The notes under the pieces are model-generated. The model ran no database searches and was not told where the DNA came from. It was given only the letters and a program-made list of their open reading frames with translations. From Alteromonas pelagimontana (GTDB lineage: Bacteria > Pseudomonadota > Gammaproteobacteria > Enterobacterales > Alteromonadaceae), in NCBI RefSeq assembly GCF_002499975.2, contig NZ_CP052766.1, positions 3,224,001-3,288,000 on the forward strand: DNA of 64,000 bases, given 5' to 3'. The stretch's first letter is position 1, and each line of letters starts with the position of its first letter. Below are positions 1 through 64,000 of the stretch, one piece after another. Made by a program: the position numbers and the translations under genes.

Positions 1-2
1 GC

Positions 3-707
3 GCAACCAATAAATTTGAAAACACCATACAAAATGTATCGTTTGAGGCTAAAGAAGTATCACCGTTTGCCGCGGACGGTGTCACGATTCAGGCATCCAC
101 TCTGAAGATTGGCTATGACAGTGAAGCGACGGAAGAAAAAATTCGGAGCTTTGTAGAAAAATACAACAGTATGATTGATGAAGTTAAGAAGCTGACCAGA
201 TACGGTGAATCCGAATTAGAGGATGATGGTGCATTGGCAGGAGATTCGCTTATTCGAGGCATTCAGACAGGTCTGGCGTCTATTATAGGAGGCCGCGTCA
301 ACGGCTCTGAATTAGGCGGGCTCTTCTCCTTAGGCATCGAGATGGACGCTGACGGTAAGCTGGAAATCGGTACTTCCGATTTTGGATTGGGATCAGGTGA
401 AGAAAGGCTTACTGACGCTCTGGAAGACAATTTTGATGAAGTAGCCAAGTTATTTGCTGATGAAAAAGAAGGAATGGCTGTAAAGCTGTACGATTATCTG
501 GAGCAATATACCTCGTCTCGTGGATTACTTTCAGTGCGCGAACGTGCGGCAAAAGACGATCAGACTCAGTTATATGATGATCGTGAAAAGCTGGAAATGC
601 GCATGGCCAGCTATGAACAAATATTACGTGATAAATATTTAAATTTAGACCAAACCGTATCCAGGCTGAACCAAACCAGTTCTGCGCTGTTGGCTTCGTT
701 AGGTTAA
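3..707 (+). CDS. fliD: Flagellar filament cap protein FliD, C-terminal part (5' end outside window)
   Basis: FliD (HAP2) forms the cap at the tip of the filament and folds exported flagellin into place. The reading frame is open from base 3 with no start, so 234 C-terminal residues are visible. They show the FliD C-terminal pattern: a segment reading ENTIQNVSFEA, then KIGYDSEATEEKIRSF followed by VEKYNSMIDEV, and a final coiled coil in which DREKLEMRMASYEQIL leads to a hydrophobic end. This tail is the region bound by the FliT chaperone in other species. fliS follows 14 bases after the stop, as in Vibrio and Shewanella. Identification is firm; the missing N-terminus is only a window effect. 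Confidence 0.93.
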   Translation, partial: ATNKFENTIQNVSFEAKEVSPFAADGVTIQASTLKIGYDSEATEEKIRSFVEKYNSMIDEVKKLTRYGESELEDDGALAGDSLIRGIQTGLASIIGGRVNGSELGGLFSLGIEMDADGKLEIGTSDFGLGSGEERLTDALEDNFDEVAKLFADEKEGMAVKLYDYLEQYTSSRGLLSVRERAAKDDQTQLYDDREKLEMRMASYEQILRDKYLNLDQTVSRLNQTSSALLASLG

Positions 708-721
708 TTGTAGGAATAGTT

Positions 722-1150
722 ATGTCGCTTAAAGGTATAAACGCATACCGTAAAGGTAATCTGAAACAAGAAATTGCGAACGCTGATCCGCACCGCCTTA
801 CTTTAATGTTAATGCAAGGTGCACTGGATCGAATTGCCTACGCAAAAGGTGCAATGGAGCGGAAGGAAATCGCTGCAAAGGGTGAATTCTTATCTAAAGC
901 TACTGCCATCTTGATTAATTTGCGCGATACACTGGACCTGAACGTGGGTGGCGAAGTTGCGCAAAATATGTATGCGCTGTATGACTATATGGTAGAACGC
1001 CTTACCGATGCACACGTTAAAAATGACTTGCAGATCCTCGACGAAGTGACTAATTTGTTATCTCCAATACGAGATGCGTGGTTACAGATTCCTGAAGCTG
1101 CCAAACAGGAAGCTTTAGAAGCCCAGCGTCAAAAACGACAAGCTGTGTGA
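722..1150 (+). CDS. fliS: Flagellin export chaperone FliS
   Basis: FliS binds the C-terminal disordered tail of flagellin in the cytoplasm, keeps it monomeric and delivers it to FlhA. The 142-residue product has the usual family length. Its N-terminus has the typical YRKG...EIANADPHRLTLMLMQGAL pattern, followed by the helical bundle ending in LLSPIRDAWLQI. The start ATG follows a weak purine stretch after the fliD stop. The stop codon is shared with the GTG start of the next gene (GTGA), so the two are probably translationally coupled. In a glycosylated system FliS may hold flagellin while Maf works on it; that is inference. Confidence 0.94.
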   Translation: MSLKGINAYRKGNLKQEIANADPHRLTLMLMQGALDRIAYAKGAMERKEIAAKGEFLSKATAILINLRDTLDLNVGGEVAQNMYALYDYMVERLTDAHVKNDLQILDEVTNLLSPIRDAWLQIPEAAKQEALEAQRQKRQAV

Positions 1151-1464
1151 AACTATTCGAACTTACTCATACTGAAACGCCTGACGAGCTCAACCAGATT
1201 AATCAACAGCTGGTTGAGCTTTTGAGTGCAGATATGGAGGAAATGGATCGATATCAGCAGCTCAACTCACTCATCCAGTCCCGTGACACCTTTATCCGCT
1301 CGTACTTACCTCAACTATCTGAAGAAAATAAAAAATTATTTGCCAAGAAAGAGTTAGCCGTCAATAATTCGTTGAAAGAGATGGCGCAAAGATTGCTAAA
1401 ATCTGCTAAAGATGACATTAGCCACTTCATTCGAAGCCAGGCCGCAACTAAAAAGTACAAGTAA
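1147..1464 (+). CDS. FliT-like flagellar chaperone
   Basis: This is a small (105 residue), highly charged, all-helical protein starting at a GTG that overlaps the fliS stop by four bases. FliT-family proteins bind the FliD C-terminus and regulate late flagellar assembly. They are short helical proteins of about this size and are normally encoded beside fliD and fliS, which is the main support here. The heptad-like text around DEMDRYQQLNSLIQSRDTFI is compatible with the family but is not diagnostic. It could equally be the FlaI-type protein of Vibrio, which sits at the same place in the cluster. I see no catalytic motif. Confidence 0.6.
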   Translation: MKLFELTHTETPDELNQINQQLVELLSADMEEMDRYQQLNSLIQSRDTFIRSYLPQLSEENKKLFAKKELAVNNSLKEMAQRLLKSAKDDISHFIRSQAATKKYK

Positions 1465-1465
1465 C

Positions 1466-4400
1466 ATGCTAAAAAACATTCACCTGCATGTAGATTCTGA
1501 TGAATTTCGGCAGCATGCACTTGAACAGCAAGCTGCTAAGGAAATCGATCAACGGCAGCGTGAAAACCTTAACGCGATTCAGCGCTATATGCCAAACATC
1601 CGGAACTATTTACTTGCTGATAAAAGCAGTAGTGTGTCGGTGTTGTGTAATAAGCATGGCGAGCTTAATATCGTTGATTATCAGTCGGGGAGAGTTTTAT
1701 ACGGTGAACATCCGTATGAAGAAGCGCAAGAGCAGGTGAGATACTTCGCTGAATATCCTTTGCGAGTGGAGCTTAGTCCTCTTTCCAATGGTGAGGAGCC
1801 GGCACTGCGACCTTTTCTTGATGGCCTTCAAAGCACAGCAGCGGAAACATACCGGAAAAGCCAGCCTTTACCTGACAAAATTAACGTAATGGTTGTACTA
1901 GGGTTCGGCTTGGGTTTCCACGTGGAGCAGTTAATACAGAGTTTTCAGATTAATCACCTGATCGTCTACGAACCCAATATAGCCTATATCCGCTGTTCTA
2001 TAAGCGCAATGCAATGGAAGCAAACGTTAGAGCTGGCGAAAAAGAAAAATACCGGCCTTTATCTGCAAATCGGTAAAGACGGCAGTGAATTGGCGGCACA
2101 CATTGAAGAGCTTGCGGCTAACGTACCTATATCAGATTTTTATCTGTTCCAGCATTATCCTCAAGAGGTTTTTAATGAGGTAAGTGAAAAGCTGGCAACT
2201 GAGAACTGGGAGATGTTTAAGCGCTGGGATCCCGGTTCAAGAAAAACACTCCCAAATGAAAACTATTTAAGTGCATGGCAATCTCCAACAGACCACACAC
2301 AATGGTCGGCAGAACATCTCAACCTAGAGCAATTTACAGCCAACTTAGAAGCTTTAAAAAAATATTTTCCCGCTATACACCAACAATTCAAGGATTATCA
2401 ACCGGCCCATTGGACGCCTCTGGCAAATACTTCAGGTGAAGTAAACGTTTTTCATAAAGAAACGCTAATGCCACTATATGGATCAAGTCCCATTGAAGAC
2501 TGTTTGAAAAGCTTTGAAGACTTTGCCGAACAACCTAACAAAGATAGCTTAATTCTAAGCTACGCAGGGAAAAAGCTTAACCCTTACCTTCATTATCAGT
2601 TTGTGGAAAAGATTCAACCAGTGCTCGAGGAAATTGAGGAATATAAAGGGGAGTTGTTAGCAACAATTAAGTCTATGATTATTTTTGGTATGGGCGCCGG
2701 TTATCAATTACCTTATATATTCGAAAAATATAAAGTTGAAAAATTATTTATTTGTGAACCGAACAAAGATTATTTCTACGCATCTCTGTTTGCAATCGAT
2801 TGGGCAAAAGTTCTCCAGATAGTTGACGAAACAGATGCACGCATTTATCTGGATATAGGGGACGATGGAAGTAACCTCGTGGGCGACTTGCTGTCGCAGT
2901 TTCACGCAGTTGGCCCATATATCCTTGCCAGTACATACTTCTATCAAGGCTATTATAACGTAGCGCTAATTCGTGCCATTGCAGAACTGCGCGAGCAACT
3001 TCAGGTAATAATCGCCATGGGAGATTACTTCGACCATTCGCGATACTGTATCACTCACACCACTTGGGCGCTGGAGAATAAGATTCCGTTTTTGGTTAGA
3101 AACGCGTCTGATTTTTTGTCGGCCGAAATGAAAGATACACCAGTATTTATTGTGGGCAACGGTCCTTCTTTAGACAGTTTACTGCCATTAATTAAAGAAC
3201 ACGAAGAACAGGTGATCGTTGTATCCTGCGGTACAGCACTGCAGAGCCTCCACCGACACGGGATTACCCCGGATTTTCATGCTGAAATTGAGATTAACCG
3301 ATCCACTTTCGATTGGGCGGCTCGAGTGGGCGATTTTAGCTATCTAAAAAATATCAGTTTAATCAGCTGCAATGGAGTACATCCAGATGCTTGTAACTTA
3401 TACCGCGATACGTTTCTTGCGTTTAAAGAAGGAGAATCGGCTAGTATTAGTATTGCCAGAATATTTCCTGAGCATAAGTGGGCAATGTTAGGTAAATCTT
3501 ACCCCACGGTTACAAATTTTGCCGCTGATTTTATCACCACCATTGGTTTTAGACAGATCTATTTGTGTGGGGTGGATATGGGATTTGTTAATACCGGTCA
3601 CCACCATTCAAAATCTTCAGGATACTATAAGGACGATGGTGAGCAGCTTTACGATTATTCCGAGGACAACGACGTTTCAATTTTGGTGGAAGGGAATCTT
3701 CGCGATAAAGTTTATACAAAATTTGAGTTCAAGATTGCCAAACGCATGATGGAGCAAGCCATAGAAGGAAGGTGCGAAGTCTATAATCCAAACGACGGGG
3801 CTAAAATCGCTGGAGCACAGCCGCTGTATCCCGAAGATGTGTTTGTGGTCAATAATCCTCAAATTAAGCGCAATTGTCTTCGATTGTTAAAGACGCATTG
3901 CTTTAAATATTTTGATAAAGAAAGTATAAATCATGTCAAAAACACATACCAGCACAGCGCTCTGTCTAAAGAACTTGATGAGCTTAACGAATTAGTTGCC
4001 GCTGAGGTGACCTCAACTGATGAAGCAGCAGCGTTAATTGAAAAGCAGCGCGATTTGCTCTTGGACTCTTTTAGGTATAACAAAAGCTTAATATTTTACT
4101 ATTTTAATGGGACCGTGAATTACATTAATAGCGCGTTTATGCGAGCTTTATCAGTAAAAAATGATGAATCTCGTGTAGCAATATTTAATCAACTCCATAA
4201 TAAATGGCGTGCTACATTAGCAGAAATGACGGTTTCGCTTAACTATGATATAGACAGTTTTGATTTTATCTCTAGCTTTGCTTCCGAACGTCGAAAATTT
4301 TTTTATCCTCGTTACCTTGAAAAATTAGGCTATAAGTACGAAATATTGCCTGAGGAAAAGATGTTTCTTTTACCTTTTTCTGGTCCCGGGAGAATTCCGC

Positions 4401-4945
4401 TTCCTGCGCTAAATGCAGATTTATTTAGATTTATTTTTGTTTCGAAAAGTAATATTAATACTTTAAATTTGGAACAAGATAATCAAGTATTTATATTTAA
4501 ATGTTTTGACTTGCTGAGAGAGAGCTATGATATGTTCTCCACTAAACGAGTGTTGTTTCTACCGGGAAATTTTATGGACGAAAATTGCCCTTTCTCTAAT
4601 AATGACTTGCATCGGGTGAACATTGCTATCCTGGCCTCTACCTTTAACTTTGCAGAATTTATTATAATACCGAAAATTATGATTGATCCGAAGCTGCAAT
4701 GTGTTGAGGATTTTTTTGACCTCAGTTGGATATCGTCGTTCTATATATATGATGGTTTTGAATTCATTCTGTTGAAAAAAACTAGGCTTATAACGAGTGA
4801 GAAAATGATCGGGACGGGAGATAGACTATCTTTTATGACAGAAGTTACCGCTTTAGACTTGATATTTCGGGAAATTACTATGGAAGAGCAGAGAGCCAAT
4901 AAAGAAGCTCTATTGAAACGCTGTCCTGAATTAGGTAAAAGATGA
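1466..4945 (+). CDS. maf: Motility accessory factor Maf, giant flagellin glycosyltransferase with duplicated N-terminal unit
   Basis: Maf proteins transfer nonulosonic acids from CMP-sugars to Ser/Thr of flagellin in the cytoplasm. I use ATG 1466, one base after the upstream stop, giving 1159 residues; a longer in-frame start at 1412 would overlap the fliT-like gene. The MptE-like core (DUF115) is clear near residues 545-790, with FIVGNGPSLDSLLPLI at about 561-576. Ahead of it a Rossmann-like N-terminal unit occurs twice (about 30-250 and 290-515). The pairs are VVLGFGLGF / IIFGMGAGY, VYEPN / ICEPN and LYLQIGKDGSEL / IYLDIGDDGSNL. The stop overlaps pseB by four bases (ATGA), placing it as first gene of the pseudaminic acid operon and supporting Pse as donor sugar. 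Confidence 0.9.
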   Translation: MLKNIHLHVDSDEFRQHALEQQAAKEIDQRQRENLNAIQRYMPNIRNYLLADKSSSVSVLCNKHGELNIVDYQSGRVLYGEHPYEEAQEQVRYFAEYPLRVELSPLSNGEEPALRPFLDGLQSTAAETYRKSQPLPDKINVMVVLGFGLGFHVEQLIQSFQINHLIVYEPNIAYIRCSISAMQWKQTLELAKKKNTGLYLQIGKDGSELAAHIEELAANVPISDFYLFQHYPQEVFNEVSEKLATENWEMFKRWDPGSRKTLPNENYLSAWQSPTDHTQWSAEHLNLEQFTANLEALKKYFPAIHQQFKDYQPAHWTPLANTSGEVNVFHKETLMPLYGSSPIEDCLKSFEDFAEQPNKDSLILSYAGKKLNPYLHYQFVEKIQPVLEEIEEYKGELLATIKSMIIFGMGAGYQLPYIFEKYKVEKLFICEPNKDYFYASLFAIDWAKVLQIVDETDARIYLDIGDDGSNLVGDLLSQFHAVGPYILASTYFYQGYYNVALIRAIAELREQLQVIIAMGDYFDHSRYCITHTTWALENKIPFLVRNASDFLSAEMKDTPVFIVGNGPSLDSLLPLIKEHEEQVIVVSCGTALQSLHRHGITPDFHAEIEINRSTFDWAARVGDFSYLKNISLISCNGVHPDACNLYRDTFLAFKEGESASISIARIFPEHKWAMLGKSYPTVTNFAADFITTIGFRQIYLCGVDMGFVNTGHHHSKSSGYYKDDGEQLYDYSEDNDVSILVEGNLRDKVYTKFEFKIAKRMMEQAIEGRCEVYNPNDGAKIAGAQPLYPEDVFVVNNPQIKRNCLRLLKTHCFKYFDKESINHVKNTYQHSALSKELDELNELVAAEVTSTDEAAALIEKQRDLLLDSFRYNKSLIFYYFNGTVNYINSAFMRALSVKNDESRVAIFNQLHNKWRATLAEMTVSLNYDIDSFDFISSFASERRKFFYPRYLEKLGYKYEILPEEKMFLLPFSGPGRIPLPALNADLFRFIFVSKSNINTLNLEQDNQVFIFKCFDLLRESYDMFSTKRVLFLPGNFMDENCPFSNNDLHRVNIAILASTFNFAEFIIIPKIMIDPKLQCVEDFFDLSWISSFYIYDGFEFILLKKTRLITSEKMIGTGDRLSFMTEVTALDLIFREITMEEQRANKEALLKRCPELGKR

Positions 4946-5946
4946 GTCAGTTTAACGAAAAGTCGATATTAATCACAGGTGGAACGGGTTCTTTTGGTAA
5001 GAGGTTCGTTTCGTATTTACTCGAAAGTGCCGAGCCCAGAAAGATCATAATCTATTCTCGCGATGAACTAAAACAATTTGAAATGCAGCAGCGATTCGAC
5101 GCGCCCTGTATGCGTTACTTTATTGGTGATGTGCGGGATAAGGATCGTTTGATTACCGCAATGAAAGATGTCGATCTGGTGGTTCATGCCGCTGCCCTAA
5201 AGCAAGTTCCTGCTGCTGAATACAACCCCAATGAATGTATAAAAACGAACATTAATGGCGCCCAAAACGTTATTGATGCGGCCATTGCTAGCAACGTGTT
5301 GCGGGTGATAGCGTTATCTACCGACAAAGCAGCGAATCCGGTTAACCTTTACGGTGCCACCAAGTTGGCGTCAGATAAACTCTTTGTAGCAGCAAATAAC
5401 ATTTCCGGCGCAAAGGGTCCGCGTTTTTCAGTAGTGCGGTATGGCAATGTAGTTGGATCTCGTGGTTCTGTGGTGCCATTTTACCGTCATTTGCTAGCAC
5501 AGGGTAAAAAGTTATTGCCGGTGACTCATCCTGAGATGACACGGTTCTGGATTACACTGGATGAAGGTGTGGAGTTTGTTGTAAAGAACTTTTCTCGGAT
5601 GCAGGGAGGAGAGATCTTTGTGCCCAAAATTCCTTCTATTCGAATTGTTGATTTAGTGGAAGCTATGAGCGGCCAGCGCGAGTATGAGACTGTTGGTATT
5701 CGCCCTGGGGAAAAGCTTCATGAACTTATGGTGCCCGAGGAAATGGCTCACCATTCTATTGAGTTTGACAATCATTATGTCATTGCGCCAGCCATTACGT
5801 TTTTCGATAAAAATGTCGACTATATGAAGAACCGGCTAGGCGAGGAAGGGCATGCAGTCTCAGAAAAATTTGAATACCACTCCGGGAAAAACCCCCACTT
5901 TCTAACAGTTGAAGAATTAAAGGAATTGGACAAGCTAACTGCATGA
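4942..5946 (+). CDS. pseB: UDP-N-acetylglucosamine 4,6-dehydratase (inverting), PseB
   Basis: PseB is step one of pseudaminic acid synthesis. It removes water from UDP-GlcNAc and inverts C5, giving UDP-2-acetamido-2,6-dideoxy-beta-L-arabino-hexos-4-ulose. The 334-residue product is an extended short-chain dehydrogenase. The NADP-binding motif TGGTGSFG is at 12-19, the STDKA catalytic segment near 126-130 (Asp128, Lys129), and the YxxxK pair is Tyr137/Lys141 in LYGATKLASDK. The start overlaps the maf stop (ATGA) and its own stop overlaps pseC (ATGA). A close retaining homologue (FlaA1-like for other sugars) is possible, but the full Pse gene set around it makes PseB the best call. Confidence 0.93.
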   Translation: MSQFNEKSILITGGTGSFGKRFVSYLLESAEPRKIIIYSRDELKQFEMQQRFDAPCMRYFIGDVRDKDRLITAMKDVDLVVHAAALKQVPAAEYNPNECIKTNINGAQNVIDAAIASNVLRVIALSTDKAANPVNLYGATKLASDKLFVAANNISGAKGPRFSVVRYGNVVGSRGSVVPFYRHLLAQGKKLLPVTHPEMTRFWITLDEGVEFVVKNFSRMQGGEIFVPKIPSIRIVDLVEAMSGQREYETVGIRPGEKLHELMVPEEMAHHSIEFDNHYVIAPAITFFDKNVDYMKNRLGEEGHAVSEKFEYHSGKNPHFLTVEELKELDKLTA

Positions 5947-7088
5947 TCCCTTACGGCAAGCACAACATTGATGATGCCGATATTGCCGCCGTTGTCGATG
6001 TTTTAAAAAACGAATTTCTTACGCAGGGAAAGCAGGTTCCAGCGTTTGAAAGAGCGCTCTGTGAGTATACAGGAGCAAGTCATGCAGTGGCTGTAAACAG
6101 TGGGACGTCTGGTTTACACATTGCGTGTCTTGCCGCTGGCATTGAAGCTGGCGATATTGTCTGGACAGTACCTAACTCTTTTGCTGCGTCTGCGAACTGT
6201 GCGCTTTACTGCGGAGCATCGGTCGATTTTGTTGATATTGATCCGGATACCCGTAATTTGAGCCCGGCGTTACTACAAGAAAAGCTTCATCATGCAGCAA
6301 AGCAGAAAGCTCTGCCTAAAGCATTGGTAGTGGTGCATTTTGCTGGCAGCAGTTGTGATATGCGTCAGATTGCCGACATAGTCAAACCTTATAATATCAC
6401 TCTAATTGAAGATGGTGCGCATGCACTAGGCGGTGAAGATTTCGATGGCAATAAAATTGGAGGGAGTAATTGTTCCTCCATGACGGTGTTGAGCTTTCAT
6501 CCAGTGAAATCGATTACCACAGCTGAGGGCGGGGCGGTACTTACCAATCACGCAGACCTGGCGCAGAAGCTCAGACTTTATGCCAGTCATGGTATTACCC
6601 GTGAGAAAGAGCTTCTTCCAGCAGGTCACTCTGACGAAGCCTGGTATTACGCGCAGCAGTGTCTGGGCTATAACTATCGCTTGAGCGACCTTCATGCCGC
6701 GCTCGGATTAGCGCAGCTAAAGCGCCTGGACAGCTTTATTCACGCTCGTAGGAAAAAAGCAGAGTATTATCACAAGGCGCTGGCTGAACTTCCCGTTATT
6801 CGGCCTCCGGGCAATATCCGAAGCGCATGGCACTTGTACGTTATCGAGTTACTGCATCATGATAGAAAGCAGGTATTTGAAGCTTTGCGAAATGCAGGCA
6901 TTGGTGTAAATGTGCATTATATTCCTATTCACTGGCATCCTTATTATCAAAAACTCGGTTTTGCTCAGGGCCAGTACCCAGCAAGCGAAAAATATTATCA
7001 ACGAGCTATTACGCTACCTTTATATGCTGAACTTACGGCCGATATGCAAGATGAGGTTATTCGCCAGTTAAAAGAGGTGCTAATGTGA
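5943..7088 (+). CDS. pseC: UDP-4-amino-4,6-dideoxy-N-acetyl-beta-L-altrosamine transaminase, PseC
   Basis: PseC uses PLP and glutamate to aminate C4 of the PseB product. The 381 residues match the DegT/DnrJ/EryC1 aminotransferase family. The signature VNSGTSGLHIA is near 51-61, IEDGAHALGG near 155-164, and the PLP-binding lysine is Lys189 in LSFHPVKSITTAEGG. The gene overlaps pseB and pseF by four bases on each side, so it is internal to a tightly coupled operon. The order B-C-F-I-G-H found here is a common arrangement in Gammaproteobacteria. Confidence 0.93.
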   Translation: MIPYGKHNIDDADIAAVVDVLKNEFLTQGKQVPAFERALCEYTGASHAVAVNSGTSGLHIACLAAGIEAGDIVWTVPNSFAASANCALYCGASVDFVDIDPDTRNLSPALLQEKLHHAAKQKALPKALVVVHFAGSSCDMRQIADIVKPYNITLIEDGAHALGGEDFDGNKIGGSNCSSMTVLSFHPVKSITTAEGGAVLTNHADLAQKLRLYASHGITREKELLPAGHSDEAWYYAQQCLGYNYRLSDLHAALGLAQLKRLDSFIHARRKKAEYYHKALAELPVIRPPGNIRSAWHLYVIELLHHDRKQVFEALRNAGIGVNVHYIPIHWHPYYQKLGFAQGQYPASEKYYQRAITLPLYAELTADMQDEVIRQLKEVLM

Positions 7089-7777
7089 GAATAGCTGTTA
7101 TACCCGCTCGGGGCGGCAGTAAACGTATCCCCGGCAAAAACATAAGAGATTTCGCTGGAAAGCCTTTGATTGCTTATTCTCTGGCGGCTGCTAAAAAAAG
7201 TGAGCTTTTTGATGAAATTATCGTTACCACTGATTCTCAGGAAATCGCCGATATCGCCCAATCCTTTGGTGCTTCATATATTATAAAGCGGCCGGAGTCG
7301 TTATCTAATGATTTGGTAGGTACCTTTCCAGTAGTTCAGCATGCTATTAGCCATTACCAGTCTCACGTGCGTGCGGTAGATTACGTCTGCTGCATTTATG
7401 CCACTGCGCCTTTTCTACGTGCTGATAAATTGCAGGAAGGCTGCTCACGGCTAAGTCATGATCTTTCGAAGCATTTTGCTTTTTCTGTAACCTCCTTCGC
7501 CTTTCCCATCCAGCGCGCTATTCGATTGGCTGGTGAAGGAGTAGAGCCGTTGGATGAAAGTAAAATGGGTATGCGTTCTCAGGATTTGGAAGAGTGTTAC
7601 CACGACGCCGGGCAGTTTTACTGGGGCACCACCCACGGTTGGCTCAGTAATCAGCCCATGTTTGCGCCTCACAGTGTACCGATTATTTTGCCTCGTTATC
7701 TGGTGCAGGACATAGACACACCAGAGGATTGGCAGCGCGCTGAGCTTATGTACAGAGCTTACGTAGCGATTCCCTGA
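7085..7777 (+). CDS. pseF: CMP-pseudaminic acid cytidylyltransferase, PseF
   Basis: PseF activates pseudaminic acid with CTP to give CMP-Pse, the donor used by Maf. The 230-residue protein begins IAVIPARGGSKRIPGKNIR, the nucleotide-binding signature of the CMP-NeuAc synthetase family. Later family features are YVCCIYATAPFLR and a C-terminal VQDIDTPEDWQ. The start is a GTG sharing four bases with the pseC stop. It is followed by a 120-base break before pseI, the only sizeable gap in this part of the operon. Confidence 0.92.
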   Translation: MRIAVIPARGGSKRIPGKNIRDFAGKPLIAYSLAAAKKSELFDEIIVTTDSQEIADIAQSFGASYIIKRPESLSNDLVGTFPVVQHAISHYQSHVRAVDYVCCIYATAPFLRADKLQEGCSRLSHDLSKHFAFSVTSFAFPIQRAIRLAGEGVEPLDESKMGMRSQDLEECYHDAGQFYWGTTHGWLSNQPMFAPHSVPIILPRYLVQDIDTPEDWQRAELMYRAYVAIP

Positions 7778-7778
7778 T

Positions 7779-7859
7779 ATGACTAAAAAGTTGGGTTATT
7801 CGGAAAGCTGGGCCGGATTTCTCCATAAAATGCCTGCAGGACCAGTCTATCAAACGTAG
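7779..7859 (+). other. 26-codon open frame in the pseF-pseI gap, unknown
   Basis: An ATG one base after the pseF stop opens a 26-residue frame ending in SWAGFLHKMPAGPVYQT. There is no clear ribosome binding site of its own, although re-initiation after pseF is possible. The peptide has an unusually protein-like composition (Trp, Gly, Pro, Tyr), so it may be a leftover end of a lost operon gene rather than a functional small protein. I do not recognise the family. Confidence 0.2.
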
Positions 7860-7897
7860 GTAATAGACGGTATCTTGTCCTTCTTAAGGAGAAAACA

Positions 7898-8953
7898 ATG
7901 CGTAGTGTACAAATAGCAGGGCGGACCATTGGTCCTGAAGAACCTCCTTTTGTGATTGCAGAGCTTAGTGGCAATCACAGCCAGAACTTGTCGCTTGCGC
8001 TGGCGATGGTTGAAGCTGCGGCTAAAAGCGGTGCTCATGCTATTAAGCTGCAAACGTATACCGCTGACAGTATGACTTTAGACGTTCAAAGCAGCGATTT
8101 TGTGATCAACGAAAAAGACAGCCTGTGGTATGGAGCATCGCTACATTCGCTGTACGCTAAAGCTGCTACGCCTTATGAATGGCATGAACAGCTGTTCAAA
8201 CGCGCAGAAGAGTTGGGAATGATAGCGTTTAGTTCTCCCTTTGATAACGACGCTGTTGATTTTTTAGATGAATTAAACGTCCCCTGTTTCAAAATTGCCT
8301 CTTTTGAGCTAAACGATTTACCGCTGATTGCTTATGCTGCGGGTAAAGGTAAGCCTCTGATAATGTCTACGGGAATGGCATCCCTGCGGGATATCGAACT
8401 GGCAGTAGAATGTGCAAGAGATGCTGGGTGCGATGATATTGTTTTACTCAAATGCACCAGCACCTATCCCGCCAACCCCGGCAATACGAATTTGGCCACC
8501 ATTCCCAATATGAGGGAAGCGTTCGGGTGTCAGGTGGGACTGAGTGATCATACCGGTGGAATAGGAGTCGCTGTCGCTGCTGTCGCCTTTGGCGCTACTG
8601 TAATTGAAAAGCATTTTGTGCTGGACCGCAATGCCGGTGGCGTCGATGCCGCCTTTTCACTTGAGCCCGACGAAATGCATTCTTTGGTGACAGAAACAGA
8701 AAGAGCCTGGCAGGGAATCGGCAAGGTTCGGTACGGCGGCACCCATGCCGAGGAAGCTGCTAAGCAATATCGACGTTCCATTTACGTCAGCGAAGATATA
8801 CCGGCAGGGGAAGTGCTGACAGCCGCTAATTTAAAGATTGTACGACCTGCATTTGGATTGGCACCACGGCATTGGTCGACCGTGCTCGGAAAAAGGGCAA
8901 ATCATGACATTCGTAAAGGCACGCCCTTAAAGTGGGAGCACATGAAGCCGTGA
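7898..8953 (+). CDS. pseI: Pseudaminic acid synthase, PseI
   Basis: PseI condenses 2,4-diacetamido-2,4,6-trideoxy-L-altrose with phosphoenolpyruvate to give the nine-carbon pseudaminic acid. The 351 residues show the NeuB-family TIM barrel beginning with VIAELSGNHSQNLSLA (about 19-34) and AIKLQTYTADSMTLD. The C-terminal SAF/antifreeze-like domain starts near YRRSIYVSEDIPAGE. The AELSGNH form is typical of PseI rather than of NeuB or LegI. A good Shine-Dalgarno (TAAGGAGA) lies about seven bases before the ATG, as expected for a gene that is not overlapped by its predecessor. The stop overlaps the pseG start. Confidence 0.93.
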   Translation: MRSVQIAGRTIGPEEPPFVIAELSGNHSQNLSLALAMVEAAAKSGAHAIKLQTYTADSMTLDVQSSDFVINEKDSLWYGASLHSLYAKAATPYEWHEQLFKRAEELGMIAFSSPFDNDAVDFLDELNVPCFKIASFELNDLPLIAYAAGKGKPLIMSTGMASLRDIELAVECARDAGCDDIVLLKCTSTYPANPGNTNLATIPNMREAFGCQVGLSDHTGGIGVAVAAVAFGATVIEKHFVLDRNAGGVDAAFSLEPDEMHSLVTETERAWQGIGKVRYGGTHAEEAAKQYRRSIYVSEDIPAGEVLTAANLKIVRPAFGLAPRHWSTVLGKRANHDIRKGTPLKWEHMKP

Positions 8954-9975
8954 GACCACTGGTTTTTCGAGTAGAAGCTTCTACACAATCTGGTCTCGGT
9001 CATTTAATGCGATGCTTGGCTATTGCTCAGGCTGCAGAAGACCAATCGATCCCAAGCATTTTCTTGCTAAGTGAAGAAGGTAAAGTCCTGGCAAGAGCTA
9101 GGCATGACTGGACGTACGATGTTATATCAGTACCGATTTTTGAAAGTCAGCACGAAGAAGGCAGTTGGATTCGCGAAATACTTAATGCTGTAAACGCATC
9201 AGCGTTGATTGTCGATGGTTACTCATTTACATCTGAGCTCTTGGTACCCATACGGAACTGTGAGACTAGCGTGGTTGTGCTGGATGACGGAAGTAACGCA
9301 TTAACGGCTTTTGCAGACATTGTAATTAACCCGGCAACGCGTGAATACGATGAGTTGTATCTGCAGAGCCAGGCATCGCTCCGCTTATGCACCGGCGATA
9401 AATATCGCTTGTTGCGCAGAGAGTTTCAGGTTTTATCACTGCCTTCGATAGAGGCGCGCCACGGAATAGCGGTCAATCTGGGCGGCAGCGATCCAATGAG
9501 CTTGACGCTGCCTGTATTACAACTACTACAACAAACGCTTCCCGAGGTGCCGGTGAGGGTTGTTACAGGCGCCGGCTATAGAAATCTACCAGCGCTGGAA
9601 CGATTTATTGCGCAATCGCCTTTGGCAGTTCAGCATATTCACAACTGCCAGAACATGGCTGACGTATGGTCCCACGCACGCGTTGCAATTAGTGCTGCGG
9701 GAGGAAGCCAGTTCGAGTTAGCCGTGTGCCAAACACCGTCACTATTGTTGATGGTGGCAGAGAACCAGCGCGGGGCAACAAACCTTGCACGTTCGCAAGG
9801 CTGGTGTGAGTTTTTTGATTGCACAACAGAGTTTCCGGAACCGCGGTTATCCAGTGCGTTAACTGAGTTATTCTTCAATGAACACCGACTTAAGGAAATG
9901 TCGGCCAAGGCCAGCAAGCTTCATGATGCGCTAGGCGCTATTCGTGTGCTTGAAGTGATAAGCGAAGCATTGTAA
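8950..9975 (+). CDS. pseG: UDP-2,4-diacetamido-2,4,6-trideoxy-beta-L-altropyranose hydrolase, PseG
   Basis: PseG releases UDP from the doubly acetylated altrose before the PseI condensation. I prefer the GTG at 8950, which overlaps the pseI stop as GTGA in the style of the whole operon; a GTG 18 bases upstream is also in frame. That gives 341 residues. The GT-B-like MurG fold is shown by the N-terminal ASTQSGLGHLMRCLAIA, with the catalytic-type His at about 18, by VNLGGSDP in the middle, and by SAAGGSQFELAVCQTPSLLL in the nucleotide-binding half. The stop shares its last base with the pseH ATG. Confidence 0.91.
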   Translation: MRPLVFRVEASTQSGLGHLMRCLAIAQAAEDQSIPSIFLLSEEGKVLARARHDWTYDVISVPIFESQHEEGSWIREILNAVNASALIVDGYSFTSELLVPIRNCETSVVVLDDGSNALTAFADIVINPATREYDELYLQSQASLRLCTGDKYRLLRREFQVLSLPSIEARHGIAVNLGGSDPMSLTLPVLQLLQQTLPEVPVRVVTGAGYRNLPALERFIAQSPLAVQHIHNCQNMADVWSHARVAISAAGGSQFELAVCQTPSLLLMVAENQRGATNLARSQGWCEFFDCTTEFPEPRLSSALTELFFNEHRLKEMSAKASKLHDALGAIRVLEVISEAL

Positions 9976-10553
9976 TGATAACTATCAAACAGCAACAGAA
10001 GGACTTTTATATTACTGGTTACTCCGTGCACCTTCGTCCTGTTGTTTACAGTGATCTTGAGCAACTGCGAGAGTGGCGTAACTCTGCGTTTGTAAGCAAG
10101 CAAATGCTGGATTCTCAATATATAAGTGCTGAGCAGCAAGCAGCGTGGTTTATGAAAGTTAGCCGGGATGATTCTCAGTACCACTGGATTGTGGAATATC
10201 AGGGCCATTGTATCGGCTCTACAAATATAAAAGCGCGTCATGTCGGTGAGCGCGTACATACAGCAAAAGAACTGGAACCCGGGCTTTATATCGGTGATCC
10301 CGATTATCAGGGCAACATCCTGGCTTTTGCGCCTACTCTTGCGATGTATGATTTTTGTTTTAACGAGCTGCAAACTCAGTCGTTTCATGCGGTGGTAAAG
10401 GCCACCAATCAGGCTGCAATCAAATATAATCAACAACTAGGATATGAAATCGTCAGTCAGCAAAAATTACTTGAACTCAGCTTGCAAAAAGAGGCCTACG
10501 AGCGGCAAACTGTTATGCTTAAGCGATTGCTGTCTCGAACGCGCCAGTCTTAG
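9975..10553 (+). CDS. pseH: UDP-4-amino-4,6-dideoxy-N-acetyl-beta-L-altrosamine N-acetyltransferase, PseH
   Basis: PseH is the GNAT acetyltransferase that adds the second acetyl group (N-4 of the UDP-sugar). The 192-residue protein has the PseH-type start VHLRPVVYSDLEQLREWRN and the late GNAT motif VKATNQAAIKYNQQLGY, where the acyl-CoA pyrophosphate loop and substrate residues lie. With PseB, C, F, G and I this completes the CMP-Pse pathway within six consecutive genes. The acyl-carrier module begins 17 bases downstream. If PseH or a later enzyme accepts a non-acetyl acyl donor, this would be the point of contact; that is inference. Confidence 0.88.
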   Translation: MITIKQQQKDFYITGYSVHLRPVVYSDLEQLREWRNSAFVSKQMLDSQYISAEQQAAWFMKVSRDDSQYHWIVEYQGHCIGSTNIKARHVGERVHTAKELEPGLYIGDPDYQGNILAFAPTLAMYDFCFNELQTQSFHAVVKATNQAAIKYNQQLGYEIVSQQKLLELSLQKEAYERQTVMLKRLLSRTRQS

Positions 10554-10570
10554 TTAGTGAAGAGGTTTTA

Positions 10571-10810
10571 GTGAACAATCAACAGAAATTAGTGGATGCT
10601 TTTTGCGAGGCATTAGGTGTTGCACCTGATATGGTAACTGATGACCTGACCTATAATACCATCAAAGAGTGGGATTCAACGGCACACATGATTCTAATTG
10701 CCGAACTGGAAAATACCTTCGATGTCATGCTAGACACTGACGATATCATTGATATGAGTTCAGTGGGAAAAGCAAAATCGATATTAAGCAAATATGACAT
10801 TGGGTTCTGA
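10571..10810 (+). CDS. Acyl carrier protein
   Basis: A 79-residue acidic protein with the phosphopantetheine attachment motif EWDSTAHM, Ser36 being the modified residue (the general ACP motif is DSxxH/L). It resembles the specialised ACPs of sugar-decoration clusters more than the fatty-acid AcpP, whose motif reads DSLDTVEL. The start is GTG after GAAGAGG. Its end overlaps the reductase gene by 17 bases, so the two are probably co-translated. In context it should carry the acyl chain handled by the next four enzymes. Confidence 0.88.
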   Translation: MNNQQKLVDAFCEALGVAPDMVTDDLTYNTIKEWDSTAHMILIAELENTFDVMLDTDDIIDMSSVGKAKSILSKYDIGF

Positions 10811-11558
10811 TGCCCCTCTAAAAGGGAAGTCGGTGTTAGTCACCGGCGCCACAGGCGGGCTGGGGCAGGCTATTGTTTCTCGTTGTCTGGCGGGTGGTGC
10901 GACTGTGTTTGCTGGCGGCAGAAACGAGGCGAAGCTTACTCAATTGGCTAAAAGCTGGGGCGAAAAAGTAGTGCCACTGATTTATGATGTGACTGACGAA
11001 AGAGCCGTTAAAGAAACTTTCCGGCAAATTCAGAAACAACAGATGCAGACTGGTATTGGCCCCCTTTGGGGCATGGTTAACAATGCTGGTTTGATGTTTG
11101 AAGCGCCTCTTAGTATCAGTAGCCTCGATAAGTTTAAGGAGCAGTTAAACGTGAATCTGCTCGCGCCGTACCAGCATATGCAATTGGCCGCCAGGCTTAT
11201 GTCTCGTCAGCGCAAAGGCAGTATTGTGAATATTGTGTCTCAGGTGGGGGAGCACGGAAGCAGCGGCATGAGCGCTTACGCCGCAACAAAAGCGGCACTG
11301 ACTGGCGTAACTAAGTCGTTGGCAAAAGAACTGGCGCCCATCGGCATACGGGTGAATGCTGTCGCTCCAGGTTTTATTGATACTCACCTCACCGAACATT
11401 ACGAAGAACACGCAAGGGAAGCGGTAGTCTCGCGTATTGCATTTCAACGTGCCGGAATGGCGAGCGAAGTAGCCAATGCTGTTTTTTACTTACTAAGCGA
11501 TCAGGCAAGCTATACCTCAGGGCACGTTCTGCCTGTCGACGGTATTTTTTCACCGTGA
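10794..11558 (+). CDS. FabG-like 3-oxoacyl-ACP reductase (short-chain dehydrogenase)
   Basis: This is a classical short-chain dehydrogenase of 254 residues. The NAD(P) motif TGATGGLG is at 17-24, NNAG at 96-99, catalytic Ser at about 149 and Tyr162/Lys166 in AYAATKAALTG. The C-terminal part reads INAVAPGFIDT-like (RVNAVAPGFIDTHL) and ends VDGIF, the usual FabG pattern. It lies between an ACP and an AMP-forming ligase, which suggests reduction of an ACP-bound 3-oxo group to a hydroxyl. A sugar or other small-molecule substrate cannot be excluded from sequence alone. Confidence 0.82.
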   Translation: MTLGSDAPLKGKSVLVTGATGGLGQAIVSRCLAGGATVFAGGRNEAKLTQLAKSWGEKVVPLIYDVTDERAVKETFRQIQKQQMQTGIGPLWGMVNNAGLMFEAPLSISSLDKFKEQLNVNLLAPYQHMQLAARLMSRQRKGSIVNIVSQVGEHGSSGMSAYAATKAALTGVTKSLAKELAPIGIRVNAVAPGFIDTHLTEHYEEHAREAVVSRIAFQRAGMASEVANAVFYLLSDQASYTSGHVLPVDGIFSP

Positions 11559-12949
11559 CCACAATGTTATGTGTTGTCGATAATTTAGAGCAACATGCTG
11601 CAAACAAACGCATTGCTTTAAAGGATGATACCAGCAGCGTTACCTATTGTGAACTTCTGCGGCGGATAGAGCATCGCAGGGAACAATGGCGTCAGCATTT
11701 GCGCAACGAGTTGGCGCGACCACTGGTCATGCTGTTTATGGATAATACTATCGACAGCGTAGTAAATTACCTGACCTGTCTGCGGTTTCGTCTTCCGGTG
11801 TTAGTCATCAATACCAAACTTCAGGAAACTGCAAAAAAAGATTTTATTCAGCGTTTTAATCCTCATTTAATAGTCGAGGAAAATACGGTTCAGGCATCTG
11901 CGTCTCAGCCCCTGTCGTTGCACCCCGAATTGGCACTGCTTATGGCTACTTCCGGCTCAACGGGAAGCGGAAAATGCGTGGCATTGTCTTATCGTAATTT
12001 ACACGTAAACACGGAGTCGATTCTTACGTATCTTCCCATACGTAGCGATGACCGGACCTTAGCTACTTTACCCTTTTCCTATTCCTACGGGCTTTCGGTA
12101 CTTCACTCCCATTTAGCCTGTGGAGCCACCATTGCTATGACTACGTTGACCGTAATGGAAAGAGAATTTTGGCGATTGTTGCAGTCTTTGCCGGTGACCT
12201 CTTTATCCGGTGTGCCACATTGGTATGAAATGTTGATACGCTTGCGTTTTACCCGACAGGAATTGCCTTCTTTACGTTATTTTACGCAAGCTGGTGGGCG
12301 GTTAGACCCCGACGTGTCTCAACAACTCGCTGACTACGCAAAGACACATAATAAGCAGTTTTTTGTCATGTACGGGCAGACGGAAGCTACCGCAAGAATT
12401 GCCTTTCTTGACGCTGACAAGGTTAGGGACAAGCCAACTTCTGTCGGGCAGGCAATTCCCGGCGGTGAGTTGGAGCTGCGCTCTCTTTCTGGCGACCGGA
12501 TTAGCACAGCATATACCGAAGGAGAGTTATACTATCGAGGGGAAAATACCATGCTGGGTTATGTCGAGACTTCGAGGGAACTGGCTGCGTTTGTACCGAA
12601 AGAATGGCTCGCTACCGGCGATCTTGCCGAATTCGATAGCGAAGGCGATTTTTACATTACCGGTCGCACTAAACGCATTGCGAAGCTTTTTGGCGAGCGA
12701 GTCAACCTTGATGAATTGGAAAGACAGTTTGCCCAAGTCGGTTTATCCGTAAGATGCTGCGGCGAAGAAAATGTTATTGCTGCTTTTTGTCTTGCTACCG
12801 ACAAAGAACTTGTTAAGAAATATTTCGATCAAATACTGACAGCACCACCAAAATCTCGTCGTCTTGTCACTCTAGAGGCCTGGCCTTTGTTAGCTAATGA
12901 GAAAATTGATTATGGTATGCTAAACGTGATGCTGAAACAGGCGCTTTAG
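11555..12949 (+). CDS. AMP-forming acyl ligase (ANL superfamily)
   Basis: A 464-residue adenylate-forming enzyme that would activate a carboxylic acid with ATP and pass it to CoA or to the neighbouring ACP. The phosphate loop TSGSTGSGK lies at 132-140, YGQTEATAR near 273-281, and ATGDLAEFDSEGDFYITGR carries the A7-A8 elements. Lysine in NEKIDYGML near the end is the likely A10 residue. It is shorter than typical acyl-CoA synthetases (500-600 residues). The GTG start shares four bases with the reductase stop. The acyl substrate is not predictable by eye. Confidence 0.83.
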   Translation: MTTMLCVVDNLEQHAANKRIALKDDTSSVTYCELLRRIEHRREQWRQHLRNELARPLVMLFMDNTIDSVVNYLTCLRFRLPVLVINTKLQETAKKDFIQRFNPHLIVEENTVQASASQPLSLHPELALLMATSGSTGSGKCVALSYRNLHVNTESILTYLPIRSDDRTLATLPFSYSYGLSVLHSHLACGATIAMTTLTVMEREFWRLLQSLPVTSLSGVPHWYEMLIRLRFTRQELPSLRYFTQAGGRLDPDVSQQLADYAKTHNKQFFVMYGQTEATARIAFLDADKVRDKPTSVGQAIPGGELELRSLSGDRISTAYTEGELYYRGENTMLGYVETSRELAAFVPKEWLATGDLAEFDSEGDFYITGRTKRIAKLFGERVNLDELERQFAQVGLSVRCCGEENVIAAFCLATDKELVKKYFDQILTAPPKSRRLVTLEAWPLLANEKIDYGMLNVMLKQAL

Positions 12950-12951
12950 TT

Positions 12952-14046
12952 ATGGCAGGTAACACATTAGACACTTACCTGACGCAGTACGAGTCACTGC
13001 TAAATCACGGGCTTTTCACAAAACCTCAAGTTGAAAAACAAAAGAAGCTTACGGCTTTAATGCATACGCTGCATGTTCATCATCAGCAACAATGTTTACC
13101 TTATCGCAAGCTGTTCCCCAACGAGCTGGGACCTCTGACGAATTATGCCGATTTTCCCTATCTGGCGGTAAGACTTTTCAAAGTAATGCAATTACAGAGT
13201 ATTGCCGATCATGAGATTTTCCGAACGCTCTTGTCTTCCGGCACTACCGGTCAAACACCGGCCAAAGTTGTGCTTGATAGCCTTACCAGCGCCCGCCAAA
13301 GCAAAGCATTAGTGAAGATAATGCAGGAGTTTATCGGGAAAGCGCGCTTGCCAATGCTCATTGTGGACTCACCGCAGGTACTAAAAAATCCCGCCTTCTC
13401 GGCGCGGGCTGCGGGGGTTCAGGGAATGGCATTTTTCGGCAGAAAGCCTGTTTATGCTTTACGCGAAGATATGTCGTTAGATGTTGAAGCAGTTAAAGCC
13501 TTTGCAGAAGACAATGTGGGGCAACCCGTTCTGATTTTTGGCTTTACCTTTATGGTGTGGTTACATTTCGTTCAAGCTTTAGAGGATCGCGTAATTCGTC
13601 TGCCGTTGGAGCAAGGCATCGTCATCCACAGCGGAGGCTGGAAAAAACTCGCTGATAAGCAGGTAAATAATGCCACCTTCAAAGCCGGTCTAAAAGCAAC
13701 TTGTGGTATTGCCAAAGTACATAACTTTTACGGTATGGCGGAACAAGTGGGAAGCGTATTCGTAGAATGTGAAAAGGGTCATCTTCACGCGCCATCGGTC
13801 GCTGATATTGTAATTCGTAATCCTTATACACTGGCGGAATCTGCCTGTGGAGAAGAAGGACTAATTCAGGTAATTTCAGCCCTGCCTACCAGTTATCCAG
13901 GTTACAGTATTTTGACGGAAGATTTAGGTCGAATGTTAGGGGAAGATAATTGCCTCTGTGGGCGCTTAGGTCGCCATTTTGAAGTGACGCGGCGTCTACC
14001 GAAAACCGAGATCAGAGGTTGTAGCGATACCGGGAGCCGGGAATGA
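12952..14046 (+). CDS. LuxE-like acyl-protein synthetase
   Basis: LuxE-family enzymes adenylate a fatty acid and pass it, as a thioester, to the partner reductase LuxC. The product is 364 residues, close to the family's usual length. The segment LLSSGTTGQTPAKVVLD at about 93-109 is the characteristic phosphate-binding stretch, and HNFYGMAEQVGSVFVEC in the second half matches the motif before the LuxE C-terminus. It is directly followed by a luxC-like gene with a four-base overlap, the pairing seen in lux operons. luxA, luxB and luxD are absent, so bioluminescence is unlikely. Confidence 0.82.
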   Translation: MAGNTLDTYLTQYESLLNHGLFTKPQVEKQKKLTALMHTLHVHHQQQCLPYRKLFPNELGPLTNYADFPYLAVRLFKVMQLQSIADHEIFRTLLSSGTTGQTPAKVVLDSLTSARQSKALVKIMQEFIGKARLPMLIVDSPQVLKNPAFSARAAGVQGMAFFGRKPVYALREDMSLDVEAVKAFAEDNVGQPVLIFGFTFMVWLHFVQALEDRVIRLPLEQGIVIHSGGWKKLADKQVNNATFKAGLKATCGIAKVHNFYGMAEQVGSVFVECEKGHLHAPSVADIVIRNPYTLAESACGEEGLIQVISALPTSYPGYSILTEDLGRMLGEDNCLCGRLGRHFEVTRRLPKTEIRGCSDTGSRE

Positions 14047-15230
14047 CCATCACGCAACTTGCACCAGTGAAAGAAAAGAGCATCAGCACCGATTTGACTG
14101 CGCTGTCGGCGTTACGCGCGCCACTACTAGCGGTGGGTGATGAGCGTATTTTTGCTTTTACCGATGCGCTTTCTGCAGTCCTGCTGAAAGAGCCTCGTTT
14201 TCGAGATTATAGCGAGCTAGTGGCTCTGGGGTTTTGGCTGCGACGGGCCAATTTATCACGTTATCTACAGCAACTACAGGACGCTTTTTACAAGCCTTTA
14301 GGATTGGTAGTGCATTACACGCCGGCAAATGTGGACACCATGTTCATCTATAGCTGGATTTGCGCGTTGATAATGGGAAACAGGAATATTGTTCGTGTTG
14401 CCAGCCAGTTAAGCAATTTGCAGCAGGCACTCATTGATTGCGTAAACCTGTTGTTCAAGCAAGAGCAACATCAGTCTATTGCGCTGGCAAATAATTTTAT
14501 TCAGTTCGATAAGGCGCAGAGCGTCGGGGAGTCTTTAAGTCTTGAAGCAGATGCCAGAGTGCTTTGGGGCGGGGATGACAGCGTGAGCGCCATTCGTCAT
14601 TTACCCTCTCGTCCACGCTGCAGAGATATCAGCTTTGCGGACAGATATTCTGCCACCATTATTGCTCAAAGCGGGATAAATGAAGGCAATCGCAGAAGTG
14701 TTGCACAGCGAGTATGGCGAGACATGAACACCTTTGATCAGCAAGCGTGCTCCTCGCCCAGGTTACTGTTTTGGTGTGGGGATGAAATTGGATTAGTCAG
14801 GCAACTGGAAACGCTAGGCAATGTGGCGTCAGATACTGCCTTTACAGAGTTTCATCGTAATGAACAACTGGTGTTTAGTCAATGGCAACAGGCTGAGGGG
14901 AACGTTCAGCAAGCGATACAGGCTGGGCCAATTTGCGCTGTGATACAAGACCCTAAAGCACCCTCTATAATACAAATTCACCCAGGACAGCAAATATTGG
15001 TCTGTTATGTAATCAATGAGCTTGAGGAACTCGTTGCTCTGGTTGACAACAAGTTGCAGACGCTAAGCTATTTTGGCTTTGAAAAAGAAGCATTTTTTAA
15101 GTTTTTGAAAGAGTCGCCGATACAGGGGATAGACAGAATCGTTCCAGTCGGCGAAGCGTTGGCATTTTCTCCTGAATGGGACGGATACGATCTTTTGACT
15201 CAGCTAGCCAGGCGAGTGGTATTTAAATGA
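14043..15230 (+). CDS. LuxC-like acyl-CoA/acyl-protein reductase
   Basis: LuxC reduces an activated acyl group to an aldehyde with NADPH. The 395-residue product is shorter than luminous-bacterium LuxC (about 480), mainly at the N-terminus. It keeps the cofactor-side segment reading MGNRNIVRVASQLS, the ISFADRYSATIIAQ stretch, and the catalytic cysteine in FDQQACSSPRLLFWCG (Cys236). With the preceding LuxE-like protein it should form an acid reductase. Here it lies in a flagellin-glycan operon, where an aldehyde (or after further reduction an alcohol, or by transamination an amine) could be the decoration precursor; that is inference. Confidence 0.82.
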   Translation: MTITQLAPVKEKSISTDLTALSALRAPLLAVGDERIFAFTDALSAVLLKEPRFRDYSELVALGFWLRRANLSRYLQQLQDAFYKPLGLVVHYTPANVDTMFIYSWICALIMGNRNIVRVASQLSNLQQALIDCVNLLFKQEQHQSIALANNFIQFDKAQSVGESLSLEADARVLWGGDDSVSAIRHLPSRPRCRDISFADRYSATIIAQSGINEGNRRSVAQRVWRDMNTFDQQACSSPRLLFWCGDEIGLVRQLETLGNVASDTAFTEFHRNEQLVFSQWQQAEGNVQQAIQAGPICAVIQDPKAPSIIQIHPGQQILVCYVINELEELVALVDNKLQTLSYFGFEKEAFFKFLKESPIQGIDRIVPVGEALAFSPEWDGYDLLTQLARRVVFK

Positions 15231-16183
15231 AGCTTTCAGTTATCGTTCCGGCGTACAACCTTGAAAACTATATAGTTGAATGTTTGTTGTCTGTTTTACA
15301 CCAGGAAGTAAATTTTCCGTTTGAAGTTATTGCGTGTGACGATGCCTCTACAGACAGCACAGCAAGTGCTATTCGTTCTCTTGCCGTTGATTACCCACAG
15401 CTAAAAACCATTGTTAAGCCCAAAAATGAAGGGCTGGCTGCGAACATGCGAACCTTGCTTCAGTCGGTGAAGGGAGAGTATATCGCTTATTTGGATGGCG
15501 ACGATATTGCGTTACCCGGTAAATTGCAAGCGCAGGTAAATTACCTCGACAGCCATCCCGGCTGCGAAATGGTATTTCACGAATCCGATGTGTTTGATTC
15601 AGCCACCGGACAATCCCTTCGTCTGTATTCTCAATCCTTTTACAACTGGACCTACATTCCAACAGAATCGAATATAGAGCATCTGGTTCGTTACGGGACT
15701 TATATGCAGGCCAGCAGTGTAATGTTTCGCAACCATTCTAATTTAGATAATACTATTGCTCGTGACTGTAAAATAATTCTGGATTATCCCTTTTACGTAT
15801 TGAACGCGGGCTATCTTAACGCCAATATCCATTTTATCGGCGAAGTATTAGGACGTTACCGTATCCACGAGCATAGTTTTGGCGCCCAAACGCAACGAAG
15901 TGTAGCGCGGCGAGAGCAAGCGCTGCAGGATATGATAATGACGTGCCAGATGGCGCTGCAGTTTTGTAAGTCTGAGGAAGTGGTTCAAAGCGGTATCTCT
16001 CACCATCAGTATGCGGCAGCACTCTATTTTTTATTTAAAGATAACGATGAACGCTTCCATCACTGGATAACGGCTTCCGCTTCTGGGGCAGGTTTTTTTA
16101 ACAAAAAACACAAGTTAGCTTGGGACCTTCGGGATTCGCCTGCAGCTCTGAAAGACGCGCTACGTAACGGAGTGCATCTGTGA
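15227..16183 (+). CDS. Family 2 glycosyltransferase
   Basis: An inverting GT-A glycosyltransferase of 318 residues. The N-terminus SVIVPAYNLENYIVECL and the CDDASTDSTASA loop bind the nucleotide sugar, and the metal-binding DXD lies in YLDGDDIA (Asp90-Asp93). There are no membrane segments. It overlaps the luxC-like gene and glf by four bases each, so it belongs to the same transcription unit. Likely it extends the Pse-linked glycan or modifies it; donor and acceptor are unknown. Confidence 0.85.
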   Translation: MKLSVIVPAYNLENYIVECLLSVLHQEVNFPFEVIACDDASTDSTASAIRSLAVDYPQLKTIVKPKNEGLAANMRTLLQSVKGEYIAYLDGDDIALPGKLQAQVNYLDSHPGCEMVFHESDVFDSATGQSLRLYSQSFYNWTYIPTESNIEHLVRYGTYMQASSVMFRNHSNLDNTIARDCKIILDYPFYVLNAGYLNANIHFIGEVLGRYRIHEHSFGAQTQRSVARREQALQDMIMTCQMALQFCKSEEVVQSGISHHQYAAALYFLFKDNDERFHHWITASASGAGFFNKKHKLAWDLRDSPAALKDALRNGVHL

Positions 16184-17346
16184 TAACACCTGACGTAATT
16201 GTTATTGGTGCAGGGTTTTCCGGAGCTGTGATGGCTGAGCGTTTAGCTGCCACCGGGAAAAAGGTTCTAATTCTAGAACAGCGCGACCAGATTGCCGGAA
16301 ATTGCTACGATTATCGTAATGAAGCGGGAATCATGATACACCAGTACGGGCCGCATCTGTTTCATACCAATAAGCCCGAAGTTTGGGATTACCTTTCCCG
16401 CTTTACTGACTGGCATCCATACGAGCATAAGGTGTTAAGTCGTGTTGACGGAAAGCTGGTACCGATGCCCTTTAATCTAAATACGCTTGATAGACTTTAT
16501 CCCAAACATGAAGCAAAGTCGCTAAGTCGGTTGCTAATTGCGCGCTACGGTGAAGGCGCTAAAGTGCCTATCCTGGACCTATGCGATGCAGCCGAACCTG
16601 CTCTGGAGGCGCTCGGTAAACTGGTTTATGATAAATTTTTTGTTAATTACACCACCAAACAATGGGGTGTAAAACCCGAAGACATTTCTGCTGCAGTTAC
16701 TGCAAGGGTTCCGGTGGTGATTTCTCGTGACAACCGCTATTTTCACGACAAGTGGCAAGCTATTCCTAAAGACGGTTACACGGCGATGTTTAGAAAAATG
16801 TTAGCGAGCAATAGCATTAAGGTTGAGCTTAATGTAGATGCCACGACTCGTTTACGGTTAGACCAGAATACAGGAGAAGTTTTTTTTGACGGCAGTGTCT
16901 TTAATGGCCACGTTATTTTTACCGGCAGGCTAGACGCGCTGTTTAACTATGTTCATGGGGAATTGCCATATCGTTCTTTACAGTTTGTATATGAAGAGCA
17001 TTCTGAAGACTTCTATCAACCCGTAACTACAGTGAATTATCCCAATGAACACGCTTTTACGCGTATAACCGAATTCAAACATATTCTGCCTGTTGATACT
17101 GTAACCACCACCATTGTTAAAGAATTCCCGCAGGATTTCGATCGTCATGATCCAAAAAGGAATGTGCCGTATTATCCTGTTTTTAACGACGACAACCAAA
17201 ACCGCTATAACGATTACCGCGCACTTTTACAAGCATTTCCAACTCTCACAGTGTTAGGACGTCTGGCCGACTACCGTTACTACAACATGGACGATGCAGT
17301 GGCCAATGCGCTTTATGTCTATCGGACAAGGGCTGCTGTATTCTGA
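16180..17346 (+). CDS. glf: UDP-galactopyranose mutase
   Basis: Glf is an FAD enzyme that converts UDP-galactopyranose to UDP-galactofuranose. The 388 residues begin with the dinucleotide motif VIGAGFSGAVMAERLA (about 8-23). They include the family signatures GNCYDYRN, YGPHLFHTNKPEVWDYL and NYTTKQWG, and a late segment in which NYPNEHAFTRITEFKH is followed by a C-terminal YYNMDDAV. The start is GTG overlapping the previous stop. Its presence says galactofuranose (or a related furanose) is a constituent of the glycan made by the flanking glycosyltransferases. The stop shares one base with the next gene. Confidence 0.93.
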   Translation: MITPDVIVIGAGFSGAVMAERLAATGKKVLILEQRDQIAGNCYDYRNEAGIMIHQYGPHLFHTNKPEVWDYLSRFTDWHPYEHKVLSRVDGKLVPMPFNLNTLDRLYPKHEAKSLSRLLIARYGEGAKVPILDLCDAAEPALEALGKLVYDKFFVNYTTKQWGVKPEDISAAVTARVPVVISRDNRYFHDKWQAIPKDGYTAMFRKMLASNSIKVELNVDATTRLRLDQNTGEVFFDGSVFNGHVIFTGRLDALFNYVHGELPYRSLQFVYEEHSEDFYQPVTTVNYPNEHAFTRITEFKHILPVDTVTTTIVKEFPQDFDRHDPKRNVPYYPVFNDDNQNRYNDYRALLQAFPTLTVLGRLADYRYYNMDDAVANALYVYRTRAAVF

Positions 17347-18221
17347 TGCCTCTAGTCTCGGTTATTCTTCCGGTATTCAACGCTGCCGAATTTATCGACG
17401 AGGCAATTCAATCGTTATGTAGCCAAACATTTAGCGATTTCGAGTTGCTGATTGTCAACGACGGTTCAACAGATAGGACGAGTGAATTACTTCGGCAGTG
17501 GCAACAAAAAGACCCCAGAGTTAATGTTTTCTATCAAAGAAACGAAGGTGTAGTGTCGTCTTTAAATAAGCTGATAGGATTAGCGGGAGGTAAATATATT
17601 GCAAGAATGGATGCCGATGACATATGTTTTCCCGAACGTTTGGCCATACAATTGGAGTACTTTAAACGAGATCCAGCACTTGGCGTTCTGGGGAGTAAGG
17701 TTCAATTAAACAACGCTCCACAGGAGTATTGGCATTATCGGCAAACCAGCGAACAAACAGAAGCATTACTGTTATTGGGTAACACTCCGCTTTGTCATCC
17801 GTCCATAATGGTTCGTCGAGAAATTTATCAAAACTTGCTCTATCGTAGCGATTATCCTCATCTTGAAGATTTAGACTGGTTTATCCGTTTTTTACGCCGT
17901 GGTACACATAGTATGTATGCTGCGTCAGAAATATTGATCAAATACCGAACGCACACAGGAAATATTTCTGTAAAGCATCGGCAACTACAGCAAGAAACTC
18001 GCAAAATACTATTGGCGAACCTGTGGCGAAGCTATAGTTTGACGTTTACTGAGGAAGATATTAATTGCTTTTTAGGTCCGCTTATGGCGGACAAAGGAGG
18101 TTTTTCAGTGCTGCAAGTTAACAATTCGGTAAGGCACATGGGAATGCAATTAGCGCAGATAAATCCGTCAACGAAAGAAGAACTTGCTCGGCGACATAAT
18201 CTTTGGTTAACCAGAAGTTAA
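17346..18221 (+). CDS. Family 2 glycosyltransferase
   Basis: A 291-residue GT-A enzyme with VSVILPVFNAAEFIDEAIQ at its start, the VNDGSTDRT loop and the DXD in RMDADDICFPERL (Asp89-Asp92). It starts on the last base of the glf stop and ends the strictly overlapping part of the operon. The neighbouring mutase makes it a candidate galactofuranosyltransferase, but no motif proves the donor. Confidence 0.83.
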   Translation: MPLVSVILPVFNAAEFIDEAIQSLCSQTFSDFELLIVNDGSTDRTSELLRQWQQKDPRVNVFYQRNEGVVSSLNKLIGLAGGKYIARMDADDICFPERLAIQLEYFKRDPALGVLGSKVQLNNAPQEYWHYRQTSEQTEALLLLGNTPLCHPSIMVRREIYQNLLYRSDYPHLEDLDWFIRFLRRGTHSMYAASEILIKYRTHTGNISVKHRQLQQETRKILLANLWRSYSLTFTEEDINCFLGPLMADKGGFSVLQVNNSVRHMGMQLAQINPSTKEELARRHNLWLTRS

Positions 18222-18288
18222 GGGCCGCATCAGCATGAGAGGGGGAAGAAGCAGGTACCCTTGAGGCCAGGCCGAACAGTTAATTTAG

Positions 18289-18366
18289 CGTAACAGCGGC
18301 GAATTTCCTACCTTATTTGAACGTGATCGCAGCTTGAATTACTATGCGATGTCGGTGGGTCGGTAA
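18289..18366 (+). pseudogene. Possible remnant of a lost coding sequence in a 193-base gap
   Basis: Between the glycosyltransferase stop (18221) and 18415 there is no complete gene. One frame, open from an upstream stop to TAA at 18364, reads GEFPTLFERDRSLNYYAMSV in its middle. It looks like the C-terminal end of a protein, with no start or ribosome binding site. I do not recognise the family. It may be debris from gene loss or insertion at the edge of the tightly packed operon, or chance. Confidence 0.2.
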
Positions 18367-18414
18367 TACCTATATCCAAAATTGTTATTAATAAAACACG
18401 GTTTAACCTATAAA

Positions 18415-19686
18415 ATGAAATTTTTAAAGAAAGCAATGGGTACATTAAAAAGTTTGCCACTATTCAAAAACCGTTTTTCAATCTAGTTTTTTGATATGGA
18501 TTACGCATTATTAAAGGGTTCAGGCTGTAAAGTTGTTCCACCTGATATATTGAAAAACAGGCGTTGGGGGATGCTTGGCGGCGGCGGATATGCGATTCAA
18601 TTGCTTAGCTACTGCATTGCAAATAATATCAGTTTACCCACTTATGTATTTCTTCCCCAACCCGCTACTATGCATTTTAAGGGCATCATCTGCCGACCTG
18701 AATCCGAGCTCACTTATGCGGAATTGGATATAGTGGTGATTGGTAGCGCTACTTATCAATACGAAATTCTTACACGGGTAAATCAATGGGTTCCCGAATC
18801 AGTTTCAGTAATTGATTGTTCACCTTTTGTGCTTGATTCAGATAACGCGCGTTATTATGCCACGGAGTATGATCTTTTAAATACAGAAGCCCCTTACTGT
18901 CTGTTTTTTGACTTTAATCCTGCTGAGCACATTAAGGTTTGGTTTCAAACATACATAAACAAACTGGCAGAGAGGGGGATTAAAGTTCTTACATTGCACC
19001 CGTTGCATGAGGTACAGCAATCACTGTTGAAGGGCGCTCAGGATATCTATCTGTGGAACGGTTCACGATCTGAATTTTACTTTCTCAACGCGAAACTTGC
19101 TTCATTAGGAATAAAACCTAAATTTGTGGAATGCGGCTTTTTTCCTCAACGTCAATATTTTTATATTGACGAAGTGGGGATTAACGCTAATCGCTATCTC
19201 GCTGACGATGATCTTTCATGGGTTAATGAAAAACATCTGGAACAACTATCAGCAATCCGGAATAAATTTTTTAATAATATTCGTCCAGCGCACGAGTACT
19301 ATGATTATATTTTTGTACCCCTGCAAATGCCCAATGATTCCAATGTGCAAAATCATAGTCGCTTTAAGAAAGGTATGCAGGAATTTATCGATTTTATCGA
19401 ATCTCAATATCCGCATCAGGACATTGTATTTAAACGGCATCCAAAAGATATTAATCAATACACAAGTCGTGTGGGTAAATTTTCTGATGCGGATAGCCGT
19501 GCGCTTATTTTAGCGGCAAATATTATACATGGTATTAACAGCACTGTCTTGTTTGAGGCTGCGCTTGCGGGCAAAACTGTAATTGCGGAAGGCGATTGCC
19601 TGTTAAAACAGCATAAGAATAATATCCATCATCTTATTGCTGCAGTTATAGCTAAACAACAAAAAGTTTCTCATTGGGATAAATAA
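18415..19686 (+). CDS. KpsC-like capsule-type glycosyltransferase with in-frame amber codon near start
   Basis: From ATG 18496 this encodes 396 residues. The second half has the capsule-synthesis (KpsC/KpsS) pattern: ECGFFPQRQYFYID near 212-225, FKRHPKD at 312-318 and HGINSTVLFEAALAGK at 345-360. The first part contains a glycine-rich GMLGGGGYAIQLLSY (25-39), like the nucleotide-binding N-terminus of PglD-type enzymes. An in-frame ATG at 18415 encodes 23 basic and hydrophobic residues ending in TAG at 18484, and the frame then continues FFDMDYALL. The gene may therefore have lost its native start to an amber mutation and restart at 18496, where I see no good Shine-Dalgarno. Function: addition of a Kdo-like or other sugar, unproven. 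Confidence 0.65.
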
Positions 19687-20795
19687 TGAAAGCGGGAAAA
19701 ATTACCAGGTGTGCCGGAGAATTTCAGGTAACGGTGAATGAAGCAGCTCCTCCTGCGCAATATTACGTGTGGGAAAAATTTACTGCAGATGAGTCACTTG
19801 ACGAGTTGAAAGTCACTGTTTTGCCTTACTTAACCTCGATGGAGGCAGATTTAGCAATGCTAAACTGGTTCGATATGTTAATAATTGGCGGCAGAATCCG
19901 ACTTGAAACTCCAGACATGGATTTTGCCGCAAGACAGTGGTTACAGGCTGAATGGTCTGACGACAACATAAAAACTGCAGAATCGCCAGCGCGAAAGGCA
20001 TTCGCCGCTATTTGGGGAGAGCAGCAAAATGGTAATCCCCGTAATAAAAATTATTGTGAAATGGGGCAGAACATTTATAAGTCCGGCTATAACGCACGCA
20101 GAATGGAATTATTACTCATTCGAGCTGGTTTTTGTGAAACTGAAATTATTTGTGGCGATGGCGTGTTAACGGCAATTGCTCATAAAACTATGCGACGTGG
20201 CGAGCGGCAGATTGCTAATAGCTATGACATGATCCGAGAGGATCATCGCAACCGCTACCTGTTCGCGTCTGAATTTCTTGGTGCAGATCCAGGAATGGAA
20301 ATTCTGGATCTTGCCTGCGGCATCGGCTACGGAACCTTGTTATTAAGTGAAAAAGTGGGGGCCGCAGTTATCGGAGTCGATATTGATAAGGGAGCCATTG
20401 CTCAAGCGCGTCGTTATTTCAACGGAGAAAACACTGCCTATTTGAATGTCGATGCAAGATATGCAGATTTTGCTGAGAACAGTTTCGATGCCATTGTGTC
20501 GTTTGAAACAATAGAACATGTTGAATTCGATGAACTGTTAGCCGCCAATTTTTATTATTGGTTGAAACCGGGAGGTCAACTGATTTGCTCAACACCTAAC
20601 GAAGATGTTATGCCGTTTGATAAGCAGCGCTTTAAATTTCATGTGAAACACTACACCAATAGTGAATTGACAGATCTTTTAGAAAACGCTGGCTTTTCGA
20701 TTACTGCGATGTTTACTCAACGAGATGATGTTGCTGCTCAGGTTGAAGAAGGCGATGATGGCTGCTTTACTATCGCTGTAGCTGAAAAGCGTTAA
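19686..20795 (+). CDS. SAM-dependent methyltransferase with extra N-terminal half-domain
   Basis: The C-terminal half of this 369-residue protein is a class I methyltransferase: ILDLACGIGYGTLLLSEKVG binds SAM, IGVDIDKGAI follows, and FDAIVSFETIEHVE plus WLKPGGQLICSTPN are the later motifs. The N-terminal 150 residues look like the distal part of another methyltransferase (MLNWFDMLIIGGRIRLETPD, then RRMELLLIRAGFCETEII) lacking its own SAM loop. The ATG overlaps the preceding stop by one base. The likely role is O- or N-methylation of the glycan or a sugar precursor; the substrate is unknown. Confidence 0.78.
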   Translation: MKAGKITRCAGEFQVTVNEAAPPAQYYVWEKFTADESLDELKVTVLPYLTSMEADLAMLNWFDMLIIGGRIRLETPDMDFAARQWLQAEWSDDNIKTAESPARKAFAAIWGEQQNGNPRNKNYCEMGQNIYKSGYNARRMELLLIRAGFCETEIICGDGVLTAIAHKTMRRGERQIANSYDMIREDHRNRYLFASEFLGADPGMEILDLACGIGYGTLLLSEKVGAAVIGVDIDKGAIAQARRYFNGENTAYLNVDARYADFAENSFDAIVSFETIEHVEFDELLAANFYYWLKPGGQLICSTPNEDVMPFDKQRFKFHVKHYTNSELTDLLENAGFSITAMFTQRDDVAAQVEEGDDGCFTIAVAEKR

Positions 20796-21995
20796 ATGTA
20801 TTTTTCTGTTGTCATTCCCGTTTATAACCGAAGTAAAGAGCTGATACGTGCCCTTAGATCGTTGGCTCGCCAGACGATTAAGAACTTTGAAGTTATTGTT
20901 GTGGACGATGGGAGTGTAGAGAAAATCGCCGAAGAAATCAGAAAAGTTGTCTCTGAAGCAGGTGAGCTCAATATCCAGTTGCTTCGTCATGATAAAAATA
21001 TCAATGGTGCAGCAGCGCGAAATACGGGAATTTCCAAAGCGCAGGGCGAGTTTATATTATTTCTCGATTCTGACGATACTTGGCAGGAATCTAAGCTGGC
21101 AAAAATTCAGGAGGCTATAAAGGCATATAAAGGGGATAAGAACAACGTAGTATTTCATCATCCATATCAGAATTTCCGTGCTGGAAAATTGGAAGCTGCT
21201 TTTCCTGTTGTCGCAAAAAAAGAGGATGAATCTGTCGCGTATTACTCTTTTGTGATCAATCAAATTGGAGGTCTACAGTCCAGCACGCTATGTGTCAGTG
21301 CAAGTTTATGTAAGCGAGTTGGTTTTGATCCGTCGTTGAAAGGGCATCAGGACTGGGACTTCTGCCTGCGTCTGGAGGCTGCCCACGCTCAATTTTTTTT
21401 TCTTGAAGAGGCGTTGAGCGTGCGTTATCTGGGAGATAACCATAGTGTAGCTGCTTCTTTGAACTGGCAATTTTCTTTAGAATTTCTGCGGAAGCGCCAA
21501 CGCCACTTTAGTAAAACGGCAAAAGTAGGTTATCTACAAAATATTATTGCCCGAAAAGCTATTTATAATGATCAATCGCGGGAGTTGCTTCTAAACTTTA
21601 TAGCTCTACGAATGGGCATCCTCGGCGCGGCGATGTGGCCATTCTGGAGGACGGTAATAAAGGAGCGAACAAGGGCCCGCCTGCGTTATCGTCAGTTTAT
21701 CTACTCCTTGTCGCCCGGCATCAAAAACCTTATTCTTTGGGGAAAAAACAATTATTCTCAAAAATTCATATTACATGCGTCAGCCACTTTTAACGTCTTG
21801 TGTATTATTGATAGAAATGCCGAAGCAGACGAGAAATTTTTCGGTGTAGATGTTCTGGCGATACATCGCGTAGAGGAGCATACTTGGAAAATGTGCGACG
21901 CAGTAGTTTTAATGACGGATAATCATAGTGGCTCAATGAAAAAAGATCTAGCTCAGGTAAGACCAGAAATGAGTCCGTTCGTATATCAATATTAA
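20796..21995 (+). CDS. Family 2 glycosyltransferase with C-terminal Rossmann-like domain
   Basis: Residues 1-250 are a GT-A transferase: SVVIPVYNRSKELIRALRSL, VVDDGS and the DXD in LFLDSDDTW (Asp91-Asp94). The last 100 residues (from about IKNLILWGKNNYSQKFIL, through VLCIIDRNAEADEKFFGVDV, to AVVLMTDN) look like a small nucleotide-binding domain of the kind found at the N-terminus of PglD-type sugar acetyltransferases. The start ATG directly abuts the methyltransferase stop. A weak hairpin lies just downstream. Confidence 0.78.
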   Translation: MYFSVVIPVYNRSKELIRALRSLARQTIKNFEVIVVDDGSVEKIAEEIRKVVSEAGELNIQLLRHDKNINGAAARNTGISKAQGEFILFLDSDDTWQESKLAKIQEAIKAYKGDKNNVVFHHPYQNFRAGKLEAAFPVVAKKEDESVAYYSFVINQIGGLQSSTLCVSASLCKRVGFDPSLKGHQDWDFCLRLEAAHAQFFFLEEALSVRYLGDNHSVAASLNWQFSLEFLRKRQRHFSKTAKVGYLQNIIARKAIYNDQSRELLLNFIALRMGILGAAMWPFWRTVIKERTRARLRYRQFIYSLSPGIKNLILWGKNNYSQKFILHASATFNVLCIIDRNAEADEKFFGVDVLAIHRVEEHTWKMCDAVVLMTDNHSGSMKKDLAQVRPEMSPFVYQY

Positions 21996-22025
21996 AAATT
22001 ACTTGCTTAGCGATGTAGATGCTAA

Positions 22026-22042
22026 AAAGGCCGTTAGGCTTT
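22026..22042 (+). terminator. Weak terminator-like hairpin
   Basis: AAAG-G-CC and GG-CTTT form a six-pair stem with one bulged G and a GTTA loop, followed by A/T-rich sequence rather than a clean T run. It lies 31 bases after the glycosyltransferase stop, a sensible place for the end of the plus-strand unit, but it is weak. The rest of the 244-base gap up to 22239 holds only a six-base inverted repeat (AGCTGG/CCAGCT near 22150-22170) and no recognisable gene. Confidence 0.25.
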
Positions 22043-22239
22043 ATTTAATATTACTTCTGAGTTGTTAATTAAACTAACCAGACCGACCGCCAGAAGTTCT
22101 CATACCAACTAGAATTTAGTTCGGATTGGATTTCGGGAAGAGCACGAAGCTGGTGAAAAGCCAGCTAGCACCATGTCAAACTTAATTTAACTGAGGTGGG
22201 CGAATTCGCGGTTGCAGGCTGAGAATGGAAGGAGTTTCG

Positions 22240-23148
22240 ATGAAAGTTTTGATTTATGGTACTGGATCTAAATCTATCCGTTATCTACCTGCTATTGGGC
22301 TAGTTCATGAAATTGTAGCTTTTGTTGAAACTGTAAAAACTAAAGATTCGTTTTTTTCGAAGCCAGTGCTTACGGTTGATAAAATTAAAGAGGTTGAATT
22401 TGACTGCGTGATTATATGTAGTTCATTTTCTGAAGAAATAGAAGAGTCGCTTAAAAAAGCAGGCATCATTTATTTTAAGGACATACAGGCAGATATAAAT
22501 CTAGTCGAAATACAAAAGAAGTTCGCGGAGATGGAGATTCAATATCGGCAGTTAGAGCAAAAGCGTTCTATTGAGTCTATGAAATATTATCCGCTAAAAG
22601 AGAAACACATTGTCCACGCAAAGCTGTTGGCATCGCGAGAAGATTTGCTAAAAGAGCTGCCACCAGAATCTGTCGGAGCTGAAATCGGGGTAGATAAGGG
22701 TGAATTTTCGCAAATGATTTTATCTGTTGTACGGCCAGAGAAATTGCATCTAATCGATATATGGGGGACGGAACGTTATAACTCTGAGCTTTGGAGGCTA
22801 GTCAATGAAGGTTTTGCTGACCAAATAACGAGTGGCCAGGTGGAAATACATAGAAAGCTATCTATAGAGGCTGCTGATGATTTTCCTGATAATTACTTTA
22901 ACTGGGTTTATATTGACACGGATCATAGCTACGAGACTACCTACAAAGAACTTCAACTTTATTCAAAAAAAGTGAAAGCTGGCGGTCTTATTATGGGCCA
23001 CGACTATTGTATGGGGAACTGGATAAAAAACTATAAGTATGGCGTGACTGAAGCTGTCTATCGGTTTTGTGTTGAGCAGGATTATGAAATCGTTTTTCTT
23101 AGCATGGAAATAACGCAGAGTTTCGGCTTAAGGAAAATAATTGAGTAA
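22240..23148 (+). CDS. Class I methyltransferase with N-terminal nucleotide-binding-like domain
   Basis: I choose ATG 22240 because AAGGAG lies seven bases ahead; an in-frame ATG at 22225 would include that site. The 302-residue product starts MKVLIYGTGSKSIRYLPAI, a Rossmann-like opening. From about residue 145 it has a methyltransferase domain: VGAEIGVDKGEFSQMIL, LHLIDIWG, NWVYIDTDHSYETTYKEL and AGGLIMGHDY, the pattern of the Methyltransf_24 type. It stands apart from its neighbours, with an intergenic region on each side and a decayed IS element downstream. Probable sugar methyltransferase; substrate unknown. Confidence 0.75.
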   Translation: MKVLIYGTGSKSIRYLPAIGLVHEIVAFVETVKTKDSFFSKPVLTVDKIKEVEFDCVIICSSFSEEIEESLKKAGIIYFKDIQADINLVEIQKKFAEMEIQYRQLEQKRSIESMKYYPLKEKHIVHAKLLASREDLLKELPPESVGAEIGVDKGEFSQMILSVVRPEKLHLIDIWGTERYNSELWRLVNEGFADQITSGQVEIHRKLSIEAADDFPDNYFNWVYIDTDHSYETTYKELQLYSKKVKAGGLIMGHDYCMGNWIKNYKYGVTEAVYRFCVEQDYEIVFLSMEITQSFGLRKIIE

Positions 23149-23201
23149 ATCAATCAGGAGTGTGGGAGGCTAATTATCTTGAGAGAGTTAGCCAATGAAT
23201 A

Positions 23202-23391
23202 ATGTCTTCCCCAGAAGCCCACAAGTATGCAGTCCGCATGGGATTTACCTCAAAGCATGAGCATTCATTGAGATGGGCTGCTTTGGTGTCAGTTTCCTCT
23301 AAGATCGGTTGTACACCTGAGATTATTAAGAGCTTGGGTTAACAAAATGAAAGTGGATTCGGGAAAGAAGCTTGGAGTGACTTCTGATCCA
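23202..23391 (+). pseudogene. Decayed IS3-family transposase orfA fragment
   Basis: A 46-codon frame from ATG 23202 to TAA 23340 reads SSPEAHKYAVRMGF and later WAALVSVSSKIGCTPEI, the helix-turn-helix start of IS3-family OrfA proteins. Removing one T near 23335 continues the frame as SWVNKMKVDSGKKLGVTSD, exactly the next conserved block. The rest of orfA and all of orfB are missing. This fills most of the 386-base gap between the methyltransferase and the convergent aminotransferase gene. I see no terminal inverted repeats or target duplication. Confidence 0.8.
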
Positions 23392-23534
23392 CCTGCTAAA
23401 TATGAAAAAATTAATATCGACGATTAGCCGACAATGCGGCAGCATAACTCAAACAAATCTGCCTCCGAATTTACCGGTACGATTCATAATTTTACCTCTC
23501 GATTTTCACATACTTTATCTTTTGAAAACGTGAG

Positions 23535-24662
23535 CTAATAGAGGATCTTATAAAGAGTGTCTACAACGTATTGTTGTTGTTGTTCTGTCAGACCTATCCA
23601 CATGGGAAGTCTTAATATCGCCTGAGAGTGTGTGTCTGTCCACTTCATATCCGAAGCGATCCTACCAAACTTTTTGCCTGCAGGCGCAGAATGCAAAGGT
23701 ACGTAATGGAATACCGCATTAACTTTTCTTTTTTTCAGTTGCTCGATTACTAAATCTCTATTCACATTGTTTGGTAATAGTACGTAATATATATGTCCAT
23801 TGTGGCCACAATATTCAGGAATAATAGGCCGACGTAGAAGACCTTTCTCTTCAAAGGGGGCGAGCAAGCTGTGATATCTGCGCCAACTATTCAGTCGCTC
23901 ATTTAGAATTAACTCACATTCTTCTAGTTGCGCCCAAAGAAATGCAGCTGTTAGTTCGCCTGGAAGAAAAGAGGAGCCAAAACTTTGCCAAGTATATTTA
24001 TCAACTTCGCCTCTGAAAAAGCGACTTCTGTCAGTTCCTTTCTCTCTGATAATTTCCGCTGGTGCGATTTTATTTTTATCGTTTACTAGCAGTGCTCCTC
24101 CCTCTCCGGAAATGACGTTTTTTGTTTCGTGAAAACTCAGTGTTCCAAAGTCCCCTAAAGAGCCGAGAGGCATCTTTTTGTAAGTGGACATAATTGCTTG
24201 GGCAGCATCCTCGACGATAGCAATGCCGTGACGCTTTGCAATCTTTAATAGCGTGTGCATTTCACAGCTGACTCCCGCATAGTGAACGGGAACTATTGCT
24301 TTAGTGTGTGGTGTGATCGCCTGTTCAACGAGATTTTCATCGATATTTAGGGTGTCTTCTCTGATATCTACAAAAACCGGTGTAGCTCCTCTTAGCACAA
24401 ATGCATTGGCTGTTGATACGAAGGTGTAGGAAGGCATAATAACTTCATCGCCTGGCTTAATATCCAGCAAAATTGCCGCCATTTCTAATGCTGCGGTGCA
24501 CGAATGTGTTAATAGCGCACGACCGACACCAATATTTGTCTCCATCCAACTATGACAAAGCTTGGTAAATGGCCCATCACCAGCCAGTTTGAAATTCCCG
24601 TGGCTTTGAGCTATATAATGAAGCTCTTTTCCGGTCATGTATGGTTTATTAAATGGGATCAT
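23535..24662 (-). CDS. wecE: dTDP-4-amino-4,6-dideoxygalactose transaminase, WecE
   Basis: WecE (RffA) transfers an amino group from glutamate to dTDP-4-keto-6-deoxyglucose, giving dTDP-Fuc4N. The 375 residues follow WecE almost end to end: MIPFNKPYMTGKEL, GDEVIMPSYTFVSTANAFVL, VPVHYAGVSCEM, VEDAAQAIMSTYK, the PLP lysine Lys181 in SFHETKNVISGEGGA, IIREKGTDRSRFFRG and VFHYVPLHSAPAG. The start overlaps the beta-propeller gene by four bases. It is the last gene of the minus-strand operon. The dTDP-glucose enzymes RmlA and RmlB are not in this window. Confidence 0.9.
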   Translation of the reverse strand: MIPFNKPYMTGKELHYIAQSHGNFKLAGDGPFTKLCHSWMETNIGVGRALLTHSCTAALEMAAILLDIKPGDEVIMPSYTFVSTANAFVLRGATPVFVDIREDTLNIDENLVEQAITPHTKAIVPVHYAGVSCEMHTLLKIAKRHGIAIVEDAAQAIMSTYKKMPLGSLGDFGTLSFHETKNVISGEGGALLVNDKNKIAPAEIIREKGTDRSRFFRGEVDKYTWQSFGSSFLPGELTAAFLWAQLEECELILNERLNSWRRYHSLLAPFEEKGLLRRPIIPEYCGHNGHIYYVLLPNNVNRDLVIEQLKKRKVNAVFHYVPLHSAPAGKKFGRIASDMKWTDTHSQAILRLPMWIGLTEQQQQYVVDTLYKILY

Positions 24663-25579
24663 AATTTTTCCAATGCAGCAATGCCAAAACCGGTTCTGCC
24701 GTAGTCATTACCGTTGTACAGCATATAGAGCTTGCCAGAATGGGAGAAAACGTATGGGTATTCAACCATCTGAGAGTCCCATCCATGCTTGGAAACATCC
24801 AACACCGGATCTGGGCTCCTCTTCCATGTAATGCCATCTGCAGATTCCGCGTATCCAATTCGATAACTGTTGCCTGATTGTCGAAATGAAAACCACATAC
24901 GCCATAATCCTTGATAAAAAAGCACCGACGGTCTAGAGATAGCGATTTCGTTTTTGTCAGCGAAGTCTATTGCTATTATTCCATTACGTATCCAGTGTAT
25001 TCCATCCTGGGATTCAGCATACTTAATGTGATACCTGTGCTCGGGATAGCCATTATTCATACGCCATTCAGTACAAGATAGATACCACATACGCCATTTA
25101 TCATCTCCTGGAATAACACAGCAACTAGCACAGAAATGCGGTTCGTATAGTGAACGATCGAGAATCGGTCCGGCCGCGATTCGTTCAAAATCCGTTCTGT
25201 TATCAGATACAGCCAAACCTATTGCATTACGGAAAGGCACAGTCTTTCCTAAGTTCCAGCCTATGTAGTAAAGGTAGTTCTTCTGCTTATAGCTTGTAAA
25301 CCATGTCGCCATAGCCCCACTGTCATCAAAAGTACCTAGATCGCCGGGCCCAAGAATTACCTGTGTCGGCAAGCCCATAGTATTGACCGGCATAGTCATA
25401 TCCATTCTAATCGATGTGGTGTAGCTTACATTGTTGAGATCTCTGCTGCTAAAATAAACCTCATACTGGTTACCCTGGAGTCGTACTGCCATCGGCAGCG
25501 ATGCGTGAGATGCAAAATGAGATCCCAAATTACTGGAGGAAAATATCTGGCCTAGTTTTTGCCATTTCTGCGATTTCAT
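24659..25579 (-). CDS. Beta-propeller protein, glycoside-hydrolase-like (GH43/GH32-type fold)
   Basis: The 306 residues consist of repeated blade-like blocks with WRMWYLS / WRMWFSF, YAESQDGIHW / YAESADGITW and LYMLYNGND, the pattern of five-bladed beta-propeller glycosidases and related proteins. No signal peptide is visible, so it should be cytoplasmic. Such proteins occur in surface-polysaccharide clusters with uncharacterised roles. A hydrolase or a transferase-like activity on an intracellular sugar intermediate is possible. It overlaps wecE and the acetyltransferase gene by four bases each. Confidence 0.7.
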   Translation of the reverse strand: MKSQKWQKLGQIFSSSNLGSHFASHASLPMAVRLQGNQYEVYFSSRDLNNVSYTTSIRMDMTMPVNTMGLPTQVILGPGDLGTFDDSGAMATWFTSYKQKNYLYYIGWNLGKTVPFRNAIGLAVSDNRTDFERIAAGPILDRSLYEPHFCASCCVIPGDDKWRMWYLSCTEWRMNNGYPEHRYHIKYAESQDGIHWIRNGIIAIDFADKNEIAISRPSVLFYQGLWRMWFSFRQSGNSYRIGYAESADGITWKRSPDPVLDVSKHGWDSQMVEYPYVFSHSGKLYMLYNGNDYGRTGFGIAALEKL

Positions 25580-26241
25580 ATTTTATTTAATGACGAACTT
25601 TTTAATGCAGAAGGAAGCGTTTGGCTGCCTTTAAACACACTTTCTCCATCGGTGCTACGAAGTATAAGTGCACCTGCTCCAATTACTGTTCTTGCACCAA
25701 CAGAAATATGATCCCGAAGGGTCGCATTAACACCGATAAAGCATTGCTCAGCGATTTGCACGCCTCCCGAGACAACGACATGAGAAGCTAAAAAACAGTG
25801 ATCTCCAATCACCGAATGGTGACCAATGTGGTTACCGCTCCACAAAGTAACGTTATTACCTATTTCAACAAAGGGCTGAATCACATTATTTTCGAGTATA
25901 AAGCAATTTTGGCCGATTTTTCCGTCATTTAAGATAGTTGCTCTGGTACTGATATAGCTGGCAAATGTATAACCACGGCATAGCAAATTCTCATACTTCT
26001 CTTTTCTAAGCTGGTTAACTTTTGAATAACTAAGGGCACAGAAAATAGAAAATTCGTTGGGAGGGTAGTAGTGTTCTAAGTCTTCAAATGGGACAATCGG
26101 AAGCTTGAAAAGCTGTTCTTCAATTATAAATTCTGCGTCAACCGTAAATGCGGCAACTTCATATTCAGAGTCCGTGCTGAAATAATAATGAGCAAGCTGA
26201 GCAATATCGCCAGCTCCAAATATAACCAGCTTCTTTTTCAT
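25576..26241 (-). CDS. NeuD/PglD-type sugar acetyltransferase
   Basis: A 221-residue left-handed beta-helix acyltransferase with an N-terminal Rossmann-like part (KLVIFGAGDIAQLAHYY, residues 4-20). Hexapeptide repeats run from about residue 95, including VTLWSGNHIGHHSVIGDHCF (131-150), in which His138/His141 match the catalytic region of PglD and NeuD. In E. coli dTDP-Fuc4N is acetylated by WecD, a GNAT enzyme. No WecD is seen here, so this protein probably does the N-acetylation between WecE and WecF. That is inference from context. Confidence 0.85.
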   Translation of the reverse strand: MKKKLVIFGAGDIAQLAHYYFSTDSEYEVAAFTVDAEFIIEEQLFKLPIVPFEDLEHYYPPNEFSIFCALSYSKVNQLRKEKYENLLCRGYTFASYISTRATILNDGKIGQNCFILENNVIQPFVEIGNNVTLWSGNHIGHHSVIGDHCFLASHVVVSGGVQIAEQCFIGVNATLRDHISVGARTVIGAGALILRSTDGESVFKGSQTLPSALKSSSLNKI

Positions 26242-26864
26242 ATGCTCTTCCTTACTACTATTGTAAATTCATATAAGTCGTAATCATGGAAAAGAACAAC
26301 ATTTCGAGAGTAACGAGTCTTACATATATCGAATAACGCACAAGGATCAGTATAATATAGATCAGCTCTCATTTTCTCTTTATCAGAATATTTAGTTAAA
26401 CAATTAAAAGAAAATCCGTGTCTACTCATACTGTTCATGTTGTCTAATGTATTTAAGATATAATCAAGCCATTCATTCCTATCATTGCCTCGGATAACAT
26501 TAAATATACCGCTAGCTAATGCATAATCCGATTTTTCTAGTATCACATGGGATTTAGCGAGCTTAACGTTTTTCTTGTTGCCATATCTGATGACCGCTGA
26601 ATCTAGCATTTTTGAAGAGATATCGTAGCCGTGATAAATAAAATTCTCGTATCTTTCAAAAAGATAATCGTATAAAGCTCCGTAGCCACAACCGAGATCA
26701 GCGACCGAAAAACATTCTTCTGCTTTAACGACCTTTACTAACTGCTCAAAGCGTAAACGCTGGCTTGTCAGACTTTTCCAATCTGCACCTTCAGGAACAT
26801 CGCCGTGTTCCAATAGTTTTCTATCATAATATTCTGCAATGTCATTGAGTGAGCGGATTTCCAT
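26238..26864 (-). CDS. SAM-dependent methyltransferase
   Basis: A 208-residue class I methyltransferase: the SAM loop VADLGCGYGALYDYLF starts near residue 54, followed by YHGYDISSKML. The C-terminal half (RHGFSFNCLTKYSDKEKMRA, later VVLFHDYDLYEFTIVVRK) is the pattern of a trunk found in O-antigen and small-molecule clusters. It lies three bases after the FkbM gene and overlaps the acetyltransferase gene. Substrate unknown. Confidence 0.78.
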   Translation of the reverse strand: MEIRSLNDIAEYYDRKLLEHGDVPEGADWKSLTSQRLRFEQLVKVVKAEECFSVADLGCGYGALYDYLFERYENFIYHGYDISSKMLDSAVIRYGNKKNVKLAKSHVILEKSDYALASGIFNVIRGNDRNEWLDYILNTLDNMNSMSRHGFSFNCLTKYSDKEKMRADLYYTDPCALFDICKTRYSRNVVLFHDYDLYEFTIVVRKSI

Positions 26865-26867
26865 TTC

Positions 26868-27611
26868 TTAATTTTCTCCACCTAAATTCATACTCGGATA
26901 CTTTATGGAATTTATCCACAAGCCTTCACCCCATGCAGGAAAGGTATGGTCACCTTTGTATAATTCATGATAAATCGTAAAGATTTTCACAAAACCCCTC
27001 TTAAAAAGCCAGTCTTCTATATCTTTTTCCTGGGCTCCACCTTCATAATTTTCTAAAAGGTTTACTTCACATATTAAACAGTCCAAATTACGTAGTGTCC
27101 CTTCGGCTCCTTGTAAAGCCATTAGCTCGGCACCTTGTATATCTAGACAAAGAAGATTTACCTCATCAATACCCAAAGAAGCAACAAAATAATCGATAGT
27201 AGATACAGGAACTTCTATTTTTCTTCTGGAGTCAAAAACTGGGACAATCTCACCTAATGCTTTTAAAGGTAATAAACTAGACGACTCGACGCTGCCCTTT
27301 TTCGTTTTATGGATCGAAAATTCTGTTGTTCCATTACAATTACTTATAGCGCGGTGAAAAACAGCTACAGAGTCTGAGGCATAGTATTTTTCTTCCAAAT
27401 GGTTTACCAGTTCGGGAATGGCTTCAACAAGATAAATTTTGGTGAAACCAAACTTAAGGTAGTAAGGTACTTCTTCTCCTTTGTGAGCACCAATATGTAA
27501 CACAGTCCTTAACTTATTTGATTTTCTATCATCAGCAAAAAAATTGGCTAAGTTACTCAATATCAGGTCAATAGAATGCTCATGATTATCAGGTATAGTT
27601 ATGTTCTTCAC
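26868..27611 (-). CDS. FkbM-family methyltransferase
   Basis: The 247-residue product has the FkbM O-methyltransferase signatures LHIGAHKGEEVPYYLKFG, YLVEAIPELV, and LLCLDIQGAELMALQGAEG (about 153-171). Members methylate hydroxyls of sugars, polyketides and hopanoid-type lipids. In this operon a sugar hydroxyl is the likeliest target. The start overlaps the upstream oxygenase stop by four bases. Confidence 0.85.
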   Translation of the reverse strand: MKNITIPDNHEHSIDLILSNLANFFADDRKSNKLRTVLHIGAHKGEEVPYYLKFGFTKIYLVEAIPELVNHLEEKYYASDSVAVFHRAISNCNGTTEFSIHKTKKGSVESSSLLPLKALGEIVPVFDSRRKIEVPVSTIDYFVASLGIDEVNLLCLDIQGAELMALQGAEGTLRNLDCLICEVNLLENYEGGAQEKDIEDWLFKRGFVKIFTIYHELYKGDHTFPAWGEGLWINSIKYPSMNLGGEN

Positions 27612-28372
27612 TGTTTGCCGAGCCCTTGTGGTTTGCCATACTCATCAGGATTAACATCAGAATTAATAATTATAGGCATTATAATCCAGCGCCCTTCTTT
27701 GCTTTCCCAGTCCAAACTTTGCTCTGAGTGAATGCTTTCCACACCATGTTTGATCGCTGGGGACATTACAATTAAATCTCCTTGTATGGTCAACCCGTCA
27801 AGATAAGCTTTGCCAGTCGTTTCTGAATTAATGTAAAGTCCTCCTTGTGAAAAATCTCTGCCGGGAACGCTTGCCTGAACAATCGTTTGGATTCGAGCAT
27901 AGGGCGATTCTGGATCTATGTGTTCTTCTTGTCCGCCCCCGCCCTTTGGGTAATGATGTACAACAATACGGGCGATAGGGCCATCAGAAGGAACATGGGA
28001 GAGATATGTTTCAGCACTTGAACTCTCAGCAAGCTTAGCTTTCCATTCAAATATTCGGTAAAAAGTGCTAAACAACTGACAATTCCCATTCCATCGATGA
28101 AAGTAATACGCATGCTGAATCGACTTTACATAAGCTTTAGGGTAATTATAATGTTTGCGGTGGTAATCTGGACAGTGATCAACACAAGGATTCCAGCTAG
28201 CGGGGTTTAATTTTTCGAGCTGCTCGCACTGACTTTTCACAAAATTTATCGTATCAGGGCTAAACATTTGTTTTACGATATACACATTTTCTTTTAAAGA
28301 AGAAAGAAAACCATCTTGAGACAAAACTTCTTCAAATGTATCTACATCTATAATATTTATCTTGAAAGTCAT
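27608..28372 (-). CDS. 2-oxoglutarate/Fe(II)-dependent oxygenase-like protein
   Basis: The 254 residues contain the metal-binding facial triad of this fold: HxD in QEEHIDPESPYAR (His151, Asp153), a distal His in AIKHGVESIH (His209), and a 2-oxoglutarate-binding-type Arg in GRWIIMP (Arg228). The overall outline resembles phytanoyl-CoA-type and prolyl-hydroxylase-type oxygenases. It would hydroxylate an intermediate of the glycan or acyl chain. Family assignment is from motif spacing, so moderate certainty. Confidence 0.65.
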   Translation of the reverse strand: MTFKINIIDVDTFEEVLSQDGFLSSLKENVYIVKQMFSPDTINFVKSQCEQLEKLNPASWNPCVDHCPDYHRKHYNYPKAYVKSIQHAYYFHRWNGNCQLFSTFYRIFEWKAKLAESSSAETYLSHVPSDGPIARIVVHHYPKGGGGQEEHIDPESPYARIQTIVQASVPGRDFSQGGLYINSETTGKAYLDGLTIQGDLIVMSPAIKHGVESIHSEQSLDWESKEGRWIIMPIIINSDVNPDEYGKPQGLGKQ

Positions 28373-29088
28373 CTATAAGTACTCTGACAAAAATCTTTGT
28401 GATTCTTTAGCATTTTTTTTGTCTCTTTCCCGCAGTTAAAAAGAACGTCTAATACTGAAACATGTGGCTCGAAATCACCCCACAACTGCTTGTATTGGGG
28501 ATACGGTCCATACTTAAACCAAGTTACAGTTACGCAGCTTTGAGAAAAAAGCTCTGTATCGAGATAACACTGAGCGGCAGGACCGCTATAATATTTATTA
28601 GCACAAGATTGCTTACACAGCGAAACAAGCCTTTCCGTTTTACCTTCTGTTAAATGATAATCCATAGAGGTAGAGATTTTTGTATCTATAGACAAATATC
28701 TACATATCAATTTGATAAGTCTTCTATTGACTTCGCTAATCGTGTTGAAACTTTCTTTTTCATAAACTGGTGATACTAAGTCGAAGATTTCAGAAAAAAA
28801 AGGGCTTCGCCTATAGTTCTGCGCTATGGTCTGTAGATGAGTAGCTTTCCACTCATCTCCATCAAGTAAAGTTTCTTTAATTAATTGATGATATTTACCT
28901 TTAACCTGCACAGGAACTGTTAGCCAATGCACTCCATGTGGCGTCTTAATTTTATTCCTGTTCCTCCAATCTCGCCGTGTATACTGCATATCATCGTACA
29001 GTATGAACTCATCTACTGACGCTATAAGGTCAAAATATCCAATCCAGGGTATATAATTAGATTGACTGATAGCTACTCTTTTATCCAT
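28369..29088 (-). CDS. WbqC-like family protein
   Basis: The product matches the WbqC-like family found in O-antigen and glycopeptide clusters: AISQSNYIPWIGYFDLIASV near the start, FILYDDMQYTRRDWRNRNKI, then HWLTVPVQ and a C-terminal LDVLFNCG. I use ATG 29088 (239 residues) because AGGA lies about 11 bases ahead and it follows the wecF stop; a start at 29112 would overlap wecF by 13 bases. The biochemical role of the family is not established to my knowledge. Confidence 0.8.
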   Translation of the reverse strand: MDKRVAISQSNYIPWIGYFDLIASVDEFILYDDMQYTRRDWRNRNKIKTPHGVHWLTVPVQVKGKYHQLIKETLLDGDEWKATHLQTIAQNYRRSPFFSEIFDLVSPVYEKESFNTISEVNRRLIKLICRYLSIDTKISTSMDYHLTEGKTERLVSLCKQSCANKYYSGPAAQCYLDTELFSQSCVTVTWFKYGPYPQYKQLWGDFEPHVSVLDVLFNCGKETKKMLKNHKDFCQSTYR

Positions 29089-29099
29089 ATCGCTTAATC

Positions 29100-30095
29100 C
29101 TATTCGACCCATTTTCGCAGAGAGTAAACTAGTGAATCTTCCGTGAAGTTATCCAATATTATTTTCTGGTTCTTCAATGCTGCATCCTTATCAATGGGGG
29201 ATAACTCAATATTGTAGCTAGAGAAAAACGTAACTCCCAAGCTAGTAAAGTATTTGCACAGGTTAGATTTATCATTAATAAATACCTTCTTTCCCATTCC
29301 CAGCAGGTTTATCATATTACTAAATCCCTGCTGCCGGCAGCTATGAAAAATAGCAAAATCCACGTTTCTGAGGATCTCCAGGTAACTTTTTAAGCTAAGA
29401 TATTGAAGAATTGGGATAAAACGATTGCCGAAAAATTGCTTTCCTTGGGAAACTACGGTTTGGGCGTTATTCTCGTCGCAGTAAGACAAAGGACAAAGGA
29501 TTTTAGTGTTACCCGCAATAATAGGGTGTAATTGTTGAAATACATCTACATGATTGTTAGTAGGATCAGCTGAGTTACCTACTTGAATCGTGAGGGCGTG
29601 GGGTGACTCGGGCGGTATATCACGATCATAGAAGACATTACTAAGGTAACATACGCTATTAATGTGTCTTCCAGAAGCACTATAGTGCTCTCTAACATAC
29701 TGGATATCACCGCGATTACCACTTACTAAATATGCCACATTTCTAATAATTATTTTTCTATTTTCAGATTTAGTTTCTGGAAAATAAAAATCACCTCCCC
29801 ACATTATCCAGTAGCTTTTTTTTAACAGGTTTGGCTCTTCAATTAGTATATCGTCTATTTTATCGCGCCAGAGACCATGAAGCACTATTTTATTACTTCT
29901 TACCATAGCTTTTTTTAAGATATTAAAATCGCTTTCGGTATGGTAAAATGTAACGTCATCTTCCTTTGATAATCCAAACTTGTATTTTTCACTGGTAATA
30001 AATGCAAAATGATGTTTTTCCTTGCAAAAATATTTGCTTATCAGTTTTATAAATGGAGGAGTAAATTTATCTAATATCATTATATGCAAAGTCAT
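29100..30095 (-). CDS. wecF: dTDP-N-acetylfucosamine:lipid II N-acetylfucosaminyltransferase-like, WecF
   Basis: WecF adds Fuc4NAc from dTDP-Fuc4NAc to a lipid-linked acceptor in enterobacterial common antigen synthesis. From ATG 30095, two bases after the upstream stop and behind a GGGG purine run, the protein has 331 residues. It shows the family blocks IMWGGDFYF (97-105), SGNRGDIQYV (125-134), QVGNSADPTNNHVDV (171-185), ILCPLSYCDEN, and the RQQGF segment near the end. An in-frame ATG at 30116 is possible. With WecE in the same operon, Fuc4NAc transfer is a coherent prediction; the acceptor here may differ from ECA lipid II. Confidence 0.82.
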   Translation of the reverse strand: MTLHIMILDKFTPPFIKLISKYFCKEKHHFAFITSEKYKFGLSKEDDVTFYHTESDFNILKKAMVRSNKIVLHGLWRDKIDDILIEEPNLLKKSYWIMWGGDFYFPETKSENRKIIIRNVAYLVSGNRGDIQYVREHYSASGRHINSVCYLSNVFYDRDIPPESPHALTIQVGNSADPTNNHVDVFQQLHPIIAGNTKILCPLSYCDENNAQTVVSQGKQFFGNRFIPILQYLSLKSYLEILRNVDFAIFHSCRQQGFSNMINLLGMGKKVFINDKSNLCKYFTSLGVTFFSSYNIELSPIDKDAALKNQKIILDNFTEDSLVYSLRKWVE

Positions 30096-30097
30096 GA

Positions 30098-30916
30098 CTA
30101 GACCCCAAAAAAACACAGTATGGATGGAATAAACATTCCATTTTGGAAAGATGCAATTAAACTAAATACAGGGCTATTCCGAATAAGGGATGTAAATAGA
30201 TCGTCAAGCGTTCGTTTTTGGCATGAATGCGTGGTTATTTTGGCGTAGGAAAAAGGGAGATCCTTCGCGGCCAGCTGGTTAAAAGGGCGTACATCCAAAT
30301 TTGGAAAGTTCTTGTATCGCTCGAAGTACTCTAAACGCTGGAATCGTACAAGAATGTTTTGTTCAGCAGCTGGTTCAAACCCGATTGTCTTCAGACCCAC
30401 AACTGGTGCAGCTAAGACTTCAAAACAGGCTGAGTTTGAGACCCGGTGAAATTTTTGAATCGCGGAGTAGTCGTCCCGATTATGTTCAAAAATCTGGGAG
30501 CGGGAGACAACGTCAAAAGATTCATCAGCTAACGGCAGATTTCGCAAATCTACCTGATGTTCTATCGTTCTTTGCAATAGGTTCGCGGTTTCATAAACGT
30601 TAAATGAAAGCTTAAACGTTTTTTGCAAATTGGGTTTTTGCGCGAAGTGCAACAAAGGTTTAACTTTACTGTTTACCTGAGCAAGTGCTTTTAGATGTGC
30701 TGCAGGCTGTGAACGATAGCGCTCCGAGAATAGGCACTGGAAATACTTGGGACGCAGCCAATGGCGGAAGATCTCAAAGATTCCTTGGTAGCCACGCGGC
30801 GGAATAGTATAAAGCATTGTAATTACCATCTGTAGTTTCGATCCTGACGGGGCGCTGATGCTACTATAATAGTCTATCGGGTAGCTATCTATAGGCAATG
30901 TAGAGCCATAGTGCAT
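30098..30916 (-). pseudogene. Degraded SAM-dependent methyltransferase
   Basis: The 272-codon frame keeps fragments of a methyltransferase-domain family: LLHFAQKPNLQKTFKLSF, DLRNLPLADESFDVVSRS followed by a degraded LEH-type motif reading IFEHNRDD, and LEYFERYKNF. The glycine-rich post-motif normally reading LKPGG is replaced by SNSACFEVLAAPVVGLKT and the SAM-binding glycine loop is not recognisable. A good AAGGAG precedes a different ATG, eight bases upstream and out of frame (product of only 11 residues). This suggests a frameshift near the start. I read it as a decaying gene at the head of the minus operon, but a diverged active protein cannot be excluded. Confidence 0.55.
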
Positions 30917-31026
30917 ATCGGCATCGCCAGATAACTCCTTACTGCTAAGGTATCGACTGGGTATTAAACAATATAATTAGGTCCCAGCGAATGTACGTTA
31001 CCGTCACGTTCAAGTAGGATTTTCCA

Positions 31027-31054
31027 TTGTCTTGCCTTTGATGATTGCTATACT
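31027..31054 (+). promoter_or_regulatory. Candidate sigma70-type promoter of the flagellin-like gene
   Basis: TTGTCT and TATACT are separated by 16 bases, with the -10 matching five of six consensus positions. The transcript would start near 31061, about 35 bases before the ATG. No convincing sigma28 site is seen; a poor GG-N10-GT stretch at 31017-31030 is the only sigma54-like alternative. The gap 30917-31026 holds nothing else recognisable. Confidence 0.45.
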
Positions 31055-31095
31055 AAGTGAAGGTGTGTTTGTCAAACAGTGAAAGGGGTTGTTCA

Positions 31096-31896
31096 ATGAT
31101 CAATTTCGTCCCGAGCCCGAATGCCGGGTTGTTACAACAGGTCCAGGAAAAACAAACCAACCTGATGGAAAAGCTGGCCTCTGGCAAGCGCGTTAACAAT
31201 GCGTCAGATGATGCGGCTGCGCAACAAATTATTGATCGGCTGACATCTCAGGTGGATGGCAATCGTCAGGCGGTAAATAATGCTTATGATGGTATTTCCC
31301 TGGCGCAAGTTGCAGAAGGTGGTTTGGCGGGAATTGGTGAAGATGTTAGCCGTATTCGCGAGCTTAGCATTCAAGCTGGCAGCGGAATTTTGAACGACAG
31401 TGACCGCAGGGCTATCCAGTCAGAGATAGCTGGGCTGCAGGAAAATATTTCCCTCACGGTGGAACAGACCAATTTTGCCGGTAAGCCTTTATTAAGTGAA
31501 GACGGCGCTATCGATTTTCAGGTAAGTGCGAATAGTGGCCAAAGCGTCAGTGTAGATACGCAGAATGTGGGAAGTCGCTTAAGCGATATCCTCAACATTG
31601 ATGTTTCTACAACGGAAGGGGCCAATGCAGCTATTGAGGCTTCGGACGCTGCTCTTGAATTCGTAGGTTCCGCTCAGTCTGATTTGGGCGCAACGCAGAA
31701 CCAGTTTGCAAGTGCGGCAAGAAACTTAACGCAAGCAGATGTAAATACAGCTGCCGCGAGAAGCCGTATTCAGGATACCGATTATGCTCAAACGGTATCG
31801 CAAAGCGTTTCTAATGATATACTGGACCAAGCTGCGATGACCGTACAATCTCAAGCTAATCAGCAACAGGGTCAGGTGCTCGCCTTGCTGAGTTAG
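31096..31896 (+). CDS. Small flagellin-like protein without hypervariable domain
   Basis: The 266-residue protein has the flagellin D0/D1 helices at both ends: SGKRVNNASDDAAAQQIIDR (about 33-52), YDGISLAQVAEGGLAGI, and C-terminal SRIQDTDYAQTVSQSVSND and a final QANQQQGQVLALLS. It lacks a central variable region. The N-terminus INFVPSPNAGLLQQVQEKQT departs from the canonical flagellin start. The ATG at 31096 follows GAAAGGGG; a GTG at 31057 is in frame but lies inside the promoter region. It has its own promoter and terminator and lies just before flrA. It may be a minor filament component; it is not obviously the main flagellin. Confidence 0.8.
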   Translation: MINFVPSPNAGLLQQVQEKQTNLMEKLASGKRVNNASDDAAAQQIIDRLTSQVDGNRQAVNNAYDGISLAQVAEGGLAGIGEDVSRIRELSIQAGSGILNDSDRRAIQSEIAGLQENISLTVEQTNFAGKPLLSEDGAIDFQVSANSGQSVSVDTQNVGSRLSDILNIDVSTTEGANAAIEASDAALEFVGSAQSDLGATQNQFASAARNLTQADVNTAAARSRIQDTDYAQTVSQSVSNDILDQAAMTVQSQANQQQGQVLALLS

Positions 31897-31918
31897 TATA
31901 AATAAGAAGTTTTTTGAG

Positions 31919-31943
31919 AAAAGCAGGGTAACCTGCTTTTTTT
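31919..31943 (+). terminator. Rho-independent terminator after flagellin-like gene
   Basis: AAAAGCAGG and CCTGCTTTT form a perfect nine-base stem around a GTAA loop, running into a T tract. It lies 23 bases after the stop and isolates the gene from flrA. Confidence 0.85.
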
Positions 31944-31977
31944 ATAACCAGTTATACCCAGTTATATCAGGAAGCTG

Positions 31978-32005
31978 TTGCGCTTGGATCTTTTACCGCT
32001 ACAAT
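31978..32005 (+). promoter_or_regulatory. Candidate sigma70 promoter of flrA
   Basis: TTGCGC and TACAAT are separated by 16 bases and lie 51 bases before the flrA ATG. A sigma70-type start fits flrA as class I master regulator. Just upstream, at about 31948-31965, CCAGTTATA occurs twice in tandem. Confidence 0.5.
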
Positions 32006-32055
32006 CATGCAGATGCGCTAAACTGTAAAAATAAGAACGCGTTTTTGGGGAATTG

Positions 32056-33531
32056 ATGAAGGATATCCTGCTCGTTAGCGATAACGGCGACCTTATTCAC
32101 AAGTTAGAGACCATTATCACGTTTTTGGGTGAGCCTTGTAATAGCAAGTCGTTCGCGGACTGTGCTAGCTATTTGAAATCCCATTCGGTGGATGCTGTAC
32201 TCATCGACTATTCGATTGCTGATCAAGCTAAATCTTTGGTTACTCTTTTTCCTCATACTCCTTTTGTTGCCATCCAGGAAAAGGAAAGTGACGCTTCGCC
32301 AGATTGTAATCTGGTGAATGTGGTTACGCTGCCTCTCACATATCCAATACTTACTCAGTCTATTCATCGGTGCCAGGAATATAGTCGGCGCAAGCCTGGA
32401 GCGGGCAAATCCAGCGGTTTAAAAACGCGGCTGTTCCGAAGCTTGGTAGGGCGCAGTGACGAAATTCAAAATGTAAGGCGTATGGTAGAGCAGGTCGCTC
32501 CTACCGATGCCACCGTATTGATTTTGGGCGAATCGGGCACTGGTAAAGAAGTTGTCGCCCGTAACGTGCATTTTTTATCTGCACGAAAAGATGGCCCGTT
32601 TATTCCGGTAAATTGCGGAGCAATACCGGGTGAGTTGCTGGAAAGCGAGTTGTTCGGACATGAAAAGGGCGCCTTTACCGGAGCAATTAGTGCACGCAAA
32701 GGGCGGTTCGAGCTGGCAGAAAACGGCACGTTGTTTCTTGATGAAATTGGCGATATGCCGTTACAGATGCAGGTTAAGTTGCTGCGGGTTCTGCAGGAGC
32801 GAACTTTTGAGCGAGTAGGGGGCAGTAGCCCGTTGCGTTGTAACGTTCGTATTATTGCAGCCACGCATCGTGATTTGGAAACTATGATCCGCGAAGATAA
32901 ATTTCGTGAAGATTTATATTACCGCCTAAACGTATTCCCTATCGATAGCCCGGCGTTACGAGATCGCAAAGAAGATATCCCGCTGTTGTTACAGGAACTT
33001 ATCAGTCGCATTCAGGGGGACGGTGTAGACGTTGTCCGATTTACCGAAATGGCCATTGCATCATTAATGGAGCATAGTTGGGATGGCAATGTAAGGGAAC
33101 TCGCCAATCTTGTAGAGCGCCTGAGTATTCTCTATCCGGGCCAAGTTGTTGATATACAAGATTTACCACCCAAATATCAGTATGGTGATGTAGAGGCCTA
33201 CCAACCCGATTATCCTGAGGAGCTTCTTGAGCGTGATGCTTTTAACGCGTTGTTCGCAGAGGCTGCTGCTCAGGAAGACACTTCCTCCAGCGATAGCACT
33301 GAAGCCGGGGCCGCTGACGATCAAAATAATTCTCAGTTGCCTGCAGAAGGTGTAAATCTTAAAGAGTATTTATCTGATCTTGAAATCAATTTAATTATCC
33401 AGGCATTGGAACAGCAAGATTGGGTGGTGGCACGGGCTGCAGACAAGCTGGGGATGCGCAGAACCACCTTAGTTGAAAAAATGCGTAAATATGATATTCA
33501 ACGTGAAGAACAGATCTCGTCAGATAATTGA
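32056..33531 (+). CDS. flrA: Polar flagellar master regulator FlrA (FleQ family)
   Basis: FlrA is the sigma54-dependent activator at the top of the polar flagellar hierarchy, turning on flrBC and other class II genes. I use ATG 32056 (491 residues); a TTG three bases earlier is also in frame. The N-terminal FleQ receiver-like domain (1-110) is followed by the AAA+ domain with GESGTGKE at 158-165 and the sigma54-contact loop GAFTGA at 205-210, then a Fis-type helix-turn-helix ending [18 protein letters not shown]. FleQ homologues bind cyclic-di-GMP and the FlhG ATPase; that is family knowledge. Confidence 0.95.
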
Positions 33532-33586
33532 CGAGCGAATCTGTCTATTATCATTCCATAAGCTATTGAAATATAGTTAATAAATA

Positions 33587-33605
33587 TTGGCATAACATCT
33601 GCTTG
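33587..33605 (+). promoter_or_regulatory. Sigma54 promoter of flrBC
   Basis: TTGGCATAACATCTGCTT has the GG (33589-33590) and GC (33601-33602) exactly ten bases apart, with TTGGCA matching the -24 consensus closely. It lies 47 bases before the flrB ATG, as expected if FlrA with sigma54 drives flrBC. Confidence 0.8.
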
Positions 33606-33651
33606 TTAAATAGGCAAAACGCACATGCGTCTGCTTTTTGACGAGGGTGAT

Positions 33652-34842
33652 ATGGCATACGATAGCAGTCAATACAGTGGTGACTACACCAGCGATTTCC
33701 TCAATGGTCACGAGGGTCACTACCGTTCTTCCGATGATACAAATTCGTCGCAGCGTAATGCTTTGCGTAAGCCTAAAGGTGCGCCCACAAATGCTGAAAA
33801 TGACGAAGTTCATGCCTTGCGAAAACAGGCAAACCGTCTTTCTCATCTGCTTCAGGTAATGCCTGCGGGGGTTATCGTCTTAGATGGTTCTGGCATTGTC
33901 AGACAAGCCAACAGTCAGGCGATTGATTTGCTTGGAGAACCTCTGGAAGGTGAGCTCTGGCGCACCATTATCCAACGCTCATTTAAGCCCCGTGCCGATG
34001 ATGGTCATGAGGTTTCACTTATTGATGGTCGCCGTGTAAAGCTGTCTATTACGCCGTTGGAAAACGAACCAGGTCAGCTGATTGTATTAACTGATTTAAC
34101 AGAAACTCGTCAACTGCAGGCGCGCGTAAGCCACATGCAGCGTTTATCTGCGTTGGGAAAAATGGTGGCGTCGCTGGCACATCAAATTCGCACGCCGTTG
34201 TCAGCTGCGATGCTATACGCAGCAAATATGAAAAGAAAAGGGTTAGGCGAAGAAGCCACTATTAATTTTGCTGACAAACTGACTGCCCGTTTAAAAGATC
34301 TCGAAAGTCAGGTAAACGACATGCTGCTGTTTGCCAAATCAGGTGAAGACCAGGTGGTAGGTCTGCTTACGCTTAGCGATGTGCACCAGGCAGTAGCCAC
34401 AACCTCGACCGTCTTTATTCAGCAGGCTAGTCAACATGTCATTTTTAATGGCTTTCAGCAGGAAGCCTGCTTCACCGGCAATATTACTGCATTGCAGGGC
34501 GCCTTACTTAACCTTCTGCATAACGCCAGTCAGGTAAGCCCGAAAGGTAGCACAATTAAAGTTAACGCAGTGGTGGGCAAAAATACGTTAGAAATTTCAG
34601 TCTGCGACGCTGGTCCTGGTGTACCTGAAGCGCTGCAACAAAAGATTTTTGAGCCCTTTTTCACTACCAAAACCCACGGCACAGGCTTGGGATTAGCGGT
34701 GGTGAAGTCGGTAGTGTCTGCGCATAAGGGGCAGCTAAGCGTAACAAATCTTGCTGACTGTGGTGCCTCTTTTGTCGTTTCTTTACCTTTGAGTGCGCCG
34801 CTTTCGAATAGCTCGTCTCAGTATGCAGGAGAATGTTCATGA
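33652..34842 (+). CDS. flrB: Flagellar sensor histidine kinase FlrB
   Basis: FlrB phosphorylates FlrC in the cytoplasm once early flagellar parts are built. I use ATG 33652, preceded by GAGGG; an upstream ATG at 33625 has no ribosome binding site. The 396 residues contain a PAS-like domain (about 62-150, LLQVMPAGVIVLDGSGIV), the HisKA dimerisation helix with the phospho-His177 in SLAHQIRTPLS, and the ATPase boxes LLNLLHNASQ (N box) and DAGPGVPE with THGTGLGLAV (G boxes). No membrane segment is present. Confidence 0.93.
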   Translation: MAYDSSQYSGDYTSDFLNGHEGHYRSSDDTNSSQRNALRKPKGAPTNAENDEVHALRKQANRLSHLLQVMPAGVIVLDGSGIVRQANSQAIDLLGEPLEGELWRTIIQRSFKPRADDGHEVSLIDGRRVKLSITPLENEPGQLIVLTDLTETRQLQARVSHMQRLSALGKMVASLAHQIRTPLSAAMLYAANMKRKGLGEEATINFADKLTARLKDLESQVNDMLLFAKSGEDQVVGLLTLSDVHQAVATTSTVFIQQASQHVIFNGFQQEACFTGNITALQGALLNLLHNASQVSPKGSTIKVNAVVGKNTLEISVCDAGPGVPEALQQKIFEPFFTTKTHGTGLGLAVVKSVVSAHKGQLSVTNLADCGASFVVSLPLSAPLSNSSSQYAGECS

Positions 34843-36185
34843 AGAAGACAATCATTCTAATTGTTGAAGATGATGCGGGTTTACGTGAAGCGCTCATCGA
34901 TACGTTACAGCTTGCCGAGTATCAGGTAGCCGCGGCCGACAGTGCTGAAGAAGCTTTGCTGATACTGGCCAATCAACCGGTGGATTTGGTAGTCAGTGAT
35001 ATACAAATGGGAGGGATGAGCGGGCTGGCTTTATTGAAAAGCATTAAAGGCCGGTATCCTCAGCTACCCGTGCTGCTAATGACGGCGTATGCCACCATAG
35101 ACGATGCTGTTCAGGCGATGCGAGATGGGGCGACGGATTATCTGTCGAAACCGTTTGCTCCCGAAGTATTGCTTAACCTGGTGGGCCGTTATGCGCCTGC
35201 ACAAAAGGTAGAATCCCGCACCCCAATTGTTGCCGATCCCATTAGTCTGCAATTGCTGGAGCTATCGCGAAAAGTGGCGCGCTCAGAAGCCACTGTGATG
35301 GTACTCGGTCCAAGCGGTTCAGGAAAAGAAGTACTGTCGCGCTATATTCACGATCAATCGTCGCGGAGCAATGCTCCCTTCATTGCCATTAATTGCGCGG
35401 CAATTCCCGAAAATATGCTGGAAGCGACGTTGTTCGGTTATGAAAAAGGCGCGTTTACCGGCGCGGTGCAAGCCTGTCCGGGAAAGTTCGAACAAGCTCA
35501 GCATGGCACATTGTTACTTGATGAAATTACCGAAATGGACCTTACCCTGCAGGCGAAATTACTTCGGGTGTTGCAAGAGCGGGAAGTCGAGCGACTCGGC
35601 GGGCGCAAACCGGTGCGACTGGACGTGAGAGTAATTGCCACCAGCAATCGGGATCTTCATCAGGCAGTGGAAAGCGGTGAATTCCGCGAAGATTTGTTCT
35701 ACCGGCTTAACGTTTTTCCTATTGTGTGGCTTCCTCTGGCACAACGCCCGGGTGATATTATTCCCTTGGCTGAGCATCTTATTCAGCGCCACGCTTCACA
35801 CCAGGGTATGGGTAAAATAACGATAACGGCGGCTGGCAGAAATAAGCTTCTTCATTACGAGTGGCCGGGCAACGTAAGGGAACTGGAGAATGTTATTCAG
35901 CGAGCGCTCATTCTTTGCGACGGCGCCACCATTGATTCGTCGGATCTTATGATTGATATGGCGGCGTCACTGGCGAGTCATTCACCTGTGCAGCAGGAAT
36001 TGGACGACGATAACAGTAAGCTGGGTTCTGAGCTTCGTCATCAGGAACATCAGATTATCCTGGACACGCTGCAGTTATGTAACGGTAAGCGTAAAGAAGT
36101 GGCTGAAAAGCTAGGAATTAGCCCAAGAACGTTACGCTACAAGCTTGCCAGAATGCGTGAAAACGGCATTGAGGTACCGGCGTAG
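34839..36185 (+). CDS. flrC: Flagellar sigma54 response regulator FlrC
   Basis: FlrC, phosphorylated by FlrB, activates class III promoters (basal body, hook, export genes). ATG 34839 overlaps the flrB stop (ATGA) and has AGGAG seven bases ahead; an ATG six bases upstream is too close to that site. The 448 residues have a receiver domain with phospho-acceptor Asp54 in VSDIQMGGMSG, the AAA+ domain with GPSGSGKE at 157-164 and GAFTGA at 204-209, and a C-terminal Fis-like DNA-binding helix (KRKEVAEKLGISPRTLRYKL). Confidence 0.94.
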   Translation: MKKTIILIVEDDAGLREALIDTLQLAEYQVAAADSAEEALLILANQPVDLVVSDIQMGGMSGLALLKSIKGRYPQLPVLLMTAYATIDDAVQAMRDGATDYLSKPFAPEVLLNLVGRYAPAQKVESRTPIVADPISLQLLELSRKVARSEATVMVLGPSGSGKEVLSRYIHDQSSRSNAPFIAINCAAIPENMLEATLFGYEKGAFTGAVQACPGKFEQAQHGTLLLDEITEMDLTLQAKLLRVLQEREVERLGGRKPVRLDVRVIATSNRDLHQAVESGEFREDLFYRLNVFPIVWLPLAQRPGDIIPLAEHLIQRHASHQGMGKITITAAGRNKLLHYEWPGNVRELENVIQRALILCDGATIDSSDLMIDMAASLASHSPVQQELDDDNSKLGSELRHQEHQIILDTLQLCNGKRKEVAEKLGISPRTLRYKLARMRENGIEVPA

Positions 36186-36416
36186 CCCGGTTTAAGCCCA
36201 TCATTTTTGTGTTTGACTCCTGCCTGGGGCCAGATGGCTTTAGGCAGCTGCACCACACAACTTCAGTAGTAAAACACTACCTAAGCTGTACAAAACCGCG
36301 TTCCACCCTAAAACTACTTATCACCAACCCGCGTCTCTTTTAAGAGAGCAACTGCCCATTCTCTGTCAATTTTCTGGCATCCCCTCTAACTGCCTGTATC
36401 TTATAGAAATTAAAAG
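36186..36416. other. flrC-fliE intergenic region upstream of the sigma54 site
   Basis: No gene is visible in this stretch, which runs up to a sigma54 promoter. A six-base inverted repeat CTGCCT/AGGCAG (36220-36225 and 36242-36247) surrounds a GC-rich loop without a T tract, so it is not a clear terminator. The region is a plausible place for FlrC enhancer sites, but I cannot define one. Confidence 0.4.
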
Positions 36417-36433
36417 TTGGTCTATTAATTGCT
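36417..36433 (+). promoter_or_regulatory. Sigma54 promoter of the fliE operon
   Basis: TTGGTCTATTAATTGCT places GG (36419-36420) and GC (36431-36432) ten bases apart with a TTGCT -12 element. It lies 66 bases before the fliE ATG and fits FlrC-dependent class III control. Confidence 0.75.
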
Positions 36434-36498
36434 GTGTCCAAGGAAAGTAAGCACGCCAGCCAATTTACTGGCAGTTAAAATATTTTTCCGGAGAGGTT

Positions 36499-36831
36499 AT
36501 GGACGTTAAAGCCAGCAGTTTATATCAAGAAATGCAGAGCATGATTGGGCAAACTCGTCTTCAGCCCAACGAAATACCTAACCTGAAAATAAACGACAAT
36601 CAGTCGGGTAGCGAATTCGCCACGATGCTGAAGGGCGCGATTGAGGGCGTAAACGGCATGCAAACGCATTCCAAAAATTTACAACAAGCTTTTGAAATGG
36701 GCGATCAGTCTGTCAGCTTGGCAGAAGTGATGATAGCCAAAGAGAAAGCCGGAATCGCCTTTGAGGCAACGGTGCAGGTACGCAATAAAGTGCTGGAAGC
36801 GTATAAAACAATTATGAATATGCCGGTTTAG
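36499..36831 (+). CDS. fliE: Flagellar hook-basal body protein FliE
   Basis: FliE links the MS ring to the proximal rod and is an early export substrate. The 110 residues end in the conserved helix pattern VSLAEVMIAKEKAGIAFEAT then VRNKVLEAYKTIMNMPV. The ATG is preceded by CCGGAGAGG, a strong ribosome site. It is the first gene of a run through fliJ. Confidence 0.95.
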   Translation: MDVKASSLYQEMQSMIGQTRLQPNEIPNLKINDNQSGSEFATMLKGAIEGVNGMQTHSKNLQQAFEMGDQSVSLAEVMIAKEKAGIAFEATVQVRNKVLEAYKTIMNMPV

Positions 36832-36847
36832 GTGGAGTTAATTAACC

Positions 36848-38548
36848 ATGGCTGAAGCAACTGGGACAAATCTGACAGTAGCAGATACTAATCAGTCCAA
36901 TGCCAACGAATCAGAAAACAAATCTGGTTTTATGGATACCCTCGGCAGCGCTGACGTAATGCGTCAGATGGCGCTGGTAGTGGTACTCGTTATTTGTGTG
37001 GCGATTGCGGTGTTCATCCTTATCTGGGCGCAGGAACCTGATTATCGGCCGTTAGCGAAAATGTCTACCGAAGAGCTCATTGAGACGCTGGATTATTTCG
37101 ATGCCAGCCAGATTGACTACAAACTGGAAGGCAACACGATACTGGTGCGAAATGATCAGTTTCAGGATATTCGCCTGGGCATGACTCGTCAGGGCTTAAC
37201 GCGTTCAGAAGATGCCGGTAGCGACATCATTATGCAGGACATGGGTTTTGGCGTCAGCCAGCGCGTGGAGATGGAGCGTTTAAAGCATGCCAGAGAGCAG
37301 CAAATTGGTGCGACCATCGAAGATATGTCCAGCATTCAAAAAGCCCGGGTGCTACTTGCGCTACCTAAAGAAAACGTATTTTCGCGGCGCGAGAAAAAGG
37401 CGAGCGCAACCATAGTTCTGACCGCAAAACGTGGCAATGTCATTAACGGTGAGGAAGTGGACGCGGTGGTAGATATTGTCGCTTCCGCTGTGCAAGGTAT
37501 GGAGCCTGAAAATGTGACCGTAACGGACAGCAATGGCCGATTACTGAATTCCGGTTCCCAGGATTCCCTCAGCGCTGTTGCACGTAAAGAGTATGAAATC
37601 GAACGCCAACGTGAAGACGAATATCTGCAAAAAATCGATGCCATATTAATCCCCGTGCTGGGTATCGGTAACTATACCGCGCAAGCCGATGTGACCATGG
37701 ATTTTACCGCCGTGGAACAAACACAGCGCAGCTATAATCCTGACCTTCCTGCGGTACGTAGTGAAATGGTTAGCGAGCATAGTACTGTCGGAGGAACAAG
37801 CGGCGGCATTCCTGGTGCGCTAAGTAATCAGCCACCGCTGGAATCGAATATTCCTGAAAATGCAGTGGGTGAAAGTACACAACAACGTTCTGCTCCGGGT
37901 AGCAGCACCAAGGAATCAACTCGCAATTACGAACTTGATACCACCATCAGTCATACCAAAAAGCAAACTGGAATGATTCGCCGCTTAAGCGTATCTGTGG
38001 CGGTGGATTATACCCGGATAACGGGCGAGAGCGGAGATGTAAGCTCTACGCCGTTAGCACAAGAACAGCTATTGAATATTCGCCGATTGTTGCAGGGAGG
38101 CATTGGTTTTGATGTTGCACGCGGCGATTCGCTGGAGGTTGTCAGCGTTCCCTTTACTCGCATGGACACGGGCATCGTCGAAGATCTCCCAATCTGGGAA
38201 CAACCGAAATTTTTACCTATACTTAAGTTGATAGTCGGTGGACTGGTTATCATTGTGCTGATTCTGTTTGTTATCCGCCCAATGCTGCGCCGCCTGATTC
38301 ATCCTGAAGCAACCAAAGAAAAAGATGATTTTGATGCGGATGAAGGTCTGGATTTAGGTGACGAAACTATCAGTATTCTTAATCAGGACTTTGATGCAGG
38401 TCAGGTTGGCTTTGCCCCTGACGGCTCGCTGATGTTACCCGATTTACATAAAGATGAAGATGTGCTGAAAGCTGTCCGTGCGCTGGTGGCCAATGAGCCA
38501 GAACTGTCTGCACAGGTAGTGAAAGGCTGGTTAATGCAAGATGAGTAG
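36848..38548 (+). CDS. fliF: Flagellar MS-ring protein FliF
   Basis: FliF forms the membrane ring on which the motor is built. The 566 residues have two membrane segments, near 34-58 (MALVVVLVICVAIAVFILIW) and near 456-478 (LKLIVGGLVIIVLILFVI). Between them lie YscJ/FliF periplasmic domains with the typical DYRPLAKMSTEELIETLDYF and ARVLLALPKENVFSRREKKA. The C-terminal tail, ending LVANEPELSAQVVKGWLMQD, binds FliG. Confidence 0.96.
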   Translation: MAEATGTNLTVADTNQSNANESENKSGFMDTLGSADVMRQMALVVVLVICVAIAVFILIWAQEPDYRPLAKMSTEELIETLDYFDASQIDYKLEGNTILVRNDQFQDIRLGMTRQGLTRSEDAGSDIIMQDMGFGVSQRVEMERLKHAREQQIGATIEDMSSIQKARVLLALPKENVFSRREKKASATIVLTAKRGNVINGEEVDAVVDIVASAVQGMEPENVTVTDSNGRLLNSGSQDSLSAVARKEYEIERQREDEYLQKIDAILIPVLGIGNYTAQADVTMDFTAVEQTQRSYNPDLPAVRSEMVSEHSTVGGTSGGIPGALSNQPPLESNIPENAVGESTQQRSAPGSSTKESTRNYELDTTISHTKKQTGMIRRLSVSVAVDYTRITGESGDVSSTPLAQEQLLNIRRLLQGGIGFDVARGDSLEVVSVPFTRMDTGIVEDLPIWEQPKFLPILKLIVGGLVIIVLILFVIRPMLRRLIHPEATKEKDDFDADEGLDLGDETISILNQDFDAGQVGFAPDGSLMLPDLHKDEDVLKAVRALVANEPELSAQVVKGWLMQDE

Positions 38549-38559
38549 GAACTGTTGAG

Positions 38560-39600
38560 ATGGCTGATGAGTTAGTTCAAGCTGAAGAGCCGCGTTACGA
38601 CGTCGCCAAGTTAATGGGCGTGGAAAAAGCTGCAATTCTGTTGCTTAGCCTTTCCGAAGAAGATGCCGCGCAGATCCTGAAGCATCTGGAACCAAAGCAG
38701 GTGCAAAAGCTGGGCAGTGAAATGGCAAAAATTGAGGATATGACTCAAGCCAAGATCACTGCCGTACACAAACACTTTATAGAAGAAATTCAAAATTACA
38801 GCACCATCGGCTTCCAGAGTCAGGATTTTGTAAAAAGAGCACTGACTGCCGCGCTTGGCGAAGACAAAGCCGCAAACCTGATTGATCAGATCATGATGGG
38901 GAACGGAGCGAAAGGTCTGGATTCGCTTAAGTGGATGGATTCAAAACAAGTGGCCAGCATTATTCGTAATGAGCACCCGCAGATTCAGACCATTGTGTTG
39001 TCTTATCTGGAACCAGAACAAAGCGCCGAAATTCTGGCGCAGTTCCCGGAAAAAGTTCGGTTGGATCTTCTTATGCGTATCGCCAACCTGGAAGAAGTAC
39101 AGCCAGCAGCCTTGCAGGAGTTAAACGAAATTATGGAAAAACAGTTTGCTGGTCAGGCCGGCACTCAGGCTGCGAAAATGGGTGGCTTAAAATCTGCGGC
39201 GGATATTATGAATTATCTCGATACCTCCATTGAAGGTCAGCTGATGGACGCTATCCGTGAGCAGGACGAGGAAATGAGTCAGCAAATCCAGGATTTGATG
39301 TTTGTTTTTGATAATCTTGTAGATGTGGACGATCGCGGCATTCAAGCTATTTTACGAGAAGTTCAGCAAGATGCGCTGCTAAAAGCAATAAAAGGCGCTG
39401 ATGAAGAATTGAAAGCTAAAATCACGAAAAACATGTCCAAGCGTGCTGCGGAAATGCTGATTGACGATTTAGAGGCCTTGGGCCCGGTACGTATTTCTGA
39501 AGTTGAAGCGGCTCAGAAGGAAATTCTGTCGGTGGCCAGACGCTTGGCTGATTCGGGCGAAATTATGCTTGGCGGCGGCGGTGGTGATGAATTCTTATAA
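38560..39600 (+). CDS. fliG: Flagellar motor switch protein FliG
   Basis: FliG is the rotor protein that meets the stator. The 346 residues show the three armadillo-like domains; the conserved EHPQ motif is in RNEHPQIQTIVLSYL. The C-terminal torque helix contains DDRGIQAILREVQQDALLKA with the charged residues used against MotA. It follows fliF by 11 bases. Confidence 0.96.
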   Translation: MADELVQAEEPRYDVAKLMGVEKAAILLLSLSEEDAAQILKHLEPKQVQKLGSEMAKIEDMTQAKITAVHKHFIEEIQNYSTIGFQSQDFVKRALTAALGEDKAANLIDQIMMGNGAKGLDSLKWMDSKQVASIIRNEHPQIQTIVLSYLEPEQSAEILAQFPEKVRLDLLMRIANLEEVQPAALQELNEIMEKQFAGQAGTQAAKMGGLKSAADIMNYLDTSIEGQLMDAIREQDEEMSQQIQDLMFVFDNLVDVDDRGIQAILREVQQDALLKAIKGADEELKAKITKNMSKRAAEMLIDDLEALGPVRISEVEAAQKEILSVARRLADSGEIMLGGGGGDEFL

Positions 39601-39621
39601 TCTGCATGAAACGAGCTGTTT

Positions 39622-40401
39622 ATGAAGGACAAACGTCCGGGGGAAGAGGATTTTTCCCAAGCAAAAGCATGGGATTTGCCTTATGTCGAAGATGCTGCTC
39701 AGCGTAGAAAAGATGAGAAAACCAATGCGTTAAACCGTCGTAGCGACTGGAAATACGAACCACCTGAAGAAGAGGAAGAGTTTCATCCGCCAACGCTTCA
39801 GGAAATTGAAGCTATTCGTCAGGCCGCTTACGAGGAAGGGTATACCGAAGGTAAGCAAAAAGGCTATGAAGACGGCAAAGCCCAGGGCTTTGAAGAAGGT
39901 AAAGAAGCCGGGCATCGTGAAGGCCTGACTGCCGGTACGGAAGAGGGGCTTAGCCAGGGCAAGGAGCAAATAGAAAATCAGATAAGTGAATGGCAACAAT
40001 TAACCGAGAAACTTCATGCTCCGCTAGCTCAGGTAAATGATGAGATTCGTCAGCAGCTCGCTCGTCTAGCCGTAACGCTGGCGCGTTCAGTGATAAAAAC
40101 AGAAATCAGCACCAATGAAAATGTCATTCTTCAGGCGCTGGCAGAAGGATTAAAAGTGCTTCCGATTCAGGAAAATCAATATCAAATTCAAATGCATCCT
40201 GAAGATATTGCACTGGTGACTGACCACTTTGGCGAAGACACTGTGCGGGAAAAAAAGTGGAATTTTGTAGAAACGCCAGGAATGGAGCGCGGTGGTTGTG
40301 ACATTGTCACCTCACAAAATGCGGTGGACGTATCTACGGAACGCCGCTGCAAAGATATTTTAGATAAATTTCTAATGGAACAGGGCCTTCGTGATGACTA
40401 G
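39622..40401 (+). CDS. fliH: Flagellar export ATPase regulator FliH
   Basis: FliH binds and restrains the ATPase FliI and docks it at the C-ring. The 259-residue protein has the family's glycine-heptad stretch (about 70-118) with repeated GxxxG-type units such as [20 protein letters not shown]. The C-terminal domain includes [15 protein letters not shown] and ends in [13 protein letters not shown]. The stop overlaps fliI. Confidence 0.93.
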
Positions 40402-41728
40402 TCCGTGGGGCGATTATTTTCTTAAACTGGAAAAGCAGGTGCCTGCACCCCCGGTTGTGGCCGCTGGAAAACTGGTGCGTGGTATCGGGCTGACGCTCGA
40501 AGCCGTAGGATGCCAGTTGCCAGTAGGCAGCCAATGTATGGTGCAAACCATCGAAGGTGAAATAGAAGCGGAAGTAGTAGGCTTTGGCGCAGACATTACC
40601 TATTTAATGCCCACAGAAGCGGTGCGCGGTATTGTACCTGGCTCTCGGGTAATGCCGCTGAACCGCGAAAGCGGCTTGGCGGTAGGCATGAGTTTGCTGG
40701 GCCGGGTGGTCGATGGTAACGGCAATCCGCTTGACGGTTTGGGAGCTATTGTGGCCGAGGCCCGCGTACCAACCATTAAACCGCCCATGAACCCGCTTGC
40801 TCGGCGCCCAATCAGTCAGCCGATGGACGTGGGAGTGCGTTCCATTAACGCGTTAAATACTGTCGGCATGGGGCAGCGTATGGGGCTGTTTGCTGGTAGT
40901 GGAGTGGGTAAAAGTGTGCTGCTTGGTATGATGACTCGCGGCTGCAAGGCTGACGTTGTGGTGGTTGGCCTGGTTGGTGAGCGGGGCCGGGAAGTGAAAG
41001 AATTTATCCATGATATTTTAACTGAAGAAGAACGTGAACGCGCTGTGGTTGTTGCTGCCCCAGCAGATACCTCGCCGCTGATGCGACTCAAAGGCTGTGA
41101 AACTGCGGTCACCATTGCGGAGTATTTTCGCGATAAAGGCATGAATGTGCTGTTGTTAATTGATTCGCTAACCCGATACGCCATGGCGCAGCGGGAAATT
41201 GCCCTTGCAGTGGGTGAACCTCCAGCGACAAAAGGATATCCGCCTTCTGTCTTCGCCCGTTTGCCTGCGCTAGTGGAACGAGCGGGTAATGGCAATGAAA
41301 AACAGGGGTCGATTACCGCCTTTTATACCGTGCTTACTGAAGGCGATGATCTTCAGGATCCCATCGCCGATGCGGCCAGAGCCATTTTAGATGGACACAT
41401 TGTATTGTCTCGAGCATTGGCAGATAGCGGTCACTATCCCGCTATTGATATTGAAGCTTCTATTAGTCGTGTAATGCCTATGGTCGTCAGTGACGAGCAC
41501 TTAATGCAGGCCAGAAGAATTCGGCAGGTATATTCCAATTACAAGCAGAATCAGGATCTTATTGCTATTGGCGCTTACGCCAAAGGCTCAGATCCGCGTA
41601 TTGACTTAGCCATTCGCGCTGAACCCGCCATCAAAGCCTTTTTGCAGCAGGGGACTAAGCAGGTGTTGCCGTATCCGGAAAGCCTGGAAGGAATGAGTGC
41701 GCTGGCGACTGGATTAGGTAAAGGTTAA
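40394..41728 (+). CDS. fliI: Flagellum-specific export ATPase FliI
   Basis: FliI is the F1-beta-like ATPase of the flagellar type III export gate. I use ATG 40394 (444 residues); a GTG three bases upstream is in frame. The Walker A loop GSGVGKS is at 168-174, the Walker B strand lies in [20 protein letters not shown], and [14 protein letters not shown] is the conserved family signature. It overlaps the fliH stop. Confidence 0.96.
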
Positions 41729-41733
41729 CGGAT

Positions 41734-42174
41734 ATGCGCCAACTCGAATTAGTTGCCAGATTTGAAGAAGAAAAAGAGCAAAAGGCCGCGCGAGCATTCC
41801 AGCTTGCCCAGCAGCATGTGCTCCAGCAAAAACAGAAGCTAACGAGTTTGCAACAATATCGGTTGGATTATTTGCGGCAAATACAGCAAAACGGCAGAGC
41901 TGGCGTTGCGGCCAAACAGTATCACCAGCATTTATCATTCGTCGGCAAGTTAGACAAAGCCTGCGAACAGCAAACGCAGTTTGTCTCGCAGGCAGCTATG
42001 GTTGCTGATCAGCGTAAACGCGTGTGGATGGAGCAGCAAAAGCGCCGGAAAGCTGTCGATATTTTAATAGATAAAAAGCAGCAAGAGGCAATTAACCGGG
42101 AAGCCCGCCGCGAACAATCTATGAACGATGAATTTGCCATGCAGAAATTTTTTCGCGCCAAATTGAACAAATAA
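41734..42174 (+). CDS. fliJ: Flagellar export chaperone FliJ
   Basis: FliJ is the coiled-coil stalk protein of the export ATPase. The 146 residues are almost wholly helical and charged (for example FEEEKEQKAARAFQLAQQHV), which matches the family in size and character. It follows fliI by five bases and ends the fliE operon; a sigma54 site for fliK follows. Confidence 0.9.
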   Translation: MRQLELVARFEEEKEQKAARAFQLAQQHVLQQKQKLTSLQQYRLDYLRQIQQNGRAGVAAKQYHQHLSFVGKLDKACEQQTQFVSQAAMVADQRKRVWMEQQKRRKAVDILIDKKQQEAINREARREQSMNDEFAMQKFFRAKLNK

Positions 42175-42230
42175 CTGCTTCTCCAATGGGTTAGAAAATT
42201 TGCGGGTGTATCTGCAAGTTTTTTAATCAG

Positions 42231-42247
42231 TTGGAACAGGAATTGCT
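42231..42247 (+). promoter_or_regulatory. Sigma54 promoter of the fliK operon
   Basis: TTGGAACAGGAATTGCT has GG (42233-42234) and GC (42245-42246) ten bases apart and matches the TTGGCAC-N5-TTGCT consensus well. It lies 90 bases before the fliK ATG in the 163-base fliJ-fliK gap, suggesting a separate FlrC-dependent class III operon from fliK onward. Confidence 0.78.
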
Positions 42248-42337
42248 CACTCCCCATTAAGAAAGACGATAATCATCCGTAGGCCGCCAAAAAATTTGCC
42301 GTTAGCCGTAAATCGGAAGCACAGGAATAGGGTCATT

Positions 42338-44119
42338 ATGCAACAAATTGCCACCCAGCGTTCAGATATTGCCACTTTACCGGTAGATATTGAAGTACCG
42401 CAAGAAAAAGGTGTTTCATCTGAGAGCGGCAGTCAATTTACTGACATTATGCAACGCGCAGGCGCTGAAAAACGTGCTGAGAAAGGCGGGCAGCCGCACC
42501 CGTCCGATAATAAAAGAATTACAGAAAAGGCTGCAATCGACCGCCACGCTGCCAGTTCTAAAAGTCATAGAGCCGAACTGGACAAAGCTGCCGCGCAGAA
42601 TCAGGATGCTAAACAAGCTCTGGCAGATAAAAACGAAACCGACTGGTTAGAATATGTCGATGCGGTGCGCAAGCTACAAGAGAAAGACAACGAATTGTCG
42701 GAAGAATCCGCTTTGGGTAGTGCTGAAACTGACGTTGAAGCTTTAGTGAAGCAAGAAAACGATCATTTGTTCGTTTTACCTGACGGTATGACGTTACAAG
42801 ATGCTTCAGAATTAAAAGGTGACATTACTTCGATACCTGAGTTGCTAGCCAAATTGCAAGAGCTTCTGGCTCAGCTTGACGCTGAAGGCGCGACTGATGC
42901 TACCGCGGGAAGTGGCGAGTTGAGCGCTTCTGCTGAACTGGAAGCGCTGGCGGCAGCGTTACTGAATAAAATGGACGCTAACGAGGCAACAGGCAAGCAG
43001 ACTGGTTTATCCACGTCCGAACTAAACAGCTTGATAACGAATTTGCAGTCAGCTTTGTCACAGGGCGCAACAGGTAATAATACCGCAGATGAAGAGTCTG
43101 CTGAAAACGCATCAGCGTTGTTGGACATGTTAAAAGCTGAATTGGCGGGGAAAACAGCCAACACAGCTCATAGCAATGCTAATGGCTCAGACACTTCGGC
43201 TTCGTTGAATATAGATCCCAATACTGCCAACGCCAGCATAACTTCTGCAAGCGGTGTGGATGCGGCAATGCTGTCAATGCAGGAGTTGTCGGACGAGGCT
43301 AAAGCGAGCGCGGCAGAAGATCTTGCCGAAAAAGTAGTAGCGCTGCTGCCTCCCTCAGCATCTGAGCAACAGCAACAGTCGGTGAAAACGGCTGTGATTG
43401 CTGGCATTAACGAAATTCAGGATCAGCTCGCTCAGGGACGGGAGCCAGGAATTAACCTACAGGACATGATAGCCCAAGCAATGAGTGAAGCGGATATTAC
43501 GCTTACTCAGCAGATGAATCAGAGCATTGAGCAACAAATCAGCCAGTTGAACCTGGGAATAAATGCAGCTCAGATGGCTGTGGAACAGGCGAACAGTGCA
43601 AGGCACCAGGCGTCGGCGGATGTAGCCATTCAGGAAAATAATCAGATCCGCAGCGAAGCCAGTAAGTCGCAGCAGATACAGGACGGGTTTGAAAAACCCG
43701 TCAACATCCATCAGCCGGAAGGTCAGCAACAACTTAATGAAAAGATTCGCTGGATGCTTAACAGCCGCAACACCATGGCGGAGATTCGTCTTGATCCACC
43801 TGAAATGGGCAGTATGCAGGTGCGGGTAAATGTATCTGGCGATACTGCCAGCGTGAATTTTATTGTGCAATCACCGCAAGCTAAAGATGCACTCGCGCAG
43901 GCTGAACCCCGCTTACGGGAATTGTTGGCGGAGCAGGGCATTGAGCTGGGAGAATCCGTTGTTCAACAAGAAAGCCGGCAGCAAGGTGAAGATGGTGACT
44001 CTGGAAACCGGTCTGGCGGCAGCGGTGGAGGTTTTACCGAAGAGGAAATGAGTGACACCACAGTCATTGAGCAACCTCTTACTCACCGTGCGCAAGGTGG
44101 TATTGACTACTATGCTTAA
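42338..44119 (+). CDS. fliK: Flagellar hook-length control protein FliK
   Basis: FliK measures hook length and switches FlhB substrate specificity from hook to filament proteins. ATG 42338 follows AGGAATAGGG; a TTG at 42296 is a less likely start. The 593 residues have a long, low-complexity, Ala/Glu/Gln-rich N-terminal ruler region. The C-terminal hook domain contains KIRWMLNSRNTMAEIRLDPP and MGSMQVRVNVSGDTASVNFI (about 475-560). The divergent N-terminus is normal for the family. Confidence 0.92.
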   Translation: MQQIATQRSDIATLPVDIEVPQEKGVSSESGSQFTDIMQRAGAEKRAEKGGQPHPSDNKRITEKAAIDRHAASSKSHRAELDKAAAQNQDAKQALADKNETDWLEYVDAVRKLQEKDNELSEESALGSAETDVEALVKQENDHLFVLPDGMTLQDASELKGDITSIPELLAKLQELLAQLDAEGATDATAGSGELSASAELEALAAALLNKMDANEATGKQTGLSTSELNSLITNLQSALSQGATGNNTADEESAENASALLDMLKAELAGKTANTAHSNANGSDTSASLNIDPNTANASITSASGVDAAMLSMQELSDEAKASAAEDLAEKVVALLPPSASEQQQQSVKTAVIAGINEIQDQLAQGREPGINLQDMIAQAMSEADITLTQQMNQSIEQQISQLNLGINAAQMAVEQANSARHQASADVAIQENNQIRSEASKSQQIQDGFEKPVNIHQPEGQQQLNEKIRWMLNSRNTMAEIRLDPPEMGSMQVRVNVSGDTASVNFIVQSPQAKDALAQAEPRLRELLAEQGIELGESVVQQESRQQGEDGDSGNRSGGSGGGFTEEEMSDTTVIEQPLTHRAQGGIDYYA

Positions 44120-44208
44120 TATTCACCGTCTTACATTTCATTTGCGCAGAGATTGCCATTTATTTATGAACGTTGATAATACGGGCAAAGGCAAAAGAAA
44201 GGTAAACC

Positions 44209-44733
44209 ATGGCTGACGAAGAATTACAGATTGAAGAAGGCGGCAAGAAAAGCAAAATGATGCTGATCATCATTATTGCGGTTGTGCTGCTAGGAGGCGG
44301 AGCGGCAGCTTACTTCTTTTTATTTACGGGCGATGATACGCCTCCTGCTGAACAAGTTGCAACCGGAGATGACACTGCTCCAGCGCCAGTTGCCAAAACG
44401 AAAAGTGAATTGGGCACAGCGTTGTATGTCGCAATGCCAAGACCTTTTGTATTCAATGTACCCGGCAACGGACGTGATCGCTTAGTCGAAATAAAAGTGC
44501 AATTAATGGTAAGAGGCGTTGATAACGAAGAAGCTGCCAAAAAGCATATTCCTTTAATTGAAGGCACTTTGCTACAGGTCTTTAGCGCCGGCACCGCTGA
44601 TGATCTGATAACCGAGGCAGGGAAAGTGACCCTTCGGGAGCAGGCATTAACTGAAGTGCAGCGAGTGATGAAAGAAATTACAGATGGCAATGTAGTCGAG
44701 CAGGTGCTGTTCACCGGCTTTGTGATGCAATAA
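44209..44733 (+). CDS. fliL: Flagellar basal body-associated protein FliL
   Basis: FliL is an inner-membrane protein that surrounds the stator and supports torque. The 174 residues have one membrane segment near 15-40 (MMLIIIIAVVLLGGGAAAYF) and a periplasmic domain with PRPFVFNVPG, IKVQLMVRG and C-terminal VVEQVLFTGFVMQ. The 89-base gap before it shows no promoter I can support. Confidence 0.93.
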   Translation: MADEELQIEEGGKKSKMMLIIIIAVVLLGGGAAAYFFLFTGDDTPPAEQVATGDDTAPAPVAKTKSELGTALYVAMPRPFVFNVPGNGRDRLVEIKVQLMVRGVDNEEAAKKHIPLIEGTLLQVFSAGTADDLITEAGKVTLREQALTEVQRVMKEITDGNVVEQVLFTGFVMQ

Positions 44734-44746
44734 CCAGGATGACACT

Positions 44747-45805
44747 GTGAGCGACTTATTATCCCAAGACGAAATTGATGCGCTCTTGCATGGGGTGGAT
44801 GACGTCGATGAAGAAGATGTCAGCGATTCTGCCTCTGATGCTTCTGCGCTGGAATATGACTTTTCTTCTCAGGACAGAATTGTCCGTGGGCGCATGCCAA
44901 CGCTGGAGATTGTAAACGAAAGATTCGCCCGGCATTTGCGGGTAAGTTTGTTCAATATGATGCGCCGTGCTGCAGAAGTATCAATAAACGGCATTCAGAT
45001 GATAAAGTTTGGCGAGTACATCCATACCCTGTTTGTACCTACGAGCCTGAATATGGTGCGTTTTCGTCCGTTGAAAGGTACCGGATTAATTACCATGGAA
45101 GCGCGATTGGTGTTTATTCTGGTAGATAACTTTTTTGGCGGTGATGGGCGTTACCATGCCAAGATTGAAGGCCGGGAATTTACGCCTACTGAACGTCGTA
45201 TTATTCAAATGTTGCTAAAGATAATATTTGAAGATTACAAAGAAGCCTGGGCGCCGGTCATGGATGTATCGTTTGAGTATCTGGATTCAGAAGTGAACCC
45301 TGCTATGGCGAATATTGTCAGTCCGACGGAAGTGGTGGTGATCAGTTCTTTTCATATTGAATTGGACGGCGGCGGTGGCGATTTTCACGTTTCGCTTCCA
45401 TACTCGATGCTGGAACCTATCCGCGAATTGCTGGATGCGGGTGTTCAGAGCGACAAGGAAGATACTGACTTACGCTGGAGCAAAGCGCTACGTGATGAAA
45501 TCATGGACGTTAAAGTTGAACTTAGCACCCATATGTTAGACGTAAATATATCATTGCGTAAAATTATGGACTTAAAAGCGGGCGACATTATTCCGGTAGA
45601 AATGCCCGAACACATTACAGTGCTTATCGAAGACTTACCTACATTCCGGGCGAAATTAGGACGCTCGCGTGATAATTTGGCATTAAAGATAACCGACAAA
45701 ATAGCAAGACCTACCTCCGTAAAATCGGAGTTACAGTTATTAACCCGTGGCGGGCGTGTTATCGATAACGACGCGGAGCTACAAATACTTGAAGAAGATT
45801 TGTAA
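44747..45805 (+). CDS. fliM: Flagellar motor switch protein FliM
   Basis: FliM is the middle C-ring protein that receives CheY-P. The 352 residues start at a GTG and carry the N-terminal CheY-binding peptide LLSQDEIDALLHGV (4-17). The CheC-like middle domain includes TLEIVNERFARHLRVSLFNM and LVDNFFGGDGRYHAKIEGRE, and a SpoA domain ends the protein. It lies 13 bases after fliL. Confidence 0.96.
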   Translation: MSDLLSQDEIDALLHGVDDVDEEDVSDSASDASALEYDFSSQDRIVRGRMPTLEIVNERFARHLRVSLFNMMRRAAEVSINGIQMIKFGEYIHTLFVPTSLNMVRFRPLKGTGLITMEARLVFILVDNFFGGDGRYHAKIEGREFTPTERRIIQMLLKIIFEDYKEAWAPVMDVSFEYLDSEVNPAMANIVSPTEVVVISSFHIELDGGGGDFHVSLPYSMLEPIRELLDAGVQSDKEDTDLRWSKALRDEIMDVKVELSTHMLDVNISLRKIMDLKAGDIIPVEMPEHITVLIEDLPTFRAKLGRSRDNLALKITDKIARPTSVKSELQLLTRGGRVIDNDAELQILEEDL

Positions 45806-45835
45806 TGCAGATTTTAAAGCAGATGAGGCATTTCC

Positions 45836-46237
45836 ATGAGTGAAGAAGACGGTATGGATGATTGGGCTGCAGCCATGGCCGAACAGGCAGATTCCGATGA
45901 AAAGGCTGGCGGCGAAGGCGTTCAGGTTGCAGAGCTGGACGAGCTCTCCGATGACGCACCGATAACTCAGGAAGAAAAGAAGAAGCTGGATACGATTCTC
46001 GACATTCCTGTTACTATTTCAATGGAAGTTGGCAGAAGCCGGATTAGCATACGGAATCTGCTACAATTGAACCAAGGGTCAGTAGTGGAATTAGATCGCG
46101 TAGCGGGTGAACCACTGGACGTCTTGGTAAATGGCACGTTGATTGCTCATGGAGAAGTAGTAGTAGTTAACGACAAATTCGGTATTCGGCTAACGGATGT
46201 TATCAGTCAAATCGAGAGAATTAAAAAGCTTCGCTAA
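45836..46237 (+). CDS. fliN: Flagellar motor switch protein FliN
   Basis: FliN forms the base of the C-ring and docks FliH-FliI. The 133-residue product has an acidic N-terminal extension and the SpoA domain with DIPVTISMEVGRSRISIRNL, LNQGSVVELDRVAGEPLDVL and [15 protein letters not shown]. Its end overlaps the likely fliO start by 41 bases. Confidence 0.95.
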   Translation: MSEEDGMDDWAAAMAEQADSDEKAGGEGVQVAELDELSDDAPITQEEKKKLDTILDIPVTISMEVGRSRISIRNLLQLNQGSVVELDRVAGEPLDVLVNGTLIAHGEVVVVNDKFGIRLTDVISQIERIKKLR

Positions 46238-46679
46238 AAAGCTCGTACTAAGAAGGGGTTGCGCGCTGCTGCCCCTTACTTTTAGCTCGTTCAGCAATGC
46301 GCAGAGCACGCAATCCATCACTAATCCCACTTCTGTACTGTCAATTTTCCTATCGCTGTTATTGGTAGTTGGTATTATTTTTTCGTTGGCGTACCTCATG
46401 CGACGGTTTAATGTCACTCATAGTACCAATGGGCAAATGAAGGTGGTAGCCAGCATGATGGCAGGAACGAAGGAACGCATCATGGTTATTGAAGTCGGTG
46501 ATGAACAACATCTGATAGGTGTGACTGCCCACAATATTAATCATTTGAGCAAACTGGAAACCCCACTGATTATCCCTTCCACGAAGGGCGGCGGCGATCA
46601 GTTTAAACAAAAGCTAATCAAGGCGATGGCGGGCAAGCTCAATCCAGCTGTAAAGGAAAGTGACGTTGAAAAGTCATAA
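46197..46679 (+). CDS. fliO: Flagellar export assembly protein FliO
   Basis: FliO helps assemble the FliP pore. The 160-residue product has a membrane segment near 44-68 ([20 protein letters not shown]) and a short cytoplasmic domain with [20 protein letters not shown] and [15 protein letters not shown] 46197 lies inside fliN; I see no better in-frame start downstream. The hydrophobic stretch before the membrane segment suggests the true N-terminus could be shorter. Confidence 0.88.
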
Positions 46680-47433
46680 AGTTATTGGGTATCTTTTTCT
46701 GGCCTTTGCTGCATTTATTTTTAGCAGCGAACCGGCTTTTGCGCAGCAAGGTATTTCAGCGGTAACGGTAAACACCAACCCCGATGGCAGTCAAGATTAT
46801 TCTATGACGCTGCAAGCGCTGTTTATCATGACTGCACTGAGTCTCATTCCCGCCTTTATCATGATGATGACGTCTTTTACCCGCATCATTGTGGTGCTGT
46901 CGATTTTGCGTCAGGCGATTGGACTACAGCAGGCTCCTTCAAACCAGATTTTAATTGGCGTTAGCCTGTTTCTATCAATGTTTATTATGGCTCCGGTGTT
47001 TGAAGAAATTAACGTACGTGCGTTGCAGCCTTATCTTGATGAGCAAATTGGTTCAAAGGAGGCATTTGAAGAAGCAAAGGGACCTATGCGTGCGTTCATG
47101 CTGTCACAGACTCGGGTGAAAGACCTGGAAACTTTCGTCAGAATTGCAGGGGATGAAGGAAAGTATCAGGAACCCGAAGAAGTCCCTCTGACCATTCTCA
47201 TTCCCTCGTTTGTGACCAGCGAACTAAAAACAGCGTTTCAAATTGGTTTTATGCTCTTTATTCCATTTTTGATCATTGATTTGGTGGTTGCGTCTATTCT
47301 TATGGCAATGGGTATGATGATGCTATCGCCCATGATTGTTTCTTTACCATTCAAACTGATGCTATTTGTGCTGGTCGATGGCTGGAATCTTATTTTTGGT
47401 ACTCTGGCAACCAGCTTCGGTATGGGCGTCTAG
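46660..47433 (+). CDS. fliP: Flagellar export gate protein FliP
   Basis: FliP is the main pore protein of the export gate. The 257 residues begin with a cleavable signal peptide ([20 protein letters not shown] then AQQ). Membrane segments around [20 protein letters not shown] and [18 protein letters not shown] carry the family signatures, and the C-terminus reads [13 protein letters not shown]. The start is GTG 46660; a TTG six bases further has better spacing to AAGGAA and may be used. Confidence 0.95.
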
Positions 47434-47442
47434 GAGCATACT

Positions 47443-47712
47443 ATGCAACCCGAAGTCTTTGTTGAAATCCTGCGCGAATCCATGTTTATGGTGATATTGC
47501 TGGTATCTGCAGTCATTGTTCCCAGCATGATAGTAGGGTTGATTGTAGCTGTATTTCAGGCTGCTACTTCCATCAACGAACAAACAATGAGCTTCTTACC
47601 CCGCCTGATTGTGACACTTTTAGCATTGAGCTGGGGCGGCAACTGGCTGGTACAGAAGCTGATGGATTTCACTTTTCATATGGTAGAACAGATTCCACAA
47701 GTGGTTGGCTAA
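47443..47712 (+). CDS. fliQ: Flagellar export gate protein FliQ
   Basis: FliQ has 89 residues and two membrane helices (MVILLVSAVIVPSMIVGLIV and FLPRLIVTLLALSWGGNWLV), and packs around the FliP-FliR pore. The motif VAVFQAATSINEQTMSFLPR is the family hallmark. It lies nine bases after fliP. Confidence 0.96.
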   Translation: MQPEVFVEILRESMFMVILLVSAVIVPSMIVGLIVAVFQAATSINEQTMSFLPRLIVTLLALSWGGNWLVQKLMDFTFHMVEQIPQVVG

Positions 47713-47716
47713 CGTC

Positions 47717-48499
47717 ATGGACGTTGAACTGAACTCAATCATCCAGTTTTTAGCCGATATGATGCTGCCGTTTATGCGTATCAGCGGAATGTTCGCCACC
47801 ATGATTGGAATAAGCGCTCAATCCATCCCACCGTCGGTTCGAGCTTTGCTTGCCGTTTTTCTTACGCTGGTAATTGTTCCTGTAGTCCCGCCAGTGCCGG
47901 TGACTGACCTGGTGAATGTCGGAACTTTTGTTTTAGTCATTCAGCAATTAATCATCGGCATTGCCATTGGCTTTGTGTCCATGATGGTGCTGAACAGTTT
48001 TGTTATTGCCGGACAAATTGTTGCCATGCAGACAGGTCTGGGGTTTGCGTCAATTGTCGATCCGGTGAACGGTATCAATGTAGCTGCGGTTGGTCAGTTT
48101 TATCTGATTCTAGCGACTTTGCTGTTCTGGACCCTCGACGGGCACCTCTCTATGATCCAAATGATCGTCATAAGCTTTGACGCATTTCCCATAGGCGACG
48201 GATGGTGGACGCCAGAGCAGTTTCGAGAAATTGCACATTGGGGAAGCTGGATGTTTGTGTCGGCCATTACGCTTTCATTAGCACCCATTGTCTCATTATT
48301 AATCGTGAATCTGGCCTTTGGCGTAATGACCAAAGCCGCCCCTCAATTAAATATCTTCAGTATTGGTTTTTCCATTGCTCAAATTATGGGACTCATTGTT
48401 ATCTGGATAACTATGGATAATTTTACTGCTCACTTTAATACTCAGTGGGAACGCGCGCAGCAGTTTATGTGTGAACTACTGCGGATCTGCCCGACCTAA
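47717..48499 (+). CDS. fliR: Flagellar export gate protein FliR
   Basis: FliR completes the FliPQR export pore. ATG 47717 gives 260 residues; a TTG at 47705 overlapping fliQ is also in frame. Several membrane helices are evident, with family segments MLPFMRISGMFATMIGI, IGIAIGFVSMMVLNSFVIAG and FASIVDPVNGINVAAVGQFY. Confidence 0.94.
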   Translation: MDVELNSIIQFLADMMLPFMRISGMFATMIGISAQSIPPSVRALLAVFLTLVIVPVVPPVPVTDLVNVGTFVLVIQQLIIGIAIGFVSMMVLNSFVIAGQIVAMQTGLGFASIVDPVNGINVAAVGQFYLILATLLFWTLDGHLSMIQMIVISFDAFPIGDGWWTPEQFREIAHWGSWMFVSAITLSLAPIVSLLIVNLAFGVMTKAAPQLNIFSIGFSIAQIMGLIVIWITMDNFTAHFNTQWERAQQFMCELLRICPT

Positions 48500-48511
48500 G
48501 GTTGACTCAAT

Positions 48512-49636
48512 ATGGCTGATTCAAGCGAAAAAACAGAAGACCCCACGGGGAAAAAAATCGAGGATGCTCGAAAGAAAGGGCAGATTGCCCGTTCCCGAGA
48601 GCTCTCCACCACGTTGGTTTTAATTGTTAGTGCGCTGATGTTTTTGATCATCGGCGGGTATATTGCTGAAGCAGTATTTGCGATGACGAAGCGTATGTTT
48701 ACGCTTTCCCGCGACGAAACCTACGACATTACCCACATGTTTTCTGCCTGGGGCGAGGCGCTGGATACGGTGAGCGTACCAGTGATTATTTATATGGTAG
48801 TGGCTATGGTGGCTGGCGTTTATGGCTCTATAGCACTGGGCGGTTATAATTTTACCTGGGAATCTGCAGCACCCAAAGCCAGCCGGCTTAGTCCGTTAAG
48901 TGGCTTTAAGCGCATGTTCGGTGTTAATGCGCTGGTTGAGCTGTTAAAAGCTTTTGCAAAGTTTTTTGTTATAGGGGGGTTGGCTCTAGTTGCCTTATTG
49001 TATTTTAAGGAAGAAGCGTTGCATCTGGATGTGGAAATTTATCCGCTAAACCTGTTTCATGCCATGGAAATGCTGGAATGGGCATTTTTGCTTCTTACCC
49101 TGGGAATGATCCCCATTGCTGCCTTTGATGTGCCTTATCAAATTTATAAGCACAACAAAGAAATGAAGATGAGCAAGCAGGAAATCAAAGACGAGCACAA
49201 AAATGCCGAAGGCGATCCTATGGTGAAAGGGCGCATCCGCCGTCTGCAGTTCCAGGCTGCAGCACGTAGAATGATGCAGGAAGTTCCCCAGGCCGACGTT
49301 ATTGTCACTAACCCGACGCATTTCTCTGTGGCCCTTAAGTATGATAACAATGGTAACCGGGCTCCGGTAGTGGTTGCCAAAGGTATCGATGAACTTGCCA
49401 TGCATATTCGTAAAATTGCGACTGCTCACGATGTGCCTATTTTGCCGTCACCGATGTTAGCCCGCGCTATTTACTATTCCACCGAAGTGGAGCATGAAAT
49501 TCCTCACAAGCTCTTTATGGCAGTGGCGCAAGTGTTGGCCTATGTTTTCCAGTTACGTGCTTTTAAAGCGGGTAAAGGGAAACGCCCGAAGCCGCTCAAG
49601 AAAGATCTTCCTATCCCGCCAGAGCTTCGCCACTAA
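48512..49636 (+). CDS. flhB: Flagellar export switch protein FlhB
   Basis: FlhB closes the export gate and switches substrate class by self-cleavage. The 374 residues start SEKTEDPTGKKIEDARKKGQ, have four membrane segments, and contain the autocleavage site NPTH at 267-270 within VIVTNPTHFSVALKY. The C-terminal part (LARAIYYSTEVEHEIPHKLF) is complete. The flhB-flhA gap carries a sigma54-like site. Confidence 0.96.
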   Translation: MADSSEKTEDPTGKKIEDARKKGQIARSRELSTTLVLIVSALMFLIIGGYIAEAVFAMTKRMFTLSRDETYDITHMFSAWGEALDTVSVPVIIYMVVAMVAGVYGSIALGGYNFTWESAAPKASRLSPLSGFKRMFGVNALVELLKAFAKFFVIGGLALVALLYFKEEALHLDVEIYPLNLFHAMEMLEWAFLLLTLGMIPIAAFDVPYQIYKHNKEMKMSKQEIKDEHKNAEGDPMVKGRIRRLQFQAAARRMMQEVPQADVIVTNPTHFSVALKYDNNGNRAPVVVAKGIDELAMHIRKIATAHDVPILPSPMLARAIYYSTEVEHEIPHKLFMAVAQVLAYVFQLRAFKAGKGKRPKPLKKDLPIPPELRH

Positions 49637-49655
49637 TTTTTCTTAAAGTCTCACC

Positions 49656-49672
49656 TTGGCACGGTAGTTGAA
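49656..49672 (+). promoter_or_regulatory. Sigma54-like promoter of the flhA operon
   Basis: TTGGCACGGTAGTTGAA matches the full -24 element TTGGCACG. The -12 part reads TTGAA where TTGCA is usual, so the GC is GA at the correct ten-base spacing. It lies 57 bases before the flhA ATG. Confidence 0.65.
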
Positions 49673-49728
49673 CTACACAACGCAGACATATCGTACCGTC
49701 AATTTTCTGTTAGTGAGACTAAAACGCG

Positions 49729-51828
49729 ATGGAGTTATCCGGATACCTGCAGCGGTTTGACAAAAACCAGATGCAAAAAATTAGCAGCGGGCTTGGCGCC
49801 CCAATCGTGTTGTTGGCAATTATGGGCATGGTTATTCTGCCCATGCCGCCGTTCCTTCTGGACGTACTGTTTAGCTTTAATATTGCGTTATCGCTGGTCA
49901 TAATCCTCGTTGCCGTGATGACAGACAAACCAGTGGATTTCGGTATTTTCCCCCTCGTATTATTGATCGCCACCGTTTTACGATTAGCTCTGAATGTAGC
50001 GTCCACCCGCGTTGTCTTATTATACGGCCATGAAGGGGGCGCCGCAGCAGGACAGGTTATTGAAGCCTTTGGTGAGGTGGTCATTGGCGGTAACTATGCT
50101 GTGGGTATCGTCGTCTTTGCCATTCTGTTAATTATTAACTTTAAAGTAGTGACTGCCGGAGCGGGTCGTATTTCTGAAGTAAGCGCACGCTTTACTCTTG
50201 ATGCGATGCCAGGCAAACAGATGGCGATTGATGCTGATTTGAACGCTGGCTACATTGATCAAGATCAGGCGCGTCAGCGTCGCGAAGAAATCACCGCCGA
50301 AGCCGACTTTTACGGCTCCATGGATGGTGCGTCAAAATTCGTAAAAGGTGATGCGGTTGCAGGTCTTTTTATCATGCTTATCAATATCGTCGGCGGCTTG
50401 TTCATCGGCATGTTGCAGCATGATCTGAGTTTTGGCAATGCGCTTGAAGTTTACACAATTCTTACCATCGGTGACGGTTTGGTGGCGCAAATCCCTTCAC
50501 TGCTGCTATCTGTTGCCACTGCCATCATCGTAACCCGCGAAAACGAAAATCAGCAGATGGGTACGGAAATTCGCAAGCAGTTGGGCAATCAGCGCGCATT
50601 ATATATTACTGCTGCCATCTTGTTTATCATGGGTATTGTTCCCGGTATGCCGCATATCGCGTTTCTTGGCTTTGCTGGCATTGTCGGCGGCTATGGTTAC
50701 TGGCAGGGAAGACAGGCTAAAATTGAAGCGCAAAAACCTTCCACACCGGCAAAACTGCATGCTGATGAGCATGTCGCACCAGAAGTAAAAGAACTGGGAT
50801 GGGACGACGTACAACAGGTCGATACTATTGGTCTGGAAGTGGGGTACCGTCTGATTCCGCTGGTGGATAAATCTCAGGGTGGAGAGCTGCTTACACGAAT
50901 TAAAGGCGTCCGGAAAAAGCTTTCCCAAGAGCTGGGTTTTCTTATTCCGCCGGTACACATTCGCGACAACCTGGATCTAGATCCTAATGCTTACACGATT
51001 GCTATGCTTGGCGTGAATATTGGTGAGGCACAAATCAGTCACGATGAGGAACTGGCAATTAATCCCGGTCAGGTATTTGGTAAGCTGGACGGAAGGGTCA
51101 CCAAAGATCCGGCGTTCGGCCTGGATGCAGTCTGGATCAAGCCTAAACAGCGTGAACACGCGCAGACGTTAGGCTACACGGTAGTCGATGCGGCCACGGT
51201 GGTGGCGACGCACCTCAGCCAATTGCTCACCAATAATGCATACCAGTTGCTTGGCCACGAAGAAGTACAGCAGTTGTTAGATATGTTGGCGAAATCCAGT
51301 CCCAAACTGGTGGAAGGGCTGGTGCCGGATATTCTGCCGCTAAGCACGGTAGTAAAAGTGTTGCAAACGCTTCTGTTTGAAGGTGTTCCCATTCGCGACA
51401 TGCGCAGTATTGTGCAAACGTTAAGTGAATATGGCACCAAGAGTCAGGACCCGGATGTACTGGTATCTGCTGTACGAATTTCATTAAAGCGGCTTATCGC
51501 TCAGGAAATCTGCCAAGGCGGAAAAGAAATTCCCGTCATTACCTTGGCGCCAGAGTTGGAACAGATGTTGCACCAGTCTCTTCAAGCAGGAGGCGAAGAT
51601 GGCGCGGGCATTGAACCAGGACTGGCCGAACGGTTGCAGCAATCGCTACAACAGGCAGGTCAACAGCAAGAACTGGCAGGCGAGCCCGCAGTATTGCTGA
51701 CATCAGGCATGCTACGTCCAGTACTTTCGCGCTTCTTGAAGTATTCAGTATCCGGGTTACATGTTCTGTCTTATCAGGAAATTCCCGATGATAAACAAAT
51801 CAGAATAGTTAGCTCAGTGGGTCAATAA
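49729..51828 (+). CDS. flhA: Flagellar export gate protein FlhA
   Basis: FlhA is the large export-gate protein whose cytoplasmic ring receives chaperone-substrate complexes. The 699 residues have about eight membrane segments in the first 330. The family signature RISEVSARFTLDAMPGKQMA leads into IDADLNAG. The cytoplasmic domain begins near GWDDVQQVDTIGLEVGYRLI. The first gene after a sigma54-like site, it heads the flhAFG-fliA-che run. Confidence 0.97.
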   Translation: MELSGYLQRFDKNQMQKISSGLGAPIVLLAIMGMVILPMPPFLLDVLFSFNIALSLVIILVAVMTDKPVDFGIFPLVLLIATVLRLALNVASTRVVLLYGHEGGAAAGQVIEAFGEVVIGGNYAVGIVVFAILLIINFKVVTAGAGRISEVSARFTLDAMPGKQMAIDADLNAGYIDQDQARQRREEITAEADFYGSMDGASKFVKGDAVAGLFIMLINIVGGLFIGMLQHDLSFGNALEVYTILTIGDGLVAQIPSLLLSVATAIIVTRENENQQMGTEIRKQLGNQRALYITAAILFIMGIVPGMPHIAFLGFAGIVGGYGYWQGRQAKIEAQKPSTPAKLHADEHVAPEVKELGWDDVQQVDTIGLEVGYRLIPLVDKSQGGELLTRIKGVRKKLSQELGFLIPPVHIRDNLDLDPNAYTIAMLGVNIGEAQISHDEELAINPGQVFGKLDGRVTKDPAFGLDAVWIKPKQREHAQTLGYTVVDAATVVATHLSQLLTNNAYQLLGHEEVQQLLDMLAKSSPKLVEGLVPDILPLSTVVKVLQTLLFEGVPIRDMRSIVQTLSEYGTKSQDPDVLVSAVRISLKRLIAQEICQGGKEIPVITLAPELEQMLHQSLQAGGEDGAGIEPGLAERLQQSLQQAGQQQELAGEPAVLLTSGMLRPVLSRFLKYSVSGLHVLSYQEIPDDKQIRIVSSVGQ

Positions 51829-51857
51829 TCTGACGCCGGGTCAGTGCAGAGGTTGTG

Positions 51858-53267
51858 ATGAAGATTAGACGATTTTTTGGCAAAGATATGCGTGAAGCAT
51901 TAAACGCTGTGAAAGCAGAGCTCGGCAGTGACGCAGTGATTATGTCTAACCGCAAAGTGGCGGATGGCATTGAATTAGTAGCGGCTTATGATAAAGATCC
52001 TGATGCTAAAATGTCGTTTAAAACTCGCCATCCACAGCAACGTGAGGGCGCTACACCTGCATCAGGCAAAACCGTTCCCAGCCTCAGCGAAATTATAGGT
52101 GACGATGGCCCTGACAGCTTACGCGCATTGCTTGAAAAGCAGGCGGAAACGCAGTCTGCCTATAAACATGAATCGCAGCCAGAGCACAATTTCAAAGCCA
52201 ATGCCGCGCCAGTTTCCCAGGTGTCTGCACCAGAACCCGTAACACCAAAACACGCTTATCAATTTGATAATCATTTTGATGAAGCGCCTGAACCAGCGTC
52301 AGTGTTTGATGATCCTACCCCCGCACAACATCGAAGCGGTACTGGTGACCTGGATGCTATCAAAGAAGAATTAGCGTCTTTGCGAAGCGTACTGCAATAC
52401 CAGGTGGCTGATTTGATGGAAGCCAGGCAGCGTCGCCAACGCCCAATTCATAGCTATTTGACGCAGTGTCTTATTGGTATGGGAATTAGCAGTCATTTGG
52501 CTGAGCAACTTGTTAATTACACACCAGCAGACTATAACGAAAGGGACGCATGGATTTACCTGTTGAATTTATTGGCGAATCGCCTCAATGTTACAGGGAA
52601 TGATATTTTAAGTCAGACTGGTGTAGTCGCGCTGGTCGGCCCTACTGGAACCGGTAAAACAACTACGGTGGCAAAATTGGCAGCCAGATACGCACAGAAA
52701 TATGGCGCAGAACAAGTGGCAATGATTACCATTGACACCTATCGTATTGCTGCATTTGAACAATTAGCTACCTACGGTAAAATTATCGGCTGCACTGTGC
52801 GTAAAGCACAAACTAGTGAAGAACTAGCTGAACAGCTTTTTCAGTTGCGTCATAAACGCCTGATCCTGGTTGATACGGCAGGGTTCAGCCAACGTGATAG
52901 CCGTTTGATTAAACAGCTGAATCAGTTTAATCATGGTCAAATGCAACCGGTACGTAAATACCTGGTTGCGCAAGCAAATACCCAATATCCCGCATTACAG
53001 CGTATTATCGGTGCTTACGATGCTGTGAAGTTAGACGGTTGTATTTTTACCAAACTTGATGAATGCTACAGTTTAGGAGAAATTTTGAGTGTTGCAGTAG
53101 AGTACCAATTACCCGTAAGTTACGTGACTGACGGCCAACAAGTACCGGAAGATATTAAGGTTGCTGATGCAAAATCTCTCGTATCTGCTGCGGCAAAGCT
53201 TTATAAAAAGTACGGTTTGAATCATACTAAAGACAATCACGTTGTCAATTCAGCACGAGCAGTATGA
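51858..53267 (+). CDS. flhF: Polar flagellum GTPase FlhF
   Basis: FlhF is an SRP-like GTPase that marks the cell pole and positively sets flagellar number. ATG 51858 (469 residues) or the GTG three bases before is the start. The variable B domain (1-170) is followed by an N domain and the G domain with VALVGPTGTGKTTTVAKLAA, ITIDTYRIAAFEQLATYG and LILVDTAGFSQRDSRLI, and TKLDECYSLGEILSV near the end. It overlaps flhG by four bases. Confidence 0.95.
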   Translation: MKIRRFFGKDMREALNAVKAELGSDAVIMSNRKVADGIELVAAYDKDPDAKMSFKTRHPQQREGATPASGKTVPSLSEIIGDDGPDSLRALLEKQAETQSAYKHESQPEHNFKANAAPVSQVSAPEPVTPKHAYQFDNHFDEAPEPASVFDDPTPAQHRSGTGDLDAIKEELASLRSVLQYQVADLMEARQRRQRPIHSYLTQCLIGMGISSHLAEQLVNYTPADYNERDAWIYLLNLLANRLNVTGNDILSQTGVVALVGPTGTGKTTTVAKLAARYAQKYGAEQVAMITIDTYRIAAFEQLATYGKIIGCTVRKAQTSEELAEQLFQLRHKRLILVDTAGFSQRDSRLIKQLNQFNHGQMQPVRKYLVAQANTQYPALQRIIGAYDAVKLDGCIFTKLDECYSLGEILSVAVEYQLPVSYVTDGQQVPEDIKVADAKSLVSAAAKLYKKYGLNHTKDNHVVNSARAV

Positions 53268-54130
53268 TCGAAGATCAAGCGAGTAGCTTAAGAAAGATGA
53301 ATCAATCACGATTAATCAAAGTTATTGCCGTCACCGGTGGTAAAGGTGGCGTCGGTAAAACCAACATTACGCTGAACACAGCTATTTCCATGGCCAAGCA
53401 AGGTAAAAGGGTCATGGTATTAGATGCTGATTTAGGGTTGGCGAATGTTGACGTTATGTTGGGTCTGCGGGTCGAGAAAAACCTGTCTCATGTACTGTCT
53501 GGTGAATGTACCCTGGATGAGGTGCTTGTTACCGGGCCCCACGGCATAAAAATTGCGCCAGCAACATCTGGCACCCAGTCTATGGCTGAGTTGTCGCCCA
53601 CGGAACATGCCGGACTTATTCGCGCATTCAGCGAATTACGTTCGCCGATTGATGTTCTGATAGTCGATACCGCCGCCGGCATATCTGATATGGTGCTCAG
53701 TTTTTCAAAAGCGTCGCAGGATATTATGGTGGTTGTCTGCGACGAGCCAACGTCTTTAACCGATGCCTATGCGCTTATTAAAATTTTGAATCGTGAGCAC
53801 GGCGTGTTTCGATTTAAAATCGTGGCGAATATGGTGCGGGATATTCGTGAAGGGCAGGAGCTTTTCAGTAAGCTTTCAAAAGTTACCGGCAGGTTCCTTG
53901 ATGTAGCGCTGGAACTGGTGGCGACGGTTCCTTTCGATGAAAATATTCGCCGCGCTGTACGTAAGCAAACTGCTATTGTGGATGCCTTTCCCGGTTCTCC
54001 CGCTGCGGTGGCGATTTCTCAGCTAGCGACAAAAGCAATCAGCTGGCCTGTTCCCAGTCAGCCGGGTGGGCATCTGGAATTTTTCATTGAACAATTAGTG
54101 ACTAGAAAAACCGCAGGAACTCTACGGTGA
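53264..54130 (+). CDS. flhG: Flagellar number regulator FlhG (FleN, MinD-like)
   Basis: FlhG is a MinD-type ATPase that limits flagella to one by opposing FlhF and FlrA. The 288 residues start with a short basic segment, then the deviant Walker A motif VTGGKGGVGKTNITLN, VLDADLGLANVDVMLGLRV and VDTAAGISDMVLSF. It overlaps flhF and fliA by four bases each, linking number control to sigma28 production. Confidence 0.95.
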   Translation: MIEDQASSLRKMNQSRLIKVIAVTGGKGGVGKTNITLNTAISMAKQGKRVMVLDADLGLANVDVMLGLRVEKNLSHVLSGECTLDEVLVTGPHGIKIAPATSGTQSMAELSPTEHAGLIRAFSELRSPIDVLIVDTAAGISDMVLSFSKASQDIMVVVCDEPTSLTDAYALIKILNREHGVFRFKIVANMVRDIREGQELFSKLSKVTGRFLDVALELVATVPFDENIRRAVRKQTAIVDAFPGSPAAVAISQLATKAISWPVPSQPGGHLEFFIEQLVTRKTAGTLR

Positions 54131-54855
54131 ACAGTAAAGCAGCCGCCTACCGCCAGCAAAATGATAAATCGCAGCTTGTTGAGCAACATGCGCTGCTGGT
54201 GAAGCGTATTGCTCACCACCTGCTAGCGCGCTTACCTGCCAGTGTGCTTGTGGATGATCTCATTCAGGCGGGCATGATTGGCTTGTTGGAAGCGGCGAAA
54301 AACTTTGACGGCTCCAAAGGCGCAAGCTTTGAAACCTTTGCTGGCATTCGTATTCGCGGCGCAATGCTGGACGAAATACGCCGAGGCGATTGGACGCCCC
54401 GCTCAGTGCACAAAAACAGTCGTGCAATTACTCAGGCGATTACGCAGGTGGAAAGAGAAACCGGCAGAGATGCCCGGGACGCCGATATCGCCGCGAAGCT
54501 AAACGTAAATTTGGCTGATTATCATCAAATGCTCAATGAGGTGAACGCCGGTAAACTCGTTGGGATAGAAGATCTTGGTGTTTCTGAAGATGTCATTACG
54601 ACAGAGCAGACGAAGGGAAGCGATTCGCCCTTAGAAGATTTAATGCAAGGAGCTTTTCAAAAAGCCCTCGCTCATGCTATTACTACACTACCGGAACGAG
54701 AAGCGATTGTGCTTTCCTTGTACTATGATGAAGAACTTAACCTGCGAGAGATAGGTGAAGTTCTAGACGTCAGCGAGTCAAGAGTTAGCCAGATACACAG
54801 CCAGGCCATGCTAAAACTCAAATCACGAATGCAGTCATGGCATGCTGATGAATAG
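54127..54855 (+). CDS. fliA: Flagellar sigma factor FliA (sigma28)
   Basis: FliA directs late flagellar and chemotaxis genes. The 242 residues begin at a GTG overlapping the flhG stop. Region 2 contains LVDDLIQAGMIGLLEAAKNF and FETFAGIRIRGAMLDEIRRG. Region 4 reads LPEREAIVLSLYYDEELNLR followed by EIGEVLDVSESRVSQIHSQA. No flgM is in the window. Confidence 0.96.
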   Translation: MNSKAAAYRQQNDKSQLVEQHALLVKRIAHHLLARLPASVLVDDLIQAGMIGLLEAAKNFDGSKGASFETFAGIRIRGAMLDEIRRGDWTPRSVHKNSRAITQAITQVERETGRDARDADIAAKLNVNLADYHQMLNEVNAGKLVGIEDLGVSEDVITTEQTKGSDSPLEDLMQGAFQKALAHAITTLPEREAIVLSLYYDEELNLREIGEVLDVSESRVSQIHSQAMLKLKSRMQSWHADE

Positions 54856-54903
54856 CGCATACTAATATTTATAACAATTAATTATTCCTCACTGGAGGCC
54901 ATT

Positions 54904-55287
54904 TTGGACAAAAATATGAAAATTCTCGTGGTAGACGACTTTTCTACTATGAGACGTATCATAAAAAACCTGCTCAAAGATCTGGGGTTTTCCAATATCC
55001 AGGAAGCGGACGATGGCAGTACTGCCTTACCCATGCTACAGCAAGGTGACTTTGATTTTGTTGTCACAGACTGGAATATGCCGGGTATGCAGGGCATCGA
55101 TTTGCTGCGGGCGATTCGCAAAGATGACAGATTAAAACACCTGCCCGTGCTGATGGTTACTGCCGAAGCGAAAAAAGAACAGATCGTGGCGGCAGCGCAG
55201 GCGGGAGTGAACGGGTACGTGGTTAAGCCCTTTACCGCCGCTACTCTCAAGGAAAAGCTAGAAAAAATCTTCGAACGTTTAGGTTAA
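54904..55287 (+). CDS. cheY: Chemotaxis response regulator CheY
   Basis: CheY-P binds FliM and switches rotation. The 127-residue product appears to start at TTG 54904, five bases after GGAGG; the next ATG (54916) is 17 bases from that site, and Vibrio CheY has the same NKNMKIL-type N-terminus. The phospho-acceptor is Asp56 in [12 protein letters not shown], with acidic residues at 11-12, TAEAKKEQ and GYVVKPFT completing the active site. It is the near-identical polar-type CheY. Confidence 0.95.
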
Positions 55288-55322
55288 TCCAGACGCTCTC
55301 AAGCAATTAAGAGGAAAACTGG

Positions 55323-56084
55323 ATGTCGGCAAGTTCTCACGTCCCTATTACGCTCGAAGAAGCCAAACAGCTCGTAGTCTATTTGGAGCAGGGCGATAAC
55401 GCCTCTGCAAACGCGATTCTAGAAGCCGCGTCAACTAAAGAATCTATCGAACTTTTTGCTGAAGTTGGCAAACTTACCCGCCAATTACATGACGCATTAA
55501 ATAACTTTCAACTGGACGAACGCATTGTTGGTTTGGCAAATAACGATATTCCCGACGCACAGACACGTCTAACTTATGTCATTGAAGAGACGGAAAAAGC
55601 GGCCAACACCACAATGGACGCTGTTGAAGCGAGTATGCCGATAGCTGAAACGCTAACGCACCGCATCGATACGCTTATGCCAGAGTGGAAAAAGCTGATG
55701 AATCGGCAGATCGAACTGGGTGAATTCAAGACTCTGTGCACTGACATTGATGAATTGCTTTCGGATGCATCAACGGAATCAAACAAACTTACCGGTTTGC
55801 TTACGGAGGTGCTTATGGCGCAGGGTTATCAGGACTTGACTGGCCAGGTCATCAGACGGGTTATTGAACTGGTGAAAGAAGTTGAAGACAGTTTGGTCAA
55901 TATGCTTACGATGTTCGGCGAACCTGAAATTGCAGCGATGAATAAACAAACGCAGAAGCCTAAAAAAGCCGTGAAGGTGAATAAGGTGGAGGCTGAAGGC
56001 CCAATAATCGATGCCGATAAACGTGATGATGTAGTTAAAGGCCAGGATGATGTGGATGACCTCCTGTCGAGCTTAGGTTTTTAG
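55323..56084 (+). CDS. cheZ: CheY-P phosphatase CheZ
   Basis: CheZ removes phosphate from CheY-P. The 253-residue helical protein has the catalytic stretch QGYQDLTGQVIRRVIELVKE, which contains the Asp and Gln that act on CheY-P in E. coli CheZ. The C-terminal helix DVDDLLSSLGF is the CheY-binding peptide. The order cheY-cheZ-cheA is standard for polar systems. Confidence 0.94.
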   Translation: MSASSHVPITLEEAKQLVVYLEQGDNASANAILEAASTKESIELFAEVGKLTRQLHDALNNFQLDERIVGLANNDIPDAQTRLTYVIEETEKAANTTMDAVEASMPIAETLTHRIDTLMPEWKKLMNRQIELGEFKTLCTDIDELLSDASTESNKLTGLLTEVLMAQGYQDLTGQVIRRVIELVKEVEDSLVNMLTMFGEPEIAAMNKQTQKPKKAVKVNKVEAEGPIIDADKRDDVVKGQDDVDDLLSSLGF

Positions 56085-56096
56085 GGGAGCGGGCGC

Positions 56097-58388
56097 ATGG
56101 CGTTTGATGTAGACGAAGATATATTACAAGACTTTTTGGTAGAAGCCGGAGAGATTCTTGAACAGCTTCAAGAGCAGCTTGTTGATCTGGAAAATCATCC
56201 TGAGGATGCAGATTTACTTAATGCAATTTTTCGTGGCTACCATACCGTCAAAGGTGGTGCGGGCTTTCTTTCGCTTACTGCGTTAGTGGAAATCTGTCAT
56301 GGCGCAGAAAATGTCTTCGACGTTATGCGTAACGGCCAGCGAACACTAACGCCGGAATTGATGGACGTTATTTTGCAGGCTACTGATGTCGTTGTCTCGA
56401 TGTTTGAGAAAGTGAAAAATCAGGAGCCGCTTAAACCTGCTGATGCGGCACTGGTTGAAGTATTGCATAAATTAAGTCGTCCTGAATCTCCTGATGAAAA
56501 TATCTTTGGCGAAGCCACAATTGTTGGTGAGCAGGATGACCCGTCCGATCCAACTGATGAAAACGATGTTATCGTTGAAGACATTCCTCAGGCTCCAGAA
56601 GTAGCAGCAGTTACCGCACGCGGTAACGATGGCACTATCAATGACATAACCGAAGATGAGTTTGAAGCACTTCTGGATGAGCTGCATGGTGGCGGCGCTC
56701 CCGGACGTCCTGCACAGCCTGAACAAGCGGCGTCGCGAACCGAAAATACCTCAGTAAAAGCGGAAGACGCCCCAGCCGGTAACGCTCAAGACATTACTGA
56801 TGATGAATTTGAAGCTCTGCTTGATGAACTTCACGGCAAAGGCCAATTCAGCGGTCCAGTCGGCGAAACGGTAGAGTCACAGAAATCACCAGCAAAAAAG
56901 GCCGAAAGTACCGGCAGCGGTAACGAAGACGAAATTTCAGACGATGAATTTGAAGCCTTGCTTGATCAGCTTCACGGCAAAGGTCAGGGGCCTTCAAAAA
57001 ATGAACCGTCTGCGCCTTCCTCTGTCTCGGAAAAACCAAAAATTCGGGTTGATGCAGGGGCAACCAAAGCGGTCAACGATGCGAAGAAAAAGCAAGTCGC
57101 AGCGACTGAGCAAACCAAGCCAGCCCCTGAACCAGCCTCCGGCAAACCTGCATCGGTGCCAGCCGCAGCTGCGCCTTTAAAAGAAGAGAAAAAAGCCAAT
57201 CCCGCGTCTCCTCAGGCAGAGACCACCGTGCGTGTGGATACCAAGCGGCTTGATCAGATTATGAACATGGTGGGCGAATTGGTATTGGTTCGCAACCGCT
57301 TGTTGAGTCTGGGCGTTAGCATCAATGATGAGAGTATGACGAAAGCCATTGCTAATCTTGATGTGGTGACGGGAGATTTGCAGGGTGCGGTAATGAAAAC
57401 GCGCATGCAGCCTATCAAGAAAGTTTTTGGCCGTTTCCCCCGGGTGGTGCGGGATTTAGCCCGCAGCTTGAAAAAAGAAATAACGCTGGAGCTTGAAGGC
57501 GAAGAGACCGATCTGGATAAAAACCTGGTAGAGGCTCTCGCTGATCCCTTAGTGCACCTGGTACGCAACTCAGTAGACCACGGCATTGAAATGCCCGAAG
57601 ACCGTCATGCTGCTGGTAAACCCCGAATGGGAACCGTCAAACTATCGGCTTCTCAGGAAGGCGATCACATCCTGCTTGTCATCGAAGATGATGGGAAAGG
57701 GATGGACCCGGAGAAGCTGAAAGAAATTGCGATTAAAAGAGGGGTTCTGGATGCGGATGCTGCTGCGCGAATGTCAGATGTTGAAGCATTTAACCTGATT
57801 TTTGCTCCGGGCTTTTCTACAAAAACTGAAATCAGCGATATTTCCGGTCGTGGTGTCGGCATGGATGTCGTAAAAACAAAGATTAATCAATTAAATGGTA
57901 CTGTTAAAATTGATTCGCAATTGGGTAAAGGTACCCGTCTTGAAATCAAAGTTCCATTAACGCTGGCAATTCTTCCCACGCTAATGATTGTGGTGGGGAA
58001 ACAAACGTTCGCGTTACCGCTCGGTGCGGTAAACGAAATCATCAATATGGATATTAAAAAGACCAATACTGTCGATAGTCAGTTGACTATGATTGTTCGC
58101 TCTAAAGCCATACCGTTGTTTTTCCTGGGCGAATGGTTAATTCGCGGTCCCAAAAATATCCAGCGTGATAAAGGCCATGTGGTAGTGGTGCAGATTGGCA
58201 CAAAACAAGTCGGTTTTGTTGTTGATGCTCTTATCGGGCAGGAAGAAGTGGTAATTAAACCATTGGATGCCCTGTTACAGGGAACCCCCGGTATGGCAGG
58301 TGCAACAATTACCTCAGACGGTGGTATTGCGTTGATTCTTGATATCCCAAGCCTGTTGAAGCGATATGCTCGTAAGGCAATGAAGTAG
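56097..58388 (+). CDS. cheA: Chemotaxis histidine kinase CheA with triple repeat linker
   Basis: CheA phosphorylates CheY and CheB under receptor control. The 763 residues have the HPt domain with phospho-His49 in FRGYHTVKGGAGFL. A long linker carries three copies of a motif reading roughly I-T/S-D/E-D-EFEALLD-E/Q-LHG (183-199, 232-248, 280-296). Then come the dimerisation helices from about TTVRVDTKRLDQIMNMVGEL, the ATPase domain with HLVRNSVDHGIEMPEDR and DISGRGVGMDVVK, and the CheW-like P5 domain. I see no ordinary P2 domain, so the repeats may replace it. Confidence 0.94.
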   Translation: MAFDVDEDILQDFLVEAGEILEQLQEQLVDLENHPEDADLLNAIFRGYHTVKGGAGFLSLTALVEICHGAENVFDVMRNGQRTLTPELMDVILQATDVVVSMFEKVKNQEPLKPADAALVEVLHKLSRPESPDENIFGEATIVGEQDDPSDPTDENDVIVEDIPQAPEVAAVTARGNDGTINDITEDEFEALLDELHGGGAPGRPAQPEQAASRTENTSVKAEDAPAGNAQDITDDEFEALLDELHGKGQFSGPVGETVESQKSPAKKAESTGSGNEDEISDDEFEALLDQLHGKGQGPSKNEPSAPSSVSEKPKIRVDAGATKAVNDAKKKQVAATEQTKPAPEPASGKPASVPAAAAPLKEEKKANPASPQAETTVRVDTKRLDQIMNMVGELVLVRNRLLSLGVSINDESMTKAIANLDVVTGDLQGAVMKTRMQPIKKVFGRFPRVVRDLARSLKKEITLELEGEETDLDKNLVEALADPLVHLVRNSVDHGIEMPEDRHAAGKPRMGTVKLSASQEGDHILLVIEDDGKGMDPEKLKEIAIKRGVLDADAAARMSDVEAFNLIFAPGFSTKTEISDISGRGVGMDVVKTKINQLNGTVKIDSQLGKGTRLEIKVPLTLAILPTLMIVVGKQTFALPLGAVNEIINMDIKKTNTVDSQLTMIVRSKAIPLFFLGEWLIRGPKNIQRDKGHVVVVQIGTKQVGFVVDALIGQEEVVIKPLDALLQGTPGMAGATITSDGGIALILDIPSLLKRYARKAMK

Positions 58389-58414
58389 GTAACATACGAA
58401 GGAATTAACAATCC

Positions 58415-59548
58415 ATGGTCTTTAAAGTCCTGGTAGTGGACGATTCGACGTTTTATCGTCGTCGCGTCCGCGAAATACTCGACGATGATCGAGAACTTGA
58501 AGTTGTTGGTGAAGCAAAAAACGGTCAGGAAGCTTTAGACAAGATAGCATCGCTTTCACCTGATGTGGTAACAATGGACGTTGAAATGCCAGTAATGGAT
58601 GGTATTTCAGCCGTAAAGGCGATTATGGACCGCCGCCCACTTCCTATTCTCATGTTTTCCTCGCTCACCCATCATGGAGCGCAAGCAACACTGGATGCGT
58701 TGGAAGCAGGGGCACTGGACTTTTTGCCTAAAAAGTTTGAAGATATTGCCAAAGACCGCTCGCAAGCGGCCAGCGTGCTACGAACAAAAGTACGCTTACT
58801 GGCTCGCCGAGGCATTGGTATACGTCGCCCATCGATGAATACGGTTCGCCCTAGCAGAGCGCTTCCAGACAATGCACCTGCGGCAAAATTTTTTCGATCT
58901 TCCAGTGTACTAACCGGACGAGTCGACGCTTCGGCCCAACCTACGGTGTCGTCAGTCACCCGCTCCGGCAAGAAATATCAGTGTCTTGCAATCGGGGCCT
59001 CCACTGGCGGTCCGGTGGCACTGCAAAAGGTGCTTTCCCTTCTCCCGGCAACGTTTCCTCATCCGATCCTGTTGGTGCAACATATGCCCGGCACCTTTAC
59101 TCATGCATTCGCACAACGTTTAGATAACCACTGCAGTATTACGGTAAAAGAAGCTGAACATGGGGATATTCTTAACCCCGGCTGCGCCTACCTTGCTCCT
59201 GGCGGAAAGCAAATGTTGTTCGAGGGAGCCGGAAACCAAACGCGTATTGTTATCACAGATGCAGAAGCGATTGATAAGATTAGTTATAAGCCCAGTGTTG
59301 ATGTCACCTTTGGTAGTTTACATAAAGTATTCGGGGGTGATGTACTAGGTGTTATTCTTACAGGTATGGGGGCTGATGGCCGTGAAGGCTCGCGTCTTTT
59401 AAAATCGAGTGGCGCCAAAATATGGGCGCAAGATCAGGATTCCTGTGTGGTTTATGGAATGCCTCAAGCTGTAGCATCTGCCAATATTTCTGAAAAGAGC
59501 ATCAGTATCGAAAATATCGCACAATGCATTTTAACTGAGATGCAGTAG
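58415..59548 (+). CDS. cheB: Chemoreceptor methylesterase CheB
   Basis: CheB demethylates chemoreceptors and is switched on by CheA. The 377 residues have a receiver domain with phospho-Asp55 in [13 protein letters not shown] and a C-terminal methylesterase domain with Ser196 in IGASTGGP, His223 in [16 protein letters not shown] and an Asp in [14 protein letters not shown]. Length is typical. Confidence 0.95.
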
Positions 59549-59585
59549 ATTCGGGTCAGCCTGAAACACTGGGAGCGAGTGGAAG

Positions 59586-60350
59586 TTGAAGATTTGGACC
59601 ATAGCCAATCAAAAGGGCGGGGTGGGGAAAACCACAACCACTGTCACACTCGGTGGCCTTTTAGCGCAACAAAATAAACGTGTTTTGCTGATAGATACCG
59701 ATCCTCACGCGTCACTAAGTTACTATTTTGGTCTGGATTCTGAAGAGTTATCTTCATCAGTTTACGATATTTTTATTCATAAAGCGCCAGTTAATGCCGA
59801 TATAGTGCTTGATTGCCTGATACCGACAAAGTTGGATAGCCTTTTCATTTTGCCTGCGACAATGGCATTAGCCACGCTGGATCGGCAATTGGGCAATCAG
59901 AACGGTATGGGACTGATTTTAAAAAAGGCGCTGCAAGCGATTGAGCACGATTTTGATTACGTACTGCTGGATTGTCCGCCTGTTTTGGGGGTGTTGATGG
60001 TCAATGCTTTAGCGGCTTGTCATAAGGTGATAGTGCCGGTACAGACAGAGTTCCTTGCTCTAAAAGGCTTGGATCGCATGATTCATACCCTGAAAATTAT
60101 GGGGCGTTCGCTGCACAAGGAATTCGACACTATCATAGTGCCAACCATGTTTGACCGTCGTACGAACGCCGCTATCATTGCTCAGAAAAGGTTGATGACA
60201 GGCTATGGCGATAACGTCTGGCAGGGTATGATCCCGGTCGATACACGTTTTCGCGATGCAAGCCAGGCGCAATCACCGGCGTCCGTCATTTTTCCACGCA
60301 CTCGCGGGGTCTATGCCTATACCAAGTTACTTGAAGAACTGGAGCGATAG
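59586..60350 (+). CDS. parC: ParA-like ATPase ParC, polar localisation of chemotaxis arrays
   Basis: ParC is a ParA-type ATPase that recruits chemotaxis arrays to the pole in Vibrio. The 254 residues begin KIWTIANQKGGVGKTTTTVT (deviant Walker A), with LLIDTDPHASLSYYFG and LLDCPPVLGVLMVNALAACH. The start is TTG 59586 with GGGAG about ten bases before. The position between cheB and a CheW-like gene is the Vibrio and Shewanella parC position, which separates it from plasmid ParA or Soj. Confidence 0.9.
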   Translation: MKIWTIANQKGGVGKTTTTVTLGGLLAQQNKRVLLIDTDPHASLSYYFGLDSEELSSSVYDIFIHKAPVNADIVLDCLIPTKLDSLFILPATMALATLDRQLGNQNGMGLILKKALQAIEHDFDYVLLDCPPVLGVLMVNALAACHKVIVPVQTEFLALKGLDRMIHTLKIMGRSLHKEFDTIIVPTMFDRRTNAAIIAQKRLMTGYGDNVWQGMIPVDTRFRDASQAQSPASVIFPRTRGVYAYTKLLEELER

Positions 60351-60358
60351 ACAAAGTA

Positions 60359-61093
60359 ATGACAAAAAGTACGCCTTTTGCCCGTGAAGATGTTATGCAA
60401 GCTTATCTGGACAGCCTTTTACAGGCGCCGGAAGATCCGGCTGAAGTAACGGCAAAAACGGCAAAGCTTCTTGAACAGGCGGCGCTGGAGATACTTGATG
60501 CTCCCTCCGCAGCCAGTGATCCTGAAGACAGTGATATCTATTTGGAAGGTGCGCTTGATGAACCTCCTGCGACGGAAGCTGAAGGCATACCTGAAGAAAA
60601 CGCTTCTAACGTTGTCCTGCAGCCAATAAAGGATCAGCTCGACAATCGCTTTCAGGCGTTATTCTTTGAAGTGGCAGGACTGACTATGGCGGTGCCGCTT
60701 ACCACATTGGGCGGCATTCATCGGCTCGAAAAAGTGTCACCACTGATCGGGAAGCCGGCGTGGTTTAAAGGTGTTATGTTACATCGCGCGCAAAAAATGA
60801 ATGTTGTCGACACGGCTTTATGGGTTATGCCAGAAAAATACGACCAAAAACTCGCAGAAACGCTACACTATCAGTATCTTATTACGTTAGGTGATAGTTT
60901 GTGGGGTTTGGCCAGCGATAAATTGGTTAACACTGTTACCTTGACTAAAGACGAAGTTAAATGGCGCGAAGCCAAAGGCAAACGTCCGTGGTTAGCGGGA
61001 ATGGTAAAAGAAAGAATGTGTGCGTTAATTGATGTATATCAGTTAATTTCAATGCTCAACAATGGCTTGGGCAGTAATGAGAAGATGCCTTAG
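60359..61093 (+). CDS. parP: CheW-domain protein ParP, array integration factor
   Basis: ParP holds ParC to the array by binding CheA and receptors through a CheW-like AIF domain. The 244 residues have an acidic N-terminal region (1-80, with REDVMQAYLDSLLQ) and a CheW-like domain from about FQALFFEVAGLTMAVPLTTL to CALIDVYQLISML. Naming rests mainly on its place between parC and cheW, matching Vibrio. Confidence 0.85.
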   Translation: MTKSTPFAREDVMQAYLDSLLQAPEDPAEVTAKTAKLLEQAALEILDAPSAASDPEDSDIYLEGALDEPPATEAEGIPEENASNVVLQPIKDQLDNRFQALFFEVAGLTMAVPLTTLGGIHRLEKVSPLIGKPAWFKGVMLHRAQKMNVVDTALWVMPEKYDQKLAETLHYQYLITLGDSLWGLASDKLVNTVTLTKDEVKWREAKGKRPWLAGMVKERMCALIDVYQLISMLNNGLGSNEKMP

Positions 61094-61110
61094 TAATGGG
61101 AGCCAGGTTC

Positions 61111-61602
61111 ATGAATGACGAACGAACAACCAGCAATACCCCCGACAGCAAGGATCAAGTCCTGCAATGGGTGACGTATCGCCTTGGTGATGAAACATAC
61201 GGCATCAACGTGATGCAAGTGCAGGAAGTGCTACGGCACACAGAGATAGCACCGGTGCCGGGAGCGCCAGACTATGTTCTGGGTATTATTAATCTTCGTG
61301 GTAACGTGGTGACAGTTATCGATACTCGCGCCCGGTTCGGTTTACCGCCGTCTGATACCACCGACAATACGCGTATCGTCATCATTGAGTCTGATGATCA
61401 GGTGGTGGGCATCTTAGTAGATAGCGTTGCTGAAGTGGTTTATTTGCGGTCGTCGGAAATTGACAGCGCGCCCAATGTCGGCACGGAGGAAAGCGCTAAG
61501 TTTATTCAAGGCGTAAGCAATCGTGATGGCGAGCTACTTATCCTGGTAGATTTAAATAAACTGCTTAGCGACGAAGAGTGGGATGAAATTACCAATATTT
61601 AG
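61111..61602 (+). CDS. cheW: Chemotaxis coupling protein CheW
   Basis: CheW links chemoreceptors to CheA. I use ATG 61111 (163 residues), with GGGAG eight bases before; an ATG at 61096 is in frame. The sequence is near-standard for polar CheW: LGDETYGINVMQVQEVLRHT, PGAPDYVLGIINLRGNVVTV, ILVDSVAEVVYLRSSEI and LLILVDLNKLLSDEEWDEI. It is the last gene before a strong terminator. Confidence 0.96.
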   Translation: MNDERTTSNTPDSKDQVLQWVTYRLGDETYGINVMQVQEVLRHTEIAPVPGAPDYVLGIINLRGNVVTVIDTRARFGLPPSDTTDNTRIVIIESDDQVVGILVDSVAEVVYLRSSEIDSAPNVGTEESAKFIQGVSNRDGELLILVDLNKLLSDEEWDEITNI

Positions 61603-61615
61603 TATTGGGTAGTGG

Positions 61616-61646
61616 AAAAAGGCAGGTCGCAGAACCTGCCTTTTTT
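61616..61646 (+). terminator. Rho-independent terminator closing the flagellar-chemotaxis cluster
   Basis: AAAAAGGCAGGT and ACCTGCCTTTTT form a perfect twelve-base stem around a CGCAGA loop, ending in a T run, 14 bases after the cheW stop. Confidence 0.93.
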
Positions 61647-61725
61647 GTCAGCTTTTACTTGTTATCTCTGCGAACGACGTAGACCTGACCGCAGCGGTAA
61701 TTGATGACACAGTGAGAATCTGGAG

Positions 61726-61779
61726 TGCTCATTAAATTTGAGCAACGCAGAAAACAGGGGGCCTTGCGGATCCGCCCCC
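61726..61779. other. Two inverted repeats in the cheW-DUF2802 gap
   Basis: TGCTCA/TGAGCA (61726-61731, 61739-61744) and GGGGGC/GCCCCC (61757-61762, 61774-61779) are small hairpins; the second contains the palindrome GCGGATCCGC inside. Neither is followed by a T run. The gap from 61647 to 61940 holds nothing else I can support. Confidence 0.35.
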
Positions 61780-61940
61780 ACCGTTTAAGGCGCTACGTTG
61801 TCGCTGGTTATAAGGTAACGCCATTCCTGCATAACAAGGTTTTAATTATTCACCGCTGCGTGCACTCTGAGCGAATAACTATTACTACGGATTGGCATAC
61901 GATAAATTGATTAATAAATATGGAGCCAGGTGTCCATTCT

Positions 61941-62369
61941 ATGGATGTAACGACGTTGACCTATATTGCTATCGGGCTTGCTGGCGTGGCATTGCTGCTG
62001 TGTATTATTTTAGCGATTAGCTTGCGAGGCGTGAGCAACTCATTGCTCACGGTGAAAGAAGAGCAACAAATACAGCGCAATGCTATTGGTGATGAAATTG
62101 CGCACCTTTCTCATCAGATAAATGAAGAACAAGCCCGAAGTCTGGTGCAGGGAAAGCACCTGCAACAGCTTCAGGAGCAGCTAGTTCAATTGGAAAACCA
62201 GTTGAGAGAAGTGAAGCAACAAGACCCGTCAATGCGCCTTTATTCCCGCGCAACGGAGCTGGTAAAGCAAGGCGCGTCGATTGCGGAAATTATGCAGGCT
62301 TGTGATTTACCTCGTGCTGAAGCAGAACTTCTTATCAGTATGCATCGAAAAAACGACAGAAACGTTTAG
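61941..62369 (+). CDS. DUF2802-type membrane coiled-coil protein
   Basis: I use ATG 61941 (142 residues); ATG 61920 is in frame. There is one N-terminal membrane segment (YIAIGLAGVALLLCIILAIS), a charged coiled coil (about 45-95), and a small C-terminal helical domain reading YSRATELVKQGASIAEIMQA then CDLPRAEAELLISM, which looks like a helix-turn-helix-like DUF2802 fold. Homologues lie directly after cheW in polar-flagellate relatives. Function unknown. Its stop codon lies inside the first met box. Confidence 0.75.
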   Translation: MDVTTLTYIAIGLAGVALLLCIILAISLRGVSNSLLTVKEEQQIQRNAIGDEIAHLSHQINEEQARSLVQGKHLQQLQEQLVQLENQLREVKQQDPSMRLYSRATELVKQGASIAEIMQACDLPRAEAELLISMHRKNDRNV

Positions 62370-62383
62370 ACGTCTAGACGTAA
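62360..62383 (+). promoter_or_regulatory. MetJ operator: three tandem met boxes
   Basis: Three adjacent eight-base units read AAACGTTT, AGACGTCT and AGACGTAA. The centre unit is the perfect met box; the outer two match at six of eight positions. Tandem eight-base spacing is exactly how MetJ dimers bind. A fourth, weaker unit may follow at 62384. Confidence 0.88.
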
Positions 62384-62388
62384 AGAAG

Positions 62389-62416
62389 TTGACATTCCCC
62401 GCGCTTGCGCCACAAT
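62389..62416 (+). promoter_or_regulatory. metA promoter
   Basis: A perfect -35 TTGACA and a weaker CACAAT -10 with a 16-base spacer lie directly after the met boxes and about 30 bases before the metA ATG. Binding of MetJ and its co-repressor S-adenosylmethionine there would block the -35. Confidence 0.7.
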
Positions 62417-62447
62417 AGCTCCATCATCGTTAATTATTGGAGCCGAC

Positions 62448-63386
62448 ATGCCAATCCGAATTCCAGAACAACTCCCTGCCCAGGATGTATTGCTGGGAGA
62501 AAATATTTTCACAATGGATAGCAATCGTGCAGCCACGCAGGATATTCGGCCCATGGAAATGGGTATCCTGAATTTGATGCCTAATAAAATTGAGACTGAA
62601 GTTCAGTTGCTCAGGCTGCTCTCCAACACCCCCTTGCAAGTCAATGTGGATTTAATCCGTATTGATAAACTGGCACCCAAGCATACACCACAGTCGCACA
62701 TGGATGCCTTCTACCATGACTTTTCCAGTGTTGCTGAGAAGAAATATGACGGTCTCATTATTACCGGCGCTCCATTGGGGCATATTGATTACGAAGACGT
62801 AAAATACTGGGATACCATGACCACCATACTTGAATGGGCACAGCGTCATGTGAATTCCACAATGTACCTTTGTTGGGCAGCCCATGCCGCGATGTACCAC
62901 TTTTACGGCGTGCAGCGCCATTTGCGGGAGCAAAAAATCTCCGGGGTTTTCGAGCATAAGGTGCTGGATCCCCACAATGAAATTTTGCGCGGGTTCGATC
63001 CGCAGTTTTATGCGCCGCACTCCAGATTCGGACATATAAACAGTGCGGTTTATAACCAGGTATCGGGACTGCAGGTTGTAGCAGAGTCTGAACAAGCCGG
63101 CGCTTACGTGGTAGTATCTGATGACAAACGCATGGTGTTTATCACGGGTCACCCAGAATATGATGCAGAAACGTTGAACGAGGAATACCACCGGGATTTG
63201 GAAGCGGGTGTGGAACCTGCCATTCCAGTCAATTATTATCCCGATAATAATCCCAACGAAGCGCCGCTGGTAAGGTGGCGGTCCCACGGCAATTTATTAT
63301 TTAACAATTGGCTAAATTATTACGTTTACCAAACTACGCCTTATGATTTGAGTTTGTTAGCGGAAAAGGCACAGCCTAAGAGGTAG
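62448..63386 (+). CDS. metA: Homoserine O-succinyltransferase MetA
   Basis: MetA acylates homoserine in the first committed step of methionine synthesis. The 312 residues show RPMEMGILNLMPNKIETEVQ, the catalytic Cys142 in YLCWAAHAA and ITGHPEYDAETLNEEY. Residue 111, which decides the acyl donor, is Gly in ITGAPLGHIDYEDV. Gly111 goes with succinyl-CoA, Glu with acetyl-CoA, so succinyltransferase is predicted. It lies behind a MetJ operator and 3 bases before metH, so the two are an operon. Confidence 0.95.
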   Translation: MPIRIPEQLPAQDVLLGENIFTMDSNRAATQDIRPMEMGILNLMPNKIETEVQLLRLLSNTPLQVNVDLIRIDKLAPKHTPQSHMDAFYHDFSSVAEKKYDGLIITGAPLGHIDYEDVKYWDTMTTILEWAQRHVNSTMYLCWAAHAAMYHFYGVQRHLREQKISGVFEHKVLDPHNEILRGFDPQFYAPHSRFGHINSAVYNQVSGLQVVAESEQAGAYVVVSDDKRMVFITGHPEYDAETLNEEYHRDLEAGVEPAIPVNYYPDNNPNEAPLVRWRSHGNLLFNNWLNYYVYQTTPYDLSLLAEKAQPKR

Positions 63387-63389
63387 AAA

Positions 63390-64000
63390 GTGAGCTCAGA
63401 ACCTGATGAGCAGCTAAGAGCGGCTGCTGCTAAACGTATTTTGATTCTGGATGGCGCAATGGGTACGATGATCCAGCAGCATAAGCTGGAGGAAGCAGAC
63501 TACCGTGGCGAACAGTTTGCTAACTGGCATTGCGATGTGAAAGGCAACAATGATCTGCTTTCAATTACTCAGCCCAAGATTATCTATGATATCCACTGCG
63601 CTTATTTCGACGCCGGCGCTGACATTATCGAAACCAACACCTTTAATGCCACGACAATCGCGATGGCAGATTACGATATGCAGGCGCATTCGCGCGCGAT
63701 AAATCTGGCGGCGGCAAAACTTGCTCGTCAGGCCGCCGATGAGTTTACCAGGCTTACGCCAGACAAACCTCGGTTTGTGGCTGGTGTATTGGGGCCAACA
63801 AACCGTACGGCTTCTATTTCTCCTGATGTAAACGATCCCGGTAAAAGAAACGTTACTTTTGATCAATTGGTAGAAGCGTATGTAGAATCCTGCGAAGCGC
63901 TGATTGAAGGTGGATCAGACATTATTTTAATCGAGACCATTTTTGATACTCTCAATGCGAAAGCCGCCTCCTTTGCAGTGGAAACTGTGTTTGAAAAACT
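63390..64000 (+). CDS. metH: Cobalamin-dependent methionine synthase MetH, N-terminal part (cut by window end)
   Basis: MetH transfers a methyl group from methyltetrahydrofolate to homocysteine through cobalamin. A GTG at 63390, six bases after AGAGG, opens a frame that runs off the window. The visible 203 residues are the start of the homocysteine-binding barrel: [38 protein letters not shown] and [20 protein letters not shown]. The zinc-binding cysteines, folate and cobalamin domains lie beyond the window. Confidence 0.93.

What the first reader, a model, noticed from the sequence alone, without database searches (positions are those of the whole stretch)
10571..15230. Five-gene acyl activation and reduction module embedded in a pseudaminic acid flagellin-glycosylation operon
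An acyl carrier protein, FabG-like reductase, AMP-forming ligase, LuxE-like synthetase and LuxC-like reductase follow pseH with mostly overlapping ends. The Lux pair normally makes fatty aldehyde for luciferase, yet there is no luxA, luxB or luxD. The chain or aldehyde made here is probably attached to the Pse sugar (for example by PseH or a later enzyme), which would mean a lipid-like or hydroxyacyl decoration on flagella. I have a vague memory of lux-like genes in other flagellar glycosylation islands, so novelty is uncertain.
Basis: partly seen in the sequence, partly recalled or inferred. Interest (0 to 1): 0.75.

Follow-up and report, generated by a model that had tools for sequence, protein, structure and literature searches.

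The report
Short-acyl supply module for flagellar sugar
Five genes resembling bacterial light-production genes sit in a flagellin-sugar operon and most likely make a small hydroxy-acid group, like the one on the cholera O1 antigen, that the neighbouring enzyme PseH attaches to the flagellar sugar pseudaminic acid.

Summary
The five genes are real and tightly packed: ACP (10571-10810), SDR, AMP-ligase, LuxE-like, LuxC-like, between pseH and a GT2 gene. The same order is in print for Aeromonas group II flagellin islands (PMC7874193), and similar genes for enterobacterial ones (PMC4875605), read there as fatty-acid/"liposugar" genes. I propose another reading. A comparable set (VC0248-VC0252: ligase, alcohol dehydrogenase, LuxE-LuxC reductase, acetyltransferase; ACP recalled) is assigned to tetronate, the C4 dihydroxy-acid on Vibrio cholerae O1 perosamine. 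A PseH lineage travels with the module: 55 of 56 module PseHs fall on one side of a 100/100 branch, all 32 controls on the other, and its CoA-loop and general-acid columns are changed. In several loci without PseH a hexapeptide acyltransferase sits in its place. Replacing one N-acetyl of pseudaminic acid by C4H6O3 gives 376.148 Da, matching the uncharacterised 376.14-Da sugar of A. piscicola AH-3; its unknown 102-Da moiety also equals C4H6O3 nominally. A long fatty chain does not fit 376 Da. The acid itself, the ACP-dependence of PseH and the mass in the window's own organism are untested.

The parts
1412..4945 (+). Maf-type flagellin glycosyltransferase (Maf_flag10_N, MptE-like)
   Evidence: Pfam PF20157 386 bits, PF01973 104 bits
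4942..5946 (+). pseB
   Evidence: TIGR03589 553.9 bits, cut-off 408
5943..7088 (+). pseC aminotransferase
   Evidence: TIGR03588 514.1 bits, cut-off 423.5
7085..7777 (+). pseF
   Evidence: TIGR03584 311.9 bits, cut-off 206
7898..8953 (+). pseI, pseudaminic acid synthase
   Evidence: TIGR03586 491.7 bits, cut-off 340
8932..9975 (+). pseG
   Evidence: TIGR03590 186.3 bits, cut-off 153.6
9975..10553 (+). pseH-like GNAT acyltransferase of the module-linked lineage; proposed transferase of the ACP-bound acyl group
   Evidence: TIGR03585 61 bits, below the 93 cut-off; AlphaFold mean pLDDT 92.7, 4ri1 PseH among top PDB matches; own clade 100/100
10571..10810 (+). acyl carrier protein, attachment serine in WDSTAH
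   Evidence: PF00550 25.4 bits; full frame; WDS in 100 of 100 loci with an ACP
10794..11558 (+). SDR reductase, FabG-like; proposed aldehyde-to-alcohol step
   Evidence: PF00106 174.8 bits; YxxxK present
11555..12949 (+). AMP-forming ligase, proposed acid:ACP ligase
   Evidence: PF00501 145.4 bits; SGSTG and TGD motifs
12952..14046 (+). LuxE-like acyl-protein synthetase
   Evidence: PF04443 168.4 bits; Cys357 in RGCSD aligned with 7xc6 LuxE
14043..15230 (+). LuxC-like acyl thioester reductase
   Evidence: PF05893 103.6 bits; Cys236 in QQACSSP aligned with 7xc6 LuxC
15227..16183 (+). GT2 glycosyltransferase in the position of Aeromonas Fgi-1, which adds the first sugar to the Pse derivative
   Evidence: PF00535 100.8 bits; 301-338 bits to the gene after luxC in Aeromonas-type loci L015-L017
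16180..17346 (+). UDP-galactopyranose mutase (Glf), also next in Aeromonas loci
   Evidence: TIGR00031 431 bits, cut-off 304; 443-453 bits in L015-L017

Best explanation
[quoted passage not shown] The product is a pseudaminic acid with one N-acetyl replaced by C4H6O3 (residue 376.148 Da), which Maf then links to flagellin. Proposed route: LuxE activates one carboxyl of a small dicarboxylic acid (malate is the favoured guess) and passes it through its cysteine to LuxC; LuxC reduces it to the semialdehyde; the SDR reduces that to the alcohol; the ligase loads the remaining carboxyl onto the ACP; PseH transfers it. Shown: gene content, conserved catalytic residues, linkage, the separate PseH lineage, the mass arithmetic. 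Inferred: order of steps, the substrate, ACP as donor, and that the window's organism makes the same group as Aeromonas.
For: 1) Known counterpart: V. cholerae VC0248-VC0252 are the assigned tetronate genes of the O1 antigen, with VC0249 RfbL, VC0250 Fe-alcohol dehydrogenase, VC0251 'acyl protein synthase/acyl-CoA reductase RfbN', VC0252 acetyltransferase; deleting wbeL (VC0249) removes the O1 antigen. The same kind of set (ACP 77 aa, ligase 473, Fe-ADH 374, LuxE-LuxC fusion 825 aa) sits in a NeuB/C/D-type locus, L041. Window proteins match it: LuxE 34%, ligase 24% over 455, LuxC 23% over 325, ACP 39% over 51. 2) PseH travels with the module: 55 of 56 module PseHs form one side of a 100/100 branch, 32 controls outside; on quick trees the label needs 2 changes on PseH but 5 on PseI. 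3) PseH active-site shift: G.G or [RQ]..G.[GA] in the CoA loop in 1 of 62 ACP-adjacent GNAT domains against 21 of 35 control domains; Asn at the column of the general-acid Tyr in 53 of 62 against 0 of 35. 4) In five loci without PseH a hexapeptide acyltransferase sits directly before the ACP (L023, L099, L122, L155, L166). 5) Mass: 376.148 computed against 376.14 reported for AH-3, kept after deletion of fgi-1; the unknown 102-Da moiety also equals C4H6O3 nominally, and the whole glycan computes to 1491.49 against 1491.5.
Against: The window has an SDR where the tetronate set has an iron alcohol dehydrogenase, and 5 of 58 Pse-type loci lack the SDR. 376.148 fixes only a composition (C15H24N2O9): an O-methylglyceroyl group, a hydroxybutyryl on an extra-hydroxylated backbone, or Pse5Ac7Ac9Ac plus water would weigh the same. 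The AH-1 strain, placed among the small islands without this module, has a 403-Da sugar whose figure legend also marks a '376 Da sugar' (section 5 read; the figure is not held): if 376 occurs without the module, the mass argument falls. The tetronate assignment in V. cholerae rests, in what I read, on homology and wbeL genetics, not on enzyme assays. Control PseHs are themselves varied at the loop and the Tyr column (7 of 35 have Tyr). No V. cholerae O1 locus could be fetched for direct comparison. The ligase, LuxC and ACP similarities are remote. SDR and ligase would also suit acetoacetate to 3-hydroxybutyryl-ACP.
Confidence: 0.55

Rival explanations
1. Fatty-acyl or fatty-aldehyde 'liposugar': the genes make a medium or long chain that lipidates the flagellar glycan, as suggested in print and by the first reader.
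For: LuxE/LuxC act on fatty acids in bioluminescence; PMC7874193 and PMC4875605 propose a liposugar.
Against: No ketosynthase, dehydratase, enoyl reductase or thioesterase is among the module genes of the window. The 376-Da sugar of AH-3 has no room for a long acyl on Pse. LuxE/LuxC are far below the fatty-acid equivalog cut-offs.
Confidence: 0.12
2. Another short acyl is made: 4-hydroxybutyryl (from succinate), 3-hydroxybutyryl (from acetoacetate), or a C5-C6 acid, still on ACP and still moved by PseH. The Aeromonas mass may then not apply to the window's organism.
For: The enzyme set does not fix the acid. FdhC, a GNAT that is in my recollection a 3-hydroxybutanoyl transferase for an amino sugar, is among the PDB relatives of module PseH. 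In loci without adjacent pseH 21 of 47 carry TPP enzymes against 1 of 58 with it, so acyl products may differ between contexts.
Against: 4- or 3-hydroxybutyryl would give 360.15, not the 376.14 seen in AH-3. 3-Hydroxybutyryl needs no LuxE/LuxC.
Confidence: 0.2
3. The module acts on the outer glycan rather than on Pse: its product is the terminal 102-Da unit on a later sugar, moved by another enzyme, while 376 has a different cause.
For: The 102-Da moiety is lost with fgi-1 and equals C4H6O3 nominally. The group II gene set goes with extended glycans. AH-1 may show a 376-Da species without the module.
Against: pseH, not an outer transferase, is the conserved neighbour and has its own lineage. 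The 376-Da sugar is found alone on the lateral flagellin of AH-3.
Confidence: 0.13

Closest known systems
Aeromonas group II polar flagellin glycosylation island (orf1-orf2-orf3-luxE-luxC, fgi-1; PMC7874193)
   Same: Same five genes in the same order after pseH and before a GT2 gene; maf and pse genes close by.
   Different: In the window pseB-C-F-I-G-H are contiguous, while pseBC and pseFGHI are apart in Aeromonas. The published reading is fatty-acid/liposugar; mine is a C4 hydroxyacyl.
Vibrio cholerae O1 tetronate genes VC0248-VC0252 (rfb/wbe K-O)
   Same: Ligase, dehydrogenase and LuxE+LuxC-type reductase (the ACP as rfbK is recalled) with an acyltransferase, serving N-acylation of an amino sugar with a C4 dihydroxy acid.
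   Different: LuxE and LuxC are one protein (by the name and the L041 counterpart); Fe-ADH instead of SDR; O-antigen perosamine instead of flagellar pseudaminic acid; VC0252 acetyltransferase not compared with PseH here.
Enterobacterial flagellin islands with Acp, LuxE, LuxC, CaiC, FabG (PMC4875605)
   Same: Same gene kinds in flagellin islands, 71 to 80 strains depending on the gene, by the passages read.
   Different: Several island types; backbone sugars vary; no product known.
Bacterial bioluminescence fatty acid reductase LuxC/LuxE (PDB 7xc6)
   Same: Families and catalytic cysteines.
   Different: No luxA, luxB or luxD beside it; far below equivalog scores; adds ACP and an AMP-ligase.

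Membership tests
Aeromonas group II FGI five-gene set | ACP, 3-oxoacyl-ACP-reductase-like, AMP-synthetase, luxE, luxC in order after pseH | tested here: met
Aeromonas group II FGI five-gene set | GT2 fgi-1 directly after luxC | tested here: met
   GT2 at 15227, 301-338 bits to the Aeromonas-type genes
Aeromonas group II FGI five-gene set | pseBC separated from pseFGHI by the transferase block | tested here: not met
   window pse genes contiguous 4942-10553
V. cholerae O1-type tetronate pathway | ligase and LuxE-LuxC reductase plus ACP | tested here: met
   homology to the L041 set; V. cholerae genes themselves not fetched, so this is by proxy
V. cholerae O1-type tetronate pathway | iron-containing alcohol dehydrogenase | tested here: not met
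   SDR in its place; Fe-ADH in V. cholerae
V. cholerae O1-type tetronate pathway | C4 dihydroxyacyl on an amino sugar | not testable with these tools
   only indirect: 376.148 computed against 376.14 reported in AH-3
LuxC/LuxE fatty acid reductase (bioluminescence) | catalytic cysteines of LuxE and LuxC | tested here: met
LuxC/LuxE fatty acid reductase (bioluminescence) | equivalog score | tested here: not met
   59 of 550 and 50.5 of 750 bits
LuxC/LuxE fatty acid reductase (bioluminescence) | luxAB and luxD in the genome | tested here: inconclusive
   one general luciferase-like hit only; LuxD search without a working control
PseH (TIGR03585) | curated score cut-off | tested here: not met
   61.2 against 93.1 bits
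PseH (TIGR03585) | GNAT fold of PseH and place in a pse operon | tested here: met
PseH (TIGR03585) | acetyl-CoA as donor | not testable with these tools
   the CoA-loop motif is present in only 1 of 62 ACP-adjacent domains; donor not assayed

The most novel reading that the evidence does not exclude
There is a separate, widespread lineage of PseH enzymes that has switched donor from acetyl-CoA to a dedicated acyl-ACP carrying a C4 dihydroxy acid made by a LuxE/LuxC route, so that flagella of many marine and aquatic bacteria carry a pseudaminic acid with the same acyl group as the cholera O1 antigen. The same core is reused with hexapeptide transferases, and with thiamine-diphosphate enzymes that may lengthen the aldehyde, giving a general system for custom acyl groups on bacterial amino sugars.
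Probability: 0.37. Interest if true: 0.65.

Novelty: new variant of a known kind. Interest (0 to 1): 0.5.

Why it matters
The 376-Da flagellin sugar of Aeromonas is called only a 'pseudaminic acid derivative', and its 102-Da companion 'unknown', in the papers I could read, and the lux-like genes beside the pse genes were read as lipid genes. One acyl unit, C4H6O3, would explain both masses and the genes, and points to PseH as the enzyme to test. It would link flagellar nonulosonic acids to the tetronate chemistry of the cholera O1 antigen. It also gives a rule for predicting N-acyl groups from gene clusters: acyltransferase + ACP + ligase + LuxE + LuxC.

Tried and rejected
Fatty aldehyde or liposugar as product: judged unlikely on mass and on missing chain-elongation genes in the module. 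Counting FeADH hits in Pse loci as the replacement for SDR: rejected. The four loci (L093, L094, L123, L135) carry it, and all four share other gene families there (clusters 22, 23 and 27); three of the four have the SDR as well. Finding a V. cholerae O1 locus for a direct comparison: 7 of 227 genomes of that genus had a hit at E<=1e-40, and the 4-5.5 kb held around each shows none that I could recognise as an O1 locus. A tight general-acid argument: the Tyr column varies in controls too, so only the Asn excess is used. Clostridium Pse paper PMC13317340: the terms LuxE, acyl carrier, acyl-CoA and hydroxybut do not occur in its main text. Published link between tetronate or dihydroxybutyryl and pseudaminic acid or flagellin: searches (20 of 62 papers listed; 12 of 395; 20 of 25) show none. 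PMC6479008, the one listed row with tetronate, flagellin and luxC, was opened at those passages: it concerns V. cholerae O-antigen and a lux reporter. This covers open-licence papers only. Wilhelms 2012, Merino 2014 and Morona 1995 are not held; what is said of them comes from citing papers or recall.

Rows dropped before counts: 6 duplicate loci (L118, L125, L126, L129, L131, L140). L022 and L039 were left out of the trees, and only rows with PseI of at least 290 bits in the locus were kept. Two long-branch controls, N_L066 and N_L047, were dropped from the careful tree. Controls: 40 loci fetched out of 71 PseI-positive genomes without close LuxE; 35 GNAT domains were found in 34 of these 40 loci, none in the other 6, and a few may not be PseH. 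The 62 'ACP-adjacent' domains are those within 1.7 kb of an ACP and include a few that are not of the PseH lineage.

Full report
WHAT IS THERE. The window holds a contiguous flagellin-glycosylation operon: maf (1412), pseB, pseC, pseF, pseI, pseG, pseH (to 10553), then ACP 10571-10810, SDR 10794-11558, AMP-ligase 11555-12949, LuxE-like 12952-14046, LuxC-like 14043-15230, a GT2 gene and a UDP-galactopyranose mutase gene. PseB, C, F, I and G pass their NCBIfam cut-offs; PseH scores 61.2 against 93.1. All five module genes pass their Pfam cut-offs. Scores against the true luminescence models are low: 59 of 550 bits for LuxE and 50.5 of 750 for LuxC. The LuxE cysteine (RGCSD, Cys357) and the LuxC cysteine (QQACSSP, Cys236) align with those of the solved LuxC-LuxE complex 7xc6. 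Across 105 distinct related loci the expected residues are mostly kept: WDS in the ACP in 100 of 100, LuxE GC[ST] in 104 of 105 (the exception has GCG), YxxxK in the SDR in 88 of 88 but my strict nucleotide-loop pattern in only 79 of 88, ligase P-loop pattern in 99 of 103 and TGD in 102 of 103, and the LuxC cysteine motif in 97 of 100, the misses being two cut genes and one with ACSSS (a narrower LuxC pattern matched 75 of 100). LuxE occurs once in the 4.31-Mb genome.

ALREADY IN PRINT. PMC7874193 (passages and part 1 of the discussion read) describes the same five genes in the same order downstream of pseH in group II islands of 98 Aeromonas strains, with the GT2 gene fgi-1 after luxC in 97 of them. 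PMC4875605 (passages) reports such genes in 71 to 80 enterobacterial strains depending on the gene. Both suggest a lipid ('liposugar') component. Aeromonas loci fetched here (L114, L115, L118) show pseH-ACP-SDR-ligase-LuxE-LuxC-GT2-Glf, as in the window. So the gene set is not new; its meaning is open.

LINKAGE. In 247 genomes of the order, 34 have a LuxE relative at E<=1e-10 and 29 at E<=1e-90. Of those 29, 28 carry PseI over its cut-off, against 71 of the other 218 (Fisher p about 1e-11, not corrected for relatedness). In a class-wide sample 5 of 369 genomes have LuxE at E<=1e-10, the window's own included. Among 105 distinct loci (31 from genomes and 80 named, 6 duplicates removed; the window not counted), 58 have a PseH-like gene beside the ACP, 53 of them with the SDR and 54 with PseI in the stretch. 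Another 44 have neither an adjacent pseH nor a PseI of 290 bits or more; at least six of these (L022, L107, L119, L134, L143, L147) are on short pieces. So the module is strongly but not only linked to pse.

PSEH BELONGS TO THE MODULE. In a careful tree of 88 PseH domains, 55 of 56 module rows, the window included, lie on one side of a branch with support 100/100, and all 32 controls lie outside. The one exception is L146, from a Metasolibacillus record. Holding all 56 together is not rejected (AU p 0.249). In quick trees of 90 rows the module label needs 2 changes for PseH but 5 (at least 3 forced) for PseI from the same loci. So PseH is inherited with the module more than with the backbone gene PseI. 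At the active site, a canonical G.G or [RQ]..G.[GA] pattern in the CoA-pyrophosphate loop is found in 1 of 62 ACP-adjacent domains and in 21 of 35 control domains (with duplicates: 1 of 67; without). In H. pylori PseH this loop (Gly103) and Lys133 hold the CoA pyrophosphate, and Tyr138 is the putative general acid (PMC4363471, passages). At the column I take for that Tyr, ACP-adjacent domains have Asn in 53 of 62 and controls in 0 of 35, though only 7 of 35 controls have Tyr. The alignment in this region is gappy and the module rows are related, so these are consistent signs, not independent tests. The predicted window PseH is confident (pLDDT 92.7) and matches PseH and SpeG folds.

INTERCHANGEABLE ACYLTRANSFERASES. 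Where PseH is absent, a hexapeptide-type acyltransferase lies directly before the ACP in L023, L099, L122, L155 and L166, after LuxC in L132, and a GNAT directly before the ACP in L149. By similarity search, hexapeptide hits occur in 7 of 47 loci without adjacent pseH and 1 of 58 with it, so for most of the 47 I have not identified the acyltransferase. Ligase-LuxE (L014) and LuxE-LuxC (L029, L041) fusions occur, which ties these activities together. TPP enzymes (split transketolase or acetolactate-synthase-like; Pfam) occur in 21 of 47 loci without adjacent pseH against 1 of 58 with it. I read this as other uses of the LuxC aldehyde; that is inference.

THE TETRONATE COUNTERPART. The V. cholerae O1 antigen is perosamine acylated with 3-deoxy-L-glycero-tetronate, and VC0248-VC0252 are its assigned genes (PMC3441752, passages). 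VC0249 is RfbL, VC0250 an iron-containing alcohol dehydrogenase, VC0251 'acyl protein synthase/acyl-CoA reductase RfbN' and VC0252 an acetyltransferase (PMC9201469, one table passage). Deleting wbeL removes the O1 antigen. That VC0248 is an ACP, and that malate is the proposed precursor, I recall and did not read. L041 holds ACP, ligase (473 aa; WbeL is 471), Fe-ADH and an 825-aa LuxE-LuxC fusion beside NeuB, NeuC and NeuD. A V. vulnificus table lists RfbN near a NeuC homologue and an ACP (PMC11264103, one passage). The window's LuxE is 34% identical to that fusion, and the ligase, LuxC and ACP match it more weakly. The step that differs is the dehydrogenase: SDR against Fe-ADH.

MASS. The Pse5Ac7Ac residue is 316.127. 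With one N-acetyl replaced by C4H6O3 it is 376.148. PMC7874193 reports 376.14 Da for the AH-3 linking sugar, kept alone after fgi-1 deletion, and an unknown 102-Da moiety on the full glycan. The lateral flagellin carries the 376-Da sugar alone (PMC4284686, passage). C4H6O3 is 102.03. The full glycan with both units computes to 1491.49 against 1491.5 reported, and the fgi-1 glycopeptide to m/z 720.02 against 720.0; the wild-type m/z computes to 1091.8 against 1092.1. Within 0.06 Da ten other formulas appear in the enumeration, most chemically unlikely by my judgement, and 376.148 is also Pse5Ac7Ac9Ac plus water. Hydroxybutyryl would give 360.15, lauroyl 456.28. Strain AH-1, which PMC7874193 counts with the single-sugar islands, has a 403-Da sugar with a different proposed make-up; its figure legend also marks a '376 Da sugar', and I could not see the figure (section 5 read).

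VERDICT. The reading of a decoration on Pse is supported, the lipid reading is not. Best account: a tetronate-like C4 hydroxyacyl-ACP pathway feeding a specialised PseH (confidence 0.55). Main weak points: remote homology to the tetronate enzymes, a missing SDR in 5 of 58 loci, composition rather than structure from the mass, the unclear AH-1 legend, and no data from the window's own organism.

Noticed in passing
window 23535-30116, minus strand: An antiparallel sugar cluster: DegT aminotransferase, a weak GH130 hit, hexapeptide acyltransferase, methyltransferase and WbqC.
   Followed up: partly
window 32053-33531: FleQ-type sigma-54 flagellar regulator, so the island lies beside flagellar regulation genes.
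   Followed up: no
L141, L154, L156, L158-L161, L163 and others: Split transketolase genes, or acetolactate-synthase-like genes in L035, L038, L137, L145, L148, L150-L152, lie beside LuxE/LuxC/ACP modules: 21 of 47 loci without adjacent pseH against 1 of 58 with it.
   Followed up: partly
L030, L032, L093, L095, L097: Pse-type modules without the SDR gene.
   Followed up: no
L014 9338-11971; L029 14098-16419; L041 8273-10750: Ligase-LuxE and LuxE-LuxC gene fusions.
   Followed up: partly
L133, L149, L151, L160, L163: A clustered family of about 234 aa near LuxE; the L151 member is a thioesterase by Pfam, perhaps editing the ACP.
   Followed up: no
L013 3589-4560 and 15 other loci: A conserved protein of about 323 aa; the L013 member has no Pfam match and lies between pseF and pseI, as in L087.
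   Followed up: no
Aeromonas-genus loci L016, L018, L019, L114, L115, L124 against L015, L017: Two quite different module PseH types within one genus.
   Followed up: no
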